NCBI RefSeq assembly: GCF_002980495.1
Contig: NZ_PVBR01000013.1
Coordinates: forward strand, 1 to 64,000
Direction: 5' to 3'
DNA: 64,000 nucleotides
DNA from: Phyllobacterium phragmitis
GTDB lineage: Bacteria > Pseudomonadota > Alphaproteobacteria > Rhizobiales > Rhizobiaceae
Numbering within the stretch: the first letter of the stretch is position 1; each line of letters starts with the position of its first letter. A program made the translations under genes and the position numbers. Under the pieces are notes generated by a model. The model did no database searches. It was given only the letters and a program-made list of their open reading frames with translations, and was not told the origin of the DNA. Positions 1-64,000 of this stretch are shown here, in pieces.

Positions 1-60
1 ATCCAAGCGGTGCTTGGTAAGGTTTGTCAGCCGCTTCGGTTCATCCCACGTGATCTTCAT
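1..60 (-). CDS. brnT: BrnT-family toxin (DUF497), 5' end only
   Basis: Reading leftward from an ATG at 58-60, the first 20 codons give MKITWDEPKRLTNLTKHRLD and then leave the window. The pattern K-I-x-W-D-E-x-K-R-x-x-N-x-x-K-H is the usual opening of BrnT toxins, RNase-like type II toxins normally encoded just upstream of a BrnA antitoxin. The rest of the toxin and any brnA lie off the left edge, so pairing cannot be checked. If it belongs to the prophage it would be an addiction or defence cargo gene transcribed away from the late genes. The family call rests on a short stretch but the motif is characteristic. Confidence 0.7.
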   Translation of the reverse strand, partial: MKITWDEPKRLTNLTKHRLD

Positions 61-158
61 GGGATTATATGTATCACATTAAGTGCGGAATGCAAGAATA
101 AAAGTGCTACATAAATCATTTTGTGTATCACGAAAACAATTCGCCATGGGAGCCGTGC
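61..158. promoter_or_regulatory. Divergent intergenic region with direct repeats
   Basis: This AT-rich spacer separates the leftward BrnT gene from the rightward small-gene cluster and must hold promoters in both directions. It contains two copies of TGTATCAC, at 70-77 and 124-131, 54 bp apart. BrnTA operons are known to be autoregulated by BrnA, so the repeats could be operator halves, but that is inference. No convincing -35/-10 pair was identified by eye. Confidence 0.35.
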
Positions 159-326
159 ATGAGATTTATCAAGCGCCTCTGGGGTATCCGCCATCTTCGA
201 TATCTCTGCCACTCATGGCGAGTTCATAGCTGGGCGCGCCAATGGGGTTCTTATGGGATCGGGCTTGGCATTCCAAATCCACACGATCTCAAAGTGCTTG
301 ATGCGATCTGGCGCGGTGACGCCTGA
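159..326 (+). CDS. Small hypothetical phage protein (55 aa)
   Basis: The ATG at 159 is preceded by GGGAG at 148-152, so it is preferred over a GTG at 123 in the same frame. The product is rich in Arg and Trp at its N-terminus and ends in IWRGDA. The stop codon overlaps the next reading frame by four bases, suggesting translational coupling. I do not recognise a domain. Its position at the head of a run of tiny genes before the packaging genes is typical of accessory genes of temperate siphophages. Confidence 0.45.
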   Translation: MRFIKRLWGIRHLRYLCHSWRVHSWARQWGSYGIGLGIPNPHDLKVLDAIWRGDA

Positions 327-532
327 CACTTCGTCCTTGCACCCACTTCGTAGGCTTCCGTGGTGAGGAATACCACTCTGCCGTCAAAGCCTTCGGCCTT
401 CCTGATTTCATCCATCGCGGCTGGGATCTGAGAGCGCAGCGGGAAATAGCGAATTGCGATGTGGTTGTGTTCGCCAATGGGGCACACGACCAGGCTCCGC
501 GCGTCAAGAGCTTCAACGACATCAACGAATGA
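323..532 (+). CDS. Small hypothetical phage protein with non-ATG start (69 aa)
   Basis: This frame is open from 320 to the TGA at 530-532 and reads as a plausible compact soluble protein (HFVGFRGEEYHSAVKAF, then HRGWDLRAQREI, then DVVVFANG). No ATG, GTG or TTG occurs at its beginning. The only near-start is CTG at 323, overlapping the TGA of the preceding gene with GGTG a few bases upstream. Alternatively the N-terminus is supplied by frameshifting from the upstream gene. The coding call rests on protein-like composition and on filling an otherwise empty slot in a tightly packed cluster; function unknown. Confidence 0.5.
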   Translation: MTLRPCTHFVGFRGEEYHSAVKAFGLPDFIHRGWDLRAQREIANCDVVVFANGAHDQAPRVKSFNDINE

Positions 533-544
533 GAGAGGCCCGCA

Positions 545-676
545 ATGTGGAATCTGCCAGACCTGTCGATGCTCTTTTATCTCGCCATCTTTGGCCTGAT
601 CAGCGCCGTTGCATGCCTCATCGGTGGTCTGGCGTGGCTGATCTATTTCATCGTGAACCACGTCAAGATCGTTTAG
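545..676 (+). CDS. Single-span small membrane protein (43 aa)
   Basis: ATG at 545 follows GAGAGAGG. The 43-residue product is nearly all hydrophobic from residue 9 to 38 (LFYLAIFGLISAVACLIGG then WLIYFIV) and ends in a short basic tail, NHVKIV. That is one long or two tightly packed membrane segments. It sits between two small cytoplasmic or exported proteins in the early accessory cluster. Function unknown; small membrane peptides in phage genomes can act in superinfection exclusion or host takeover, but nothing here decides that. Confidence 0.5.
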   Translation: MWNLPDLSMLFYLAIFGLISAVACLIGGLAWLIYFIVNHVKIV

Positions 677-691
677 TCATCGGAGATCGTC

Positions 692-943
692 ATGAAACGC
701 AGATACTTCCTTCGCATGCTCGGCCTTGCACCCGTCGCGGCTGCTGTGCCGGCAGTTGCCGCGGTGCTCCCAAATCCAGGTGAGCCCATGGTGTTCGGTG
801 AGTTCGACGGGATCAAGGGTATTCCGCTCTATGATCCGCGCGTCGACGACTTTCAAGACTGGATCAATGGGGGAACCCGAGATCTGATCAATCGTCTTGG
901 CAGCGTAGAAGTCGATGCCTTTGACTGCCCGGCAGCCGGATAG
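692..943 (+). CDS. Small exported protein with Tat-like signal (83 aa)
   Basis: ATG at 692 has GGAG 6-9 bases upstream. The N-terminus MKRRYFLRMLGLAP followed by an Ala/Val/Pro core (residues 13-25) resembles a twin-arginine signal peptide (RR-x-F-L), with a likely cleavage near AAVPAVAA. The mature part is short, acidic and about 55 residues. It shares this signal-peptide pattern with the gene at 1083, suggesting duplication. No domain recognised. After its stop, 944-1082 holds only very short frames (for example one of 37 codons starting at 915) that I cannot support. Confidence 0.55.
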   Translation: MKRRYFLRMLGLAPVAAAVPAVAAVLPNPGEPMVFGEFDGIKGIPLYDPRVDDFQDWINGGTRDLINRLGSVEVDAFDCPAAG

Positions 944-1082
944 ACCGCTTATCAGACGGTACGTCCGTGATCACTGTTCAATCAGGGGATATCACGATCA
1001 ACGGCGCCATTACTTCCGGTTGAATTAGCCCGCAAAATATGCCGCCGACCACGGGGTTTATACACCAATGGGTAGAAACATC

Positions 1083-1334
1083 ATGAAAAGACGCACATTT
1101 CTCGGACTTCTCGGCGCCGCGCCTCTCGCTGCTGTGGTTCCGGCTGTTGCAGTAGCAGATACGTTCCGCATGACCGCTCCGGTCTCGACGCAGGGAAGAG
1201 CCTGCACCGTCTCACTGCAGGTTGATACCACCGAACTTCGGGCGGAACTCACCAAAATCAGCGAGGAAGTCACCGCGCGGTATACCAGCGAAATCTACGC
1301 CGCCACGGCGCGCCAGTTGAGGGGGGTCGCATGA
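1083..1334 (+). CDS. Small exported protein with Tat-like signal, paralogue of the gene at 692 (83 aa)
   Basis: Two in-frame ATGs exist, at 1068 and 1083. The second is preferred because it places MKRRTFLGLLGAAP at the very N-terminus, a twin-arginine-type signal with an Ala/Val-rich core ending near AVAVA. The mature region contains paired short helices (TTELRAELTKISEEVTARY). Its end overlaps the ATG of the next gene by four bases (ATGA). The signal-like start is nearly the same as that of the gene at 692, whereas the mature parts differ. Function unknown. Confidence 0.55.
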   Translation: MKRRTFLGLLGAAPLAAVVPAVAVADTFRMTAPVSTQGRACTVSLQVDTTELRAELTKISEEVTARYTSEIYAATARQLRGVA

Positions 1335-1732
1335 GCGCGAAGCTTTCCGCCATGGCGGCGATGTTCGCCTTCATGTCGTCGATCCTTGCGAATGCCAAGC
1401 TGTACGAACTGACCGGTGACGGGTGGCATTTGGTCATCGTGGTTGCGGGCCTCGTTGGGGCCGTTGGCTCCGCCGCAGCATTGGCTATCCAGAAACTAGG
1501 GGTAATCAGCATGACCGCTAAGCTACTCGCTCTCGCCGCATTCATCGCCGCGATCTGCATCGCCTCAATGGCTCAAGCCGCCGTGCCGCACCCCGACCGG
1601 CCCATAACGCTTTCAGCAGAGCGCCCGCTCACCCTCCAGCCAATCCCTATCCGCGTCAAAACCAAGCGGTGCTATTCGCAGGTATATCTGTTCGGGGATG
1701 ACGTGCTGACTGTGGTGAGGTGTGAGGATTGA
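1331..1732 (+). CDS. Hypothetical membrane protein with internal signal-like segment (133 aa)
   Basis: The ATG at 1331 overlaps the previous stop. Hydrophobic segments lie at about residues 34-53 and 62-82. The second starts with an in-frame ATG at 1511 (MTAKLLALAAFIAAICIASM) and looks like an independent signal peptide with cleavage after AQA. The last 45 residues are soluble and end in a Cys-containing tail (KTKRCYSQVYLF, VVRCED). It could be one two-span protein, or two products from nested starts: a small membrane protein and a secreted peptide. No family recognised. Confidence 0.5.
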   Translation: MSAKLSAMAAMFAFMSSILANAKLYELTGDGWHLVIVVAGLVGAVGSAAALAIQKLGVISMTAKLLALAAFIAAICIASMAQAAVPHPDRPITLSAERPLTLQPIPIRVKTKRCYSQVYLFGDDVLTVVRCED

Positions 1733-1734
1733 AC

Positions 1735-1974
1735 ATGAAACCGAGAGAAACTGCGTCAGCATCGCATGCCGAAAACGTCACATTTATCAACGTGGGCACG
1801 TCGGCGTCGCGATATCACTTCTTCAACCCGTTCTCCGGTGAATGTGAAGGGTTCGACACTCCAGAGCATGCGTATGCTGCGATGTTCAAGGCTGCCGCCG
1901 ATCGCATTCAAGCGCTGAGCGACGAGGTGGCGCGCCTCAAAGCCGACATCCTCGCCAGCGCGACCAGTGGCTAA
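1735..1974 (+). CDS. Hypothetical protein (79 aa)
   Basis: ATG at 1735 is chosen over TTG at 1729 because GAGG lies seven bases before it. The product has a short N-terminal beta-rich half (ENVTFINVGTSASRYHFFNPFSG) and a helical C-terminus (residues 50-76, alternating Ala, Leu and charged residues) that could form a coiled coil. The end overlaps the HNH gene start at 1967, indicating an operon. No recognised domain. Confidence 0.5.
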   Translation: MKPRETASASHAENVTFINVGTSASRYHFFNPFSGECEGFDTPEHAYAAMFKAAADRIQALSDEVARLKADILASATSG

Positions 1975-2323
1975 GATCAAGGTTGTCAAGCCATCGGTGC
2001 GGACGGTCGCCCCGATGCTTCGCCGGGCACCGGTAGACGAAGCCGACCGTTCACGGTTCCGGGATCAAACCCAGGCATGGCGCGCCTGGTACAAGACGGC
2101 ACGTTGGCAGAAGCTCCGGATGTCGATCCTCGTGCGCGACCGCTTCACTTGCCAGATGTGCTGGCTGCTGGAGCCGAATAGCTCGCAACTCGTATGCGAC
2201 CACGTAACCCCGCACCGCGGCGACGAAGAGCTGTTCTGGTCCGGTCCGTTCCAGACCTTATGCAAGCCGTGCCACGACAGAGACAAGCAGCGAATGGAGA
2301 GGCGCACATGCGTTCGCGACTAG
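1967..2323 (+). CDS. Phage HNH endonuclease (118 aa)
   Basis: GTG start at 1967 overlaps the previous gene by eight bases. The HNH/zinc motif is visible: W..LR.SILVRDRFTCQMC, then a Cys-Asp-His segment (VCDHVTPHRGDEELFW), then FQTLCKPCHDRDKQ, so two CxxC pairs bracket the D-H catalytic pair. HNH proteins of this size next to terminase genes are known to assist cos cleavage in HK97-like phages. Here it lies about 1.5 kb before TerS, with four genes or gaps between. Length and motif support a complete enzyme. Confidence 0.85.
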   Translation: MAKIKVVKPSVRTVAPMLRRAPVDEADRSRFRDQTQAWRAWYKTARWQKLRMSILVRDRFTCQMCWLLEPNSSQLVCDHVTPHRGDEELFWSGPFQTLCKPCHDRDKQRMERRTCVRD

Positions 2324-2808
2324 ACGTAAACCCAGAGGTGCTGGCCTACCTGCTCCCATTGTTCGCTACGGCTGACGTGTCCATCGTTGGCACGAGGCAT
2401 AGCGACAGCTGCCTGTCCCTCATAGTCGAGGGAGACATCGTTCCTGATGCGCTTCAAGTAACGGCATTTGTGACGCACATGCAGCGTGGGCCGAATGCAT
2501 TTGAAGTGCGGATCGAATTCAGCCCGGCGCTCCCCCACGAAACCAAGACACGTGAAACAGAGAGAAGGAAGGCGCTCCCCATGATCAGATTAGGATCTAC
2601 CGTCAGCGATATCATCACCGGACTTTCAGGCGTTGTGACAGGCCGCGCCACGTACATAACCGGCTGTGATCAGTATCTCGTTGCTCCGAAGGAGGGCAAG
2701 GAATCGCGATGGTTTGATGAGCAGCGGCTTACTCTGCAGGACGCGCCCATCATCGTGCTCGACAACAGCAACGGCAACGGTGCCGATCTAGCCGCGCCCG
2801 TCAAGTGA
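2308..2808 (+). CDS. Hypothetical phage protein, possibly two fused small proteins (166 aa)
   Basis: ATG at 2308 has GGAGAGG upstream and lies inside the end of the HNH gene. Residues 1-90 form a small alpha/beta domain (VEGDIVPDALQVTAFV). From residue 92 a second unit begins, MIRLGSTVSDIITGLSGVVT, ending in WFDEQRLTL and a disordered tail. The second unit starts at an in-frame ATG (2581) with AAGGAAGG about ten bases before it, and resembles free-standing small phage proteins known from many phages. So this may be a fusion, or one gene with an internal start making a shorter second product. Confidence 0.55.
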   Translation: MRSRLDVNPEVLAYLLPLFATADVSIVGTRHSDSCLSLIVEGDIVPDALQVTAFVTHMQRGPNAFEVRIEFSPALPHETKTRETERRKALPMIRLGSTVSDIITGLSGVVTGRATYITGCDQYLVAPKEGKESRWFDEQRLTLQDAPIIVLDNSNGNGADLAAPVK

Positions 2809-2831
2809 CCACGGCGACCGGAGAAGCGCCC

Positions 2832-3020
2832 ATGGCCAAGGATGAGATCATTATCGACGGGGCTGAACTGCTATCGAGTATCCGCATCGGTGTGCGGATG
2901 CCTCGCATGTTCGGCCTCCGGATGACGCTGGCTACATGGATATTCAAGCTTGCCGGATGGGTTAGCGGTGCGAATGTCGCGGTCCAGATCGACTCCGCAC
3001 TTGCGGAGAGTAGCGAGTGA
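2832..3020 (+). CDS. Hypothetical phage protein (62 aa)
   Basis: ATG at 2832 is preferred over GTG at 2805 because GGAG lies eight bases upstream. The product begins MAKDEIIIDGAELL and has one amphipathic or membrane-active stretch (MTLATWIFKLAGWVSGANVAV, residues about 33-53). The stop overlaps the start of the next gene (GTGA). No family recognised. Confidence 0.5.
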   Translation: MAKDEIIIDGAELLSSIRIGVRMPRMFGLRMTLATWIFKLAGWVSGANVAVQIDSALAESSE

Positions 3021-3250
3021 TCGACGCCATCATCTATTCGCTGGGCTGGCTCCTCGCCGCCTTACTGGCCGCTGCCGTCATGTTTCTCGTCATCGCCGTC
3101 TATGACCGGATGACGGCCGATACCTTCCACCTCCGCAAAGACCGCTGGCAGTGCACCAAGTCCGAGACGCGCAAGACCCTTCAGATGGTGGGCAAGGCGC
3201 CGATGATGCTTGATCGGACAGAGTGCAACGTTTGGGTGAGGATAGGGTGA
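3017..3250 (+). CDS. Small single-span membrane protein (77 aa)
   Basis: GTG start overlaps the preceding TGA. Residues 4-30 (AIIYSLGWLLAALLAAAVMF and on) form one transmembrane helix, followed by a basic Cys-containing cytoplasmic or periplasmic domain (RKDRWQCTKSETRKTLQMVGK, then TECNVWVRIG). The last gene of the small-gene cluster. Function unknown; no link to lysis is implied, since a full lysis cassette lies elsewhere. Confidence 0.5.
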   Translation: MIDAIIYSLGWLLAALLAAAVMFLVIAVYDRMTADTFHLRKDRWQCTKSETRKTLQMVGKAPMMLDRTECNVWVRIG

Positions 3251-3484
3251 GACCAGCCCAGCCCACCATTCGGCCATAGGAGCCCGTACAGCTGCATCAA
3301 TGCTGAAGGCCTCTCGATGAGGGGAAGTCTCTCCATGGCCCTGCACCGCCCCTTTGGATGGCAACCGGATGGCAAAAGGGGAGGGGGAGGGGTCGAAGCA
3401 GAGAGGGGGTGAGGCGCTAGACCCGCGTCCTTCCCACGAACACAATTTTTTTCCCGGTTCGAAATTTCCGGATGGAAGGTTGAT
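3251..3484. other. Gene-free stretch before terminase; candidate packaging (cos) region
   Basis: These 234 bases separate the small-gene cluster from the terminase genes. They contain a purine run on the + strand (about 3374-3413, mostly G and A), then a T7 tract, and a short inverted sequence CCGGTTCGAAATTTCCGG at 3454-3471. A 31-codon frame starting at 3317 is the only open frame and is not convincing. In cos-type phages the site cut by terminase usually lies directly upstream of the small subunit gene, so this is the most likely position, but no cos consensus can be assigned by eye. Confidence 0.35.
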
Positions 3485-3910
3485 ATGACCGAAAAACCGA
3501 AAAGCCCTTCCAGGGGAGGGCGGCCGCCGTATCGCCCCTCAATTGAAGACCGTCAGACCGTCGAGGAGTTGAAGTTTGTGGGCGAAAGCGACAACTCGAT
3601 CGCTCGTTCACTTAGGATCGACCCGGATACCCTTCGTAAGCACTTCCCTGACGAATTGGCCGATGGTCACGCTCAACGTCGGAAGGAAGTTATCGGTCTG
3701 CTGTTCAGATCGGCCCGGGACGGCAACGTCGCTGCCCTGAAGAAGCTCGAGGAGATGGGCCGGGCTGCCGGCGGCGCGGCATCCGTGAAGCAGCGTGAGA
3801 CAAGGGCTCCGAAGCTGGGCAAGAAGGAAGAGCAAAAGGCGGCAGCAAAGGCCGTTGGCGGCAAGTTCGCTCCTCCGACGCCCCCGAAGCTGGTTGTTGA
3901 TAACCGTTGA
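3485..3910 (+). CDS. terS: Putative terminase small subunit / HTH DNA-binding protein (141 aa)
   Basis: Residues 10-55 (RGGRPPYRPSIEDRQTVEEL, then SDNSIARSLRIDPDTLRKHF) form a helix-turn-helix of the kind found in small terminase subunits, followed by a helical segment and a low-complexity Lys/Ala/Pro tail. It lies directly before TerL, with the stop codon overlapping the TerL ATG (TGATG). In the family this subunit recognises the packaging site and hands DNA to the large subunit. Assignment rests on HTH plus position. Start ATG at 3485 follows GGAAGG. Confidence 0.7.
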   Translation: MTEKPKSPSRGGRPPYRPSIEDRQTVEELKFVGESDNSIARSLRIDPDTLRKHFPDELADGHAQRRKEVIGLLFRSARDGNVAALKKLEEMGRAAGGAASVKQRETRAPKLGKKEEQKAAAKAVGGKFAPPTPPKLVVDNR

Positions 3911-5640
3911 TGCAATGGTCGACGGCATGCATTGACTGGCGCGAGCGGATCGTCGCCCGCCAGTCTTTGATCCCGTTCGCTCCGTTGTTTCCTGATGAAG
4001 CAGAGGCGGCACTAGAGGTATTCAAGTCGCTTCAGGTCGTTGATCTGGCGCAAATCATCGACCCGGAAACCGGCGAAACCAGACACCCGACGTTCGGGGA
4101 GGTCAGCGAAGATTTCGTGCTCGACTTCGTGCGCGCCGTTTTTGGATCGTATGACGCTCAAAACGCTACAAGGCTGATAGAGGAGTTCTTTCTCCTCATC
4201 AGCAAGAAGAACGGCAAGTCGACCATCGTCGCCGGCATCATGCTGACAGCGTTGATCAGGAATTGGCGACATTCGGCAGAACTGCTGATCCTGGCGCCGA
4301 CGCGGGAGGTGGCGGATAACTCATTCAAGCCAGCCGCGGACATGGTCAGGGCTGACCCCGATCTGGTCGACCTACTGCACGTCCAAGACAACCTAAAGCA
4401 GATCACGCACCGCCTGACGATGGCGGTTCTCAAGGTCGTGTCTGCCGATTCCACGACTTCGGCCGGCAAGAAGGCTGCATTCGTGCTGGTCGAAGAGTTG
4501 TGGCTGTTTGGCAAGAAGGCGAATGCAGCCGCGATGCTGCAAGAGGCCACAGGCGGATTGATCTCCCGGCCTGAAGGCTTCGTGATCTATGTCACGACAC
4601 AGTCGGATACGTTTCCCTCTGGGGTGTTTAAGGAGAAGCTGGAATACGCCAGGAAAGTACGTGACGGCGAGATTGAGGATCCGAGGTTTCTCCCGGTGCT
4701 CTACGAGTATCCGGAAAATATGATCAAGACGAAGGCGTATCTTCGGGCCGAGAATTTCTATGTGACCAATCCGAACATGGGGCGTTCTGTTCGTAAGGAA
4801 TGGCTGGAGCGAAAGCTGGCGGCGGTCAACAACGGCCAGGACGAAGAAGGGGACACAACCCAGACCTTCCTTGCCAAGCATCTGAATATCGAAATCGGCA
4901 TGAACCTTCGGGCGAACCGCTGGCCGGGCGCTGACTTCTGGGGCGCTCGCGCCGATCCGAAGCTGACGCTGGATAGCCTTTTAGAGCAATGCGAGGTGGT
5001 CGTGGTTGGCGCTGACGGCGGCGGCCTTGATGATCTGTTCGGTCTCGTCGTTCTCGGCCGTCACCGGGTGACCAAAGAATGGCTCTGCTGGTGCCATGCG
5101 TGGTGCCACAAGGGAGTTCTGGAGCGCCGACAGTCGATAGCGAGCACCCTGCAGGACTTTGCGAAAGATGGCGAACTGACGATCGTCGATGACGAACTGA
5201 AGGACGTCTCAGCAATCATTGACATCGTCGAAGACATCAATCAGCGCGGATTGCTGGCGACCGTCGCCGTTGACCCGGCCGGCCTCGGCGAGCTGGTCGA
5301 CGCACTGGACGGGATAGGCGTCAATCAAGAGATCGGAAACCTAGATGGCGTGCCCCAAGGCTATCAGATGATGAACGCCATCAAGACGACAGAGCGTCGG
5401 CTGACACGGAAAACGCTTCGGCATAGCGGATCGAAGTTGATGGCCTGGTGCGTCGGCAATCTAAAGATCGAACCGACCGCTACGGCCATCCGCGCCACAA
5501 AACAGAATGCCGGTGACGCGAAGATTGATGTCGTGATGGCGCTGTTCGATGCGGTCACGATGATGAGCCGGAACCCTCAGCCGAAGGTACAGCCTACCTC
5601 GCCTTGGGAAGATCCTGAATTCAAATTTGCGGTGGCATAA
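3910..5640 (+). CDS. terL: Terminase large subunit (576 aa)
   Basis: Packaging motor ATPase-nuclease of the HK97-like phage. A deviant Walker A, SKKNGKST, is at residues 98-105. Walker B with catalytic Glu is FVLVEEL, residues 191-197. The C-terminal RNase H-like nuclease begins with VVVGADGGGLDD (first metal Asp near 369). ATG at 3910 overlaps the TerS stop; a TTG three bases earlier is in frame but less likely. The stop TAA overlaps the portal ATG, so TerS-TerL-portal are translationally linked. Length is normal for the family. Confidence 0.93.
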   Translation: MQWSTACIDWRERIVARQSLIPFAPLFPDEAEAALEVFKSLQVVDLAQIIDPETGETRHPTFGEVSEDFVLDFVRAVFGSYDAQNATRLIEEFFLLISKKNGKSTIVAGIMLTALIRNWRHSAELLILAPTREVADNSFKPAADMVRADPDLVDLLHVQDNLKQITHRLTMAVLKVVSADSTTSAGKKAAFVLVEELWLFGKKANAAAMLQEATGGLISRPEGFVIYVTTQSDTFPSGVFKEKLEYARKVRDGEIEDPRFLPVLYEYPENMIKTKAYLRAENFYVTNPNMGRSVRKEWLERKLAAVNNGQDEEGDTTQTFLAKHLNIEIGMNLRANRWPGADFWGARADPKLTLDSLLEQCEVVVVGADGGGLDDLFGLVVLGRHRVTKEWLCWCHAWCHKGVLERRQSIASTLQDFAKDGELTIVDDELKDVSAIIDIVEDINQRGLLATVAVDPAGLGELVDALDGIGVNQEIGNLDGVPQGYQMMNAIKTTERRLTRKTLRHSGSKLMAWCVGNLKIEPTATAIRATKQNAGDAKIDVVMALFDAVTMMSRNPQPKVQPTSPWEDPEFKFAVA

Positions 5641-6935
5641 TGGGCCTTTTTGATCGTTTTCGCCGGGAAAATAGGACCTCCCTTGAGGACCCAAAGGTCC
5701 CGCTTTCGGCATCGAACGTTAGCGATGTGCTTGGCTGGTCGTTTGGAGCGTCCGCATCCGGTGAGATCGTCACTATCGAAAGCGCGCTTGGGGTACCGGC
5801 GATCTGGGCCGCGGTCAATTTCCTCGCTGGAACATTGGCCGGTTTGCCGCTTCACGCCTACACCAAGACCACCGACGGCCGCAAAAGGATCAAAAGCGGG
5901 ATAGGGCCGATCCTTCACGACGCCGCAAACGACGAAACGTCCTCGTTCGACTGGCGAAAATACACCTTCGAACAGGTTTTGACGGGCGGCCGCGCCTATT
6001 CCTTCATCGAGCGCAACGCCTTGAGAAAGGTCATCAATATATGGCCGCTCGATCCAGGCCAGATGACCGTCAAGCGCATCGAGGGCCGCACATTCTACGA
6101 TTACAGGGATGGGGGAAAGAAGGTTCACCGCTACGAAGCGGCGGAAATCATCGATATCCCATTCATGCTGAAGTCCGATCGGCTAAGGCATCGCTCGCCC
6201 ATCTCGACCAACAAGGACGTAATCGGGCTTGCGCAGGCGGTGACGAAATACGGCTCGAAAATATTCCAGAACGGTGGCGTTCCGCCCTTTGCAATTGAAG
6301 GACCCTTCAAGTCGCCTGGGGGAATGCAGCGCGCCGCCGATGATCTGGCCGGCGCTGTCCAGAAGGCCGCAAAGGAAAAGCGGCTCGCTCTCTCCATCCC
6401 GGAGGGGCATACGATCAAGCAACTCGGCACCGACCCCGAGAAGATGCAATTGGTGGAGCTGCAGCGCTTCCTTATCGAGCAGTTCGCGCGGATCTATTCA
6501 ATGCCGCCGACCTTTCTGCAGGACCTCACCCACGGGACGTTCTCCAATACGGAGCAGCAGGATCTCCACCTGGTCAAGCACACCATCCGGCGCTGGGTGA
6601 CGCAGTTTGAGCAGGAACTGAACCTCAAGCTGTTCGGGCGTTCGAACAACCGCATGTATGTCGAGATGAACGTCGACGGCCTGCTTCGCGGCGACTTCAA
6701 GACCCGCATGGAAGGCTATGCCCGCGCCATCTCCACCGGCCAGATGACGCCGGACGAATCCCGCGAAATGGAGAACAGGCCAAAGAAGGGCGGCGGCGCT
6801 GATCTCTTGCATATGCAGGGCGCGATGCTGCCGATCGACAAGCTCGGGCAGATGCCGGCTCGCGGGATCGGCGATAATGGCGGTCCGCCTCTCGAAGACG
6901 ATGACGACACTGGAGACAACAAAAATGCAGCGTGA
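5640..6935 (+). CDS. HK97-family portal protein (431 aa)
   Basis: Dodecameric head vertex through which DNA enters and leaves. Diagnostic stretches are the N-terminal GLFDRFRR, the region ALGVPAIWAAVNFLAGTLAGLPLHAY, and the C-terminal YSMPPTFLQDLTHGTFSNTEQQ, all typical of HK97 gp3-like portals. ATG overlaps the terminase TAA. The C-terminal tail is acidic and Gly/Pro rich (GDNGGPPLEDDDD) and overlaps the start of the protease gene. Complete by length. Confidence 0.93.
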   Translation: MGLFDRFRRENRTSLEDPKVPLSASNVSDVLGWSFGASASGEIVTIESALGVPAIWAAVNFLAGTLAGLPLHAYTKTTDGRKRIKSGIGPILHDAANDETSSFDWRKYTFEQVLTGGRAYSFIERNALRKVINIWPLDPGQMTVKRIEGRTFYDYRDGGKKVHRYEAAEIIDIPFMLKSDRLRHRSPISTNKDVIGLAQAVTKYGSKIFQNGGVPPFAIEGPFKSPGGMQRAADDLAGAVQKAAKEKRLALSIPEGHTIKQLGTDPEKMQLVELQRFLIEQFARIYSMPPTFLQDLTHGTFSNTEQQDLHLVKHTIRRWVTQFEQELNLKLFGRSNNRMYVEMNVDGLLRGDFKTRMEGYARAISTGQMTPDESREMENRPKKGGGADLLHMQGAMLPIDKLGQMPARGIGDNGGPPLEDDDDTGDNKNAA

Positions 6936-7518
6936 AATTCGCGGCGGCTTGCCCGCTGAAATCCGTGCCGAAGAGGACACGGTGAAGGTCTCAGGCTATG
7001 CGGCCGTGTTCAATCAGGCTGCCGACATCGGCGATTACTTCCGCGAGATTATCCATCCGGGCGCTTTCCGGGCGGCGATCACGCGCGACGATGTGTCGTT
7101 TCTGATCAACCATGCCGGCCTTCCGCTGGCACGGTCACGCTCCGGCAAGGGAACACTTGTTCTCTCTGAGGATGATCATGGGTTGAAGATCGACACCACG
7201 CTCGACGCGCAGGATCCGGACGTCATGCGCATTGTGCCGAAGATGAAGCGCGGCGACCTCGACAAGATGTCTTTCGCTTTCCGCGCCACCCGGCAAGAGT
7301 GGGACGAAACCGGGGAAATCCCTATCCGTCACGTCTATGAACTCGACCTCTTTGACGTGTCAGTCGTCACCGACCCGGCATATTCCGGCACAGAGATCGG
7401 CCTGCGCGGCCTCGAAGCCTACCGCGCCACGCGCAAGGCCCAAAACTTCCATGCGGCGCAAACGCGGCTCCGCATGCGAATGAACCTCGCCCTGAAAGAG
7501 CGAGAGAACGGCAAGTAG
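6925..7518 (+). CDS. Prohead maturation protease, HK97 type (197 aa)
   Basis: Serine protease that cleaves the capsid scaffold during head maturation. Catalytic His is in FLINHAGLPLARS and catalytic Ser in DKMSFAFRA, in the order seen in peptidase family S78. Several in-frame starts exist (6877, 6901, 6925); 6925 has GGAG nine bases upstream and gives MQREIRGG, matching the usual short N-terminus. It overlaps the portal gene by eleven bases. The Arg/Met-rich C-terminus is not conserved in general and may be trimmed. Confidence 0.9.
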   Translation: MQREIRGGLPAEIRAEEDTVKVSGYAAVFNQAADIGDYFREIIHPGAFRAAITRDDVSFLINHAGLPLARSRSGKGTLVLSEDDHGLKIDTTLDAQDPDVMRIVPKMKRGDLDKMSFAFRATRQEWDETGEIPIRHVYELDLFDVSVVTDPAYSGTEIGLRGLEAYRATRKAQNFHAAQTRLRMRMNLALKERENGK

Positions 7519-7563
7519 CGCCTGCTGCTGCCTATCAACCTTCCCGAAAATTGGAGAAATACC

Positions 7564-8832
7564 ATGGCACAACAGCTCAAAGAGCTGCGTGAGCAGCAGG
7601 CGCGTATTGCGACCAACGCCCGCGCGAAACTCGATGAAATCAAGGATGACACGCCAGAGGAGCGCGGCGAGGAGATTGAGCGCGAATTTGATGCGATGAT
7701 GGCCGAGCACGACAAGATCGGCGAGCGGATGGATCGCGTCCAGAAACTTGAGGAAGCGGAAGCGCGCGCCAACGAGGGAGATTCCCGGCGCCCCAAGGGT
7801 GCGAACAGTGAAAACCGCAACGAAGACGAGCCGTCCGTTGAATACAAGGACGTCTTCGTCAAGGCGATGCGCTATGGCGTGGCGGAACTGTCCATCGAGG
7901 AGCGCAATATCCTCAAGGACAATCGCAGCAGTGATAAGGACATCGATCGTCGCGCCCAGGCAACTGCGCCGGGGACTGCTGGCGGCTACACAATCCCGGA
8001 GGGATTTTCCGGCGAGATCGACAAGGCGCTTGCCGCCTGGGGCCCCATGCTCGATGAGAATGTCGCCCGACAGTATCGGACGGCCAGCGGAAATCCGATC
8101 CCTTGGCCGACTACGGATGATACGGCGCAGCGTGGCGAGGAGCATACCGAAAACGGTGCTGTTCTCGACGATGGAAGTAAGGATGTGGCGCTCGGGCAAA
8201 AAATGCTCAACGCGTATCTTTATGACTCCGGCGTCGTGAAGGTATCGATCGAACTTCTGGAGGATAGCTTCTTCGATTTTGGCAGCTTGCTGAACGAACT
8301 TTTCGGCGAACGCCTCGGCCGCACCGGCAACGATGTTCTGACGGTCGGCGACGGCACCAATAAGCCGAATGGGATTGTCACCGCATCATCGTTGGGCATC
8401 ACAGCCGCCGGCGCTGCCGCGATAACGTGCGATGAGCTTATCGATCTGCAGCACTCCGTTGATCCTGCCTACCGGTCCTCGCCGCGGTGCTTCTGGCAGT
8501 TCAACGACAAGACGCTTGGATCGGTTCGCAAGCTGAAGGATGGCGACGGCAACTATCTCTGGCAGATGGGCGATGTGAAGACGGGCGCGCCCGATACGCT
8601 GCTCGGCAAGCCTTACAAGATCAACCAGGCGATGGCCGACATCGCGACCGGTAACAAGACGGTCATTTTCGGGGACCACAACAAGTATGTGGTTCGCCGC
8701 GTCGGCCAGATGCAGATGATCACCCTGCGCGAACGCTACATGGATAGCCTTCAGGTTGGCTTTATCGCCTTCCTGCGCCTCGACGGCGAACTCCTCGACG
8801 GTCGCGCCGTCAAGCATCTGATCCAGCCCTAA
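7564..8832 (+). CDS. HK97-type major capsid protein precursor (422 aa)
   Basis: The first roughly 110 residues are highly charged and helical (LKELREQQARIATNARAKLD and a following EERGEEIEREFD stretch), the delta or scaffolding domain removed by the protease encoded just upstream. The capsid fold follows (GGYTIPEGFSGEI, later DVLTVGDGTNKPNGI, FIAFLRLDGELLD). GGAG precedes the ATG. It lies 45 bp after the protease gene, the standard order. No separate scaffold gene is needed for this type of head. Confidence 0.93.
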   Translation: MAQQLKELREQQARIATNARAKLDEIKDDTPEERGEEIEREFDAMMAEHDKIGERMDRVQKLEEAEARANEGDSRRPKGANSENRNEDEPSVEYKDVFVKAMRYGVAELSIEERNILKDNRSSDKDIDRRAQATAPGTAGGYTIPEGFSGEIDKALAAWGPMLDENVARQYRTASGNPIPWPTTDDTAQRGEEHTENGAVLDDGSKDVALGQKMLNAYLYDSGVVKVSIELLEDSFFDFGSLLNELFGERLGRTGNDVLTVGDGTNKPNGIVTASSLGITAAGAAAITCDELIDLQHSVDPAYRSSPRCFWQFNDKTLGSVRKLKDGDGNYLWQMGDVKTGAPDTLLGKPYKINQAMADIATGNKTVIFGDHNKYVVRRVGQMQMITLRERYMDSLQVGFIAFLRLDGELLDGRAVKHLIQP

Positions 8833-8895
8833 TCGTTTGGCTCATCAAGGCGGGCGGCTTCGGTCGCCCGCTCTATGAACCAAAGGAGAAGTGAA

Positions 8896-9060
8896 ATGTC
8901 GAAATTCGTGAAAGTTAAGCTGCATTTGAGTGGTGATGTGCGCAGCGTGCCTGTCGAGGAGGCTGATATCCTCGTCAAGACCAAGCGCGCCAGCCTAGTG
9001 CGGAACGAGCCGCGCGAGACTGCGACCAAGCGCGATGACGCCGAAAAGGCGGTGAAATAA
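8896..9060 (+). CDS. Small hypothetical head-region protein (54 aa)
   Basis: ATG at 8896 lies five bases after AGGAGAA; an upstream ATG at 8875 lacks a good ribosome site. The product (KFVKVKLHLSGDVRSVPVEE, then a Lys/Arg/Asp-rich end) is beta-rich then charged. Its TAA overlaps the ATG of the connector gene. Small genes in this place between capsid and connector are common in HK97-like phages; role not known, possibly decoration or connector assembly. Confidence 0.6.
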   Translation: MSKFVKVKLHLSGDVRSVPVEEADILVKTKRASLVRNEPRETATKRDDAEKAVK

Positions 9061-9641
9061 TGTGGCAAGGCGTATCCGTCATTGCCAAGCCGACAGCCGA
9101 ATTGCTCACTCTCGAGCAGATCAAGGCAAGGGTGCGCATCGACGCTCCGGATGATGACAACCTTCTCCCGGCTTTGGTCTTGGGCGCAATCGCGCGTATC
9201 GACGGACCTTCCGGCGTCGGATACGCCATGCTGCCCCAGACGTGGCGGAAGTCCATGGACTGCTTCCCATGTCGCATTATCCTGCCAGGCGCTCCGATCA
9301 AGGGCATAAAGTCGATTTCCTACATCGACGCCGACGGCTTTTCACAAACGCTTCCTGCGACGGACTATCACGCCGATCTCGACAGCGAGCCTGTCCGCGT
9401 CGAGCCGGCCTATAGCAAATCGTGGCCGTCAACCCGTGGTGTCATCGGCGCTGTCAAAGTTGATTACGAGCTCGGCACCGAAGTCGCAGATGTCCCGCCT
9501 GATCTGGTCGATGTCGTCTGCCTAATCGTGGCGCACCGGTTCAAGAACCGAGATGCGGTGATCGAGGGCACGGTTTCCGATCTGCCGTTCGGCGTCGAAT
9601 ACATTCTTCAGGAATACCGGCGCGCGCACGTTGCCGCTTAG
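9060..9641 (+). CDS. Head-tail connector protein (193 aa)
   Basis: Resembles the gp6/phiE125 gp8 family of head-tail connectors, which form the ring under the portal. Features are TLEQIKARVRIDAPDDDNLL near residues 17-36, the middle MLPQTWRKSMDCFPCRIILPG, and a C-terminal helix DVVCLIVAHRFKNRDA. The start overlaps the previous stop. Length is in the family range. The start at 9060 gives MWQGVSVIAKPT. Confidence 0.8.
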   Translation: MWQGVSVIAKPTAELLTLEQIKARVRIDAPDDDNLLPALVLGAIARIDGPSGVGYAMLPQTWRKSMDCFPCRIILPGAPIKGIKSISYIDADGFSQTLPATDYHADLDSEPVRVEPAYSKSWPSTRGVIGAVKVDYELGTEVADVPPDLVDVVCLIVAHRFKNRDAVIEGTVSDLPFGVEYILQEYRRAHVAA

Positions 9642-9670
9642 CTGGGTCAATCATTCTTCAGGAGGCCGAA

Positions 9671-10201
9671 ATGGCTGATCAGAAATATGCCGTCGCCAAT
9701 GGCGTCTTCAAGCTGCTCAAGGATATGGGCGATGGCACACACGCCGAGGTCGTCGCCACAGAAACCGCCGGAGGCGGTGGCGCTGGCGCCAGCAATATAA
9801 CTGAGGTCGGCGGCAATACCGTCACGGACAGCCTGCCGATCTCCGGCAAGGATGGATCGACGATCGCCAGCGATGCGAACCCAATTCCCGTCGAGATCGC
9901 GGGGGGCGCCCCATTCGCGCCCAATGCATCCGGAACGGTGAACATCGCTGCAACCAACGCCTCGGCGAACGTGGCTCTCTCCTCGGTGCAAGATGGTCAG
10001 GTGATGGTGACGAACGGCGCCGGCGGCGATCTTTCCTTTATCGAGTTCGGGGACGGGACCGTTGCCGCGACCGTGACGACTGGAACGCCGGTCAATCCGG
10101 GAACATCTGTTGTTTTCAGCGTGACCGCCGCTCATACGCACATGGCGGCGATCAGCGCCGGCACATCGACTGTCTACGCGACCACCGGCAAGGGGACCTG
10201 A
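9671..10201 (+). CDS. Gly/Ala/Thr-rich structural protein (176 aa)
   Basis: Low in charged and aromatic residues and rich in Gly, Ala, Thr, Val and Asn, with beta-type repeats (GTVNIAATNASANVALSSVQ, VAATVTTGTPVNPGTSVVFS). This suggests an all-beta virion surface protein such as a head decoration, Ig-like or fibre-like protein. GGAGG precedes the ATG. It sits between connector and head-closure genes, an unusual place for such a protein, and is followed three bases later by a similar gene. No family assigned. Confidence 0.6.
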   Translation: MADQKYAVANGVFKLLKDMGDGTHAEVVATETAGGGGAGASNITEVGGNTVTDSLPISGKDGSTIASDANPIPVEIAGGAPFAPNASGTVNIAATNASANVALSSVQDGQVMVTNGAGGDLSFIEFGDGTVAATVTTGTPVNPGTSVVFSVTAAHTHMAAISAGTSTVYATTGKGT

Positions 10202-10204
10202 ACC

Positions 10205-10978
10205 ATGGGCGTCAAGGCTGTTTCCAATCTGGGTGGGGTGCCTTCCGATGGCGAGATCATCGCGACTGGCGATATCGTCACCGTCACGGCAAATGCCAAC
10301 GAGCCGACATATCCGGCGCTTGTCTCGGTTGATCCAGTCACGAAGGATGTGACTGTCGGGCTCCCTCCTGCCGTCGCGATGGCGACTGACGGGCAAACCC
10401 CTGTATCCGTCTACAATGCGAGCAACGTCAGCAGGGCAAGCGGATCATCTGCAGTCTCCAACGGGATCCTCGCCGGCACCGTGTTGGATGCGCTGTTCGA
10501 CGTTCTCGGAAATGGTGCTGATGTCAACCTGCTCAACAATACCGAAGGCACGCTGGACACCGGCAAGTCATTGGTTGCCGCTGACACGAACGAGCTAAAG
10601 GGGATTTCCCTCAGCGGGTTGTCAACGATCGTGAAAGATCAAGATACGCTGCTGCTCAATCAGTGGAACGGCGATGGAGCATTCAATACGCTCGCCCGCG
10701 TCGGCAACAACATCCTGATAATCGAGCTTAATTCGCCTACGCTGCGCGTTATTGCCGATGGGCTTTCGGTTTCGATCGAGACGGCGGGAGGCGAGGTTTC
10801 CATAAGCGGCACCCTCCATGTCGACCAGGGCGCGCTTCAGCCGGCGAAGCTCCCCGCAAACGTCGGCATCGTGCAGGACGGCGTTGGTCTGACCATTCCA
10901 TTGACAGGGACCTACGACACGAAAGTCACGCCGCAGGTGAACGCCGATGGCGTCATTACCGGCCTTGTAGCGAGCTAA
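10205..10978 (+). CDS. Gly/Val/Ala-rich structural protein (257 aa)
   Basis: Beta-rich, with compositional likeness to the preceding gene (DIVTVTANANEPTYPALVSV; MATDGQTPVSVYNASNVSRA) but no close alignment seen by eye. It begins three bases after the previous stop. The middle (SLVAADTNELKGISLSGLST; LNQWNGDGAFNTLARVGNNI) and the C-terminus (LTIPLTGTYDTKVTPQVNAD) look like capsid-fibre or decoration modules. Likely a virion surface component; the role is inferred only from composition and place. Confidence 0.55.
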   Translation: MGVKAVSNLGGVPSDGEIIATGDIVTVTANANEPTYPALVSVDPVTKDVTVGLPPAVAMATDGQTPVSVYNASNVSRASGSSAVSNGILAGTVLDALFDVLGNGADVNLLNNTEGTLDTGKSLVAADTNELKGISLSGLSTIVKDQDTLLLNQWNGDGAFNTLARVGNNILIIELNSPTLRVIADGLSVSIETAGGEVSISGTLHVDQGALQPAKLPANVGIVQDGVGLTIPLTGTYDTKVTPQVNADGVITGLVAS

Positions 10979-10994
10979 CGGGGAGCGCACCCAC

Positions 10995-11345
10995 ATGACC
11001 AAACAAATCAGTGCCGGGGATCTCTATTACCGGGTAGCTCTCGACAAGCGCGAGAACGCCAATGACGGGGCCGGGAACACGATCGGCAAATTTGTCGAAC
11101 AGTTTCAGTGCCGCGCCGCGTACCGGCATCTGCGCGGCGGCGAAAGCGTCATGGCAAGTCGCCTGACGGGAAAACACCTGCAAGTCGTCATCGTTCGGGA
11201 AACTTCTCTCACCCGGCAAATAACCGCGGGCTGGCAGCTTCGGGATGTTCATGCCGGAAAGTCCTTCAACGTGCGCGACGTCACGCAAGAAGTCGATCGC
11301 GCCTTCATATCGCTGCTTTGTGAGAGCGGCGTGGCGACGGGGTGA
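10995..11345 (+). CDS. Phage head closure / head-tail adaptor (116 aa)
   Basis: Matches the SPP1 gp16/HK97 gp7-like head-closure pattern: N-terminal GDLYYRVALDKRENANDGAGN, then VEQFQCRAAYRHLRGGESVMA, and a beta strand pair ending LRDVHAGKSFNVRDV. These proteins close the connector below the portal. A SD-like GGGAG lies 10-14 bases before the ATG. It is followed by a gene starting four bases after its stop. Confidence 0.8.
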   Translation: MTKQISAGDLYYRVALDKRENANDGAGNTIGKFVEQFQCRAAYRHLRGGESVMASRLTGKHLQVVIVRETSLTRQITAGWQLRDVHAGKSFNVRDVTQEVDRAFISLLCESGVATG

Positions 11346-11349
11346 TGGG

Positions 11350-11550
11350 ATGCCTTGGGTGCGATTTATAGAACGGTTTCGCTGGTCTCCCCCGGAGTTC
11401 AACAACACATGGACCAAGGTTTTCCCGGCCGGGTATGTCGGACTTGTCCCAACCCGGTGTGCCAACGCTGCTGTCGAGGCAGGGAAGGCGGAGAGAACCC
11501 AACGCCCGAGGACGATCAATGGCACTGAAAACAAAAGTACTCGGGCGTGA
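11350..11550 (+). CDS. Small hypothetical phage protein (66 aa)
   Basis: Start ATG at 11350, four bases after the head-closure stop and in a different frame; longer upstream extension in this frame lies inside the previous gene and is rejected. The opening MPWVRFIERFRWSPPEFNNT resembles small proteins seen at this position in many temperate siphophages. The C-terminal third is basic and polar. Its last 32 bases overlap the next gene. Role unknown. Confidence 0.6.
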   Translation: MPWVRFIERFRWSPPEFNNTWTKVFPAGYVGLVPTRCANAAVEAGKAERTQRPRTINGTENKSTRA

Positions 11551-11959
11551 GGCCGTCACGCGCCGGCTGAATGCGCTCGTCCCGAACTTGGAAGTCAAGC
11601 TCGAAAAAGTTCAGCTAGAGCTTGCCCAAGAAGGGGCGCGCCGGATTGCGGCCCGCGCCCCTGGGGATGGCGATTACAAGGCGAGCATTCAGGGGGACAA
11701 ACTCTCCAACCGCCAAAAGAAATCCGTCTTCGGGCAGCGCGCGTCTAAGGACACCAATGCGACCGGGATTTTCGCCGAATACATTTGGCGCTGGCTGGAG
11801 TTCGGCACGGGGCCGAGAACACAGAAAACGACCGGGCGCTATAACGGCTTAGGGCCGCGACTGCCACACATCTTTCCGACCTGGCGAGCGTTCAAGCCCA
11901 AGGCGCTCCGCAAGATGCGGAGGGTCATCAACCAAGTGGTCAAGGACGCGAATTGGTAA
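11519..11959 (+). CDS. HK97 gp10-family minor virion protein (146 aa)
   Basis: Start ATG at 11519 follows GAGGACG. The product shows the gp10-like layout: N-terminal helices (LNALVPNLEVKLEKVQLELA), an RIAARAPGDGDYKASI segment, then YIWRWLEFGTGPRTQ and a C-terminal aromatic/basic helix (FPTWRAFKPKALRKM). These proteins belong to the neck or tail-completion ring. The stop TAA overlaps the next ATG. Length is normal. Confidence 0.8.
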   Translation: MALKTKVLGREAVTRRLNALVPNLEVKLEKVQLELAQEGARRIAARAPGDGDYKASIQGDKLSNRQKKSVFGQRASKDTNATGIFAEYIWRWLEFGTGPRTQKTTGRYNGLGPRLPHIFPTWRAFKPKALRKMRRVINQVVKDANW

Positions 11960-12357
11960 TGTCGCCATCACTCGAATTGCAAGAGGCGATCTACGCCAGG
12001 CTTTTGTCAGATGCCACAGTGTCGGTGCTGATCGCGGATCGCGTGTATGACCGTGTTCCGGAGAATGCCGAGTTTCCGTATGTGGCGTTCGGCAATTTCG
12101 ATATCATCCGCGATGATGCTCAGTGCATCAGCGGCTATGAAATCCATGTCGACCTCGATGTCTGGTCGCGCGCGGTCGGCAAGCCAGAAGCCCACAACGT
12201 GACCTATGCGATCACCAAGTCGTTGCATAATTGGCCTGGAGCCCTCCCGTCCTTCGTGATGACCGGGTTCCAGCACCTCGATACCCCGACGTTCTTTGAT
12301 CCGGACGGACTGACCACGCACAGCGTCGTTCGGTTCGTCGCGTTCATCAACGAATAA
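11959..12357 (+). CDS. Tail completion/terminator protein, DUF3168 family (132 aa)
   Basis: The ATG at 11959 overlaps the previous TAA. Characteristic stretches are LELQEAIYARLLSDATVSVL, VYDRVPENAEFPYVAFG and a C-terminal VVRFVAFINE, as in DUF3168 proteins that cap the siphophage tail tube at the head end. It ends the head-neck block; a hairpin follows before the tail tube gene. Confidence 0.85.
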   Translation: MSPSLELQEAIYARLLSDATVSVLIADRVYDRVPENAEFPYVAFGNFDIIRDDAQCISGYEIHVDLDVWSRAVGKPEAHNVTYAITKSLHNWPGALPSFVMTGFQHLDTPTFFDPDGLTTHSVVRFVAFINE

Positions 12358-12383
12358 CTGCGCTCACATTCCTGCCTTCCAAC

Positions 12384-12407
12384 ACCTCGCCTTCAGCGGG
12401 GTTTCTT
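12384..12407 (+). terminator. Hairpin, weak terminator or attenuator
   Basis: ACCTCGC (12384-12390) pairs with GCGGGGT (12396-12402) over a five-base loop, with one G-T wobble, followed by TTCTT. It lies between the neck genes and the major tail tube gene, in the only gap over 60 bp of this block. It could lower readthrough or set a processing point for the abundant tail tube message. The T tract is short, so full termination is doubtful. Confidence 0.45.
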
Positions 12408-12426
12408 GTCATGAAAGGACGTTCTC

Positions 12427-12852
12427 ATGCCCCAACAGAAAGGCCGCTTGCTGCTCATCAAGATTGGTGACGGCGCTGAAACCGAGGTGTTCGCAAATCT
12501 TTGCGGGTTCAAAACGCAGACTTTCAACCTGTCTGCTTCGGAAGTCGATACGACCATTCCGAATTGCCTCAGCCCCGGCGATGCAGTTCAGCGAACCATT
12601 GAGCCGGGTATTGTCAACCGGACGTTCTCCGGGACGGGTGCATTCGTCAGTGGCGGTACCCAAGCAATCCTGATGGGGCACGTCCGCGGTGGAACCGTTT
12701 TCAATGCCGAGGTGATCGTGCCAGGGGACGGTGAATATGCCGGGTCGTGGATGGTCTCCGAATTCGAGTTCTCCGGCGAGATGGAGGGCAATATGGAGTT
12801 CAGCGCAACTTTCGGCGCAGCCGGCCCGCTGGCCTTCACGGCGGAGGTTTAA
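12427..12852 (+). CDS. Major tail tube protein (141 aa)
   Basis: Opens with PQQKGRLLLIKIGDGAETEVF and contains GFKTQTFNLSASEVDTT and VNRTFSGTGAFVSGG, then EFEFSGEMEGNMEFSATFGA, the usual architecture of TP901-1/GTA-like tail tube proteins. It is expected in many copies stacked around the tape measure. The AGGAC in front of the ATG and the isolated position after a hairpin fit separate high expression. Length is typical. Confidence 0.85.
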   Translation: MPQQKGRLLLIKIGDGAETEVFANLCGFKTQTFNLSASEVDTTIPNCLSPGDAVQRTIEPGIVNRTFSGTGAFVSGGTQAILMGHVRGGTVFNAEVIVPGDGEYAGSWMVSEFEFSGEMEGNMEFSATFGAAGPLAFTAEV

Positions 12853-12855
12853 GCG

Positions 12856-13212
12856 ATGGCTGAGAAAGAACGCGAATTCCCGCTGCCAGTAAACGGGGCG
12901 CGTGGTGAGGTTGCTCTATGGGTGGGCGATGTCCCGCTTGTCATTGCCGCTGAGATGGAGGGGCTGTCGGTCCTATCGACGCGGCTTGAGTGCAAATCCA
13001 TTCAGGATCTCTTTACGAGGCTATCAGGCGCGGAGGTTGCCGCAACCCGTGCAGCGATCCCCTCATTGACCGTGCGGGGCGAACCCGCGAAAGCGCTGGA
13101 AAAGTTAAAGCTGAAGCATTTTGCGGCCATCGCAGAAGCGTTTGCCAGGGCGCTATCCCATCATTTTGAGGATGACGAGGGAAACGCCGGGGCCGCCGAG
13201 GGGAAAAAATAG
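12856..13212 (+). CDS. Tail assembly chaperone, first part (gpG-like, 118 aa)
   Basis: Starts three bases after the tail tube stop. The sequence (FPLPVNGARGEVALWVGDVP, TRLECKSIQDLFTRLSG) resembles GTA gp10-type proteins encoded just before the tape measure. It terminates at TAG 13210-13212 directly after the run GGGGAAAAAA (13200-13209). As in phage lambda gpG, the short form and a frameshifted long form probably act together on the tape measure. The C-terminus FEDDEGNAGAAEGKK is acidic and flexible, suited as a linker to the second part. Confidence 0.75.
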   Translation: MAEKEREFPLPVNGARGEVALWVGDVPLVIAAEMEGLSVLSTRLECKSIQDLFTRLSGAEVAATRAAIPSLTVRGEPAKALEKLKLKHFAAIAEAFARALSHHFEDDEGNAGAAEGKK

Positions 13213-13409
13213 ATCTCCTCCCTTGGCGGCAGTGGCAGGAGATTGCCTACGGCGCACTGAGATGGACGCCGGACGTATTCTGGCGTTCAACGCTCAGTGA
13301 ACTGGTTATTGCGATAGACGGATATTGCGAAGCCAAAGGCATCGAGAAGTCAAAGGCGGCAGCGCCGTCTAAAGATGAAATTGATGCACTGCTGGCAAAA
13401 TATGGATGA
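13203..13409 (+). CDS. Tail assembly chaperone, second part in -1 frame (gpT-like)
   Basis: The -1 frame is open from 13176 to TGA 13407-13409 and encodes IDLLPWRQWQEIAYGALRWT, then DVFWRSTLSELVIAIDGYCE and a Lys/Ala tail, the hallmark of the phage tail assembly chaperone partner. This frame has no ATG, GTG or TTG start, so it must be joined to the preceding protein by slippage of Lys codons AAA-AAA (13204-13209), giving EGKK-IDLLPW. The fused product would be about 184 residues. The TAG right after the slip site would increase shifting. Confidence 0.75.
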   Translation, partial: EKIDLLPWRQWQEIAYGALRWTPDVFWRSTLSELVIAIDGYCEAKGIEKSKAAAPSKDEIDALLAKYG

Positions 13410-13415
13410 GGGTGC

Positions 13416-13676
13416 CTAACCCTCCTCCCTGCTTCCGTGTGAGACCGTCTGAAGACCGACGCAAAGCATAATGATGCCGGCCAGCGTGGCAGCTATCATT
13501 AGGCCAACCACAACTTCAGCAACAATTAGCCGGTTTTCAGCGCCTCGCGCGCCTGCATGTACGACATGAGCAGCGATCCGCCATGCAGACCAGCCAATGA
13601 CCGGGCAAGCAATTAGCAGGGCAGCGCCAAATTTTCCCGTGTCTGTAAGGCGTTTCGTCGTCTTCAAAGCATTCAT
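13416..13676 (-). CDS. Antisense small two-span membrane protein, putative moron (86 aa)
   Basis: Reads leftward from ATG 13674-13676, with GGGGGAC six bases before it, to TAG 13416-13418. Two transmembrane helices are evident, about residues 14-38 (FGAALLIACPVIGWSAWRIA) and 50-76 (IVAEVVVGLMIAATLAGIIM), with a charged C-terminus SHGSREEG. It fills the whole gap between the chaperone and the tape measure and is the only minus-strand gene among head and tail genes. Such single reversed genes are often morons expressed from the prophage, commonly in superinfection exclusion. The family is unknown; that role is inference. Confidence 0.6.
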   Translation of the reverse strand: MNALKTTKRLTDTGKFGAALLIACPVIGWSAWRIAAHVVHAGARGAENRLIVAEVVVGLMIAATLAGIIMLCVGLQTVSHGSREEG

Positions 13677-13728
13677 CACTGTCCCCCAAATCCCTCTTCG
13701 CGCGGGGTTCCTTATAGGATGACAACCC

Positions 13729-16026
13729 ATGGCAGACAAGACTGACGATCTGGTGCTGAGCATCAGCGCCGACGTTGCGGCGCTCCGCCGAAGCTTGAAG
13801 AAGGTGGAAGGCGCTATCGCCACTTCCTCCAATGAAATCCAGAAGCAGTTCGATAATGCCGGAAAAGGTATTGACCGGTCGATCACAACCTCGATGCAGT
13901 CCCGCATCAATGCGATGGTCGGTATCGGGACAAAATCCGCCAAGGAATGGAACGGCGTACTGGCGGGGCAGGGCGCGGAGTTGGAAAAGCTCCGGGCAAA
14001 GTACAATCCGGTGTTTGCCGCCATCAACGAATATAAGGCGTCTGTCGTTAGCATTCAGCAGGCCCACCGTGTGGGGGCCATTTCTGCCGACGAAATGACG
14101 TCAGCGATCCAGCGCGAGCGTAGGGCGACACTGGAAAGCATCTCTGCGATTAAGCAGCGAAATTCCGCAGTGTTATCGGCCAGGCGCTCACCGGCGCTTG
14201 GCGGGAGCAACTTCAATACGTCGAACATTGCCGCTCAATTTCAAGATATCGCCGTTACGTCCGCCATGGGGATGTCGCCGGTTCAAATCGCACTGCAGCA
14301 GGGAACGCAGCTATCCGCCGTCTTCAACCAGATGGGAAAGGGCCGCGAGGTGATTGCGGGTATCGGCGCGGCCTTCGCATCCATTGTCAATCCAGTCTCT
14401 CTTGTCACGATAGGTGTGGTCGCAGCTGGTGCGGCGCTGTACCAGTACATAGCAACCGGCAAGAAAACCAAAGACCTTACCGTCCTCTTCCAGCAGCACG
14501 CCGAAAGCATCGCACTGGTCAAGCAGCAATACGGCGACTTCGGGAACCTCATTCAGTCCTTCAGAACTGAGGATGCCGCGTCTCAAATTCGGGCGCTTAA
14601 GGATCAACTTTCTGAATTTTATCAGGTGGCCGGAGAGGAGGCATCGCGGGTTGCATCCTTCGGCCCAGGGCTGCTGACTGAACTGGCGCCAAGCTTTAAG
14701 GATTTCCCTGCTGCTGCGAGGGATATGCAGCATGCATTCTCGGATCTCAATGCTTCGATACGTCAGGGAAAACCTGACCTATTGGCATTCCGGGAGGCGA
14801 TGTCAAAGATCGCAAACGATACTTCCATCCCTCAGAACATTCGCGATGAAGCCAAGGCTATCAGCGAATTGGACGATGCATCGGTGAAGGCGGCAAGAGC
14901 AATTCCAGGCGTCAATGCGGCACTTGGATTGCTTGGCGACATCGCGTCTGAACAGGTGGGGAAGATCAATGCCGTCAAGAAGGCGCTGGAGGAGCTAGCC
15001 GGGATTGCTGTACCTGCACTTGGCGACAGCGAACGCGCCTATAAGGCCTATGACGAAGCCGTCCGGAACGATGGCAGCATGGAAAACCGCATCAAGGCCG
15101 CCAATGAGTTGCAGAAGGCGCTCGGCCGCATTCGGGCATCACAGATGCCGGTTCCGGGAGAAAAGCCCAACCGCGAAAGCATCGCACCGGAAAAGCCAAA
15201 ATCCACGCGCACGAAGCTCACTGATGCGGAGAAGGAAAAGAAGGCAATTGATGATGTCATTGCCAGCCTGAAATTCGAGCAGGAACAGCTCGCGCGCTCT
15301 GCCGTAGTGCAGCGCGTTTATAACGAGTTGAAACGGGCCGGCGTCGACATCAACAGCAAAGCAGGCCAGGAAATCGCGGCCCTTGCAACGAGAAATGCAG
15401 AGCTCGAGGAAAGCCAGAAGAAACTCAATAAGGCGCAACAGGATTTCAACGATGGAATTGATCAGTTGAGCTCTGATGCGCTTGACGCAATGGGAAATGT
15501 CATCGCCGGAACCGAAGACGCCGCCGACGCCTTCAAGAAGCTGGCCATCGAGATCGTCAAGTCCGCCTTGACCGGCAAGGGTGCGTACTCTGATTTCTTC
15601 GCGAGCCTTTCAAACTCCGGGATGCTTGGAATCTTCGGGTCGCTTTTTGGCGGAGGAGGATCTGCCTTCTCGAATAGTGGGCAGTTGGCCAAGAGCTTCG
15701 CGAGCGGCGGCGGCATGTACGCCAATGGCACCGGCTTCGCAAAGGGCGGCTTGTCGCTTGTGGGTGAGCGTGGGCCGGAACTGATCAAGCTCCCCGGTGG
15801 AAGCCAGGTTCTCCCCAATGTGCCGTCGATGAAGTCGCTCGCCGCGGCGAATGCCAATCGCTCGAATGTCCATGTCACGGTCGGCGTCGATGTCGACAAA
15901 TCCGGCAATCTCATGCCGTTCGTCGTTTCGGTCAGCGATCGGCAGGCATCGGCGGCCGTCGCGCAGAACAACGTTAAAGCGCTTCCGACCCTCGTCAACC
16001 AGTACGCCGGAAAGAGGCAGCGATGA
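13729..16026 (+). CDS. Tail tape measure protein (765 aa)
   Basis: Sets tail length and is ejected during infection. The prophage tape-measure domain (TMP_2 type) is at about residues 165-245 (SNIAAQFQDIAVTSAMGMSP, then a hydrophobic stretch VIAGIGAAFASIVNPVSLVT). Long helical coiled-coil regions follow (DVIASLKFEQEQLARSAVVQ). A Gly-rich C-terminus (FGSLFGGGGSAFSNSGQ, KGGLSLVGERGPELIKLPGG) is usual. At about 1.5 angstrom per residue a tail near 115 nm would be expected. The stop overlaps the next gene (ATGATG). Confidence 0.9.
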   Translation: MADKTDDLVLSISADVAALRRSLKKVEGAIATSSNEIQKQFDNAGKGIDRSITTSMQSRINAMVGIGTKSAKEWNGVLAGQGAELEKLRAKYNPVFAAINEYKASVVSIQQAHRVGAISADEMTSAIQRERRATLESISAIKQRNSAVLSARRSPALGGSNFNTSNIAAQFQDIAVTSAMGMSPVQIALQQGTQLSAVFNQMGKGREVIAGIGAAFASIVNPVSLVTIGVVAAGAALYQYIATGKKTKDLTVLFQQHAESIALVKQQYGDFGNLIQSFRTEDAASQIRALKDQLSEFYQVAGEEASRVASFGPGLLTELAPSFKDFPAAARDMQHAFSDLNASIRQGKPDLLAFREAMSKIANDTSIPQNIRDEAKAISELDDASVKAARAIPGVNAALGLLGDIASEQVGKINAVKKALEELAGIAVPALGDSERAYKAYDEAVRNDGSMENRIKAANELQKALGRIRASQMPVPGEKPNRESIAPEKPKSTRTKLTDAEKEKKAIDDVIASLKFEQEQLARSAVVQRVYNELKRAGVDINSKAGQEIAALATRNAELEESQKKLNKAQQDFNDGIDQLSSDALDAMGNVIAGTEDAADAFKKLAIEIVKSALTGKGAYSDFFASLSNSGMLGIFGSLFGGGGSAFSNSGQLAKSFASGGGMYANGTGFAKGGLSLVGERGPELIKLPGGSQVLPNVPSMKSLAAANANRSNVHVTVGVDVDKSGNLMPFVVSVSDRQASAAVAQNNVKALPTLVNQYAGKRQR

Positions 16027-16682
16027 TGGCTCTTTCCGACATTGTCGACATCCTCGACGGCTTTCCGGGATGGACCACCGATTTCCGGCTGATGCGCCGG
16101 GATCAGACGGCGCGCAGTCAGGGCGGATCGACGATCGTCAAGCGGCGCAACACTCCGCTATGGACGCTGACGGCGCAGACGATCTCACTGCGCCCGAACG
16201 ATCTGGACCGCTGGCGGGCGCGCATGGAGGCGCTCGAGGATGCATCGCGGCTGTTCTGGGGCTATTCGATGTCCCGGTGCTATCCGATCCTCTATCCGAA
16301 TGGCTCCTGGCCGACCGGTCCCGCTTTCAACGGGCTGACGGCCACGATCAACACGCTCAACGCCAATAACAAGGCGATGACGCTGGCCGGAGTGCCTGAA
16401 GGGTATAAGCCGTCCGAAGGCGACATGCTGTCTTTCCAGTACGGTCCCGATCCGAGCTATGCGCTTCACCGCATCGAGGAGACCGTGACGGCCAGCGCCG
16501 GCGGCGTGACGCCAGAGTTTGAGGTGAGGCCGCATATCCGGCCTGGCGCCGTCGTCGGCACTGCCGTCCGCCTCGTTCGCCCTCGATGCCTGATGATGAT
16601 CGTTCCCGGCTCTGTCTCTGCGCCGGCTGATCTCAACACCGGGCGGGGCACCGTTTCGTTTCAAGGGCTGCAGGTACTCTGA
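16023..16682 (+). CDS. Tail-tip / distal tail protein (219 aa)
   Basis: Second in the GTA-like order tape measure, distal tail, hub, peptidase, tip protein. The sequence has a beta-rich N-terminal half (DFRLMRRDQTARSQGGSTIV, LWTLTAQTISLRPNDLDRWR) and a C-terminal half ending GRGTVSFQGLQVL. ATG at 16023 or 16026 overlaps the tape measure stop. I do not recognise a named domain; role comes from position and length. Confidence 0.65.
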   Translation: MMALSDIVDILDGFPGWTTDFRLMRRDQTARSQGGSTIVKRRNTPLWTLTAQTISLRPNDLDRWRARMEALEDASRLFWGYSMSRCYPILYPNGSWPTGPAFNGLTATINTLNANNKAMTLAGVPEGYKPSEGDMLSFQYGPDPSYALHRIEETVTASAGGVTPEFEVRPHIRPGAVVGTAVRLVRPRCLMMIVPGSVSAPADLNTGRGTVSFQGLQVL

Positions 16683-17311
16683 TGCGCAATATCTCACCGC
16701 AGGTTCAGGCCGCGCGCTCGGCGCGCGTGGTCGAGGACCGTGATTTCCTATGGCTGGTCGGCAAGCGCCGCGATACCGGCGCGCAGGAGTCCGCCGGCTT
16801 CTGGTCGGACGTCGGCACGATCAACGCGCCCGTGGTCGACGGCATTACCGGCGTGACGGTCGTTCGCATCTTCACCGGTGCGGTTTCGCTGATCGATATC
16901 AGCGACATCGCCATGGTGAACGACGTCATGTATCGCACCGTTGACGTCAAGATGACACAGCTTCACCCCGCCGTTGAGCAGGCAGTGCGTCTCTACGATG
17001 CCCGTCAGGCGGAAATCCAGATATGGCGGGGCACTTATGACCCCGACACGATGAACCTCATCGAACCGGCTGCAATCCGCTTTGTCGGGCGCGTCGATGA
17101 GCAGCCGATCATAACTGGCGCGGAAGGTGAGGAAAGCACGCTGACGCTGCGCTGTCGGAACCATGCGCAGGAACTTGACAGGGCATCGACGGACAAGCGC
17201 TCCGACGAAAGCCAGAAGCTTCGGAACGCCGGGGATCGTTTTTATCAGTACACGTCTGCGATGGCGTCCAGAAAGCAGTTCTGGGGTCAGAAGAAAGAGG
17301 CGATCAAGTGA
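16682..17311 (+). CDS. Tail-tip hub-like protein (209 aa)
   Basis: Start overlaps the preceding TGA. The C-terminal region with DKRSDESQKLRNAGDRFYQY and SRKQFWGQKK is a pattern seen in tail proteins encoded just before an NlpC/P60-type peptidase in gene-transfer-agent-like and lambda-like phages. The middle (LYDARQAEIQIWRGTYDPDT; LTLRCRNHAQELDRAS) fits a beta-barrel hub. The exact family was not verifiable here. Confidence 0.65.
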   Translation: MRNISPQVQAARSARVVEDRDFLWLVGKRRDTGAQESAGFWSDVGTINAPVVDGITGVTVVRIFTGAVSLIDISDIAMVNDVMYRTVDVKMTQLHPAVEQAVRLYDARQAEIQIWRGTYDPDTMNLIEPAAIRFVGRVDEQPIITGAEGEESTLTLRCRNHAQELDRASTDKRSDESQKLRNAGDRFYQYTSAMASRKQFWGQKKEAIK

Positions 17312-17718
17312 GCCGGGAATTCGGATGGCGCACGCGCCTCAATGCGGAACTCGACCGGTCCCGTATGATGCCGTTCGCGTGGGGAACGAATGACTGCTGC
17401 ACGTTCGCTGCGCGTTGTGTTCTGGCCGTCACCGGCAAGGATACTACCGCCGCATATTCGACAAGGTACCGGACGGCTAAAGGGGCACTCTCCACGCTGA
17501 AGCGTGCCGGCTTCGATGATCTGACGCAACTCGCCGCGGCGCATTTCGAAGAGATTGCGCCCTCATTGGCGAGTGCCGGCGATCTGGCCGCGATCCGTTC
17601 TGATGCAACAGGCTGGGCGCTCGGCGTCGTCATTGGCGAGCGCATCGTCTTCATTGGCCCCGAAGGCTTGGGGTCCGTTCCCGTCACCGATGCCGTGAAA
17701 GCATACCGGGTAGGATAA
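17308..17718 (+). CDS. Putative tail NlpC/P60-like peptidase (136 aa)
   Basis: GTG start overlaps the previous gene. The segment PFAWGTNDCCTFAARCVLAV supplies the Asp/Asn-Cys active-site helix of papain-like NlpC/P60 enzymes. A later GWALGVVIGERIVFIGPEGL gives the expected beta strands, but a clear catalytic His is not visible, so it may be a DUF6950-type relative. In this position such proteins cut or bind peptidoglycan during DNA entry, or act in tip assembly. Confidence 0.65.
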   Translation: MSREFGWRTRLNAELDRSRMMPFAWGTNDCCTFAARCVLAVTGKDTTAAYSTRYRTAKGALSTLKRAGFDDLTQLAAAHFEEIAPSLASAGDLAAIRSDATGWALGVVIGERIVFIGPEGLGSVPVTDAVKAYRVG

Positions 17719-17721
17719 TCG

Positions 17722-20418
17722 ATGTTCACTGTCCTGTTTTTGACCGCTTGGTTCGTCCTGGCGACGATGACGGCTGCGCAAGCGGACCCTGTCTCGACGG
17801 TCATCGCCACCGGTCTGCTCGGCGCGGCCGCGCAGGGAACATTCGTCTTCTCGGCAACGGTCAGCGTGCTCAATTTCGCGATCGGCGTCGGGATTAGCTA
17901 TGCGTCCCAGGCGCTTCTCGGCAAAAAGCAGGACAGCGCCGTCGGCGGCATGAGCGGTACGCTACAGCTCGGCGGCATTGTTCCACGGTCATTCATCGTT
18001 GGCCGGTCCGCCACGGCGGGATCGCTGTCCTACGCCGGCACCTGGGGGAAATCCGGAAAAACGCCGAACGCCTATCTGACGGAAGTCATTCCGGTTTCAG
18101 ACATTCGCGTCAAAGGCCTCGTCGGCCTCTATGTCGACGATGCCAAGGTGGAGATCGATTACAGCAACACCTCCTACGGCGATCAGGGTTTTCCGGTACC
18201 GGCTTATGCCGATGGCAGCGACAACCGGATGTGGGTCAAATTCTATGACGGGACGCAGACCGTCGCCGACCCCTTCCTTATCGAGAAGTTCGGTTCGGAT
18301 CCGAACTATCCCTATACGGCGGATATGGTCGGCTTCGGCGTCGCCTATGCCGTGGTTACCACGCAATACAACACGGAGCTTTTCAGCGGCTATCCCGTGT
18401 TCAAATTCGAGATCGAGGGAGGGCTTTGGTACGATCCGCGCCTCGACACCACGAACGGCGGCTCCGGTCCGCAGCGCTGGAATGATCCGAGCACCTGGAC
18501 GTACACGGATAATCCGGCGGTCATCCTCTACAATATCCTGCGCGGTCTCTATTTCGGGGGGAAGTGGTTCTATGGCCTTCAGGCGCTTGTAGCTTCGCGG
18601 CTGCCGAACGGCTCATGGTTCGCGGCCATGAACGAATGCGATTTGCAGGTTCCGAAAGCCGGCGGCGGCACTGAAACGCAGTATCGTTGCGGCGGCGAGA
18701 TATCTGTCAACACCAAGGTCTACGATGCGGTGCAGGCGCTTCTCACCGCTTGCAATGGTCGCCTGGCGGAGATCGGCGGCGTCTACAAGTTGAGCGTCGG
18801 CGCGGCGAATGCCGCCGTTGTCGCGTTCGATGATGAAATGCTGGAATCGACCGATCCTCAGCTTCTTGATCCGTTCCCATCAATCGAGGCAACGATCAAC
18901 GGTATCGCCGCGACCTATCCGGAACCTGAAGAGGGATACGCGCCAAAGGATGCGCCGGCACGATATGATGCCGATCTTGAAGCGGCTGACGGTGACCGCC
19001 GACTTGCGGCCGACGTCTCATATGATCTCGTGCCCTACAAGGAACAGGTCCAGCGCCTGATGCTGTCGGCGCTCCACGAGGCGCGCCGGTTCCGCAAGCA
19101 TACAGTCGTCGCCGGCCCATGGGCGTGGATACTGGAGCCGAACGACATCGTCGCCTGGACGTCAGAGCGCAACGGCTACATTTCAAAGCTGTTCCGCGTT
19201 GATGCAGTGACTGACCAGGCTGATCTCAATATCGGGTTGGTGCTGGTCGAGGTCGATCCGGCTGACTATGACTGGAACCCCGATACCGATTATATCCCGG
19301 TCCCGGTCAATCCTGTTGTCGTTGGTTATCCGACGCCTCAGCCTATGTATGGCTGGCAGGCATTCCCTGCGCAGTATCTTGATGCCAACGGCAACACCCG
19401 GCGCCCGTCGATCGGGATCGCCTATGCCGGCGGCATGACCAATGTCCGGGCAATCCGGGTGCAGGTGCGGGAAGCATGGGGCGTCAAGAAAATCGCCTTC
19501 GATGGCGAGCTTCCCTATGTCGCGCCGCTCAACCAGTCATATTCTGTCACACTCAACGCTCTCCTGCTGCCCGATTCAAACTATGAAGCATCCGGCCAGT
19601 ACATCATGCGCGGCGGCGGTCCATCGACGCCATCGGCGTGGCTCCCGGTCAAGACCGACAACATCCTGTTTGGTCCGCTCGATATCTATCCGATCAACAT
19701 CGGGCAGCTAAACGGCGACGTCACGAAGGTCACGGAATGGCTCGGCAACTCGTTGCGGTACGTGCAGGAGGAGCTCGACCGGATCGGCAAGCTCGCGACT
19801 GAGCAAGACGCCTCGAAAACGCTCGATAAGAGGCAACTCCGCACCGAAGTGTCGGCGACGGCCGCAGGCCTCCGGGCTGATTACACGCTGCAGATCCTCG
19901 CAGCAGTTGGCCCCGGCTCGGCCATCGTTTCGCGCATTGAGCAACTGGAGGTGCAGGTCAATAATGACATCGCCCAGGCGGTTGATTTGCTCTCGACGGA
20001 AATCTCTACTGTCAATGGAAAGGTGACGGCGAACGCGCAGGCGATCACCGCATTGAGCGCGACGGTTGGGGAAGTCTCCGCCAGCGTCAACATTCGCGGG
20101 CAGGCCGAAGCTTCGCCTGGCGGCGGCTGGGCAAGATGGGGTGTGCAGGTAAAGACCGGCTCCGACAATACGTGGTCGAGCGGTGTATTCTTCATAGACG
20201 TAAACGGTGGCACATCGCGCGCTGTCTTCAACGTCGACCAGTTCATCGTCACGAATGGCTCAGATAGTCAGGCACCGCTCACATTCATCAACGGCGAACT
20301 CGCGCTTCAGGTGGCGCGCATCCGAACTGCGATTGTCGAGAAGCTTTCGACATTCTCCGGGAAAACGAACTTCGGGATCCTAGCGCCCGGCGTCGAGGGG
20401 CTGGAGGTCATATACTGA
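17722..20418 (+). CDS. Large tail-tip / central host-specificity protein, gpJ-like (898 aa)
   Basis: The longest gene of the tail module, three bases after the peptidase-like gene. The N-terminus (MFTVLFLTAWFVLATMTAAQ; FNFAIGVG-type hydrophobic stretches to residue about 75) is followed by a VGGMSGTLQLGGIVPRSFIV segment common to gpJ-like proteins. A fibronectin-like middle and a helical region (about residues 680-800, rich in Ala, Val, Asn) precede the C-terminal AEASPGGGWARWGVQVKTGS domain typical of DUF1983-containing tips. It likely contacts the host receptor. The end overlaps the next ATG. Confidence 0.85.
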   Translation: MFTVLFLTAWFVLATMTAAQADPVSTVIATGLLGAAAQGTFVFSATVSVLNFAIGVGISYASQALLGKKQDSAVGGMSGTLQLGGIVPRSFIVGRSATAGSLSYAGTWGKSGKTPNAYLTEVIPVSDIRVKGLVGLYVDDAKVEIDYSNTSYGDQGFPVPAYADGSDNRMWVKFYDGTQTVADPFLIEKFGSDPNYPYTADMVGFGVAYAVVTTQYNTELFSGYPVFKFEIEGGLWYDPRLDTTNGGSGPQRWNDPSTWTYTDNPAVILYNILRGLYFGGKWFYGLQALVASRLPNGSWFAAMNECDLQVPKAGGGTETQYRCGGEISVNTKVYDAVQALLTACNGRLAEIGGVYKLSVGAANAAVVAFDDEMLESTDPQLLDPFPSIEATINGIAATYPEPEEGYAPKDAPARYDADLEAADGDRRLAADVSYDLVPYKEQVQRLMLSALHEARRFRKHTVVAGPWAWILEPNDIVAWTSERNGYISKLFRVDAVTDQADLNIGLVLVEVDPADYDWNPDTDYIPVPVNPVVVGYPTPQPMYGWQAFPAQYLDANGNTRRPSIGIAYAGGMTNVRAIRVQVREAWGVKKIAFDGELPYVAPLNQSYSVTLNALLLPDSNYEASGQYIMRGGGPSTPSAWLPVKTDNILFGPLDIYPINIGQLNGDVTKVTEWLGNSLRYVQEELDRIGKLATEQDASKTLDKRQLRTEVSATAAGLRADYTLQILAAVGPGSAIVSRIEQLEVQVNNDIAQAVDLLSTEISTVNGKVTANAQAITALSATVGEVSASVNIRGQAEASPGGGWARWGVQVKTGSDNTWSSGVFFIDVNGGTSRAVFNVDQFIVTNGSDSQAPLTFINGELALQVARIRTAIVEKLSTFSGKTNFGILAPGVEGLEVIY

Positions 20419-22028
20419 TGCCACGGCTATTCGCAGGAACGATCAACGGCAAGCCGGTGCTCAAGATCACCAAGAGCAATTCGGATGCGCCTTGGGTGGT
20501 CGCTAACACGGCCTATAACAAGTTCATTTTCAACTCGGAGAACGACAAGCTCGGCTATATCAAGGATCCGTATCTGCTCGCGTGCACAGCCGCGACCTAT
20601 CCGGGGCCGCCCCAGGCCGGCGCGGCGCTTTATTACGATCTGGATGGAAGTGCGACAACGGGTAGCCGGACGCTCGTGGCTCAGGGCAATGGCGGTTCAA
20701 ACCCTCCGAACTACTATCCTAAATATCTCGTCAGCCGGATGTATCCCGGCGATTTCGTGCCGATGTTCGAAAGCCGTGTCCGCAATCGCGCCACAGGTCG
20801 CGTGACCGGTGCGAACTCCTTTCTATCATGGATCAGCGGCGCTTCGCCGGGGCAATTGCCAGAAGTCGGGCTATACATTTTCTCAAATTTCGGGGGTGAT
20901 CTGCAGAAAGTCATCGAAATCCGGGACGCGGGATGGTGGGCGCGCCCTGGCAATATTCATTCCCGCTATGGCTACGGTCTCGGAAATTGGATTGCATGTG
21001 CATCCGGAAGTCAGACCTACGGAACAACTACCGCGAGTGTCCGAGCAGAAAGCGATGTGATCAGCGCATTCTGGGATTTGCCAGCCGATCCAAGCGCGAT
21101 CCCAGATAACAACATCACACCGGTCCCCGGCACCAAGGCGCTGATGATACGCCCCGATACCTTCCGGCTAGCGAGGGGAGGTCATAACGCGGAGACGGCT
21201 TCTGGCCGAAATATGCTCATCGACAGTCAACGGCCGGCGACGCTGATCGTCATGGCCGGCCAGTCGCCTGTCATTCCCGCCGGCGGTTCGGTGACGGTCG
21301 GCAATTCGCCGGTCGATCTGACGGCGAATGTCATTGTTGATTTCATGATCAAGCGCGACGGACAGCCGTTCTATCTGCCTGGATATGTGCCGACCGGCCT
21401 TTCGCGCGATCGCCAATTCGGTTTCTCCTATATCGTCAACCAGCGCTCTATCACGCTTTACAATACCTCAGACGATGCGACAGTCATTCGCTACCTCGTC
21501 ACCGGCGTTGATCTCAACGGCAGGTCGAGCGGCGGGAGCCGCGTCATGTTCACCGGACCGGGCTTTGGTCAGATCAAGATTCCCGGCTCAAGCGACACGG
21601 CGACGCGGCTTGGCGACATCCTGCTCGACACGCGCTTTCCGATCGTGCCGATCATCAGTCAGGCCTATATCCCCGCAAGCCAGTTCACTGACGCTTCGGA
21701 CGGCGCGGCTTTCGGCAATGTGGCGAAGATCATCAACTTTCCGAACGATGGATTTTATCCCTTCGTAAAATACACGACGATTTTTGATAACAGGATCCGG
21801 CCTCCCTACATGGCGCAGCTTTATTACTATGCGGGGGGAGCCGCTCCGGCAGGGGAGTATGACGGGCGTCCGACGAACCAAAGCTCGGTGTGCCGCGTCG
21901 AGGATACCTTCGCGAAATTTCACCTCTCTCCGGGCAATCCTTCGACCTACAACTCTACCGGCGGTATCGTCCGCGACGAGCCCGATCCACTCGGCATCCG
22001 CTATTACGTGTTCGCCATTCCGATCTAG
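20418..22028 (+). CDS. Tail fibre or tip-associated protein (536 aa)
   Basis: Starts within the tip protein stop (TGATG). It is beta-rich, with many Tyr, Gly, Pro and Asn (FAGTINGKPVLKITKSNSDA; PAGGSVTVGNSPVDLTANVI; NQRSITLYNTSDDATVIRYL). Long aromatic and proline stretches fit a receptor-binding or spike protein. No domain is recognised. Placed between gpJ-like tip and knob fibre, so host range is its likeliest role. Confidence 0.6.
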   Translation: MPRLFAGTINGKPVLKITKSNSDAPWVVANTAYNKFIFNSENDKLGYIKDPYLLACTAATYPGPPQAGAALYYDLDGSATTGSRTLVAQGNGGSNPPNYYPKYLVSRMYPGDFVPMFESRVRNRATGRVTGANSFLSWISGASPGQLPEVGLYIFSNFGGDLQKVIEIRDAGWWARPGNIHSRYGYGLGNWIACASGSQTYGTTTASVRAESDVISAFWDLPADPSAIPDNNITPVPGTKALMIRPDTFRLARGGHNAETASGRNMLIDSQRPATLIVMAGQSPVIPAGGSVTVGNSPVDLTANVIVDFMIKRDGQPFYLPGYVPTGLSRDRQFGFSYIVNQRSITLYNTSDDATVIRYLVTGVDLNGRSSGGSRVMFTGPGFGQIKIPGSSDTATRLGDILLDTRFPIVPIISQAYIPASQFTDASDGAAFGNVAKIINFPNDGFYPFVKYTTIFDNRIRPPYMAQLYYYAGGAAPAGEYDGRPTNQSSVCRVEDTFAKFHLSPGNPSTYNSTGGIVRDEPDPLGIRYYVFAIPI

Positions 22029-22084
22029 CCGAAAGCCTCAAAGCACCAGTCAACCAGAACCCGCCATCGCGGGAAGGAGCCCCA

Positions 22085-22315
22085 ATGTCTGATCCATCAA
22101 ATCAGCAGACCATAGACCTCGAAGCGATCGCCAACGAAGCGCTCGCCATGGCCGACTATCTCAAGCAGCGCAATTTGGTTCTTGCCAACGAGGTTGTCCG
22201 CATGAGGCGATATATCGAAGCGCAGCAAGCGGAGAAGGAGGAGCAAGAACTCGATGGCGCTGCAGTTGCGGCCGCCGAGGAAGCGCATGAAGCCCGGAAG
22301 GCGGAGGGGAAATAG
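22085..22315 (+). CDS. Small coiled-coil protein in fibre block (76 aa)
   Basis: ATG at 22085 follows GGAAGGAG. The protein is almost wholly helical and charged (IANEALAMADYLKQRNLVLA; IEAQQAEKEEQELDGAAVAA), with a heptad-like pattern through residues 12-60, so a coiled coil is likely. It is two bases from the next fibre gene. It may be a fibre assembly helper or structural stalk; function unknown. Confidence 0.55.
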   Translation: MSDPSNQQTIDLEAIANEALAMADYLKQRNLVLANEVVRMRRYIEAQQAEKEEQELDGAAVAAAEEAHEARKAEGK

Positions 22316-22317
22316 CC

Positions 22318-23439
22318 ATGGCAATCCGTCCAGATTGGGATGTCGGCACGATCACGCTGACGGCCGGACAAACTGCCTTCACAACGTCAGGCTCGGCGCT
22401 GCTGACGGCTGGCGTAGAAGCAGGCGATATGATCATAACGCCAAGCGGCAATGCGCTGATCATCGGGGCTACTCCAACCCAACAGAATGCCGGCGTCTTG
22501 TTCCTCCCGTGCCCCGCCGCTGCGGCCGGCACAAATATGCCGCTCCGCATTCGCTTTCAGCCGGACGGCAGCCGGTTCCAGGCTGCTTATCGGATCGTCG
22601 CCGACCTTCTGGATAGCGGAAATCTTGAAGCACTTGCGGCCTTGGTCGGTGCTGCCGACACGCTGCCCTATTTCACCGGCCCTGGGGCTATGGATTTGAC
22701 GGCGCTGACGGCGTTTGGGCGATCATTGATAGGGGCGTCGAACGGCGGTGATGCATATTCGGCGCTGGGAGAGGTTCCAGGTGCGCAGATTCCTCCAAGG
22801 ATTGGCACCATCACTCCGGGTGCCGCCGATCTCAATGCCATCACAGAAAGCGGCTTCTACGGTGCGGATGGTGGCACATTGAATCGTCCTGGAGACGCCG
22901 GTAACTGGGTCGTTCTTCATATGGCCAGAGTAACAACAGTCCATGCCCAGTTGGCAATCAGCCGGTCCAACGACAACCTTGCCAATGGTATCCAGTACCG
23001 CTTCTACAATGCGACATCATGGTCCGCATGGGTCAGCGTATTCACGCAAGCCAGCATTATCGGGACGGTATCCCAGTCTGGAGGAGTGCCTACCGGCGCG
23101 CTCATAGAGAGAGGGAGCAACGCGAACGGCACCTATACGAGATATGCAGACGGTACTCAGGAATGCATATTTGTCCGCGATCAGTCCTCAGAGAACTGGA
23201 ATGTAGCAAGTGGTGGTTTGTTCATCGGCCCGCTCTACTTCTGGACCTTTCCAGCTGCATTCTCAGATGGATCGCCTTTTGTTGTGGGGTCCACGTCACG
23301 GTCTGGGAATGAGGCTCGAGGTGTCACCGTGCGCAACGTCATAACGAGTGGGGCAAATATGTACCCGTGGTCATCAGCGTCGATTACTGCCGGCCCCTCA
23401 AAACTTGTCACCTACTATGCGAGCGGGAGGTGGTTCTGA
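22318..23439 (+). CDS. Tail fibre with pyocin-knob-like domain (373 aa)
   Basis: The segment around residues 175-240 (LNAITESGFYGADGGTLNRP; ITRSNDNL-like strand and WSAWVSVF end) matches the knob domain of R-pyocin and phage fibres. The tip domain follows (IERGSNANGTYTRYADGTQE; SGANMYPWSSASITAGPSKL). The N-terminal 100 residues form a shaft. It is expected to bind the cell surface. The stop overlaps the next gene (TGATG). Confidence 0.75.
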   Translation: MAIRPDWDVGTITLTAGQTAFTTSGSALLTAGVEAGDMIITPSGNALIIGATPTQQNAGVLFLPCPAAAAGTNMPLRIRFQPDGSRFQAAYRIVADLLDSGNLEALAALVGAADTLPYFTGPGAMDLTALTAFGRSLIGASNGGDAYSALGEVPGAQIPPRIGTITPGAADLNAITESGFYGADGGTLNRPGDAGNWVVLHMARVTTVHAQLAISRSNDNLANGIQYRFYNATSWSAWVSVFTQASIIGTVSQSGGVPTGALIERGSNANGTYTRYADGTQECIFVRDQSSENWNVASGGLFIGPLYFWTFPAAFSDGSPFVVGSTSRSGNEARGVTVRNVITSGANMYPWSSASITAGPSKLVTYYASGRWF

Positions 23440-23789
23440 TGCGTATTTCTTTCTGTCCCCAGCGCTGCGAAAGCTCACTCACGGTCACCAAGAGCGGCGA
23501 CATCCTCACCATCAACGGCGATCCTGTTGATCTGTCCGGCATCCCAGATGGGGCGACACTGGCGGCAGATGCAGTCAGCAATGAATTCGTCGTCGGCGAG
23601 GTTGAGCGCATCTCTGGCGAGCTACATTTGACGCTGCTGTTGCCGCACGGCCCGAACCCGTCGCAGGCTGTCGCTTTTCCTGCACCCTTGGCGGACGTGC
23701 CAGACGGGCCGCTTCAAATTCCCCGCGATCCCGAACCGGAGCCGGAACCCGAACCCGCTCTGACGGACGTAACGGAACCGGAGGAATGA
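23439..23789 (+). CDS. Hypothetical fibre-region protein with Glu-Pro repeat (116 aa)
   Basis: Start overlaps the fibre stop. The N-terminal 90 residues look like a small beta domain (SLTVTKSGDILTINGDPVDL; NEFVVGEVERISGELHLTLL). Residues about 98-107 form a Glu-Pro repeat (RDPEPEPEPEPALTD), an extended rigid linker. The last bases overlap the next gene. Possibly a fibre assembly factor or accessory; not recognised. Confidence 0.6.
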   Translation: MRISFCPQRCESSLTVTKSGDILTINGDPVDLSGIPDGATLAADAVSNEFVVGEVERISGELHLTLLLPHGPNPSQAVAFPAPLADVPDGPLQIPRDPEPEPEPEPALTDVTEPEE

Positions 23790-23791
23790 CC

Positions 23792-24130
23792 ATGGCGACG
23801 ATCGATCTATCTCAGCTTGTGACCGCAGAGCATAAGGCTGCGGCGCAACTGGCCTCTTTGCAGGCGACATTCTCGGCAGCTATCCAAGCCCACCTCGATG
23901 CAACCGCTCGTGAGCGGGACTATGACGACATCGAGCGGGCGACCACATATCGCGGCGATAAAAACCCGCAATACGCTGCCGAGGGTCAAGCGCTATTCGA
24001 CTGGCGGTCGGATGTCTGGACCTATGTGACGGCGGAACTTGAGAAGGTGAAATCCGGCGAGCGGGATCAGCCGACCGTTGAAGCTTTCGTTGAGGAGTTG
24101 CCCGCATTTGAATGGCCGCCGATAGAATAA
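23792..24130 (+). CDS. Hypothetical fibre-region protein (112 aa)
   Basis: Of two nearby ATGs (23786, 23792) the second has GGAGG at a proper distance. The sequence is helical with many Ala, Glu and aromatic residues (ERDYDDIERATTYRGDKNPQ; ALFDWRSDVWTYVTAELEKV). This resembles small proteins found next to tail fibres that may act as fibre chaperones. It is the last tail gene. The following 163 bases hold no gene and probably the promoter for the lysis genes, though no clear promoter was found. Confidence 0.6.
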   Translation: MATIDLSQLVTAEHKAAAQLASLQATFSAAIQAHLDATARERDYDDIERATTYRGDKNPQYAAEGQALFDWRSDVWTYVTAELEKVKSGERDQPTVEAFVEELPAFEWPPIE

Positions 24131-24293
24131 TGGCCCGGCAACGGGGAGGGTAGTGCATCGGCGCGTTCTTAACCGCTTACATGTGGCATTGTTCCTAAAA
24201 TCATGATGGGAATTCGCGTCGTGGGCCTGCCAGCCTTCGGCGCGTTCGCTTTTTTGTAGCGCAAACCAGCGATAAAAACTAAGAGGAATCAAC

Positions 24294-24509
24294 ATGCTAG
24301 TCAAAAACTGGCGTGACGTTTTGCGTCGAGCCTATTCCATTCGGCTGATGATCATCGCCGCTATCCTGTCCGGCGTCGAAGTGGCACTCCCTCTGCTCGA
24401 CGGTCTCCTCCCCATTCCACCCGGTGTTTTCGCCGCTCTGTCTGGCCTCACGGTCGCAGCGGCTTTCGTGGCGCGTGTGTGCGCGCAGAAAGGACTATCC
24501 GATGAGTAA
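24294..24509 (+). CDS. Holin-like two-span membrane protein, DUF7940 type (71 aa)
   Basis: ATG at 24294 follows AGAGGAA. Two hydrophobic segments (about residues 17-36, IRLMIIAAILSGVEVALPLL, and 42-62, PPGVFAALSGLTVAAAFVAR) with basic ends fit a class II holin or the DUF7940 family found beside phage lysozymes. It starts the lysis cassette. Its last codons contain an overlapping ATG at 24501 (ATGAGTAAGTCA), the likely original start of the lysozyme gene, now separated from it by a homing endonuclease gene. Confidence 0.65.
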   Translation: MLVKNWRDVLRRAYSIRLMIIAAILSGVEVALPLLDGLLPIPPGVFAALSGLTVAAAFVARVCAQKGLSDE

Positions 24510-24514
24510 GTCAG

Positions 24515-25069
24515 TCACTTCAGGTGCTTCCACCTTTTTCCATCCCTGATAAGGCAGATGAGACGCATTGAAACGCCGGCAACGATAGCCAAGGAATTGG
24601 CGGAGACGCCATGGCTAAGCAATCTGCGAATATATCGAACCTGCTTTTCTGTGAGCTTTGATGTGGGCTGACCTTCCCCGATAAGAGGAATTAACCCGTT
24701 CTCCCACGCATGTTGCGAGTTTCTGCCTTTGGTAACCCACTCGAGATTCGAAGGCGAGTTGTTGAGCTTGTTCCCGTCTTTGTGATTGACGACTAGTTCA
24801 CTTCTGAACCCCGGAACAAACGCCATTGCTACCAGTCGATGAACGGGATGCCTGAAGACTTTCCGTTTATGAGAGAAGCTGACCTCCCTGTATCCCAAAT
24901 GATTGATTGACTGCCTCAGCATCCGTTCTTTGAAGACGGCAGTCTTTGTGCTCGGCCTCCCCAACCTCACAAAAGAGTAGGTCGTCGTCTTTTCGGGGAT
25001 ATGGATATCGCCATCCTCGCTAACGCGAATTGGATATCCCCTGACTTCAATCTCTCGCCATTCCGCCAT
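24515..25069 (-). CDS. HNH homing endonuclease with NUMOD4-like domain (184 aa)
   Basis: On the opposite strand to the lysis cassette. The N-terminus WREIEVRGYPIRVSEDGDIH is a NUMOD4-like motif. The HNH core is HRLVAMAFVPGFRSELVVNH-KDGNKLNNSPSNLEWVT. A C-terminal helix-turn-helix (LTEKQVRYIRRLLSHGVSAN) would read the target. Start at 25069 gives MAEWREIEV, the usual opening of this class, with GAG about eight bases before; longer starts at 25084 and 25120 are possible. Free-standing homing endonucleases spread by cutting uninserted alleles. It separates holin and lysozyme. Confidence 0.85.
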   Translation of the reverse strand: MAEWREIEVRGYPIRVSEDGDIHIPEKTTTYSFVRLGRPSTKTAVFKERMLRQSINHLGYREVSFSHKRKVFRHPVHRLVAMAFVPGFRSELVVNHKDGNKLNNSPSNLEWVTKGRNSQHAWENGLIPLIGEGQPTSKLTEKQVRYIRRLLSHGVSANSLAIVAGVSMRLICLIRDGKRWKHLK

Positions 25070-25121
25070 CTGTGCATCTCGCATTGTTGTGTGAGTCCAC
25101 ACAATAGAAGGGTGAAACATA

Positions 25122-25592
25122 ATGAACAAGTCAAGATTGAAAAAGAACAGTGCATTGGCCGCTATGGTTGTCGCTGCCGTCGGCGGCTTCGAGGGGCTTA
25201 GGCTCAATGCCTATCCCGATCCGGCCACCAAAGGACCGCCATGGACGGTATGCTATGGCTCAACGCATGGCGTGAAGAGGGGAGACAGCCATTCTCTTGC
25301 CGAGTGCAAGGCAATGCTGGTTAAAGACCTTGAGATTTACGCCAACGGCATAGAGCGTTGTGTGACCGCTCCATTGCCCGATGCTCGCTATGTGGCGCTC
25401 GTCTCGTTTGCCTATAACGTCGGCCCCGGCGCTGCCTGCAAGTCCAGCGTGGTTCGCCTCATCAATCAGGGGCGGACGCGGCAGGGTTGTGATGCTCTCC
25501 TGAAATGGAATAGGGCGGCTGGCATCGTCTTTCCCGGGCTCACCAACAGGCGGAAGAAAGAGCGGGTGCTTTGCCTCGCAGGCCTGAAGTGA
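25122..25592 (+). CDS. Endolysin, GH24 lysozyme with SAR-like N-terminus (156 aa)
   Basis: Cleaves peptidoglycan glycan strands at lysis. The catalytic pattern of T4/P1-type lysozymes is visible as Glu24, Asp33 and Thr42 within GGFEGLRLNAYPDPATKG and PPWTVCYGST. A short Ala/Gly-rich hydrophobic segment (about residues 11-22, ALAAMVVAAVGG) after three or four basic residues suggests a signal-arrest-release anchor, which allows export without a classic holin. The Shine-Dalgarno is weak (AAGG 12 bases away), perhaps because the homing gene replaced the original leader. The stop overlaps the spanin ATG. Confidence 0.88.
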   Translation: MNKSRLKKNSALAAMVVAAVGGFEGLRLNAYPDPATKGPPWTVCYGSTHGVKRGDSHSLAECKAMLVKDLEIYANGIERCVTAPLPDARYVALVSFAYNVGPGAACKSSVVRLINQGRTRQGCDALLKWNRAAGIVFPGLTNRRKKERVLCLAGLK

Positions 25593-25981
25593 TGGCCGCC
25601 ATTTTCTGGAACGTCTTCTTCTGGCGCCTGCCTCTCCCTATCGGTCCACTCATCCTTGCCTGCCTCGCATGGTGGGCATTTTCCCAGATCGAGCAGGGCC
25701 GCGCGATCAACTACGCGGTGACGTCGGCTGTCAAGGATTTGGTCGCCGGCGCTGAAGTGAAGGCGCTCGAAAGCCAGATTGCCGAGCGCGACCGACAACT
25801 CAAAGCCGGCCAGATCGTCATCGACGCCTACCAGGCGCAGTTAAGAAATGCGGTTGCTGCCGATGCGGTAAAGGCAGAACGGATCGAACAGGAGATCACC
25901 GACTATGAAGCAAAGCTCTCGGCTGCTGGCCGCGCCTGCGCTCTTGGGCCTGACGATCGTGAGTTCTTGCTCAAGCCTTGA
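25592..25981 (+). CDS. Inner-membrane spanin, Rz-like (129 aa)
   Basis: The ATG overlaps the lysozyme stop. One N-terminal membrane helix (residues 15-38, PLPIGPLILACLAWWAFSQI) is followed by a long charged helical periplasmic part (AEVKALESQIAERDRQLKAG), the layout of i-spanins. The outer-membrane partner gene is nested in its 3' part in another frame, a hallmark of Rz/Rz1 pairs. It acts in the last step of lysis by fusing inner and outer membranes. Confidence 0.8.
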   Translation: MAAIFWNVFFWRLPLPIGPLILACLAWWAFSQIEQGRAINYAVTSAVKDLVAGAEVKALESQIAERDRQLKAGQIVIDAYQAQLRNAVAADAVKAERIEQEITDYEAKLSAAGRACALGPDDREFLLKP

Positions 25982-26207
25982 TCGCCGGCTCGACCGGGCG
26001 TCGGAAATCCAAGGGACGGCGCAGGCACGCGTGGTGCTTCCTGCCCTCCCAAGCGACTGCCGGGCGCAGGAACCCCATGCCGCACTCACAGTTGGCGCTG
26101 AGGTGAGATCGATCCTCAAACGAGAGCGGAACGCTCTGGACAGTGCCAACGCTCGTGTAGGGCGCTGTGCGGGATTTTACGATAGCACCGTCGAGGAATT
26201 CCAATGA
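25905..26207 (+). CDS. Outer-membrane spanin lipoprotein, Rz1-like (100 aa)
   Basis: Starts inside the i-spanin gene in a different frame and continues past it. The N-terminus KQSSRLLAAPALLGLTIVSSC-S has a lipobox (IVSSC, Cys at residue 22), so the mature protein is a lipoprotein. It is longer than minimal Rz1 and contains RVVLPALPSDCRAQEPHAAL. Partial overlap rather than full nesting is common in phages of Gram-negative hosts. The last bases overlap the next ATG. Confidence 0.8.
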   Translation: MKQSSRLLAAPALLGLTIVSSCSSLDRRLDRASEIQGTAQARVVLPALPSDCRAQEPHAALTVGAEVRSILKRERNALDSANARVGRCAGFYDSTVEEFQ

Positions 26208-26527
26208 GCGAAGAGAGCCGGGACAAGTCCATCGGTCGCCTTGAGGGTAAAATGGATCTGATGCTTGCCGAGCAGCAACGGGCCGCCGGTGCTCGTAAGC
26301 AGACCTACGAGAAGATGGACGAGCTATCGCGGAAGCTCGACGGCGCAGACCGGCGCATCGGAACCACAGAACAGCGGCTAGACAAGATCGAAGTGCCGGT
26401 TGCCGAGTTCTCACGGTGGCGCGAGCGCTTTATTGGAATGGCTCTTCTTACCACGTTCATTGCCGGTTCTGTCGGCGCAGTCGCCGCGTGGCTATGGGGA
26501 AAAATTATCGCTGCGATGACGGGATAA
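26204..26527 (+). CDS. Coiled-coil membrane-anchored protein, DUF1515-like (107 aa)
   Basis: The ATG overlaps the spanin stop. The N-terminal two thirds are charged and helical (LEGKMDLMLAEQQRAAGARK; RRIGTTEQRLDKIEVPVAEF). A C-terminal transmembrane helix lies at about residues 77-100 (MALLTTFIAGSVGAVAAWLW). The layout matches rhizobial phage proteins of the DUF1515 type, often found in lysis cassettes. The role is unknown. It is the last + strand prophage gene before the terminator. Confidence 0.65.
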   Translation: MSEESRDKSIGRLEGKMDLMLAEQQRAAGARKQTYEKMDELSRKLDGADRRIGTTEQRLDKIEVPVAEFSRWRERFIGMALLTTFIAGSVGAVAAWLWGKIIAAMTG

Positions 26528-26644
26528 CGGTTCGCCGAGCGCTGCCGGTTGGCCTGCCGGATAAGGGGCTTTCCTCAATCAGGGCCGCATGAAAGGATCT
26601 ATATCGAAGACACTCCGAGCCACACGACAAACGAAACCAATATC

Positions 26645-26679
26645 GCCGCCGTCCCTTCACCGGGCGGCGGCTCTTTTTT
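26645..26679 (+). terminator. Strong Rho-independent terminator ending the prophage late operon
   Basis: GCCGCCG (26645-26651) pairs with CGGCGGC (26665-26671), extended by CCC/GGG with one bulged T, over a TTCACC loop, and is followed by TCTTTTTT. It is about 120 bases after the last late gene and in front of converging minus-strand genes, so it closes the long rightward transcript that covers head, tail and lysis genes. Confidence 0.85.
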
Positions 26680-26775
26680 GCGTTTCAGGGCTGTTCTTCG
26701 GCTTTCTTGGGCTCAATCGGCCGCCGCAAATCCGTCGTGCACGAGCGCTAGGGATTTGAGTACCGGCACCGATAC

Positions 26776-27090
26776 TCAACTGATTCCCCGTGCGCGCCAG
26801 GTAAGAGGGGGAGACAGCTTCTTGATCTTGTCGAGATATGTGCCGGTGTCGAGCTTGGTGCTACGGATCATGTCCATGACTTCGGGGATGACCTTTTCAC
26901 CGCGTTCAGCATCGCGCCGAACTGTGCGGGCATCGGCTCCAGTGACAGCAGCTGTAGCTTCGGCGAAGCTGGACAAGTTGTCCGCCTTCGCTTTGCCGCC
27001 CCCGGGAAGCCCAGGCGATCCACCCTGTTTCGTTTCCGGATGCATCTCCAGATAGATCGCCTTGCGACGAGCGGTCTGACGAGCCGCCAC
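26776..27090 (-). pseudogene. C-terminal fragment of a ParB-like nuclease-domain protein
   Basis: The reading frame gives AARQTARRKAIYLEMHPETK, a Gly/Lys-rich loop, then ATAAVTGADARTVRRDAERG and ending near LPWRARGIS. This matches the C-terminal part of ParB/sulfiredoxin-type phage proteins; the N-terminal nuclease domain is missing. The frame opens at GTG 27088-27090 just 12 bases after an in-frame TAA, so the gene is truncated at its 5' side. Inverted repeats lie right upstream. It appears to be decayed accessory DNA at the prophage edge. Either a pseudogene or a very short new protein. Confidence 0.6.
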
Positions 27091-27233
27091 ACAGTGTGGC
27101 GCTTACCGGTGATGACATCCGTGCATGCTCGCGATTGGCCGATTGGCCGAAGGTATCTTCACCGCGAAGATACCTTGACGACATCCCGGCGCGCGCGAGG
27201 GGATACAGAAATGTTTGCGCTCGGTGCAAACAT
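27086..27233. promoter_or_regulatory. Cluster of three perfect inverted repeats near the prophage right end
   Basis: Within 150 bases there are GCCACACAGTGTGGC (27086-27100), AAGGTATCTTC...GAAGATACCTT with a five-base gap (27150-27160/27166-27176), and ATGTTTGC...GCAAACAT with a seven-base gap (27211-27218/27226-27233). A tandem CGATTGGC is also present (27131-27147). They lie between two minus-strand reading frames. They look like operators or recombination-directing sites rather than terminators, because no T runs follow. The DNA is otherwise without a supported gene. Confidence 0.45.
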
Positions 27234-27267
27234 TAGGCCGTTTCCATTCGCACCCGCACGCTGGAAG

Positions 27268-27519
27268 CTAGCCGCGGAAACCTCCCGTGATTGGACCGCC
27301 CACATCAAGAGTTTGATACTTCTTCGGGGCGGCGTCCTTTTCGTCCGCGATAGCTCGCTGGATCGATTCAATAACTTCCTGGATCTGCACGAACTGTTCG
27401 CGCCAACCCTCTGTGGTGCCGCGCGCATAGGCACCAGCCAAATTCGCGGCCAGTTTCCGGCGATGGTCACGCATCTGCTCCAGCGCTTCATCCAGTGCCT
27501 TGAGGTGTTCTTCGGCCAT
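27268..27519 (-). CDS. Small helical hypothetical protein (83 aa)
   Basis: Start ATG 27517-27519 has GGAGG eight bases upstream; longer starts to 27591 lack such a site. The protein is helical and charged (EEHLKALDEALEQMRDHRRK; EGWREQFVQIQEVIESIQRA) and ends in a flexible GGPITGGFRG tail. It resembles small proteins at the ends of rhizobial prophages. It is the last gene before the attachment region. Function not known. Confidence 0.55.
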   Translation of the reverse strand: MAEEHLKALDEALEQMRDHRRKLAANLAGAYARGTTEGWREQFVQIQEVIESIQRAIADEKDAAPKKYQTLDVGGPITGGFRG

Positions 27520-27605
27520 ATCGCTCGCCTCCCCATTGATACAGGCCGCAATATGCGCAACCCAAGGGCGAAGGGCAAGCGCCGTGAACACCTAGAGAAC
27601 ATCTT

Positions 27606-27634
27606 GCTACCATTTTGCTACCGAATTCGGTAGC
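27606..27634. repeat. GCTACC direct and inverted repeats, possible recombinase binding sites
   Basis: GCTACC occurs at 27606-27611 and 27617-27622 in direct order and inverted at 27629-27634. The last two form the perfect 18-bp palindrome GCTACCGAATTCGGTAGC. The group lies 110 bases inside the prophage from the tRNA junction, where arm-type integrase sites or excisionase sites normally lie. The assignment rests on position and repetition only. Confidence 0.4.
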
Positions 27635-27742
27635 ACAGAAGGGTAAAAGGAAGAACGAAAAGGTTAGATTGTCCGGCTATCTGGTTGATATTTCGGTATT
27701 TGTTGGGACAAGGAAGGACGGGCGAATACGGCTCTAACCGAA

Positions 27743-27781
27743 TTTCAAGACCGGTGCCTTAAACCGCTCGGCCACCCCTCC
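27743..27781 (-). pseudogene. 5' half of tRNA-Ser(TGA), interrupted in the anticodon loop; likely prophage attachment junction
   Basis: Reading leftward from 27781 the sequence starts GGAGGGGTGGCCGAGCGG, followed by the D-arm, a CCGGT anticodon stem and the loop CTTGAAA with anticodon TGA. After 27743 the expected ACCGG half of the stem, the long variable arm, the TTCGAAT T-loop and CCA are all absent. The following sequence begins TTCGGTTAGAGCC and never shows a T-arm in the next 80 bases. The break fits an integration event in a tRNA gene, with host DNA on the right. A complete gene, if it exists, must be elsewhere. Confidence 0.75.
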
Positions 27782-27946
27782 AACCGAATGACTTGACTGG
27801 ATGATTCGCCTTATCAGCCATTTTCGCTGATTTGCGGCCACTCGCCATCGCCGCCTGTTTACAGCCTGCGGGATAGCCGCGTCAACGTCTTCGGTCGACT
27901 GATCCACCGGAACGGGAAACGATAAAGCGCGGAGCATTTGAGGGCA

Positions 27947-28109
27947 GGGGCAAGATACGCGCGCGTGCAACTAATGGGGCGCATCGAGGTCGAGCGGCGG
28001 GGATCAAAGGCGGGGCAAGATACGCGCGCGTGCAATTAATGGGGTGACGCGTGCCGCGCCAGCAGATGCGTCGTCGAGGGGCAAGATACGCGCGCGTCCG
28101 GCTAATGGG
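27947..28109. repeat. Three copies of a 33-bp repeat with unique 32-33 bp spacers
   Basis: Copies are at 27947-27979, 28012-28044 and 28078-28109. Each starts GGGGCAAGATACGCGCGCGT and ends TAATGGG(G/A). Copies 1 and 2 differ at one base (CAACTAATG against CAATTAATG); the third diverges after CGCGCGT. The period is 65-66 bp. The core ACGCGCGCGT is self-complementary. The spacers share no visible sequence. No cas gene is in the window. It lies just outside the prophage, downstream of the PAS-GGDEF gene. More likely a dispersed rhizobial repeat than a CRISPR array. Confidence 0.6.
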
Positions 28110-28111
28110 AT

Positions 28112-28651
28112 TCAAACGTTAAATTCGCTCCACGATGGCAACTCGCAACAGATCCTGTTTCTTCCCTGCAGTTTGGAACGGTAGAGCGCCTTGTCCGCGA
28201 GCTTCAGCAAATCGCCAGCGGATGTCAGAGCGTCACCGGTGCCAGCCGCCGATACGGAAAAACCGATGCTGACGGAAATTCTTGCCAGCGGGCCGCCGCC
28301 ATGTTCGAGTTCGCATGAACCGGTGGCAGAGAGAATCCGGGCGGCAAGCCGTTGCGCGCCATCCTGATTGAGCGGAAGACGATCGTGGGGCAGAAGACTG
28401 TCGAGCTTGCGGCCTTCGATGGTCGTGCGATCGATGCCCTGGATCTCGCCGCCGAATATATCGCACAGACAATCGTTCACCGTCAGTAGAATGCCGCTGC
28501 GATTGACGAAGCACAGCCCCACCGGAACCCGGTCGTATATTGCTTCGATCTGCAGCAGGCGCTTTCCTCCGACCCCGCTTTGCTCTCCGAACAGATCGTT
28601 TTGCTTTATCTGGGTAACCATAATCGAATTCACCCTGTCCAGCGCATGCAA
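28112..28651 (-). CDS. PAS-GGDEF signalling protein lacking the GGDEF active site (179 aa)
   Basis: Residues about 30-95 form a PAS domain (YDRVPVGLCFVNRSGILLTV; EGRKLDSLLPHDR). The remaining part is the C-terminal third of a diguanylate cyclase domain (ISVSIGFSVSAAGTGDALTS; LLKLADKALYRSKLQGRNRI). The middle, including the LTGLPNR region and the GG(D/E)EF motif, is missing, and the frame stays open across the join. It therefore cannot make cyclic di-GMP in the normal way. The start at 28651 is uncertain; ATG 28621 is an alternative. It is probably a relic next to the prophage, possibly a sensor only. Confidence 0.65.
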   Translation of the reverse strand: MHALDRVNSIMVTQIKQNDLFGEQSGVGGKRLLQIEAIYDRVPVGLCFVNRSGILLTVNDCLCDIFGGEIQGIDRTTIEGRKLDSLLPHDRLPLNQDGAQRLAARILSATGSCELEHGGGPLARISVSIGFSVSAAGTGDALTSAGDLLKLADKALYRSKLQGRNRICCELPSWSEFNV

Positions 28652-28947
28652 AGCAATCGCAACGGCATACCGGCATGCGATTTACAAAAAGGCATTTGTC
28701 ACAACGGGAAAGGCGGGCTGTTTCAATCGTTTTATGAAAAATGCAGATGCAAGCCTTGCAATGCCCCCGCCGGTCATACAAAACTGCCACCCGGCAGTGT
28801 CATGTTCTTGCCGCCGGAAGGTCACATTCTTTTAATGTCGTGTCAACGAATCGATGGCAAGAGTTTCTAGTGGGCTCGTATGCGCCGCCGATCGCTGCAT
28901 TGCGTGGATGCGGTTACTGTAACGAATTTAAAGACGGGGACGGCCAA

Positions 28948-30222
28948 TTGACGGCTGAAAATCATTCATTGGTCAGATATTGGACTAAGCGTTTCGATCT
29001 TCGCGTAGCCGGTGTCGTCATTCTCGGCGCATTCGTTGCGGCATGCGCCACACCGCAGCCCAAGTCAAAAGGCAAACATCGCTCCAAGGAGTATTTTGCC
29101 GAATCCGAATATGGCGTGAAGGCAAGCCCGCGAGTCATTTCCAGTAATGTCTCAAAGATGCCGCGCGGAGGCGGGCGAGACCAGGTCGGCAAGCCCTACC
29201 AGGTGAAAGGCAAGTGGTATTATCCCAAGGAAGAACCTGGCTATAAGCGCGTCGGCAAGGCCTCGTGGTATGGCTCTGCCTTCCATGGACGACTGACGGC
29301 AAACGGCGAAGTCTACGACATGCGTCACCTCAGCGCCGCCCATCCGACGATGCCCTTGCCGAGCTATGCGCGCGTCACCAATCTTTCGAACGGCAGCTCG
29401 GTTATCGTTCGCGTGAACGATCGCGGCCCCTATGCCCATGGCCGTGTCATCGACCTGTCGCAGCGTGCCGCGGAAATGCTTGATTACAAGCATCATGGAA
29501 CGGCGAATGTGAAGGTCGAATATGTCGGCCGTGCGCCGTTGGAAGGCCGTGATGATGCCTTCCTGATGGCCTCGTTCCGGAGCGGCTCCGATCCAATCGG
29601 TCAGCCTGCGAGCGGCGTCATGATCGCGATGAACGGACCGACGCCCACCGCGGCCATGCCGGGAGCGCGGCCATCGCCCGCTGTGCTGCCGGCCATGGCA
29701 AGCGCCGCGGCAATGCCGCAGAAAAATGTACTGCAGCCGCCATCCCCGCCGGGCGTTCTCGATGGTCTGGGTGCGGGTGATCCGGTCTTACCGGCCATCG
29801 GACCGATCGTGACCGAAAGGCCCGGCATCTCCATGGGCATCGCCCACGTTCCCGGCGCGGCGGTCACATCCACGCTTGCCGGATATGCAGACGCGCGTAT
29901 CGCTGCCGCCAACGGTGTCGAGGCTATGGCCTATGCAAGCGTGCTGACGCCATCGGCGATTTCCGATGCCTGGAAGAAGCTTGGTGCGGATAACGCAAAT
30001 GCTGTCAGCACCGAATATGTCGACGCCGGATTTTTCGGAGATAAGAGCGAGGCCGACCGTATCGCCGTCGCACTTTCCGCTTACGGCAAGGTTCGCCGTA
30101 CCCATGTGCCGACCGAAAACGGTGAACTCTACGGCGTTACGGTCGTGGGCAGCAGCGATTCTCTGCTCAAAGCCGCATGGGCGGCAGGTGCTGCCGATGC
30201 TTTCGTAGTCCGTGCGCAATAG
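28948..30222 (+). CDS. rlpA: RlpA-like septal lytic transglycosylase lipoprotein with SPOR domain (424 aa)
   Basis: A TTG start at 28948, seven bases after GGGGA, places a lipoprotein signal correctly (FDLRVAGVVILGAFVAAC, lipobox VAAC). Longer in-frame starts back to 28741 would bury the signal. The double-psi barrel is at VGKASWYGSAFHGRLTANGE, VRVNDRGPYAHGRVIDLS. A Pro/Ala linker follows, then a C-terminal SPOR-like domain (TEYVDAGFFGDKSEADRIAV). RlpA cleaves naked glycan strands at the division site, and SPOR targets it there. Transcribed away from the defective PAS-GGDEF gene. Confidence 0.85.
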   Translation: MTAENHSLVRYWTKRFDLRVAGVVILGAFVAACATPQPKSKGKHRSKEYFAESEYGVKASPRVISSNVSKMPRGGGRDQVGKPYQVKGKWYYPKEEPGYKRVGKASWYGSAFHGRLTANGEVYDMRHLSAAHPTMPLPSYARVTNLSNGSSVIVRVNDRGPYAHGRVIDLSQRAAEMLDYKHHGTANVKVEYVGRAPLEGRDDAFLMASFRSGSDPIGQPASGVMIAMNGPTPTAAMPGARPSPAVLPAMASAAAMPQKNVLQPPSPPGVLDGLGAGDPVLPAIGPIVTERPGISMGIAHVPGAAVTSTLAGYADARIAAANGVEAMAYASVLTPSAISDAWKKLGADNANAVSTEYVDAGFFGDKSEADRIAVALSAYGKVRRTHVPTENGELYGVTVVGSSDSLLKAAWAAGAADAFVVRAQ

Positions 30223-30315
30223 GTATATATCTGCGCAGCGCTCTATGCTGAGCGGCGATATTGGCGCATGATCTGGATTTGGATAAATTCAGATGGGAAT
30301 AAGCGTTGCAACGCC

Positions 30316-30335
30316 GTGCGCCTTTTAGGGCGCAC
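30316..30335. repeat. Short palindromic repeat between rlpA and the carboxypeptidase gene
   Basis: GTGCGCC (30316-30322) pairs with GGCGCAC (30329-30335) over a TTTTAG loop, followed by AAGGCACGATGCGC. The arrangement NTGCGYCCT/AGGRCGCAN resembles the stem at 40061-40080, so both belong to one small repeat family common in Rhizobiales genomes. No T tract follows, so it is not a standard terminator. Confidence 0.55.
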
Positions 30336-30368
30336 AAGGCACGATGCGCAGGCAGGGCAGGGGCTGAC

Positions 30369-31541
30369 ATGCCGTCGATCAAATATGCGGTGGTTGTTCT
30401 ATGCGGGCTGATAGGTAGCGCCATCGCCTCATCCGTTTGTCTGGCCCAGCCTTTCGAAACCAAGGCTCGACAAGCCTTGTTGATCGATGATGCGACCGGT
30501 ACGGTCCTTTTTTCAAAAGATCCCGGTGAACTCATTCCACCGGCGTCATTGGCGAAACTGATGACGATGGAAGTTGTTTTCGACGCGCTGACCAAGGGCG
30601 AGTTGTCGCTCAACCAGACGTTTCCGGTCAGCGAATATGCCTGGCGCACCGGCGGCGCACCGTCCGGCACCTCGACCATGTTCGCCAAGATCAAATCGAC
30701 GCCACGCGTGGAAGATCTCATCCAGGGCGTCATCGTCCAATCGGCGAATGACGGCTGCATTGTTCTCGCCGAAGGCATGGCAGGCAGTGAGGAGCGGTTC
30801 GCGCGACGCATGACCGAGCGCGCCCGTCGGTTGGGGCTCGAAAAATCGGTTTTCGTCAACGCCACCGGCCTGCCCGCGCCGGGCCAGAAGGTATCCATCG
30901 AGGAATTGGTGGCGCTTGCCCGCCACATTCGCCGGACCTATCCGCAGTTCTACAAATATTATGCGCAGGAAAGCTTCACCTGGAACAATATCTTCCAGCG
31001 CAATCGCAACCCGCTTTTGCGGCTGAATATCGGCGCGGACGGATTGAGCACCGGCTATACGCAGGAATCCGGATATGCGCTGATCGCATCCGCCGAGCGC
31101 AACGGGCGCAGGCTGTTTCTCGGCATGAGCGGCCTTGCCAGCGACAAGGAGCGCGCCGAGGAGGCCCGCAAACTCATTGAATGGGGAATGGACGGTTTCG
31201 AGGACGTATTGCTGTTTCCCGATAACGGCGTTGTGGGGGAGGCAAGCGTCTATGGAGGCGAACATTCAGAGGTTAAGCTGCGGACGGGAAAGGCGATCGA
31301 ACTGCTTTTACCGAAACAGGATAGACCGCCTCTGAAAGCCCGCATCGTCTATAACGGCCCGTTGATAGCGCCTGTAGAGGCAGGCAAACCGGTCGGATCG
31401 TTGAAGATCTGGATGGGCGATGCCCTGGTTCAGGAAAAGCCGGTCTTCACCGCCGAGGCGGTGAAGGAGGGTGGGATCGGCAAGAGAGCGTTTGATGCGG
31501 CGCTCGAGCTCTCCACCGGCTGGATCAGGAAATATCGCTGA
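30369..31541 (+). CDS. dacF: D-alanyl-D-alanine carboxypeptidase, DacF/PBP5 family (390 aa)
   Basis: Removes the terminal D-Ala of peptidoglycan stem peptides in the periplasm. The signal peptide is residues 1-26 (VVVLCGLIGSAIASSVCLAQ). Active-site motifs are PPASLAKLM (SxxK) and VIVQSANDGC (SxN). The third motif reads DGLSTGYT, where KTG is usual, so the Lys is replaced by Ser. A C-terminal PBP5-type domain ends with an amphipathic helix (AALELSTGWIRKYR) for membrane attachment. ATG 30369 is preferred to earlier starts, which run into the repeat. Confidence 0.9.
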   Translation: MPSIKYAVVVLCGLIGSAIASSVCLAQPFETKARQALLIDDATGTVLFSKDPGELIPPASLAKLMTMEVVFDALTKGELSLNQTFPVSEYAWRTGGAPSGTSTMFAKIKSTPRVEDLIQGVIVQSANDGCIVLAEGMAGSEERFARRMTERARRLGLEKSVFVNATGLPAPGQKVSIEELVALARHIRRTYPQFYKYYAQESFTWNNIFQRNRNPLLRLNIGADGLSTGYTQESGYALIASAERNGRRLFLGMSGLASDKERAEEARKLIEWGMDGFEDVLLFPDNGVVGEASVYGGEHSEVKLRTGKAIELLLPKQDRPPLKARIVYNGPLIAPVEAGKPVGSLKIWMGDALVQEKPVFTAEAVKEGGIGKRAFDAALELSTGWIRKYR

Positions 31542-31611
31542 AATCCTGCCTCGACCTTTGGCTTGCAGATGGATAGAACAGCGCTGTTGAATGAAGGAGA
31601 ACGCGCGTTCC

Positions 31612-32292
31612 GTGGCAGGATTGTTTATCACGTTCGAGGGCGGTGAAGGGGCGGGAAAGTCGACCCAGATCAAACGTCTTGCCGCCTATCTTGCCACCGT
31701 GGATATCGACACGCTGGTCACCCGCGAGCCGGGCGGCTCTCCGGGCGCCGAGGCGGTGCGCCATGTCATCTTGAGCGGTGCCGCCGAACCTTTTGGGCCG
31801 GCGATGGAGGCTGTGCTCTTTGCCGCCGCGCGCAGCGATCATGTGGCTCAGCTCATCCGCCCGTCGATCATGGCGGGCAAAACGGTGCTCTGCGACCGCT
31901 TCATCGATTCGAGCCGGGTCTATCAAGGGGTGACCGGCAGCCTCGATCCGTCCTTCATGCAGGCGCTTGAACGCGTGGCAATCGACGGAACCGTGCCCGA
32001 TCTGACCATCATTCTCGACCTGCCGGCCGAAAAGGGACTGGCGCGAGCCACGCGCAGGCGAGGGGACGAAGCCGCCGACCGGTTCGAGAAAGAGACGCTC
32101 GCCACCCATGAGGCGCGCCGCCAGGCCTTCCTCGCTATCGCAGCGGCGGAGCCTGAGCGCTGCCGGATCGTCGATGCGGACCGGCCGGAGGAAGAGGTGA
32201 GCGCCGAGATCATTGCAATTGTCGACAAGCTGATTGAAAGCCGCACCGGAACTTTGCCGGAAGCCAGAAAAGCGTTAGTGAAGCCAACATGA
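31612..32292 (+). CDS. tmk: Thymidylate kinase (226 aa)
   Basis: Phosphorylates dTMP to dTDP for DNA synthesis. P-loop [12 protein letters not shown] near the N-terminus, [14 protein letters not shown], and the DR motif [10 protein letters not shown] are all present; a LID region with [17 protein letters not shown] follows. The GTG at 31612 gives the conserved opening [10 protein letters not shown] and has AGGAG upstream at 12 bases; an ATG at 31591 would add seven atypical residues. The stop overlaps the holB ATG, a conserved gene pair. Confidence 0.93.
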
Positions 32293-33365
32293 TCCATGAA
32301 TTGGCCACACAGGAAACGCATGACACCATCGACGGTGTGCCGGCTCCGTCGGCTAACGCCTTTCTGGCGGGGCATGAGGAAATCCGCGCCTTTCTCGCCC
32401 GCGCCTACCGATCGGGAAAAATGCACCACGCGCTCCTGTTCGAAGGGCCGCGCGGAGTAGGAAAGGCAACACTCGCATATCATCTGGCCGGGCATATGCT
32501 CAGCCATGCCGACAGCGGCCAAGCGCCGGCGGACATTGCCTTTCCGGATTTCGAGAAACCGCTTTTCCGCCAGATCGCCGGCGGCATCCATCCGGCCATC
32601 CTGCATGTAGATCGTCCGCTGGACCAGAAGACCGCCAAGTTCAAGACAGGCATCACGGTGGAGGAAATCCGCAAGGTGACGCATTTCCTGACCCGCACCT
32701 CGCATGACGGCGCCTGGCGCATCGTCATCGTCGATCCGGCCGACGACATGAACCGGAACGCGGCCAACGCTCTGTTGAAGACGCTGGAAGAACCGCCGGC
32801 CCGTGCGCTTTTCATTCTGATATCCCATTCCGCCGGCCGTCTGCTGCCGACGATCCGCTCACGCTGCCAGACGCTGCAGTTCAAATCGCTGGACAGAGTA
32901 TCGATGCAAAAGGCTCTGGCCGCGATCGGTCCCAGTGTCGGTTTCGATGCGGCTGACGGGGAGGGGACGACCGCGCTGATCGAACGCTCGGAAGGCAGCG
33001 TGCGCAAGGCGGCGCTGCTCATCGCCCATGGCGGTCTCGAGATAGCGCAAGCGGCGGATGCGATCCTCGAAAAGGGGAGTTTCGATCTGCCGAAGGCGCA
33101 GGCGCTTGCCGCTGCCATCGGAGGGCGCGAGGCGGAAATCCAGTACGATCTGTTTTTCGATCATATTCTCCAGCGCATAGCCGATCGCGCACGCCTGCAT
33201 GCGGGCGAGGGTGCCATAGTGCCGGCCAATGCATGGTCGGCCTTCTGGAATCGGGTTCGTCAGAACGGTATGGAGACGCAGGCCTTTAATCTCGACAAGA
33301 AGCAGGCTGTTCTCATCCTGCTCGAAAAGACCCACCGCGCCTTTCAGAACGGTGTTCCCGCTTAG
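32289..33365 (+). CDS. holB: DNA polymerase III delta-prime subunit (358 aa)
   Basis: Clamp-loader subunit. Shows [15 protein letters not shown] (Walker A-like), [20 protein letters not shown]-type sensor region, [20 protein letters not shown] and the SRC motif TIRSRCQTL. It overlaps tmk by four bases and is followed by metG after 114 bases, the usual tmk-holB-metG-tatD-MBL order in Alphaproteobacteria. Length is normal. Start ATG 32289 is coupled to the tmk stop. Confidence 0.92.
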
Positions 33366-33479
33366 ATTTCAGGCCGTCACAATTCTGTACGACCGTAGCA
33401 TTCGCAGCCGACATGCGGTATGTCAGCCGCTCCAAACGGAAAAATCGACTGAAGTCAGGTCCCGCCAGTTAGGTCAAGC

Positions 33480-35036
33480 ATGAGCCGCGAAAAATTCTAT
33501 ATCACCACGCCGATTTTCTATCCGAACGGCAAGCCGCATATCGGCCACGCCTATACCGTCATCGCAACGGATGCGCTGGCCCGCTTCCAGCGGCTGGACG
33601 ATAAGGATGTCTTCTTCCTGTCAGGCACCGACGAGCATGGCCTGAAGATGCAGCAGACAGCCGAAAAGGAAGGATTGGCTCCAAAGGAGCTGGCGGACCG
33701 CAATTCGGCGATATTCCAGAATATGCTCAAATCGCTTGGCTGTTCGAACGACGATTTCATCCGGACCACCGAAGAGCGCCACTACAAGGCCTGTCAGGCG
33801 ATCTGGCAGCGCATGGCCGCCAACGGCGACATCTATCTCGATCGCTATGCCGGCTGGTATTCGGTGCGCCAGGAAGCCTATTTCGACGAGAGCGAGACGA
33901 CTGTCGGCGAAGATGGCATCCGGCGCGAGCCCCTGGGGTCGCCGGTCGAATGGAACGAGGAGGAAACCTACTTCTTCCGTCTATCCGCTTATCAGGACCG
34001 GCTGCTCGCGTTTTATGAGAGCAATCCGGATTTCGTCGGCCCGGCCGAACGGCGCAACGAGGTGATCAGCTTCGTGAAATCCGGCCTGCGTGATCTCTCG
34101 ATCTCGCGGACGACCTTCAACTGGGGCGTTCCCGTTCCTGGAGACGAAAAGCATGTGATGTATGTGTGGGTCGACGCGCTCACCAATTACCTCACCGCCG
34201 CCGGCTATCCCGATACCAATTCGGAAAAGTGGGGCTACTGGCCCGCGACCCATATCATCGGCAAGGACATCGTCCGGTTTCATGCCGTCTATTGGCCGGC
34301 TTTCCTGATGTCGGCAGGCCTGGAACTGCCGAGCCGCGTCTTTGCGCATGGCTTTCTGTTCAACCGCGGCGAGAAGATGTCGAAATCGGTCGGCAATGTC
34401 ATCGATCCCTTCACTATGGTCGAACATTACGGGCTCGACCAGGTGCGCTATTTCTTCCTGCGCGAAGTGCCGTTCGGACAGGACGGCAGCTATAGCCACG
34501 ACGCGATCGTCAACCGCACCAATGCCGATCTCGCCAATGATCTCGGCAATCTGGCGCAGCGCTCGCTCTCGATGATCGCCAAGAATTGCGATGGCAAGGT
34601 GCCACAGCCGGGCGCATTCACGGATGCGGACAACGCCATTCTGAACCAGGCAAGTACGGCTTTGGAAACGGCGCGCAAGGCAATAGCCGAGCAGGCGCTC
34701 CACCACGCGCTTGCCGCCATCTTCGCGGTCGTCGCCGAGGCGAACCGTTATTTTGCCGGCCAGGAACCCTGGGCTCTGCGCAAGACCGATCCGGAGCGCA
34801 TGGCGACGGTGCTTTATGTCACGGCCGAGGTGCTGCGGCGCGTCGCTATTCTTGCGCAGCCCTTCATTCCCGGCTCTGCCGCGAAGATGCTCGATATTCT
34901 GGCAGTTCCCGCAGACCGGCGCAATTTTGCCGATCTCAGGGGCGGGGAGCTTGCCGGCGGCGCACCACTGCCGGCGCCGCAGGCGATCTTTCCACGCTAT
35001 GTGGAAGCCGAGAAGCAGGCCAACGGGCAGGATTGA
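33480..35036 (+). CDS. metG: Methionyl-tRNA synthetase (518 aa)
   Basis: Charges tRNA-Met for initiation and elongation. HIGH motif is [14 protein letters not shown] motif is [10 protein letters not shown], and GTDEHGLK marks the catalytic fold. The zinc-knuckle cysteines of the E. coli enzyme are absent ([15 protein letters not shown]), so it is the shorter zinc-free type common in Alphaproteobacteria. No C-terminal tRNA-binding extension. It is between holB and tatD, all rightward. Confidence 0.95.
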
Positions 35037-35042
35037 TTGGGC

Positions 35043-35846
35043 ATGGCGATGCTTGTCGACAGCCATTGCCATCTGGACTTTCCGGATTTCGCCGAGGAGC
35101 GCGATGCCATCGTGCAGCGCGCCCTCGATGCCGGCGTTCGCCGCATGATCACCATCTCCACCCGCGTCCGCCGGTTTGCCCAGATCCTCGAAATCGCCGA
35201 AAATTACGATCAGGTCTATTGCTCCGTCGGCACACATCCCAACAATGCGCATGAGGAGCCCGATGTCACTGCCGAGGAACTGATTCGGCTGTCCGAGCAT
35301 CCAAAGGTGGTGGCGATCGGCGAAGCTGGTCTCGACTATCACTACGATTATGCCCCGCCCGACGTGCAGGCCAAGAGCTTTCGCGCTCATATCGAGGCTG
35401 CACGCCAGACGGGATTGCCGCTGGTCATCCACGCGCGCAGTGCGGATGCGGATATGGCCGCCATCTTGACCGAGGAGACGGGGAAGGGCGCATTCCCCTT
35501 TATCCTGCATTGCTTTTCCTCAGGCAAGACGCTGGCCGAAACGGGGATCGCCCTTGGCGGCTATGTCTCCTTCTCAGGCATTCTGACGTTCAAGAACTCG
35601 GTCGAGTTGCGGGACATCGCACGCATCGTGCCGCGCGATCGCCTGCTCGTCGAAACCGACGCGCCCTATCTGGCGCCGGTGCCGTATCGAGGAAAACGCA
35701 ACGAACCGTCCTTCGTCCGCCATACGGCCGCCGTTCTGGCCGAAACCATCGGTGTCGAGCCGGAGGAACTGGCCGGGATTACGACGGAAAACGTCTTCCG
35801 GCTGTTTTCCAGGATGCCGAATCCGGCGAATGCCGAAAATGGCTGA
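35043..35846 (+). CDS. tatD: TatD-family metal-dependent DNase/hydrolase (267 aa)
   Basis: TIM-barrel metal hydrolase of the YcfH/TatD type. Metal ligands are visible in VDSHCHLDFPDF, VAIGEAGLDYHYDY, LVIHARSADAD, FILHCFSSG and LVETDAPYLAP. ATG 35043 is preferred over TTG 35037 because it fits the conserved MLVDSHCHLD opening. The end overlaps the next gene by eight bases. In this operon the family is thought to act in DNA repair or quality control; the substrate is not settled. Confidence 0.92.
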   Translation: MAMLVDSHCHLDFPDFAEERDAIVQRALDAGVRRMITISTRVRRFAQILEIAENYDQVYCSVGTHPNNAHEEPDVTAEELIRLSEHPKVVAIGEAGLDYHYDYAPPDVQAKSFRAHIEAARQTGLPLVIHARSADADMAAILTEETGKGAFPFILHCFSSGKTLAETGIALGGYVSFSGILTFKNSVELRDIARIVPRDRLLVETDAPYLAPVPYRGKRNEPSFVRHTAAVLAETIGVEPEELAGITTENVFRLFSRMPNPANAENG

Positions 35847-36669
35847 CCGTTTCCGCTTCACCATTCTCGGCTGCGGATCTTCGCCCGGTGTGCCGCGGAT
35901 CACCGGCGACTGGGGAAATTGCGACCCGAAGAACCCAAGGAACAAACGTCGCCGCGCGGCAATGCTGGTCGAGCGTATCGCCGAAAACGGCGCAACGACC
36001 ACCGTCATCATCGACACAGGCCCGGACTTCCGGGCGCAGATGATCGATGCGGGGGCAGGGTTGCTCGACGCGGCGGTCTATACCCACGCCCATGCCGACC
36101 ATATTCATGGCCTCGACGACCTGCGAACCTATGTCGTCGAGAAGCGGCGGCTGATGGACATCTATGCCGATCGCGTGACCCTGTCGCGCATGGACGAAGC
36201 GTTTAGCTATTGCTTCGAAACGCCGCCCGGATCGAAATATCCGCCGATCGTGCAGGCGCACCAGATCGATGAGGACACGCCGTTCAAGATCACGGGCGCC
36301 GGCGGCACCATTCCGTTCCTGCCGCTGCCGCAGGTCCATGGCGACATCATGTCCCTCGGCTTCCGCATCGGCGATGTCGCTTATTGTTCCGATGTCAGCG
36401 CTTTTCCGGAGAAGACCGTCGAGCGTCTTCATGGCCTGGAGGTGCTCATCATCGACGCGCTGCAATATCGTCGGCATCCGAGCCATTTCTCACTAGGCGA
36501 AGCGCTGGAATGGATCGAGCGCCTCGCGCCGAAGCGCGCGATTTTGACGCATATGCATGTGCCGCTCGACTATGAGACGGTTCTGCGCGAGACGCCTGAT
36601 CATATCGAACCCGCCTATGACGGAATGCGTTTCGAGGTGGATGTGTCCAAAATCGATAAGGCTGGTTAG
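35839..36669 (+). CDS. MBL-fold metallo-hydrolase, PhnP-like (276 aa)
   Basis: Zinc hydrolase. The metal motif HAHADHIHGLDD, an upstream TVIIDTGPDFR, and later LPQVHGDIMSLG and DVAYCSDVSAF, ending with AILTHMHVPLDYE, place it with PhnP/YycJ-like phosphodiesterases. ATG at 35839 lies inside tatD; another at 35830 is in frame. It is the last gene of the rightward operon before the dif-like site. The substrate is unknown; cyclic phosphate or nucleotide esters are typical. Confidence 0.88.
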   Translation: MADRFRFTILGCGSSPGVPRITGDWGNCDPKNPRNKRRRAAMLVERIAENGATTTVIIDTGPDFRAQMIDAGAGLLDAAVYTHAHADHIHGLDDLRTYVVEKRRLMDIYADRVTLSRMDEAFSYCFETPPGSKYPPIVQAHQIDEDTPFKITGAGGTIPFLPLPQVHGDIMSLGFRIGDVAYCSDVSAFPEKTVERLHGLEVLIIDALQYRRHPSHFSLGEALEWIERLAPKRAILTHMHVPLDYETVLRETPDHIEPAYDGMRFEVDVSKIDKAG

Positions 36670-36744
36670 ATATAGCGCTGGGCGATACGGCTTCAGGGCC
36701 GGCGCGGGGATCATCATACCTGACCGCACCCCAGCTTCATCAAT

Positions 36745-36772
36745 CGATCACATAAGATAGATTATGGAACTA
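36745..36772. other. dif: Candidate dif site (XerCD chromosome dimer resolution site)
   Basis: On the reverse strand the 28 bases read as an 11-bp arm ending CATAA, the 6-bp centre TCTATC, and an 11-bp arm starting TTATGT, the layout of bacterial dif (CATAA-N6-TTATG). By eye 16 of 28 positions match the E. coli dif, including both inner pentamers. It lies in a 204-bp gap between oppositely oriented gene groups that converge on it: seven of eight chromosomal genes to the left are +, and 23 of 26 to the right are -. That is the expected picture at a replication terminus. Confidence 0.6.
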
Positions 36773-36873
36773 ATGCAGCAATGAACTGCCATCCGCAGTG
36801 ACGGCAGATGAGTATCCGTGAAAAGTCATTTCTCTGTGAAATCAATTGATTAGTCCGTTACCCTGAGAGCTCA

Positions 36874-37692
36874 TCACAACCGTTTCATCGCAAGCATAAG
36901 ATGCCCAGGCACCGGTTGGCCTTGTTCATAGCGCACCACGATATCCATGCATTCGACACATTCCATGCCGTTGCGCTCAAGCATCTGGCGCACGTAAGCC
37001 GCTGAATGGGCAAAGCGCTGATATGGGCCGACCACGAACGGCCGTCCTTTGAAAATCTCGTCGCTCAGCGTTTCGCTTGAGAACGCGAATGTTCCGCCGC
37101 GGATGAGATGCTTGCCGACGCCCGCGAAGAAAGCGTCGAGCTCTCCCATATAGGGCAGCACGTCCGTTGCCACGATCAGGTCCCAGGCCGGGCCTTCCGC
37201 CGTCTGCAGGAAGCGGACGGCTTCGCCGACGAACAGGACGTCGTAATCACCCTTTTCATAGGCGATCTCGACCATGTTCTCCGAGATATCGACGCCGGTC
37301 TTGTGATCGGCCATGTCATCCAGCGCGTCGGCCGACAGTCCCGTGCCGCAGCCGAGATCGAGCATTCGCGTGAAATGCACGGAGGAATCGCGCGTCAGCA
37401 GCATGTCGCGCAATTGCAGTGGCACGTCATAGCCGAGCTGGTCGACGAGAATGCTGTCGAACATTTCGGCGTGCTGGTCGAACAGGGTTTGCACATAGGC
37501 GTCCGGCGCCTTCGGCGGCACCGCGCCATGGCCTATGCTGGCGAGCCTGACTGCTGCGCCGCCATGATCGTCGGGGTCGATCTTCAGCACCTCGGTATAA
37601 GCGAGCGCTGCGCCTTCGAGATCGCCGGATTTTTCGAGATTCAGCGCACGGTTATAGGCTTTTTCCAGCGCTTTCTCATCGAAGTCGGTCAT
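36874..37692 (-). CDS. Class I SAM-dependent methyltransferase with N-terminal TPR-like segment (272 aa)
   Basis: Residues 1-45 (KALEKAYNRALNLEKSGDLE; YTEVLKIDPDD) look like one TPR unit. The methyltransferase motif I is MLDLGCGTGLSADAL at about residue 120, followed by KTGVDISENMVEIAYEKGDY and LIVATDVLPYMGEL. The rest fits a small-molecule or ubiquinone-type enzyme. The substrate is unknown. It is downstream of the BaiN-like gene on the same strand, 71 bases apart. Confidence 0.82.
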   Translation of the reverse strand: MTDFDEKALEKAYNRALNLEKSGDLEGAALAYTEVLKIDPDDHGGAAVRLASIGHGAVPPKAPDAYVQTLFDQHAEMFDSILVDQLGYDVPLQLRDMLLTRDSSVHFTRMLDLGCGTGLSADALDDMADHKTGVDISENMVEIAYEKGDYDVLFVGEAVRFLQTAEGPAWDLIVATDVLPYMGELDAFFAGVGKHLIRGGTFAFSSETLSDEIFKGRPFVVGPYQRFAHSAAYVRQMLERNGMECVECMDIVVRYEQGQPVPGHLMLAMKRL

Positions 37693-37763
37693 CTATATCG
37701 TTTCCTACTGGCGCTCTTTATAAGCATATTCAATAACTTACACCATCAGCATAAAGCGTCTTT

Positions 37764-38969
37764 TCAGGCCGCCTGCCCGGCGCTCCAGCCGGATGACCAG
37801 GCCCACTGGAAATTATAGCCGCCCAGCCAGCCCGTGACATCCACGACTTCGCCGATGAAGTAAAGCCCGGGAATCGTCCTTGCCTGCATCGTCCGGGAAT
37901 CGAGCGCCTGCGTATCGACGCCACCAAGCGTCACCTCCGCGGTACGGTAGCCTTCCGATCCCGCCGGCTTGATGCGCCACTCATTGACGGCCGCCGCTAT
38001 GCCTCGCAAATCCTTGTCGGAAAAATCAGCGAGATTTCCGGCGCCATTCTCCTGCTCGGCAATATGCTGCGCCAGGCGCTTCGGCAGATATGCCGATAGC
38101 GCGGTCTGCAAAGCCTGCCGTCCGTTTTGCGCGCGCGCCGCCTTCAGGCGCTCGAAAACATCGATGCCGGGCAGCATCGAGACAGAGATTTCCTGCCCCT
38201 CACGCCAATAGGACGATATCTGCAGGATGGCCGGGCCGCTTAAGCCGCGATGGGTGAACAGAACCGCTTCGGAAAAGCGCGTCTTGCCGCAGCCGACCAC
38301 CGCATCGACCGCGATGCCCGAGAGTTCCTTCAGCCGTTCCAGCGTCCTCGCCTCGAATGTCAGCGGCACCAGCGCCGGGCGTGTTTCCACGAGTGGCAGA
38401 CCGAATTTCGCCGCAAGCTCGTAGCCGAACCCCGTCGCGCCCATTTTGGGAATGGATTTTCCGCCGGTCGCCACCACAAGCGAACGGCAACGGATATCGC
38501 CCGTTGCAAGGCTGCCCGTCGTCAGACTGACGGAGAACCCCTCTCCGGCTCTGTCGACTTTTCCGACCTGCGTCGCGAGCCGCAAGGTCACATCGGCCTC
38601 GCGCATCTCCTTGACAAGCATGTCGATGATCTGGCGCGAAGAGCCATCGCAGAACAGCTGTCCCAGCGTCCTTTCATGATAGGCGATGCCGTGGCGTTCG
38701 ACCAGCCGGATGAAATCGCGCTGTGTATAGCGCCGCAGGGCCGAGATACAGAACCGTGGATTGGTGGAAAGGAAGTTTTCCGGGGCGGCATTCAGATTGG
38801 TGAAATTGCAGCGCCCTCCTCCGGAAATGCGGATTTTCTCGCCCGGCGCCTTCGCATGGTCGACGATCAGCACGGACCTTCCCCGTTTGCCGGCTTCGAT
38901 CGCGCACATCATGCCGGCTGCCCCGGCGCCAAGCACCACGACGTCGAAATCTTCAATACGGGCTTTCAA
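37764..38969 (-). CDS. BaiN/HI0933-family flavoprotein oxidoreductase (401 aa)
   Basis: FAD-binding motif VVVLGAGAAGMMCAIEAGKR at the N-terminus, the family signature KIRISGGGRCNFTNLNA, the middle VVATGGKSIPKMGATGFGYE, and the C-terminal GLYFIGEVVDVTGWLGGYNF all match this family. The substrate is not defined for most members; some reduce bile-acid-like or heterocyclic compounds. Complete by length. It is 53 bases downstream of the BASS transporter gene, so the two may be one operon. Confidence 0.9.
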   Translation of the reverse strand: MKARIEDFDVVVLGAGAAGMMCAIEAGKRGRSVLIVDHAKAPGEKIRISGGGRCNFTNLNAAPENFLSTNPRFCISALRRYTQRDFIRLVERHGIAYHERTLGQLFCDGSSRQIIDMLVKEMREADVTLRLATQVGKVDRAGEGFSVSLTTGSLATGDIRCRSLVVATGGKSIPKMGATGFGYELAAKFGLPLVETRPALVPLTFEARTLERLKELSGIAVDAVVGCGKTRFSEAVLFTHRGLSGPAILQISSYWREGQEISVSMLPGIDVFERLKAARAQNGRQALQTALSAYLPKRLAQHIAEQENGAGNLADFSDKDLRGIAAAVNEWRIKPAGSEGYRTAEVTLGGVDTQALDSRTMQARTIPGLYFIGEVVDVTGWLGGYNFQWAWSSGWSAGQAA

Positions 38970-39022
38970 AATACCGTCTCAATTCAAGAAAACTTTCCAT
39001 CGCATTGATATTTCACGATAAT

Positions 39023-40012
39023 CTATACCGTTACCTTTGTGGCCTCGGCTGCTTCGAGCTTGAGCTTCCTGTCGGCATATTTTCGTGCCAGGACAGCGCA
39101 GACCATGAGCTGTATCTGGTGGAACAGCATCAATGGCAGGACGATGCTGCCGACATTCTGACCGGCGAAAATGGCATTCGCCATGGGCGCGCCGCTGGCC
39201 AGGCTCTTCTTCGATCCGCAGAACATGATGGTGATCTGATCCTCATGCGAAAAGCCGAGCCATTTGCTGCCATAGGCGGTGATCAGCAGGACGAGCGCCA
39301 ACAGGACCACATCGACCGAGATCATCATGGCGAGATCGTGCCAGGACACGGAGTGCCACAATCCCGCGACGACCGCCTCGCTGAAGGCGAGATACACCAC
39401 CATCAGGATGGAGCCCCTGTCGACGAGGCTCAGAGGCTTTTGGTGGCGGCGCATGAAATTGCCGATCAATGGCTGCAGCAATTGTCCCAGGATGAAAGGC
39501 GCCAGCAATTGCAGAAGGATCGACTCGAGCGCGTCGAGCGATACGCCATTGCCCCGCACGGCGAATAAAAGACCGACCAGAGCCGGCGTCAGGAACATGC
39601 CCAATATGTTCGAGGCGGAAGCCGAAACGACGGCAGCGGAAACATTGCCGCCAGCCAGCGCGGTGAATGCGATGGAGGACTGCACCGTCGACGGCAGCAC
39701 GCATAGGAACAGGATGCCGGTATAGAATGCGGAAGCCGCCAGCCCCGGCACGAGCCATCCCGCAGCCAGCCCCAGAATCGGGAAGAGCACGAAGGTCGAG
39801 GCGAGCACGAAAAGATGCAGCCGCCAATGCACCAGCCCCGCCACGACCGCATCGCGAGACAATCGCGCTCCGTGCAGAAAGAACAGCAATCCGACCGCGA
39901 TCTTCGTGGCGATGCCGAACCACTCGGCATATTGCCCCCTCACCGGCAGGAACGACGATATGATGATTGCAGCGATAAGCGCAGTGGTGAATTTGTCGGG
40001 GAGAAACCGCAT
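39023..40012 (-). CDS. Bile acid:sodium symporter-like transporter, YfeH type (329 aa)
   Basis: Ten or so hydrophobic segments with the SBF_like signature. FFLHGARLSRDAVVAGLVHW, then LPSTVQSSIAFTALAGGNVS, an internal SLVDRGSILMVVYLAFSEAV and the FCGSKKSLASGAPMANAIF motif identify it. Members carry organic anions with Na+; the substrate here is unknown. Neighbour BaiN-like flavoprotein is downstream on the same strand; a repeat element and galE lie upstream. Confidence 0.85.
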   Translation of the reverse strand: MRFLPDKFTTALIAAIIISSFLPVRGQYAEWFGIATKIAVGLLFFLHGARLSRDAVVAGLVHWRLHLFVLASTFVLFPILGLAAGWLVPGLAASAFYTGILFLCVLPSTVQSSIAFTALAGGNVSAAVVSASASNILGMFLTPALVGLLFAVRGNGVSLDALESILLQLLAPFILGQLLQPLIGNFMRRHQKPLSLVDRGSILMVVYLAFSEAVVAGLWHSVSWHDLAMMISVDVVLLALVLLITAYGSKWLGFSHEDQITIMFCGSKKSLASGAPMANAIFAGQNVGSIVLPLMLFHQIQLMVCAVLARKYADRKLKLEAAEATKVTV

Positions 40013-40050
40013 GATGATGTAACAGCTACCGGAAATAAAATGAAACGGGT

Positions 40051-40150
40051 CTACAGCCCCATGCGTCCTCTAGGACGCATGGGGCTGTAGAGCATTGAAT
40101 CGGCGCATCGTGCTTTCCGAAAACCATTCCAGTTTTCGGGCTGGTGCGCC
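40051..40150. repeat. Paired palindromic intergenic repeat (long hairpin plus second hairpin)
   Basis: The left part is a perfect 18-bp inverted repeat: CTACAGCCCCATGCGTCC (40051-40068), loop TCTA, and its complement (40073-40090). The right part has GGCGCA/TGCGCC outer (40102-40107/40145-40150) and CCGAAAAC/GTTTTCGG inner arms (40117-40124/40132-40139). Both parts are typical of small dispersed repeats in Rhizobiales genomes. It lies between galE and the transporter gene, both leftward, and may act as a terminator-like or mRNA-stabilising structure. Confidence 0.75.
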
Positions 40151-40156
40151 AGCGGA

Positions 40157-41164
40157 TTATTCGTAACCGTTCGGGTTCTTGACCTGCCAGTTCCACATAT
40201 CCTGGCACATATCACGCAGGTTCTTGGTGGCGGACCAGCCGAGGAATCCCTTGGCATGCGACGGATCGGAATAACATGACGCCACATCGCCCGGACGGCG
40301 CGGCGCCACCTCATAATTGATCTCGCGGTTCGAGACATGCTCGAAAGCCTTGATCACCTCCATGACGCTATAGCCCTGCCCTGTTCCCAGATTGACGGCA
40401 AAGCACTGCGGCTGATCCAGCTTGTCCAATGCCTTCAGATGTCCCTTCGCAAGGTCGACCACGTGGATATAGTCGCGGATGCCGGTGCCGTCGGGTGTCG
40501 GATAATCGTTCCCCCACACATTGAGCTTCTCGCGCCGCCCGCTGGCGACCTGCGCGATGATCGGCATCAGATTGTTGGGGATGCCTTTCGGGTCTTCTCC
40601 GATGAGCCCGCTTTCATGCGCGCCGACAGGATTGAAATAGCGCAGGATCGCGATATGCCATGACGGGTCGCTCCTATGAAAATCGCGCAGCATATCCTCG
40701 ATCACCAGCTTGGTCCGGCCGTAGGGGTTGGTGGCCGATAGCGGATGATCTTCTTCCAAGGGCAGCTTCTGCGGTTCGCCATAGACTGTGGCGGAGGAGC
40801 TGAAGACGAGTTTGCGCACATTGGCGGCTTGCATGGCCTGCAGTAGGCGCAGGGTGCCGACGACGTTGTAATCATAATAAAGCAATGGCTTTTCGCCGGA
40901 TTCGCCGACTGCCTTCAGCCCGGCGAAATGGATGACCGAGGTGCAGTCATGGCGCCGCAACACATCTTCGAGAAAGGCCTGATCACGAATATCGCCGGCC
41001 TCGCTTGCCGGCGCCCTGCCCGCGATTTTAGCGATGCGGTTCAAAGCTTCCGGATGACTGTTGTCGAAATTGTCGATAACGACCACATCATGGCCGGCTT
41101 TCAGCAGTTCGACACAGGTATGAGAGCCGATATAGCCGGCACCGCCGGTCACGAGAATCGCCAT
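40157..41164 (-). CDS. galE: UDP-glucose 4-epimerase (335 aa)
   Basis: Interconverts UDP-glucose and UDP-galactose for surface polysaccharide synthesis. NAD motif LVTGGAGYIGSHTCVEL, catalytic Ser in VFSSSATVYGEPQKLPLEED and the YGRTK Tyr-Lys pair are present; a C-terminal GLNLG-type motif appears as FAVNLGTGQGYSV. Full length. It is divergent from mazG, with 145 bases between them for both promoters. The repeat follows its 3' end. Confidence 0.94.
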   Translation of the reverse strand: MAILVTGGAGYIGSHTCVELLKAGHDVVVIDNFDNSHPEALNRIAKIAGRAPASEAGDIRDQAFLEDVLRRHDCTSVIHFAGLKAVGESGEKPLLYYDYNVVGTLRLLQAMQAANVRKLVFSSSATVYGEPQKLPLEEDHPLSATNPYGRTKLVIEDMLRDFHRSDPSWHIAILRYFNPVGAHESGLIGEDPKGIPNNLMPIIAQVASGRREKLNVWGNDYPTPDGTGIRDYIHVVDLAKGHLKALDKLDQPQCFAVNLGTGQGYSVMEVIKAFEHVSNREINYEVAPRRPGDVASCYSDPSHAKGFLGWSATKNLRDMCQDMWNWQVKNPNGYE

Positions 41165-41309
41165 TAAATTCTGCCTTTCGCTACAATGTCAGCAGCATCC
41201 ATTAGACCGATGCGACTTATGCAAAATGTCCCGCGTGCCGCAAGCCCGCACTGCAGCATATCCGAGAATCAGCTAACGTTCTGCCTCACGCCAATCACGG
41301 ATTTCCGCC

Positions 41310-42134
41310 ATGAAGCCTTCCCGCGACATCGACCGCCTGATCGAGATCATGGCCGCCCTCAGAACGCCGGTAACCGGATGCCCGTGGGATCTGGAACAGG
41401 ATTTCCGCTCCATCGCGCCTTATACGCTCGAAGAAGCTTTCGAGGTGATCGATGCGATTGAGCGCGACGATATGGACGATCTCAGGGAGGAACTGGGCGA
41501 TCTGCTGCTTCAGGTCGTTTTTCATGCGCGCATGGCTGACGAGCAGAAAGCCTTCGATTTCGGTGACGTCGTCGATGCCATCACGACGAAGATGATCCGC
41601 CGTCACCCGCACGTTTTCGGGGATGAGGATGCACGCGGTGCGGGCATGGCAAAAGGCGCCTGGAACCGCATCAAGGCCGAGGAAAAGACCGAGCGCGCGC
41701 AGCGCCGCGCCGAACTCGGACTTGATGACGGCGAGAAGAGCGGCTTCCTCGACGATGTGCCACAAGCGCTGCCGGCGCTGATGCGGGCGCTCAAGCTTCA
41801 ACAAAAGGCTGCGAAAGTCGGGTTCGACTGGTCCGAATCCGAACCCATTCTGGACAAGATCGCTGAAGAAGCCGTCGAGTTGCGGGATGCTCTCCAAAGC
41901 GGCAGGAAGTCCGATATCGCGGAGGAATATGGCGATCTGCTATTCGCCATCGTCAATCTTGGCCGCCATCTCGATATCGAGCCGGAAAGCGCGCTGCGCG
42001 CGACGAACGAGAAATTCCGCTCGCGCTTTCACTTCATCGAAAAATCGCTGGAAGAACAAAAGCGTTCGCTCGACGAGGCTTCTCTCGATGAAATGGAAAA
42101 GCTCTGGCAAAGAGCCAAGAAGCCCAGGAAATAG
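41310..42134 (+). CDS. mazG: Nucleoside triphosphate pyrophosphohydrolase (274 aa)
   Basis: Hydrolyses NTPs to NMP and PPi, removing non-canonical or excess nucleotides. Two MazG domains are present: GCPWDLEQDFRSIAPYTLEE with EELGDLLLQVVFHARM (metal-binding EExxD), and the second with KIAEEAVELRDALQSG and EEYGDLLFAIVNLGRHL. It is one of only three + strand chromosomal genes right of the dif-like site. It converges with hflX, with five bases between their stop codons. Confidence 0.93.
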   Translation: MKPSRDIDRLIEIMAALRTPVTGCPWDLEQDFRSIAPYTLEEAFEVIDAIERDDMDDLREELGDLLLQVVFHARMADEQKAFDFGDVVDAITTKMIRRHPHVFGDEDARGAGMAKGAWNRIKAEEKTERAQRRAELGLDDGEKSGFLDDVPQALPALMRALKLQQKAAKVGFDWSESEPILDKIAEEAVELRDALQSGRKSDIAEEYGDLLFAIVNLGRHLDIEPESALRATNEKFRSRFHFIEKSLEEQKRSLDEASLDEMEKLWQRAKKPRK

Positions 42135-42139
42135 AGCCT

Positions 42140-43534
42140 CTACTTCGAGCCCTTCATGCGCTCGCGCAAGGTCTTTCGCGCCGTGGCGGTCATATCCGCC
42201 TCGATCCGCAACGATCCGTCGTCCAGATTGTCGCGACGGATATTGCTGGCATGCTGATAGATCCAGTCGAGCATGTGCAGATCATTGGGCGCCAGATCGA
42301 GCGCGATATGCTCAAGAGCACCGGAAATACGGCGTTCGATAACGGACAGAAGACCATCGATGCCCTCCCCTGTCGCCGCGGAAATGGCGATCGGGCGTGC
42401 ATCTTCCGGATCTGCCGCGCTCAGCCGCAGCGCCGCCTCGCGCCCCGTTTCATCAAGCAGGTCGATCTTGTTCCAGACTTCCAGTATGCGCCTGTTGTCG
42501 CCGCGTTCGATGCCCAGGCTTTCAAGGATGCTCGCGACATCCTCGGCCTGTGCGGCATTGTCGGGGTCGGAAATATCGCGCACATGGAGGATCAGATCCG
42601 CTTCCACCACTTCTTCGAGCGTCGCCCGGAAGGCGGCCACCAGATGGGTTGGCAGGTTGGAGATGAAACCGACCGTATCCGACAGGATCACCGTTTCGCC
42701 ATGCGGCAGGCGGATGCGGCGCAGTGTGGGATCGAGCGTGGCGAACAGCATGTCCTCCGCCAGCACTTCCGCACCGGTCAGGCGGTTGAACAATGTCGAT
42801 TTGCCCGCATTGGTGTAGCCCACAAGCGCGATGATCGGATGCGGCACCTTCTTGCGCTTCTGGCGATGCAGCGTGCGGGTGCGCACCACCGTTTCGAGCT
42901 CGCGTTTGATGCGCAGGATCTTCTCCTGCAGCATACGCCGGTCGGCCTCGATCTGCGTTTCACCCGGACCGCCGAGAAAGCCGCCGCCGCCGCGCTGGCG
43001 CTCAAGGTGGGTCCAGCTTCTGACCAAGCGCCCCTTCTGATAATTCAGATGCGCCAGTTCGACCTGCAGCGAGCCTTCCTTGGTTTGCGCCCGCCGCCCA
43101 AAGATTTCGAGAATCAGCCCTGTCCGGTCGATGACCTTGACATGCCATTCCTTCTCGAGATTGCGCTGCTGCACCGGCGTCAGCGCATGATCAACGATGA
43201 CCAGCCCCGCCTCTTTTTCCCCAATGATTTCGCCGATCGTCTCGACCTTGCCTGAGCCTAGAAGTGTGGCAGGCCGTGGATTGGAGACGGTGACGATATC
43301 GCAATGAACGAGATCGAGATCGATGGCCCGCGCCAGACCTTCCGCCTCTTCTAGCCGCGCTTCGCTGCTGCGGCTGAATTGCGGGCGTTTTGCATCATCT
43401 CCCTGCCCTGCATCCTGCAGACGCTCGGGAAGGATCGGAACGATAACGACGGCGCGTGTCGGGCCTTTTGCGGACGTACCGAAGCCGGTATCCGCATCTC
43501 CCTCACGGGTCGTGCGCCCTTTCGATTTGCTCAA
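42140..43534 (-). CDS. hflX: Ribosome-associated GTPase HflX (464 aa)
   Basis: GTPase that splits stalled ribosomes. N-terminal HflX domain with SRPATLLGSGKVETIGEIIG and VELAHLNYQKGRLVRSWTHL, the middle GGGGFLGGPGETQIEADRRM, then the GTPase G1 GYTNAGKSTLFNRLTG, G3 LSDTVGFISNLP and G4 NKIDLL. It is downstream of hfq, 58 bases apart, on the same strand; the hfq-hflX pair is widely conserved. Size is normal, with a small acidic N-terminal extension. Confidence 0.94.
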   Translation of the reverse strand: MSKSKGRTTREGDADTGFGTSAKGPTRAVVIVPILPERLQDAGQGDDAKRPQFSRSSEARLEEAEGLARAIDLDLVHCDIVTVSNPRPATLLGSGKVETIGEIIGEKEAGLVIVDHALTPVQQRNLEKEWHVKVIDRTGLILEIFGRRAQTKEGSLQVELAHLNYQKGRLVRSWTHLERQRGGGGFLGGPGETQIEADRRMLQEKILRIKRELETVVRTRTLHRQKRKKVPHPIIALVGYTNAGKSTLFNRLTGAEVLAEDMLFATLDPTLRRIRLPHGETVILSDTVGFISNLPTHLVAAFRATLEEVVEADLILHVRDISDPDNAAQAEDVASILESLGIERGDNRRILEVWNKIDLLDETGREAALRLSAADPEDARPIAISAATGEGIDGLLSVIERRISGALEHIALDLAPNDLHMLDWIYQHASNIRRDNLDDGSLRIEADMTATARKTLRERMKGSK

Positions 43535-43592
43535 TGTCTAATCCCTGGGCTCGACCATCAGGCATGCGAACGAATGCGCATGCGGACGATTG

Positions 43593-43829
43593 CTACCCTT
43601 CTTCGCCTTCGAACATCTGCACCGGCTGGCTTGGCATGATGGTCGAGATCGCATGCTTGTAGACCAGCTGCGAATGACCGTCCCGCCTGAGCAGCACGCA
43701 GAAATTGTCGAAGGAGGTTACGATTCCGGTCAGTTTGACGCCGTTGATGAGAAAGATCGTCAATGAAATCTTTTGCTTCCGAACAGAGTTCAGAAAGAGA
43801 TCCTGAAGATTTTGCGATCGCTCAGCCAT
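43593..43829 (-). CDS. hfq: RNA chaperone Hfq (78 aa)
   Basis: Sm-like hexamer that promotes sRNA-mRNA pairing. The Sm1 region [20 protein letters not shown] and [20 protein letters not shown], and Sm2 [13 protein letters not shown] are intact. As in other Alphaproteobacteria, the C-terminal tail is very short. About 250 bases upstream are gene-free and must hold its promoter; no clear motif was found. In Brucella relatives hfq is known to be needed for stress survival. Confidence 0.96.
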
Positions 43830-44080
43830 TGTTTTTATTCCTTTAATTCGATCAGCAACTGACTCACACGTTCATGTAACTCATGGTACCTAGCTAAAAT
43901 CAAGCACCGTGACAGACAGACGGACCGGCTAGTGGCAAAATATGCGAGACGCCAAATCTAACCCACGATATTCCGGTTAACAGGATGGCGTTTTTTCTGC
44001 AATCTCAAAAATGCTTTGTGCAGTGAAAGTGCTGCCGAACAGATGTTCATTCTCAACAACCTGCTTTCAGCCCACACCTC

Positions 44081-44887
44081 TCACGCCGCAGATGACGACG
44101 GGACCGAAACGCGCTTCACCGCCCAATCGTAAAAACTCCCCTCACGTGCGACAAGAACGGACGGATGCTTCTTGTGAATGTGAAACCCTATGCAATTCGG
44201 ATGATGGGTAGGTTCCAGCCCATAAGCCGGGTCGAAAATCCGAAGCGCCTCCTTGCCGGTCCAATAGTAGAAGTTTTCCTTCGGAGCAGCGTTCTGGAAG
44301 AACCCGTATTTCTTGGCGAGCCGCGAGATGCCGTCATTCCCAAAAACGGTGATGCCGATTTTTGAAGGTGTCACCTCTTGCCCCATCATCCGGAACCATG
44401 TTGGACGAAGAATTCCGCGCCTCACTCCCAGCCATGACGGCAACACGCACGTTCCCTCGATATATAGTTCGAATTCCCCGATGATGGGGTTGTCGGGAGG
44501 AAGATAAAGCGCTGAAACGCCAACACGGCTGCGGTTTTCGCGTGCGAAATAAGGCCGATCCGGCGCCGGATGAAACTGCTTCAGCAGATACACATCCGTA
44601 TCGAGCCATACGCCCTGCCGATGCTTCATCAGCATGATGCGGAACAGATCGCTGAACTGCACGATCGTCCGGCTGGGCTTGAAGCCTGGGAAATTCGGAT
44701 CGAGACGGCAAAATATGCGTCTCGGCAGGATTGGCTCGGCGTCGTGCAATTCCACGCCTTCCGGAACATCGCCGATCACGTCATAACTGAACAGCTTGAC
44801 CCTCTGTCCTGTCGCAACCATGGAAGCAAGACAAATCCTGTCTACCTCACGCAACGACACTCCATACCAGAACGTGCATATGTCCAT
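44081..44887 (-). CDS. DXD-motif glycosyltransferase, capsular/mannosyl type (268 aa)
   Basis: The sugar-nucleotide binding segment FSDLFRIMLMKHRQGVWLDT-DVYLLKQF holds a DxD motif typical of GT32-like enzymes. The N-terminus (ICTFWYGVSLREVDRICLAS) and C-terminal HPNCIGFHIHKKHP segment fit the same class. A donor and acceptor cannot be given; surface polysaccharide or glycolipid is likely. It sits alone between hfq and trkA with AT-rich flanks, both sides gene-free for 250 and 66 bases, which suggests insertion into a conserved gene order. Confidence 0.82.
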   Translation of the reverse strand: MDICTFWYGVSLREVDRICLASMVATGQRVKLFSYDVIGDVPEGVELHDAEPILPRRIFCRLDPNFPGFKPSRTIVQFSDLFRIMLMKHRQGVWLDTDVYLLKQFHPAPDRPYFARENRSRVGVSALYLPPDNPIIGEFELYIEGTCVLPSWLGVRRGILRPTWFRMMGQEVTPSKIGITVFGNDGISRLAKKYGFFQNAAPKENFYYWTGKEALRIFDPAYGLEPTHHPNCIGFHIHKKHPSVLVAREGSFYDWAVKRVSVPSSSAA

Positions 44888-44953
44888 TGATCGCCCCCGC
44901 GACTACCCCAACCATGCAATATATCAATATTTCAGCATAAACTATTTGATTTT

Positions 44954-46330
44954 CTAGAAAAACTCCAAGCTCACGCGGAACATCTGCTCCACATGCCGCA
45001 CGGCTTCGGATGTCGCAAAGATGATCACCCGGTCCTTCGGCTTGATGCGCGTCGAACCGTCGGGCTTCAACACCTTGCCGTCACGGTATATGGCCCCGAT
45101 ACGCAAACCATCCGGCAGGTGAAGATCACGCATGGGGGGGCCGACCAGCGGTGATGTTTCGAGCGCTTCCGCCTCGATGACCTCGGCAAGCCCGCGGTGA
45201 ACACTCTGCACGGCACGGATACGCCCGCGCCGCACATGCTGCAGCACGCGCGAGATCGTCACCGTGCGCGGATTGATATACGCGTCGATCCCCACCGTGC
45301 GGGTGAACCCCTGGTAGGCGGGATCGTTGATGAGGGCCAGATTGGCCTTGCAGCCGAGACTCTTGGCCATGATGCTCGCCAGAATATTGATTTGATCCTG
45401 GTTGGTGAGCGCCACCATCAGATCGGCATCCTGAACATCAGCCTCCCGCAGCAGGGTCTGATCGAGCGCGCTGCCATGCAGCACCATGGTCCGGTTCAGT
45501 TGGTCGGCGATGGCCATGGCGCGGCCGCGGTCGGCCTCGATGATCTTCACCTTGACGCGCGGTTGGCGCTCCTCGATGGTTTTGGCGACATAAAGACCGA
45601 CATTGCCGCCGCCTGCAATCAGGATCCGGGTCGCTTCGGGCTTTTCATGGCCGAACAGCGCCAGCGTACGGCGTACCTGCTCGCGTGTCGTCACCACATA
45701 AGCCAGATCGCCAGCGATAAGCTGATCGGTGGAATGCGGGATGAAGAGTTGATCATTGCGCACCACGCCGACCACCGTTGACGGCAGATCGGGGAAAAGA
45801 TCACTCAACTGCGCAAGCGGCGTGTTGATGACTGGGCATTCCTCCAGGCACTCGATGGCAAGAACCACCACCTTATCGTCGGCAAAACGCAGGACGTCCA
45901 TGGCGCCGGGCAGCGAGATGCGGCGCAGCACCATCTCGCCGACTTCGAGTTCCGGCGAAATGACCACATCGATCGGCATATGATCACGCGAGAACAGATC
46001 CTGGTAATGAGCCTGAAGATAGGATTGGGCGCGGATACGCGCAATCTTGGTCGGCACGTTGAAAAGCGAGTGGGCTACCTGACAGGCCACCATATTGACC
46101 TCGTCGTAAAGGGTGACGGCGATGATCATATCGGCCTCGTCGGCACCTGCAGCTGCCAGCACGTCAGGCTGGGAGCCATGTCCGACAAAGCCGCGCACGT
46201 CGAGCGTGTCATGTATCCGTTGAACGAGGTCGGCCGACGTGTCGATCACGGAGACATGATTCTGCTCCGCGGCCAAACGTTCGGCGATGCCGTAACCGAC
46301 CTGTCCCGCGCCGCAGATGATAACCCGCAT
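44954..46330 (-). CDS. trkA: Trk potassium transporter peripheral subunit TrkA (458 aa)
   Basis: NAD-binding regulatory subunit for K+ uptake. Two RCK-N domains (MRVIICGAGQVGYGIAERLA and RILIAGGGNVGLYVAKTIEE) each precede a TrkA-C-like domain (EVGEMVLRRISLPGAMDVLR; VGPPMRDLHLPDGLRIGAIY). ATG 46328-46330 gives the conserved start; extended frames upstream overlap ntrX. The ntrX TAA lies just before the ATG (TAATATG), so translation is coupled with ntrYX, an arrangement known in Rhizobiales. Confidence 0.93.
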   Translation of the reverse strand: MRVIICGAGQVGYGIAERLAAEQNHVSVIDTSADLVQRIHDTLDVRGFVGHGSQPDVLAAAGADEADMIIAVTLYDEVNMVACQVAHSLFNVPTKIARIRAQSYLQAHYQDLFSRDHMPIDVVISPELEVGEMVLRRISLPGAMDVLRFADDKVVVLAIECLEECPVINTPLAQLSDLFPDLPSTVVGVVRNDQLFIPHSTDQLIAGDLAYVVTTREQVRRTLALFGHEKPEATRILIAGGGNVGLYVAKTIEERQPRVKVKIIEADRGRAMAIADQLNRTMVLHGSALDQTLLREADVQDADLMVALTNQDQINILASIMAKSLGCKANLALINDPAYQGFTRTVGIDAYINPRTVTISRVLQHVRRGRIRAVQSVHRGLAEVIEAEALETSPLVGPPMRDLHLPDGLRIGAIYRDGKVLKPDGSTRIKPKDRVIIFATSEAVRHVEQMFRVSLEFF

Positions 46331-46331
46331 A

Positions 46332-47693
46332 TTATACCCCGAGGGATTTAAGCTTCCGATGCAATGCGGAGCGTTCCATACCAACGAATTCCGCCGTACG
46401 CGAGATATTTCCGCCAAAGCGGTTTATCTGTGCGATCAGATATTCCTTTTCGAACAGTTCGCGCGCCTCGCGCAACGGCAGCGCCATGATGTGCTGATCG
46501 GATTCGGTCGGCGCCCGCGGCAGCGCATCGCCGATTTCGGCGGGCAGAAGGTCGGCCGTGATCAGCGCATCGGGATCGTCGCTGCGCGCCAGGATCATCA
46601 GGCGTTCCACATTATTGCGCAGTTGGCGCACATTGCCGGGCCAGCTATGAGCCTGAAGAACGGCCATGGCATCGGGCCCGATACGCCGCGGCTTGATGCC
46701 GGCCTGTCCGGCTATCTGCTGCATGAAGACATCGACCAAAACCGGAATGTCCTCTCGCCGCGCCGCCAGCGCTGGAACCATCACCGGCACGACGGCAAGG
46801 CGGTGAAAGAGATCCTCGCGGAAACGTCCCTCGGCGATCATGCCTTCCAGGTTCTGAGCCGTCGATGAAATGATTCGGACGTCGACCTTGACCCGTTTGG
46901 TGCCGCCGACACGTTCGAACTGCTGATCGACGAGCACGCGCAAGATCTTGTTCTGCGTCTCGCGCGGCATGTCGGCGATCTCGTCGAGATAAAGGATGCC
47001 GCCATGCGCCTCCTCGAGCGCTCCCACCTTGCGTTCGCCGCCATCCATCTCGGTGCCGAAAAGTTCGATCTCCATGCGTTCCGGTGTGATGGTCGCTGCG
47101 TTCACGGTGACGAAGGGGCCATGCATACGACTCGAAAGGGCGTGGATGGCACGCGCCACCATTTCCTTGCCGGAGCCCGAAGGTCCGAGAATCATCACAC
47201 GGCTATTGGTGGGTGCAACACGTTCTATGGTCTGGCGCAGATGGTTCATGGCAAGGGAACTGCCGTGCAGTTCCAGGCTGTCGCCGCTCCGTTTGCGCAG
47301 GTCCGAAACCTGGCGCCTCAGCTTCGAGTTTTCGAGCGCCCGTTCGGCGATAAGGATGAGGCGATCCGCCTTGAATGGCTTTTCGATAAAGTCATAGGCA
47401 CCACGGCGGATGGCGGAAACGGCCGTTTCGATATTGCCGTGGCCCGAAATCATCACCACCGGAAGTTCGGGGTGCCGGTTCTTGAGCTCGTCGAGCAACG
47501 CCAAGCCGTCGAGTCGGCTGCCCTGCATCCATATATCGAGAAACACCAGCCGCGGCACCCGGTCGTCGATTGCGGCCAGGGCGCTGTCGGCATCGTGGGC
47601 CGTCCTCGTTTCATGGCCTTCATCGCTCAAAATGCCAGCAACAAGTTCGCGGATATCCGCTTCGTCGTCCACTACCAGAATATCAGACGCCAT
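46332..47693 (-). CDS. ntrX: Nitrogen regulation response regulator NtrX (453 aa)
   Basis: Receiver domain with phospho-acceptor Asp53 in LVFLDIWMQG. AAA+ domain with ILGPSGSGKEMVARAIHALS and GGILYLDEIADMP. A Fis-type C-terminal helix-turn-helix (NRFGGNISRTAEFVGMERSA). The sigma54 contact loop GAFTGA is missing: ELFGTEMDGGERKVGALEEA stands where it should be. This is a known trait of alphaproteobacterial NtrX, which acts with sigma70. It partners NtrY. Start overlaps the ntrY stop (TAATG). Confidence 0.94.
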   Translation of the reverse strand: MASDILVVDDEADIRELVAGILSDEGHETRTAHDADSALAAIDDRVPRLVFLDIWMQGSRLDGLALLDELKNRHPELPVVMISGHGNIETAVSAIRRGAYDFIEKPFKADRLILIAERALENSKLRRQVSDLRKRSGDSLELHGSSLAMNHLRQTIERVAPTNSRVMILGPSGSGKEMVARAIHALSSRMHGPFVTVNAATITPERMEIELFGTEMDGGERKVGALEEAHGGILYLDEIADMPRETQNKILRVLVDQQFERVGGTKRVKVDVRIISSTAQNLEGMIAEGRFREDLFHRLAVVPVMVPALAARREDIPVLVDVFMQQIAGQAGIKPRRIGPDAMAVLQAHSWPGNVRQLRNNVERLMILARSDDPDALITADLLPAEIGDALPRAPTESDQHIMALPLREARELFEKEYLIAQINRFGGNISRTAEFVGMERSALHRKLKSLGV

Positions 47694-49957
47694 TAGTTCA
47701 CCTGCCCTGCCTTCGTATGGATTTTCTCACTGCTTCCCTCCGCTGCCGGAAAGATCATGCGGATCATTGCTCCCTTGCCATCATGAAAATCCGACGGTGC
47801 GTCGTGCAATTCCATATGGCCGCCATGCTCCTCGACGATCTTCTTGACGATGGCGAGACCAAGGCCGGTCCCCTTCTCCCGTGTCGTCATATAGGGCTCG
47901 AGGAGTCGTTGCCGGTTCTCGCCCGGCAAGCCCTTGCCGTTGTCGATCACATCGATGATGAGCGAATCGCGCTCGCGGAACGCGCGCACGAGGATATGAC
48001 CGACACCGCGCTCCTCCTTCGCGGCAGCATCGATCGCCTCGCTGGCGTTCTTGATGACATTGCCGAACGCCTGTCCAAGCAGCCTTGTATCGAATTCGCC
48101 GATCAGCGGCTCGTCGCTGAAATCGCGTTCGAAACGGATATCGTTGCGGCTCACCTCGACCAGGAAAGACGCCTCGCGCAGCGCCTCGCGCAGGTCCATC
48201 GACTTTATTTCAGGCTTCGGCATGCGCGCAAAAGCCGAGAACTCGTCGACCATGCGGCCTATGTCGCCCACCTGGCGGATGATGGTTTCGGTGCATTGGT
48301 CGAACACCTCGCGATCCTCGGTGATGACCTTGCCGTAACGCCGGCGTATCCGCTCCGCCGACAGCTGAATCGGCGTAAGCGGATTCTTGATCTCGTGTGC
48401 GATGCGCCGCGCCACATCCGCCCAGGCTGAGGAGCGTTGCGCCTGGACGAGATCGGTGATGTCATCCACTGTCACAACATAGGAATGTTGATCAGAATCA
48501 GCGTCTTCAACGGTGATTTGAACGTTGAATGTCCGCGAGGTGCCGCCGCGTGTCATCGTAACCTGTTCGCGATGGACGGAACGCCGGGTCGCCCGCGTGA
48601 CCTCGAACACCTGTCCGATCTCCGGTACGATGCCGGTCAAATCCTTGCCAATGGCTTCATTGGGATTGATGCCGAACATCTGCTCCGCGGAGGGGTTGAC
48701 GATGCTGACCAGCCCGTCCGTATCGATTCCGATGACGCCGGCGGTAACGCCGGAGAGAACGGCTTCAGAGAAACGGCGGCGTTCGTCGATCTGGTCTTTC
48801 GCCGAGATCAGTTCGTTTCGCTGGCTTTTCAGCTCCGCCACCATATTGTTGAACGTGCCCGACAATGCGCCGACATCGCCATCGGAGCTTTTGACCGGCA
48901 CCGATATGTCGAGATTGCCCAATGCCACGTCGTCTGCTGCGCCAATCAACAGGCGGATGGGACGCACCAATCGGTCGGCAACCGCAATGCCCGTCCAGAT
49001 CGCCGAAAGCAGTACCACCAGCGTCAGGCCGAAATAGAGCAGCGCGAAGGCAACCTGCGTGGGAACGCGGTTGGCCTCCATCTCCTGGTAGAGTTCCGTA
49101 TTGGCTTTCATCAATTTCATCGAATCGGTGTATTTCGGTTCGATGGCCCGGACCGTATAGAGATAGGCGTCGGGTATTTGCCGCATCCTGATGACTGCGC
49201 CGACAAACTGGCCGGCGTCGGCGTCGCCGGGCGGGATCATGACGGGAATTCCGTCCCTCGCCGTATAGAGCGTACCCGGTGGTGGCGGCGGTAGCCCATC
49301 CTCAGTGCCGAGATTGCTCTTGACTATGACATCACCATTGTCGCGCAGCAGAAAGGCGCCGAGAAGCCCACGCCCACGTGCCTGCAGCGACAGCATCCGG
49401 GCGAAACCGCCTCGGTCGAGGTTGTAGAGGACGCGTTGCCCGTCGAGATCATACTGCATAGAATAGGTCGAGCCCTGCAGGTTGCGCGCCGCCTCGATGA
49501 TATAGGCGTCGGCGAGACTCTGCGAGGATTCGATGATTGTCCTGGTGTTTGTCTCGAACCAGCGGTCGAGGCCGAGATTGAGCGTCACCGATGCGACGAT
49601 CGCCACGATGATCGCCGGAACCGCAGCTATCAGGCAGAAAAGCGCGACGATGCGTACGTGTAACCTTGCCGCAGCCTTGCCGTGCCGCCTCGCCTGAACG
49701 ATGCGGTAGACTTCCCGGCAAATCAGCAGGATCAGGAACACGATCAACGCCACGTTGATGGTGGTCAGCACCAGCGTGACGTTGCGGTCGGGCGTGATCG
49801 GCGTAAGATCGAGAAGGATGACGAAAGAGACAGCGGCGGTCACCAGAGCCGTGACGACGGTGATGATGCCCGGCAAGGCCAACAGCTTGCGCCCCTCGCC
49901 ATTATGCGAGGCAGCGCTCAACTGTCCGAAGAGACTCACCGGGTTAAATGCTGCCAT
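47693..49957 (-). CDS. ntrY: Sensor histidine kinase NtrY (754 aa)
   Basis: Three hydrophobic segments near the N-terminus (LPGIITVVTALVTAAVSFVI and two more up to residue about 125), a periplasmic domain to about residue 295, a fourth span (FALLYFGLTLVVLLSAIWTG), HAMP, PAS and kinase domains follow. The phospho-His is in [20 protein letters not shown]; ATPase boxes are VIDNGKGLP and TTREKGTGLGLAIVKKIV. ATG 49955-49957 is chosen; a GTG three codons upstream is in frame. In Brucella NtrY responds to redox and low oxygen and controls denitrification genes, which may hold here. Confidence 0.93.
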   Translation of the reverse strand: MAAFNPVSLFGQLSAASHNGEGRKLLALPGIITVVTALVTAAVSFVILLDLTPITPDRNVTLVLTTINVALIVFLILLICREVYRIVQARRHGKAAARLHVRIVALFCLIAAVPAIIVAIVASVTLNLGLDRWFETNTRTIIESSQSLADAYIIEAARNLQGSTYSMQYDLDGQRVLYNLDRGGFARMLSLQARGRGLLGAFLLRDNGDVIVKSNLGTEDGLPPPPPGTLYTARDGIPVMIPPGDADAGQFVGAVIRMRQIPDAYLYTVRAIEPKYTDSMKLMKANTELYQEMEANRVPTQVAFALLYFGLTLVVLLSAIWTGIAVADRLVRPIRLLIGAADDVALGNLDISVPVKSSDGDVGALSGTFNNMVAELKSQRNELISAKDQIDERRRFSEAVLSGVTAGVIGIDTDGLVSIVNPSAEQMFGINPNEAIGKDLTGIVPEIGQVFEVTRATRRSVHREQVTMTRGGTSRTFNVQITVEDADSDQHSYVVTVDDITDLVQAQRSSAWADVARRIAHEIKNPLTPIQLSAERIRRRYGKVITEDREVFDQCTETIIRQVGDIGRMVDEFSAFARMPKPEIKSMDLREALREASFLVEVSRNDIRFERDFSDEPLIGEFDTRLLGQAFGNVIKNASEAIDAAAKEERGVGHILVRAFRERDSLIIDVIDNGKGLPGENRQRLLEPYMTTREKGTGLGLAIVKKIVEEHGGHMELHDAPSDFHDGKGAMIRMIFPAAEGSSEKIHTKAGQVN

Positions 49958-49978
49958 GATCACCACGCTAAACGAATG

Positions 49979-49996
49979 CGTTGCACTGATGCAACG
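49979..49996. promoter_or_regulatory. Inverted repeat upstream of ntrY
   Basis: CGTTGCA (49979-49985) and TGCAACG (49990-49996) are separated by CTGA, 21 bases before the ntrY start; a further TGCAAC lies at 50011-50016. The spacer between ntrC and ntrY is just over 100 bases, so this is probably an operator or leader hairpin for the ntrYX-trkA operon. Spacing differs from the typical NtrC site (GCAC-N7-GTGC), so the regulator is not named. Confidence 0.45.
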
Positions 49997-50062
49997 TAAT
50001 GTGGCGAAAATGCAACATTTTCGATGGCGTCAGTGTTTTTTCACAGCTGAAATAGCTTAAAC

Positions 50063-51516
<1,454 letters not shown>

Positions 51517-51520
<4 letters not shown>

Positions 51521-52677
51521 TCGTCAGTTCCTGTCGTATTGAGGAGAGAAGAGGTACCGGCGTCGCTTTCGGGGTCCTGTCCGCGCCATGCGGGCATGAG
51601 GATACGCAAAGTGGTGCGCCGGGGCTGTGAATCGCACTCGATCACGCCGCCATGATCACCGACGATCTTGGCGACGAGGGCCAGGCCGAGCCCGGAACCG
51701 TTGGGTTTGGTCGTGACGAACGGATCGAAAAGATGCGGCATTATATCTGATGGGACGCCCGGCCCCGTATCATGCACGCAGAACTCAAGCGGCAGCGCCA
51801 CCCGGTCGCGCACGCCAGGCACCGAAAGCCGGATGCCCGGACGATAGGCGGTGGAAAGCGTTATCTCGCCCGGCTCCTCATGGCCGATGGATTCGGCGGC
51901 ATTCTTGACCAGATTGAGGAATATCTGCACCAGCTGATCGCGGTTGGCATAAACCGACGGCAGCGATGGATCGTAATCCTCATTGAACCTGATATGGCTG
52001 GCGAAACCGTTGCGGGCGATCGCCTTCACATGATCGAGAACGACATGGATATTGACCGCCTCGCGATCGATGGGCCGCTCGTCGGAAAAAACTTCCATGC
52101 GATCGACGAGGGAGACGATCCTGTCCGTCTCGTCGGTGATCAGGGTCGTCAGCGAGCGATCCTCGTCACTGACGACGCTTTCGAGAAGCTGCGCCGCACC
52201 ACGAATGCCCGAGAGCGGGTTCTTGATTTCATGCGCCAGCATCGAGGCAAGCCCCGTGACCGAACGCGCGGCACCCCGATGGGTCATCTGCCGGTCGAGC
52301 TTCTCAGCCATCGACTTTTCCTTGAAAAGGATAACGACGGAACCCGGAAATTCACTCACCGGCGTCACATAGATATCGACGACACGGTCGGTACCGAGCC
52401 GCGGTGAGGAAATATCGACGCGGTACTCATTTACCGGTGAAGGATGAGCCCGCACCTGCTCGACGAGTGCCTGAAGCGGACTGCCGAACGGTAGGAAGGA
52501 TTGCAGTTTGTTGCGCGCCAGAATGTTCGAGCTCGAACGGAAAAACTGCTCCGCATCGGCATTGGCGAAAGAAATATAGCCTTCCGGGTCGACCATGATG
52601 ACAGGATGGCTGATCGTATTGAGAACGATCGAGGCCATCGTGTCGGGCAATACGGAGTTTCCGCGTGCGGTCATCAC
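51517..52677 (-). CDS. ntrB: Nitrogen sensor kinase NtrB (386 aa)
   Basis: Cytoplasmic histidine kinase that phosphorylates NtrC under control of PII. PAS region at about residues 15-110 ([20 protein letters not shown]). His149 is in [23 protein letters not shown]-binding boxes are [25 protein letters not shown] and [16 protein letters not shown]. Start at 52677 (or the next codon, 52674) overlaps the dusB stop by four bases. Full length. Confidence 0.94.
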
Positions 52678-53681
52678 GCCACCTTCTTCAGTTCGGTTGG
52701 TTGCGAGCCGCCGGAAAGGGCCTGCGCCAGTTTCTTGATGACAATGGCCGGATCGCCTTCCGTCATGATTGCGGCGCGTCCGGCGGTGGAAAGCTCACTA
52801 CCGGCATGGCGGTCGAGATACCAGCCGAGATGCTTGCGCGCGTGACGGGTTCCGGTGGAAGAGCCATAGTGATTGAGCATTGCTTCATAATGCGCGATCA
52901 CATAGTCGCAGATTGTGTCTGGTTTTGCGGTCTGTTCGGTCAATCCACAGGCAATCATCCCGGCAAGCCAGGGTTGGCCGTAGCATCCCCTGCCGATCAT
53001 CACCCCGTCCGCGCCGGATCGCTCAAGAATCTCCTCGGCATCCGCCGAAGACAGAACATCGCCATTGGCGACGAGAGGAATGCTGATCGCCTGGCGCACC
53101 GCTCGAATAGCATCCCAATCGGCCTTGCCTTCATAGAACTGGCAGCGCGTGCGCCCATGCACCGCTACCATCCGGACGCCGGCATCCTCGGCCCGGCGGG
53201 CCAGTTCCGGCGCGTTGATGCTGTGTTCGTCCCAGCCGAGCCGCATCTTCAAGGTGACGGGCACGTGAACCGCCGCGACCGTCGCCTCGATCAGCGTCAT
53301 CGCATGGTCGAGATCGCGCATCAGCGCCGATCCGGAATAGCCGCCCGTAACCTTCTTGGCGGGGCAGCCCATATTGATGTCGATGATATGCGCACCCTCG
53401 GCTTCGGCGATGCGGGCCGCCTCGCCCATCCAATAGGCCTCGCGTCCGGCAATCTGCACCACGTGCGTGGCGAGCCCCTCGCCTTTCATGCGCATCAGGC
53501 TTTCCCGGTCACGCGAGCAGAGTTCCGCGCTCGCCACCATTTCCGAAACCACCATGCCGGCGCCCGCCGCCCAGGCAAGCCGGCGAAAAGGCAGATCCGA
53601 GACACCCGACATCGGCGCCAAAAACACCCGGTTGCGCAAACGGACATCGCCTACGTATAAAGCCTCACCCAGAATGGTCAC
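52674..53681 (-). CDS. dusB: tRNA-dihydrouridine synthase DusB / NifR3 (335 aa)
   Basis: FMN enzyme that reduces uridines in the tRNA D-loop. N-terminal [20 protein letters not shown], the family signature [35 protein letters not shown] and [17 protein letters not shown] are all present. First gene of the dusB-ntrB-ntrC operon, as in other Alphaproteobacteria where it was called nifR3. Divergent from ispDF with 93 bases between starts. Confidence 0.94.
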
Positions 53682-53774
53682 GTCGACTATGCCTGTTTCA
53701 TGTGCATTTTTCCTGTCGCACAGTCTTTAGACAGGATGAGGGCTTTCCGCAAGGAAAAGCAGCGTTGACAATGG

Positions 53775-55052
53775 ATGCTATTGATTCCTTCTGGTGTTTG
53801 GACGCCACAGGCTTTAATCGCAACTCGCTCTAGCATCAAATCAGAAGGCAATACGATCATAAGAGTAGCAGCCGTCATTGTCGCAGCCGGCCGGGGGGAA
53901 CGGGCGGGACAGAGCACCGAAGGACCGAAGCAATATCGGTGGATCGGCGGCGAAGCCGTGCTTTCGCGCACGCTACGGGCGTTTCTCGACTGCCCGCATG
54001 TCGATCAGATCGTTTCGGTGATCCATCCGGAGGACCGGCATCTCTATGAACGGGCGACCGGCGCGCTCGGCGCAAAGGCAATCACCGTCATCGGCGGCCC
54101 GACGCGGCAGGAATCGACCAGGCTCGGATTGCTGGCGCTGATCGAGCATCAGCCGGATTTCGTCCTGATCCATGACGGCGTGCGACCCTTTATCGCGCAG
54201 GAACTGCTGCAGCGCATCATCCAGACGCTCCACCCCGCGATCAGCGTGCTTCCGGCACTCGCGGTGTCCGACACACTGAAGCAGGCGGGTCCCGATGCGC
54301 ATGTGCTTGCCACGGTGCCGCGTGCCGGACTTTATTCTGCACAGACCCCGCAGGCCTTTCCATTCGAACCAATTCTCGACGCCCATGAAGCCGCCTATCG
54401 CGCCGGGCGGTCGGATTTCACCGATGATGCAGCCATTGCCGAATGGCACGGATTGGCCGTGCGCGTGGTAGAAGGCTCGGCCGACAACACGAAACTGACC
54501 TGGGCAAAGGATATCGAAATGGCCGACAAGCGTTTTGCGCAGGATCATGGCGGATTTCCCGATATCCGGACCGGCAATGGCTATGACGTCCATGCCTTCG
54601 AGCCCGGCGATCACGTGACGCTGTGCGGCGTGAAAATACCCTACACATTGAAACTATCAGGCCATTCGGATGCCGATGTGGGCTTGCATGCGCTGACGGA
54701 CGCGCTGCTCGCCACGCGCGGCGCCGGCGATATCGGCACGCATTTTCCGCCATCCGATCCGCAATGGAAGGGCGCGGCTTCCCGCATCTTCGTCGAGCAT
54801 GCAGCGAGCATCGTCAGGCAGGCCGGCGGGCGCATCGCCAATGCGGATATCACGCTGATCTGTGAGGCGCCGAAGATAGGTCCGCACCGCGAGGCGATGA
54901 CTGCGGTCCTGTCGCAGATGCTGGGCATCGCGCCGGAGCGCGTCTCGATCAAGGCGACGACCAACGAGAAGCTCGGCTTCGTCGGACGCGGCGAAGGCAT
55001 CGCCGCGATCGCCACTGCAACCGTCATCTACCCCGGCGAGGTGCCGGAATGA
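53775..55052 (+). CDS. ispDF: Bifunctional IspD/IspF enzyme of MEP isoprenoid pathway (425 aa)
   Basis: N-terminal IspD joins CTP to methylerythritol phosphate ([31 protein letters not shown]). C-terminal IspF from about residue 260 cyclises the next intermediate ([35 protein letters not shown]). The fusion is usual in Alphaproteobacteria. The start is unsure: ATG 53775 adds about 29 unusual residues, and no ATG, GTG or TTG lies nearer the conserved [16 protein letters not shown] (53765-53770) directly before it could be a -35 box. The end overlaps the next gene. Confidence 0.9.
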
Positions 55053-55540
55053 GCGGCAAGATCGCCGAGGAAAAAGCCGTCGCCGTGCTCGATGCCTGCC
55101 GCCGGGCCGGCATCATGCTGGCAACAGCGGAATCATGCACGGGCGGTCTGATCGTAGCAGCGCTGACCGATATCGCAGGATCGTCCGACGTGGTAGATCG
55201 CGGCTTCATCACCTATTCCAACGAAGCCAAGGAAGAGATGATCGGCGTCCCCGCCCCGCTTATTGCGAGGCTCGGCGCGGTATCGAAGGAGGTGGCGCTT
55301 GCCATGGCCGAAGGTGCACTCTCCCATTCCAACGCCGATATATCGGTCGCGGTCACCGGCGTTGCCGGGCCGGGCGGCGGTTCTCCGGAAAAGCCCGTTG
55401 GCCTCGTGCATATTGCGGCAGCGCGCAAAAACGGCGCTGCACTTCATCGCGAATGCCGTTTCGGCGAAATAGGACGCGACGGCATCCGCCAAGCGACCGT
55501 GCTTGCGGCGCTCGATCTGGTGCTTGAGGCGCTCGAATAG
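55049..55540 (+). CDS. pncC: Nicotinamide-nucleotide amidase, CinA C-terminal domain (163 aa)
   Basis: Deamidates NMN to NaMN in NAD recycling. Conserved [37 protein letters not shown], and the [20 protein letters not shown] loop with the catalytic Ser and Lys are all seen. It is the stand-alone PncC form without the COG1058 N-terminal domain. The ATG overlaps the ispDF stop (ATGA). Length 163 matches. Confidence 0.92.
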
Positions 55541-55561
55541 ATTTTCCGCCTGGCGGATGAT

Positions 55562-56011
55562 CTAGCCATAAATCGCGTCGGCGCGTCGTTCGAAGGCTTC
55601 TGAGAACTTACGGAAGGCGATGTCGAACATCGTTCCCATCAGCAGGCTGAGCGTACGGCTCTTGAACTCATAGTCGATGAAGAACTCTATCTCACAGGAC
55701 GAGCCGTCGCCAATGGGCCGGAAAGCCCAGCGATTGTCGAGATAGCGGAACGGTCCGTTGATATATTTCACGTCGATGATGTTTTCTTCCGGGTTGAGAA
55801 ACACCTGGCTGGTGAAGGTTTCCCGGATGAGCTTATAGCCGACCGTCATGTCGGCGACGAGCAAGGTTCTGGCGCCCCGCTCCTTGCGCGAGCGCACCGT
55901 CAGCGCCTCGCACATCGGCAGGAACTCGGGATATTTCTCGACATCGGCAACGAGCGCGAACATTTCCTCCGCCCGGTGCCGGACCTGCCGTATCGTGGTG
56001 AACTGGGGCAT
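55562..56011 (-). CDS. RatA/Coq10-like START-domain protein (149 aa)
   Basis: Opens QFTTIRQVRHRAEEMFALVA, then DVEKYPEFLPMCEALTVRSR, and ends FRKFSEAFERRADAIYG, as in the RatA/Coq10 family. Members bind ubiquinone or, in E. coli (RatA), block ribosome assembly; ubiquinone-type function is more likely in this setting. It is downstream of lipA by six bases on the same strand, as in other Rhizobiales, so probably one operon. Confidence 0.9.
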   Translation of the reverse strand: MPQFTTIRQVRHRAEEMFALVADVEKYPEFLPMCEALTVRSRKERGARTLLVADMTVGYKLIRETFTSQVFLNPEENIIDVKYINGPFRYLDNRWAFRPIGDGSSCEIEFFIDYEFKSRTLSLLMGTMFDIAFRKFSEAFERRADAIYG

Positions 56012-56017
56012 GCGGTA

Positions 56018-56983
56018 TCAGGCCTGTCCTGAAATCTGTGCTTCACGTGCCGCCCTGAGCTTGGCGAAATCCTCTCCGGCATGGTGCGAGGACCGGGTGA
56101 GCGGGCTGGACGCCACCAGCAGGAACCCCTTGGTCCGCCCGATCGTCTCATAGGATTTGAATTCATCCGGTGTGACGAAGCTGATGACCGGATGGTGCTT
56201 GCGCGATGGCTGGAGATACTGACCGATGGTCATGAAATCCACGTCGGCCGAGCGAAGATCGTCCATCAGCTGCAGCACTTCGTTACGCTTCTCGCCCAAT
56301 CCGACCATGATGCCGGACTTGGTGAAGATCGTCGGATCGAGTTCCTTGACCCGCTGCAGCAGCCGGATCGAATGGAAATAGCGGGCGCCCGGACGCACCT
56401 TCAGATAGTTCGAAGGCACCGTCTCGAGATTGTGGTTGAACACGTCAGGCTTTGCCTTGACCACGATCTCGAGCGCGCCGTCCTTGCGCAGGAAATCCGG
56501 CGTGAGGATTTCAATCGTGGTTTTCGGCGTCGCAGCCCGGATCGCATGGATGACATCGGCGAAATGCTGAGCCCCCCCATCATCGAGATCGTCGCGGTCG
56601 ACCGATGTGATGACCACATGGTTCAAGCCCATCTGCTTGACGGCTTTCGCGACATTTTCCGGCTCTTGTCGGTCGAGCGCCGTCGGAATGCCGGTCGCGA
56701 CGTTGCAGAAGGCGCAGGCGCGGGTGCAGATCTCGCCCATGATCATGAAGGTGGCGTGCTTCTTGTCCCAGCATTCACCGATATTGGGGCAGCCCGCCTC
56801 TTCGCATACCGTGACGAGATTATGCGAACGCACGATCTCGCGCGTCTCGCCATACCCCTTCGAGGTCGGCGCCTTCACCCGGATCCAGTCCGGTTTTTTC
56901 AGAATTTCGGAATCCGGCCGGTGCGCCTTTTCGGGATGACGCTGACGTCTCGTGTCGTTGACCGTGTCCAGAACCGTAACCAT
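56018..56983 (-). CDS. lipA: Lipoyl synthase (321 aa)
   Basis: Radical SAM enzyme that inserts sulfur into octanoyl groups. Auxiliary cluster motif [13 protein letters not shown] (CxxxxCxxxxxC) and radical SAM motif [10 protein letters not shown] (CxxxCxxC) are intact; the C-terminal RSSYHA-type arginine-serine region appears as [13 protein letters not shown]. Product lipoate is needed by the E2 and PdhB lipoyl domains encoded to the right. Between them are two small membrane protein genes, lpdA and others. Confidence 0.95.
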
Positions 56984-57001
56984 GTGCTTTCCTGACCGCC
57001 T

Positions 57002-57286
57002 TTACTGCGGGTTTTTCGATTGAAGACGACCGAATATCCACAAGATGATGATGGCGCCGGCGATCGCCACGATCAGATTGCCGGCAAAACCATAAAATTG
57101 GATGTTGAGGACGTTGGCCAGGGCCCCGCCCACGAAAGAACCGGCGATACCGACCAGAATGTTGGTCAGGAACCCGTGATTGCGCTTCAGCGAGCGCTCC
57201 GCGACATAACCGGCCAGGAAACCGATGATCAGCATTCCGAAAAATCCGACGCCGGGCATGTTCATGAGGGATTGCGTTTCGTTCAT
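57002..57286 (-). CDS. GlsB/YeaQ/YmgE family membrane protein (94 aa)
   Basis: ATG 57284-57286 follows AGGGA at six bases; longer starts overlap the neighbouring gene. Three hydrophobic segments (FFGMLIIGFLAGYVAERSLK; LTNILVGIAGSFVGGALANV; LIVAIAGAIIILWIFGRLQS) with the Gly-rich family pattern mark this transglycosylase-associated group, often induced by stress. Function unknown. It lies 18 bases before lipA and may be cotranscribed. Confidence 0.85.
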   Translation of the reverse strand: MNETQSLMNMPGVGFFGMLIIGFLAGYVAERSLKRNHGFLTNILVGIAGSFVGGALANVLNIQFYGFAGNLIVAIAGAIIILWIFGRLQSKNPQ

Positions 57287-57323
57287 TGCCTGTCCCTGAC
57301 AGCGATCTCGTCGCCGGTTTTCT

Positions 57324-57587
57324 TCATCGTCTTGCCGCCTCGCCCAATGCTCGGAAAACCAGCATCCAGATGAGCCCGAACATGAAACCTGCGATGCCGA
57401 GTGCCGCAGCGAGCGACCAGACGCCGAACCAGCCCGATAGTTCCATACCATTGGCCGATATGGTGTTTCCGGAAAGATGACTCAAGACACCCGTCAGAAA
57501 GCCAAGGAAGATGCCCGTCACGGTCGATCCCTTCAGGACCGGCCACGACGCTCTTATCCAGGGCTTTCCGTCATCGATCAGCGGCAA
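57324..57587 (-). CDS. Hypothetical membrane protein (87 aa)
   Basis: TTG start 57585-57587 has GGAG nine bases upstream. It starts 15 bases after the lpdA stop. Two membrane segments (STVTGIFLGFLTGVLSHLSG; FGVWSLAAALGIAGFMFGLI) and a DDGKPW N-terminus are visible. It resembles small proteins found beside lpdA in Rhizobiales. No functional annotation. Confidence 0.6.
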   Translation of the reverse strand: MPLIDDGKPWIRASWPVLKGSTVTGIFLGFLTGVLSHLSGNTISANGMELSGWFGVWSLAAALGIAGFMFGLIWMLVFRALGEAARR

Positions 57588-57602
57588 ACGGCTTCACTCC
57601 GA

Positions 57603-59066
57603 TCATGCGTTCAATACCCGTCCATAGGCGTCGAGCACGCTTTCCTTCATCATCTCCGAAAGTGTCGGATGCGGGAAAACGGAATGCATCAGCTCTTCTT
57701 CCGTGGTTTCGAGGTTCATCGCGACCACGAAACCCTGGATGAGTTCGGTGACTTCCGCGCCGACCATATGGGCGCCCAGAAGCTGGCCGGTCTTCTTGTC
57801 GAAGATCGTCTTGACCAGCCCCTGATCCTCGCCGAGCGCGATCGCCTTGCCGTTGGCCGCGAACTGATAGCGCCCGACGCGGATATCGTAGCCCTGCTCC
57901 TTGGCCTTCGCCTCGGTGAGGCCCACGGAAGCGACCTGCGGATTGCAATAGGTGCAGCCGGGGATCTTGTCCTTCTCCAGTGGATGGACGTTCGGTACGC
58001 CAGCGATCTTCTCGACGCAGATCACGCCCTCATGCTCGGCCTTGTGCGCCAGCATCGGCGGGCCCGCGACATCGCCGATGGCATAGATGCCCGACACGTT
58101 GGTCTTGCCGTAGCCGTCTGTTGCGATGCAGCCTCGCTCTGTCTTGACGCCAAGCGCCTCCAGACCGAGATTTTCGATATTCCCCTGCACGCCGACGGCC
58201 GAGATGAGCCGGTCGGCCGTGATCTGCTGCACCTTGCCGTCCTTGGTTTCGATATGCGCCGTCACCGAGTTCGACGCCTTGTCGACTTTCGTCACCTTGG
58301 CGTCGGTAATGATCTTGATGCCCTGCTTTTCGAACTGCTTGCGGGCGAAAGCGGATATCTCGGCATCCTCGACCGGCATGACATTCGGCAGAAGTTCCAC
58401 AACCGTCACGTCCGCGCCCATGGTGCGATAGAAGGAGGCGAATTCGATGCCGATCGCGCCCGAGCCCATCACCAGGAGCGATTTTGGCATTTCGGGCGGA
58501 ACCATCGCTTCGAAATAGGTCCAGATCAGCTTGCCGTCCGGTTCGATGCCGGGCAATGCGCGCGGCCGGGCGCCAGTGGCGACGATAATGTGTTTCGCCG
58601 TATAGGTACCATCGCCAAGCGTTCCCTTTGGAACCGGATTCTGGGGCTCCATCGGCTTCTTGGAGGATTTCGAGACGACGATCTCGGCCGGCTGACCAGC
58701 AGTCGAAGCTTTGGTGAGCTTCGCCTCCCCCCAGATCACGTCGATCTTGTTCTTCTTCATAAGAAAGGCAACGCCGCCATTGAGACGGGCAGATACGCCG
58801 CGTGAACGCTGCACGACCGCCTTGATATCGGCGCTGATCTTGCCTTCCAGCACCAGGCCATAATCTTTGGCATGTTCGCCATAATGCAGGATTTCCGCCG
58901 AGCGCAGCAGCGCCTTGGTCGGAATACAGCCCCAGTTGAGGCAGATGCCGCCCAGATGCTCACGTTCGACGATCGCCGTCTTGAGGCCAAGCTGCGCGGA
59001 GCGAATAGCAGTGACGTAACCACCCGGTCCCGAACCGATAACAATGACGTCGTAGTTGTTTGCCAC
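57603..59066 (-). CDS. lpdA: Dihydrolipoamide dehydrogenase, E3 (487 aa)
   Basis: FAD enzyme that reoxidises dihydrolipoyl groups and makes NADH. FAD motif DVIVIGSGPGGYVTAIRSAQ, redox disulfide GGICLNWGCIPTKALL, NAD motif LLVMGSGAIGIEFASFYRTM and C-terminal His-Glu in HPTLSEMMKE are present. Size is normal. With the pdh genes it makes up the pyruvate dehydrogenase complex; a GDSL-type gene lies between lpdA and pdhC. Confidence 0.95.
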   Translation of the reverse strand: MANNYDVIVIGSGPGGYVTAIRSAQLGLKTAIVEREHLGGICLNWGCIPTKALLRSAEILHYGEHAKDYGLVLEGKISADIKAVVQRSRGVSARLNGGVAFLMKKNKIDVIWGEAKLTKASTAGQPAEIVVSKSSKKPMEPQNPVPKGTLGDGTYTAKHIIVATGARPRALPGIEPDGKLIWTYFEAMVPPEMPKSLLVMGSGAIGIEFASFYRTMGADVTVVELLPNVMPVEDAEISAFARKQFEKQGIKIITDAKVTKVDKASNSVTAHIETKDGKVQQITADRLISAVGVQGNIENLGLEALGVKTERGCIATDGYGKTNVSGIYAIGDVAGPPMLAHKAEHEGVICVEKIAGVPNVHPLEKDKIPGCTYCNPQVASVGLTEAKAKEQGYDIRVGRYQFAANGKAIALGEDQGLVKTIFDKKTGQLLGAHMVGAEVTELIQGFVVAMNLETTEEELMHSVFPHPTLSEMMKESVLDAYGRVLNA

Positions 59067-59092
59067 CGTGTTTCTCCTTGGTCCTGTTTGTT

Positions 59093-59731
59093 TTAGAGGC
59101 CGAGCATGACGCGCACAACCGGTGCAAGCGCACGCCCCAGGGCCTTCGTATGATCTGCATCCATATGGATGCCGTCGATCGGCGTGGTCCTGGCGACGCG
59201 CGCGGCATCGAAGAAGCCGCAGCTCGTTTCATCCGCCATGTCTGCATAGAGGATTGCGAGCTTGCGTGATTCAGCGACACCGCCGGTCAACAGGGCGGCA
59301 AAATCCGGATTCGCCGTCTCACCGATATGTGGTGGCGCGACGATCAGAACGTCAGGAGCCTCAGCCTCGCCAAAATAGGGATGCCTGCGGACGATGTCGA
59401 CCAAGCGCCGCATGCCCTGCTTTGCGCCCAGCGCGCTGCCCGATATGAACGGCTTCATATCGTTGGTGCCCAGCATGATGATGACCAGATCGAGCGGCGC
59501 ATGCGTCCCCAGAATGGTCGGCAGCACCCTCGCCCCGTTGCGATCCTCCGCCGCGGCGTAATCGTTGAAAGCGGTCGTCCGTCCGTTAAGCCCTTCGGCA
59601 ATCACGTTGACTTGATTACCGAGAGCTTCTTGCAAGACAGAAGGCCACCGATCCTCCAAGGCATGACGCCCCGGCCCGGTGGCATCATAGCCCCAGGTCA
59701 GAGAATCGCCGTAGCAGAGGACGGTTTTCAT
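59093..59731 (-). CDS. SGNH/GDSL hydrolase, arylesterase-like (212 aa)
   Basis: Serine hydrolase with block I VLCYGDSLTWGYDATG (catalytic Ser), block III LVIIMLGTNDMKPF and block V DGIHMDADHTKALG (Asp-His). The family includes arylesterases and acyl-ester hydrolases; the substrate is unknown. No signal peptide is seen, so cytoplasmic. It is embedded in the pyruvate dehydrogenase cluster between lpdA and pdhC with short gaps (7 and 26 bases), as in related genera. Confidence 0.88.
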   Translation of the reverse strand: MKTVLCYGDSLTWGYDATGPGRHALEDRWPSVLQEALGNQVNVIAEGLNGRTTAFNDYAAAEDRNGARVLPTILGTHAPLDLVIIMLGTNDMKPFISGSALGAKQGMRRLVDIVRRHPYFGEAEAPDVLIVAPPHIGETANPDFAALLTGGVAESRKLAILYADMADETSCGFFDAARVARTTPIDGIHMDADHTKALGRALAPVVRVMLGL

Positions 59732-59738
59732 GACCCCG

Positions 59739-61082
59739 TCAGACCAGCATGCCCATCGGATTTTCGATGCGCCGTTTGAAAGCCTGGGCCAATTCCGCCG
59801 CGAGCGCGCCGTCGACGGCGCGATGGTCGGTCGAGAGCGTCACGGACATGACGTTGGCAACCTTGACCTCGCCATTCTTCACCACCGCACGGGGCTCGCC
59901 TGCGCCAATAGCGAAGATCGTGGCGTGCGGCGGGTTGATGATTGCCGCGAAATCCTTCACCCCGAACATGCCGAGATTGGAAACCGAGGTCGTGCCGCCC
60001 TGATATTCCTCGGGCTTCAGCTTGCGCTCGCGCGCTCGCTTGGCCATATCCTTCATCTCGTTGGAGATGACGGAAAGCGGCTTTTCATCGGCGCGACGCA
60101 CGATCGGCGTGATCAGCCCGCCGGGGATCGACACGGCAACGCCGACATCGGCATGCTTGTGCTTGACCATGTTGGTTTCGGTCCAGGAGACGTTCGCCTC
60201 TGGAATATCGCGAAGCGCCAGGGCCGTGGCCTTGATGATGAGATCATTGACCGAAAGCTTGAAGGCTGGAACCTCTCCGTTTTCCGTCTTCCGCAGCGGA
60301 GCCGATGCATTGATCTGCGCACGCAGCGCCAGAAGAGCGTCGAGTTCGCAGTCGATCGTCAGATAGAAATGCGGAATGCTGAGCTTTGATTCCAGCAGAC
60401 GACGGGCGATCGTCTTGCGCATGCCGTCATGGGCGACAAGCTCGTAGGAGCCTTCCTCGAACAGCTTGAGCACGGCATCGTCCGACATCGGCTTGGCCGC
60501 GCTTGGCTGCGCTGCGCCGGCAGGTGCGGCCTTGGCCACGCCGCCGGAGATGGCCGCTTCCACGTCCTTCTTGACCACGCGTCCGTGCGGACCCGAACCT
60601 GTGACGCGGGCAATGTCAACGCCGGCTTCCTTGGCGATACGGCGGGCGAGCGGCGAGGAGAAGACGCGGGAAGCGTCCGCCTGCGCGGCAGGCGCCGGAG
60701 CGGCCTTTGGCTGTTCCTGTTTCGCCGGCTCCGCAGCTTTTGTTTCGGCTGCAGGCGTGGTTTTGTCCTCGGCCTTTGGCGCTTCCGCCTTGGCCGGAGC
60801 AGCAGCATCGCCGCCCTTCGCGGCGGCCGCGACATCCTCGCCTTCTTCCGCCAGAATGGCGATCAGCGCATTCACCTTGACGCCTTCGGTGCCTTCGGGA
60901 ATGACGATCTTGGCAACAGTGCCTTCATCGACGGCCTCGACTTCCATCGTCGCCTTGTCGGTTTCGATCTCGGCGATCACATCGCCCGATGTGACCTTGT
61001 CGCCTTCCTTGACCAGCCATTTGGCAAGATTGCCCTCTTCCATCGTCGGGGAAAGGGCCGGCATGGTGATATTGATCGGCAT
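59739..61082 (-). CDS. pdhC: Dihydrolipoamide acetyltransferase, E2 of pyruvate dehydrogenase (447 aa)
   Basis: N-terminal lipoyl domain with lipoyl Lys in [15 protein letters not shown] Pro/Ala/Lys linker, then the E1/E3-binding domain (VFSSPLARRIAKEAGVDIAR; GSGPHGRVVKKDVEAAI), then the acyltransferase core with DHRAVDGALAAEL at the active site. A single lipoyl domain is present here, the second is fused to PdhB. Complete. Confidence 0.95.
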   Translation of the reverse strand: MPINITMPALSPTMEEGNLAKWLVKEGDKVTSGDVIAEIETDKATMEVEAVDEGTVAKIVIPEGTEGVKVNALIAILAEEGEDVAAAAKGGDAAAPAKAEAPKAEDKTTPAAETKAAEPAKQEQPKAAPAPAAQADASRVFSSPLARRIAKEAGVDIARVTGSGPHGRVVKKDVEAAISGGVAKAAPAGAAQPSAAKPMSDDAVLKLFEEGSYELVAHDGMRKTIARRLLESKLSIPHFYLTIDCELDALLALRAQINASAPLRKTENGEVPAFKLSVNDLIIKATALALRDIPEANVSWTETNMVKHKHADVGVAVSIPGGLITPIVRRADEKPLSVISNEMKDMAKRARERKLKPEEYQGGTTSVSNLGMFGVKDFAAIINPPHATIFAIGAGEPRAVVKNGEVKVANVMSVTLSTDHRAVDGALAAELAQAFKRRIENPMGMLV

Positions 61083-61085
61083 ATC

Positions 61086-61346
61086 TCACTCCCCCGATAT
61101 CTGTGCAACGACGTGTGGATTGCTACCGGCTGTTAAAAGCCGATTGCCGTTAGCCGCCTTATCCTTGCGGATTTGCAGCTCGGTTCTGCTGCCAAATAAG
61201 CTTTCAAAAACTTCCTCTGGATTAAGTGAAGTCGATAATAAGCATTTCATGGCGACTTCCACTTCAAGGTCGGAGGAAATGCCAGACGGCAGATCGAAGC
61301 GGTTAATTACTTCTACTCCATCATAAAGCGTCAAAGTCACATTCAT
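61086..61346 (-). CDS. AT-rich hypothetical protein inside the pdh operon (86 aa)
   Basis: ATG 61344-61346 to the TGA at 61086-61088. The product (NVTLTLYDGVEVINRFDLPS; MKCLLSTSLNPEEVFESLFG) is a small alpha/beta protein with no signal or membrane segment. It fits with three bases to pdhC and 12 to pdhB. Its DNA is much richer in A and T than the flanking genes. No family known to me; it may be a recent arrival or an operon-specific regulator. Confidence 0.6.
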   Translation of the reverse strand: MNVTLTLYDGVEVINRFDLPSGISSDLEVEVAMKCLLSTSLNPEEVFESLFGSRTELQIRKDKAANGNRLLTAGSNPHVVAQISGE

Positions 61347-61358
61347 TTGCCGCTTTCC

Positions 61359-62759
61359 TTATTTGTAACAGACGGCTTTGACCGCCTCGATGACTTCCGC
61401 CACATTCGGCAGCGCCAGCTTTTCAAGATTGGCGGCATAAGGCATCGGAACGTCCTTGCCTGCAATAGTGAGCACTGGAGCGTCAAGATAATCGAACGCC
61501 TGCTGCATGATGCGGGTGGCAATCTCGGTTCCAACGGAGGATTGCGGATAGCCTTCCTCGATCGTCACGCAACGGCCCGTCTTCTTCACTGATTCGATCA
61601 CCGTCGGCAGATCCATCGGGCGGATCGTCCTGAGATCGATGATTTCTGCGTCGATGCCAAGCCCTGCGAGCTCTTCAGCCGCCTTGACCGCATAGGTCAT
61701 GCCGATACCAAAGGAAACCAGCGTCACGTCCTTGCCCGTCTTGTGGACACGCGCCTTGCCGATCGGCAGGACGAAATCGTCGATCTTCGGCACATCGAAG
61801 CTGTGGCCGTAGAGAATCTCGTTTTCGAGGAAGATGACCGGATTTGGATCGCGGATCGCGGCCTTGAGCAAGCCCTTGGCGTCGGCGGCGGTGTAAGGCA
61901 TCACCACCTTGAGCCCCGGAATATGGCTGTACCAGGCGGCATAGCACTGCGAGTGCTGGGCCGCGACACGCGCGGCGGCGCCGCTCGGGCCGCGGAACAC
62001 GATGGGCGCGCCCATCTGGCCGCCCGACATATAGAGCGTCTTTGCCGCCGAATTGATGATCTGGTCGATCGCCTGCATGGCGAAATTGAAGGTCATGAAC
62101 TCGACGATGGGACGAAGCCCGGCCATCGCAGCGCCGACGCCTACGCCGGCAAAACCATGCTCCGTGATCGGCGTATCGACCACGCGGCGCGGGCCGAATT
62201 CATCGAGAAGTCCCTGCGTGACCTTATAGGCGCCCTGATATTCGGCGACTTCCTCGCCCATGACGAAAACGTCAGGGTCGCGGCGCATTTCCTCGGCCAT
62301 CGCGTCGCGCAGCGCTTCGCGGACCGTGGTGTTCACCATTTCGGTGCCTTGCGGAATGTCGGGATCGGAGGCGATGTCGAGAGCCGGCACTTTCGGCGCC
62401 GCCGGAACGGTATTCTCCTGCTTCGCAGGCTGCTCCGTCCGCGTTTCTGGATGTGCCTCGGCACGCTCTTCGGCCGCAGGCTCTGACTTGGAAGACGAGA
62501 TCGCATCGGCGCTCTCGCCCTCGGCGAGCAGGACGGCGATCGGCGTATTCACCTTCACATTATCCGTGCCTTCGGCGATGAGTATCTTGCCGAGCGTACC
62601 TTCGTCGACGGCTTCCACTTCCATGGTCGCTTTGTCGGTCTCGATTTCGGCGATGACGTCACCTGATGTGACCGCGTCACCTTCCTTTTTCAGCCATTTG
62701 GATAGTTTGCCCTCTTCCATCGTCGGCGAGAGGGCAGGCATGAGAATCTCTACAGGCAT
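61359..62759 (-). CDS. pdhB: Pyruvate dehydrogenase E1 beta with N-terminal lipoyl domain (466 aa)
   Basis: Residues 1-80 are a lipoyl domain ([40 protein letters not shown]). After an acidic linker the E1-beta fold follows ([60 protein letters not shown]). Lipoyl fusion to E1 beta is known in Rhizobiales and Zymomonas. Together with PdhA it decarboxylates pyruvate and transfers acetyl to lipoyl groups. Confidence 0.95.
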
Positions 62760-62774
62760 GTCTACACCCTCCCC

Positions 62775-63815
62775 TTAGAGCAAGATATCGGTATAAAGTT
62801 CGGATGCATCAGGTTCCGGATCGGCCTGGGCGAAATCCGCCGCATCGGCGACGATCTCGCGAACCTGCTTATCGATGGCTTTCAGTTCGTCCTCGCTCGA
62901 CCAGCCCTTATCGACCAGCCGGTACTTCACCTGCTCGATCGGGTCATGTTCGGAACGCATCTTCTGAACTTCATCCTTCGTGCGATATTTCGCCGGATCC
63001 GACATGGAGTGGCCGCGATAGCGGTAGGTCAACATCTCCAGAATGATCGGCCCCTTGCCGGAACGCGCCCATTCGGCAGCCAACTCACCGGCAGCCAACA
63101 CCGCGCGCACATCCATGCCATCTACCTGAATGCCGGGGATATTGAAGGAAAGGCCGCGGCGCGAGAAATCCGTCTGGGCGGAACCGCGCGAGACGGAAGT
63201 TCCCATCGCATAGTGATTGTTCTCGATGACGTAGACCACCGGCAGCTTCCACAGCGCGGCCATGTTGAAGCTCTCGTAGACTTGGCCCTGGTTGGCCGCG
63301 CCATCGCCGAAATAGGTCAGCGAGATATTGTCATTGCCGCGATAACGGTTGGCAAAGGCAAGGCCGGTTCCAAGTGGAACCTGCGCGCCGACAATACCAT
63401 GGCCGCCATAGAAATGCTTTTCCTTGGAGAACATGTGCATCGAACCGCCCTTCCCCTTGGAAAGGCCGCCGCGCCGTCCGGTCAGTTCCGCCATGACGCC
63501 GCGCGGGCTCATGCCGGTGGCCAGCATGTGGCCGTGATCGCGGTAGGCGGTAATGACTTCATCGCCCGGCTTCAGCGCAAGCTGCATGCCGATAACGACG
63601 GCTTCCTGACCGATGTAGAGATGACAGAAACCGCCGATGAAGCCCATGCCGTAAAGCTGGCCCGCCTTTTCCTCGAAACGCCGGATCAGCAGCATTTCAC
63701 GATAGGCTTCGAGTTCCTGTTCTCGGTCAAAATCGGCAGGCTTTGGTGCCTTGGGTGCGTTTAATGAAGCCGCCTGCGTTTTTGACGCAGGAGCTTTTTT
63801 AGCCCTCGGTGCCAT
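62775..63815 (-). CDS. pdhA: Pyruvate dehydrogenase E1 alpha (346 aa)
   Basis: Binds thiamine diphosphate. TPP motif GDGAANQGQVYESFNMAALW, phosphorylation-loop-like region YRYRGHSMSDPAKYRTKDEV and HLYIGQEAVVIGM are present. The first 30 residues are Lys/Ala/Pro-rich and flexible. SD GGGAG lies before the ATG on the minus strand. First gene of the pdhA-pdhB-orf-pdhC cluster, transcribed leftward. Confidence 0.95.
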   Translation of the reverse strand: MAPRAKKAPASKTQAASLNAPKAPKPADFDREQELEAYREMLLIRRFEEKAGQLYGMGFIGGFCHLYIGQEAVVIGMQLALKPGDEVITAYRDHGHMLATGMSPRGVMAELTGRRGGLSKGKGGSMHMFSKEKHFYGGHGIVGAQVPLGTGLAFANRYRGNDNISLTYFGDGAANQGQVYESFNMAALWKLPVVYVIENNHYAMGTSVSRGSAQTDFSRRGLSFNIPGIQVDGMDVRAVLAAGELAAEWARSGKGPIILEMLTYRYRGHSMSDPAKYRTKDEVQKMRSEHDPIEQVKYRLVDKGWSSEDELKAIDKQVREIVADAADFAQADPEPDASELYTDILL

Positions 63816-64000
63816 ATCTCACTCCCTGTTATAGTTGGTGCAAGGATAGACGCGCCGCGCGCAAGATACAATATGCACGGGGAGCATAGCTGCTATGACA
63901 ATAAGCTCTTATAAATGCTTGATAAAAACGATATTAACCGAAACCCAGTTAATCTGCTGCGACTAATGCGATAACATAATCGTCACTTCATCTGGACGGG
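63816..64000 (-). promoter_or_regulatory. Upstream region of the pdhA operon
   Basis: 185 AT-rich bases, without a supported gene, precede pdhA and reach the window edge. On the minus strand a TATAAC lies about 24 bases before the start, and TTGTCA further upstream with ATATTG downstream of it are possible promoter pieces, but spacing is not convincing. The operon promoter is expected here. Confidence 0.4.

Follow-up and report, generated by a model that had tools for sequence, protein, structure and literature searches.

Two genes in the 64,000-nucleotide stretch of DNA analysed here (the window) point at the same 204-bp intergenic gap: an MBL-fold metallohydrolase-like gene on the + strand (35839–36669) and a methyltransferase-like gene on the – strand (36874–37692, with its stop at 36874). 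Neither matched an NCBIfam model above cut-off. The gap holds a 28-bp sequence at 36745–36772, which reads CGATCACATAA-GATAGA-TTATGGAACTA in an 11-6-11 layout. The initial annotation had described this sequence as a dif-like 28-mer between genes, and we confirmed that description, the sequence being identical to a published dif at 24 of 28 positions. Farther to the right of the site lie a flavoprotein gene, galE, hflX and trkA (ten window proteins were scanned). The prophage noted nearby is real: genes for terminase, portal, protease, capsid, tape measure and tail fibre proteins were located at 3907–23439, all on the + strand, and nine of ten proteins tested matched PHROGs families, head or tail functions being assigned to eight.

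When the gene beside the site was compared, Phyllobacterium salinisoli, Mesorhizobium sp. RMAD-H1 and Paramesorhizobium deserti came out as the closest named records (91% protein identity). These are not classical Brucella, to whose chromosome I the initial annotation had referred. In P. salinisoli (L036) an identical 28-mer adjoins the same gene as in the window. A dif lay inside the fetched flank (up to 3 kb) of the MBL gene in 51 of 80 relatives' loci; its orientation agreed with that of the gene in the window and in L036, L038 and L040, which belong to the window's lineage, and was reversed in the other 48 of the 51 loci (including L041 and Mesorhizobium loci). In L182 and L183 the methyltransferase-like gene, by eye, likewise adjoins dif on the XerD side.

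Identity of the 28-bp site

The left arm, CGATCACATAA (36745–36755, +), is the predicted XerC-binding arm by homology to the Rhizobiales dif sites in Table 1 of PMC2731167. The central hexamer GATAGA (36756–36761, +), the strand-exchange region, is the same as the centres of the B. melitensis chromosome I and M. loti dif. The right arm, TTATGGAACTA (36762–36772, +), is the predicted XerD-binding arm; its TTATGGAAC was invariant in all 80 family dif loci, an invariance that is partly built in, as the loci came from a pattern search for the core with up to 2 mismatches. Aligned with the sites listed in that table, the window 28-mer shares 24 of 28 positions with the dif of B. melitensis 16M chromosome I and 23 of 28 each with those of M. 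loti MAFF303099 and of the A. tumefaciens circular chromosome, so that the proposed resemblance to alphaproteobacterial dif sites was borne out. The first two of these sites are likewise intergenic. The outer XerC arm differs, reading CGATCA in the window versus TAATCG in B. melitensis chromosome I and AAGTCG in M. loti (PMC2731167, Table 1). Compared with the family consensus, too, the window arm is deviant in its outer part and has A instead of G at position 6, an A that 10 of the 80 family loci also have.

The CATAA-N6-TTATG palindrome, which the initial annotation had taken as the signal, was not significant as such. The 5.6-Mb assembly contains 4 copies of the pattern, no more than of its reversed control (4); the arms of the window 28-mer pair at only 6 of 11 positions, and the window contains 105 perfect 5+6+5 inverted repeats. 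The palindrome alone was thus rejected as evidence for dif; the claim is carried by the match to published rhizobial dif. Two other places with the palindrome, on contigs C1 and C24, were rejected as dif, with at best 16/28 and 20/28 (the latter to Bartonella quintana). When four dif queries were scanned over the window, every other place reached 18/28 or less, and the next best place for the B. melitensis I query reached 17/28. The E. coli dif as a query gave 16/28 only and is uninformative for this family.

The 28-mer had been expected to be conserved in relatives. Allowing up to 2 mismatches, a 20-base core of it was found in 208 of the 217 family genomes and was absent at that threshold from the other 9, with no match for the reversed-pattern control. 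A slightly longer pattern, also with up to 2 mismatches, was found in 35 of 61 relatives, once in 34 and twice in G031, again with none for the reversed control. Two or three core matches in some genomes are expected with several replicons. In the window's own assembly, ATAA-N6-TTATGGAAC with at most 1 mismatch occurred at two places (reversed control, 1): the window site, which is the sole dif-type match on its contig, C13, and C9:107120. No better match to dif therefore lies on C13. We infer a single copy per chromosome, since the two matches fall on different contigs of a draft assembly.

Terminus signals and the Xer machinery

GGGNAGGG is the FtsK-orienting motif of E. coli. On the 155-kb contig C13 the motif was distributed 10+/0– to the left of the site and 1+/16– to the right, and the best strand-separating cut fell at 36.1–40.3 kb, an interval that contains the 28-mer, with 26 of 27 motifs concordant. 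Within 30 kb to the left of dif all motifs are on the + strand (13966–36060; starting at 13966, 24143, 27942, 30355, 32958, 35481 and 36053), and from the site to the window end all are on the – strand (40374–63455; starting at 40374, 41014, 42363, 43401, 62767 and 63448). In a complete relative (G231:C1), sampled for motif and skew in 20 samples of 20 kb, both signals switched at its dif (1,527,242): the motif counts were 7+/0– in the sample at 1.50 Mb and 0+/10– in that at 1.53 Mb. GC skew was positive in 8 of the 9 samples that precede dif, negative in all 10 between 1.53 and 3.45 Mb, and had returned to positive values at 3.8 Mb. These observations support the proposal that the site lies at the replication terminus.

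A skew extremum had been predicted near 36.7 kb; the cumulative GC skew maximum of C13 fell at 32,283, 4.5 kb from the site, as a shallow peak seen at the scale of one contig in a 139-contig draft. According to PMC2731167, the dif of B. melitensis chromosome I and of M. loti lie 712 bp and 96 kb, respectively, off the cumulative skew maximum. The reported convergence of genes on the site stood, including the 7+/1– count on its left (27.8–36.7 kb), but the exact 23 of 26 on its right was not reproduced: we counted 4+/19– at 36.7–64 kb, using an approximate gene caller of which at least one + call is wrong (42251–43252, inside hflX on the – strand).

The genome encodes the proteins that would act at such a site. 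Contig C4 carries XerD (TIGR02225, 336.6 bits against an NCBIfam cut-off of 329.6) and an XerC-like protein for which XerC was the best model at 296.2 bits, below its curated cut-off of 335.15, and there are two FtsK gamma domains in the genome. The second site, at C9:107113 (L002:10113), reads TTATCGCATAACGTATATTATGGAACCA. Around it GGGNAGGG was distributed 22+/5– and 2+/12–, and the best cut on C9 (106.4–110.5 kb; 34 of 41 concordant) holds the site. No GC skew peak was found there, the C9 cumulative maximum lying at 140,750, so the case for the C9 dif rests on the GGGNAGGG motifs. The initial annotation had allowed for a second copy on another replicon, and the C9 site, being itself at a polarity switch, is probably the dif of one. 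The genome has two repC genes and so, it appears, two or more repABC replicons, in keeping with a second dif. In species with several chromosomes each has a distinct dif, except in Agrobacterium tumefaciens, as stated in PMC2731167.

Identity to known dif, conservation, a single copy on the contig, motif polarity, a skew peak nearby and the presence of xerD, an xerC-like gene and FtsK gamma domains together lead us to assign 36745–36772 as the dif of the main chromosome, with a probability of about 0.96. Against this assignment weigh the deviant XerC arm, the sub-threshold score of the XerC-like protein, the offset and shallow skew peak on a replicon that is not closed, and the 9 family genomes without the core. 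XerCD binding, synapsis and recombination, and the placement of C13 on the main chromosome, are taken from what is known of the family. At such a site, a dimer formed when homologous recombination fuses two sister chromosomes would be resolved as follows. FtsK at the division septum would pump DNA in the direction set by GGGNAGGG pointing at dif from both sides, and this pumping would bring together XerC and XerD bound to two dif copies; strand exchange by XerC and XerD in the central hexamer would then yield two monomers. The window dif is an addition to an already known class of site.

As dif-like sites are also known from phages and islands, and prophage genes lie at about 3.9–23.4 kb, the 28-mer could be a relic or an element-borne Xer site (for example from that prophage) rather than a working dif. 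We consider this very improbable: two host genes enclose the site, one of which, the MBL gene, has a dif beside it in the 51 relatives' loci noted above, and GGGNAGGG polarity flips at the site, which has no other of its kind on C13. Still less weight, close to none, goes to a chance palindrome or a transcription terminator, for which the abundance of comparable inverted repeats in the window and the converging genes would speak, as it is contradicted by a core so widely conserved while its neighbours differ among the 80 family loci inspected, and the arms are A+T rich without a T run.

Insertion sequences on the XerC side of dif

Relatives were found to have IS ends directly next to dif, beside its XerC arm. 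The corresponding flank of the window site (36725–36744, +), the side that IS elements occupy in relatives' dif loci, showed none by eye. We surveyed 80 dif loci, which were hand-picked among the matches listed rather than drawn at random, overlap in some genomes with the discovery set, and in 3 cases end at a contig edge on one side. At 8 of the 80, sequence homologous to an IS30 or ISNCY transposase lay no farther than 3 kb from dif, in every case beside the XerC arm and reading outward from the site; the XerD side had none over the same distance. IS-end motifs were present on the XerC side at 14 loci and on the XerD side at 0, a count biased by the choice of motifs after the XerC flanks had been viewed. 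All ten dif-side transposases tested scored above NCBIfam cut-offs, eight as ISNCY (NF033594) and two as IS30 (transpos_IS30, NF033563); the equation of NF033594 with IS1202 is our inference. Among the 66 family loci without IS-end motifs, sequence conservation extended past the 28-mer on the XerC side, with A at position –6 in 49; the most frequent base was C at –7 (35 loci) and A at –8 (30 loci). This may reflect an extended arm or the footprint of an old IS.

The ISNCY elements resemble a known case. In Acinetobacter, according to PMC10132070, IS1202-group elements, in the ISNCY category, are placed 5 bp from the XerC site of dif and of pdif, and the rhizobial elements, on the XerC side and in one orientation as in the ISAjo2 type described there, look like the same phenomenon. 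The IS30 elements differ from that type in transposase family and in being elements of about 1.12 kb; whereas the Acinetobacter elements have a 5-bp spacing and 5-bp duplications (PMC10132070), the end of the IS30 element was mostly 13–14 bp from the 28-mer. Three pairs of near-identical copies at different places gave the length of the element and showed that it starts with GGTGGGTTC. Nothing convincing was found as a 5-bp target-site duplication for the IS30 elements, with two weak candidates.

We examined the IS30 clade with the L183 transposase as a query, which matched 37 of 297 family genomes at E ≤1e-60, with 1–4 copies each. It also matched 538 plasmid records, of which 451 belong to the ten alphaproteobacterial genera listed. 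From these we assembled 70 loci: 30 of the 51 family-genome matches listed, 20 further regions, and 20 hand-picked from the plasmid records. After leaving out 1 without a match, 6 without the N-terminus, 3 duplicates and 1 with short upstream sequence, 59 remained. A dif core (ATAA-N6-TTATG at 8/9 or better) lay 62–91 bp upstream of the transposase in 41 of the 59 (33 perfect), compared with 1 of 57 in a downstream control with sequence there. Reading the core in reverse gave 40 of 59, a count that is silent on direction because the core is nearly palindromic. Direction was taken from a score over 17 arm positions, by which the direct IS30 sites have their XerC arm towards the IS; for L294 and L297, which the rhizobial arms do not fit, the direction was assigned by eye. 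Ten IS30-family copies outside the clade were also inspected, one of them without upstream sequence, and none of the 9 evaluable ones (33–41% identity to the query; four fragments) had a dif core upstream; at L282, with 42% identity, a core was present.

In the window's own genome, a search with the C9 transposase returned one IS30 copy, 82 bp from the C9 dif. This transposase has 281 aa versus 336 aa in L183, and an IS1202-like end was seen beyond it by eye. A further, more distant IS30 fragment lies on C56. On S. meliloti pSymB, GGGNAGGG polarity switched at the IS-marked site (6+/1– on the left and 0+/6– on the right within 50 kb), so that this site looks like a working dif; at the IS-marked site of an A. 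fabrum plasmid the counts (3+/0– and 0+/1–) are too few to weigh much.

The other 18 of the 59 copies fell outside the 62–91 bp rule and speak against the IS30 reading. In L252 the upstream dif was at a distance of 186 bp, with 16 of 17 arm positions matching. A dif-like sequence was found farther upstream in L251 (the same place as L289; 720 bp, 15 of 17), L288 (1712 bp, 14 of 17) and L301 (1762 bp, 13 of 17), in L288 and L301 behind an annotated ISNCY transposase. Only the XerC half site appeared by eye to be left in L240 and L261. Seven copies (L241, L245, L250, L263, L271, L291 and L303) had no dif in the stretch searched and, by eye, IS1202-like ends upstream, and at five (L260, L266, L272, L278 and L302) nothing was seen. 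At L240/L281 (G319:C2:952) the IS30 copy stands beside an apparent XerC half site with the XerD half missing. On the L288, L297, L301 and L305 plasmids, IS30 and ISNCY transposase genes are adjacent in the same orientation, in either order. A single origin of dif adjacency on the transposase tree was tried and rejected: the dif-adjacent label, set by hand, formed no clean clade, with 13 changes against a shuffle mean of 19.1, on a tree for which the program warns of long branches meeting.

A contig end lay at most about 180 bp from a dif-like site at L043, L044, L055, L097, L112 and L192 and at G001:C25, G002:C2, G175:C38, G120:C5 and G142:C18 and C30; the two G142 contigs start at the core itself. 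Those inspected (L043, L044, L055, L097, L192, G001 and G002) carry IS ends there, L112 being too short to tell. A further contig, L235, ends 343 bp from dif on the XerD side. Integration of a phage at dif was considered as a cause of these breaks and dropped, as the inspected flanks carry IS ends.

A possible beacon for transposition

We think it likely that an alphaproteobacterial clade of IS30 elements hunts dif, inserting 13–14 bp outside the XerC arm of chromosome, chromid and megaplasmid dif in one orientation, probably guided by XerC, and that an unrelated IS1202-type group uses the same flank, giving a stack of successive insertions beside an intact 28-mer. The clade spans Rhizobiales and Rhodobacterales, and perhaps Sphingomonadales. 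A transposase using XerC-bound dif as a beacon fits the side, the orientation and the near-constant distance of the IS30 insertions; PMC10132070 suggests such a beacon for ISAjo2, and 'IS30' occurs 0 times in it. We found no report of IS30 targeting dif in the literature searched, although it may be known in subscription papers or in ISfinder. PMC12907356 mentions IS30 for a reason other than dif targeting.

Alternatively, what the clade recognises might be neither dif nor XerC but the tip of an IS1202-type or IS30 element already lying at dif. IS30 prefers its own ends as targets, and in many copies an IS1202-type or other IS30-like end was seen by eye beyond the far IS30 end (e.g. L306, L305, L299, L246). 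Against this, some copies (e.g. L238, L239, L253, L287 and L295) stand at the same distance from dif with, by eye, no recognisable IS beyond the far end, and we regard tip recognition as the less likely reading but a serious rival.

For the draft chromosome, the window dif, with its XerC flank, fixes the terminus and the orientation, which is useful but ordinary. Guidance by dif would carry further. Should two transposase families have come independently to exploit this flank, a likely landing beacon would be the recombinase bound at dif, as for transposons that use resolvase sites, and the flank of dif would be a safe harbour in which insertion spares genes. IS elements would then mark the terminus of each replicon and may explain why a number of draft assemblies break close to dif, and they would offer a practical way to locate dif on alphaproteobacterial megaplasmids.
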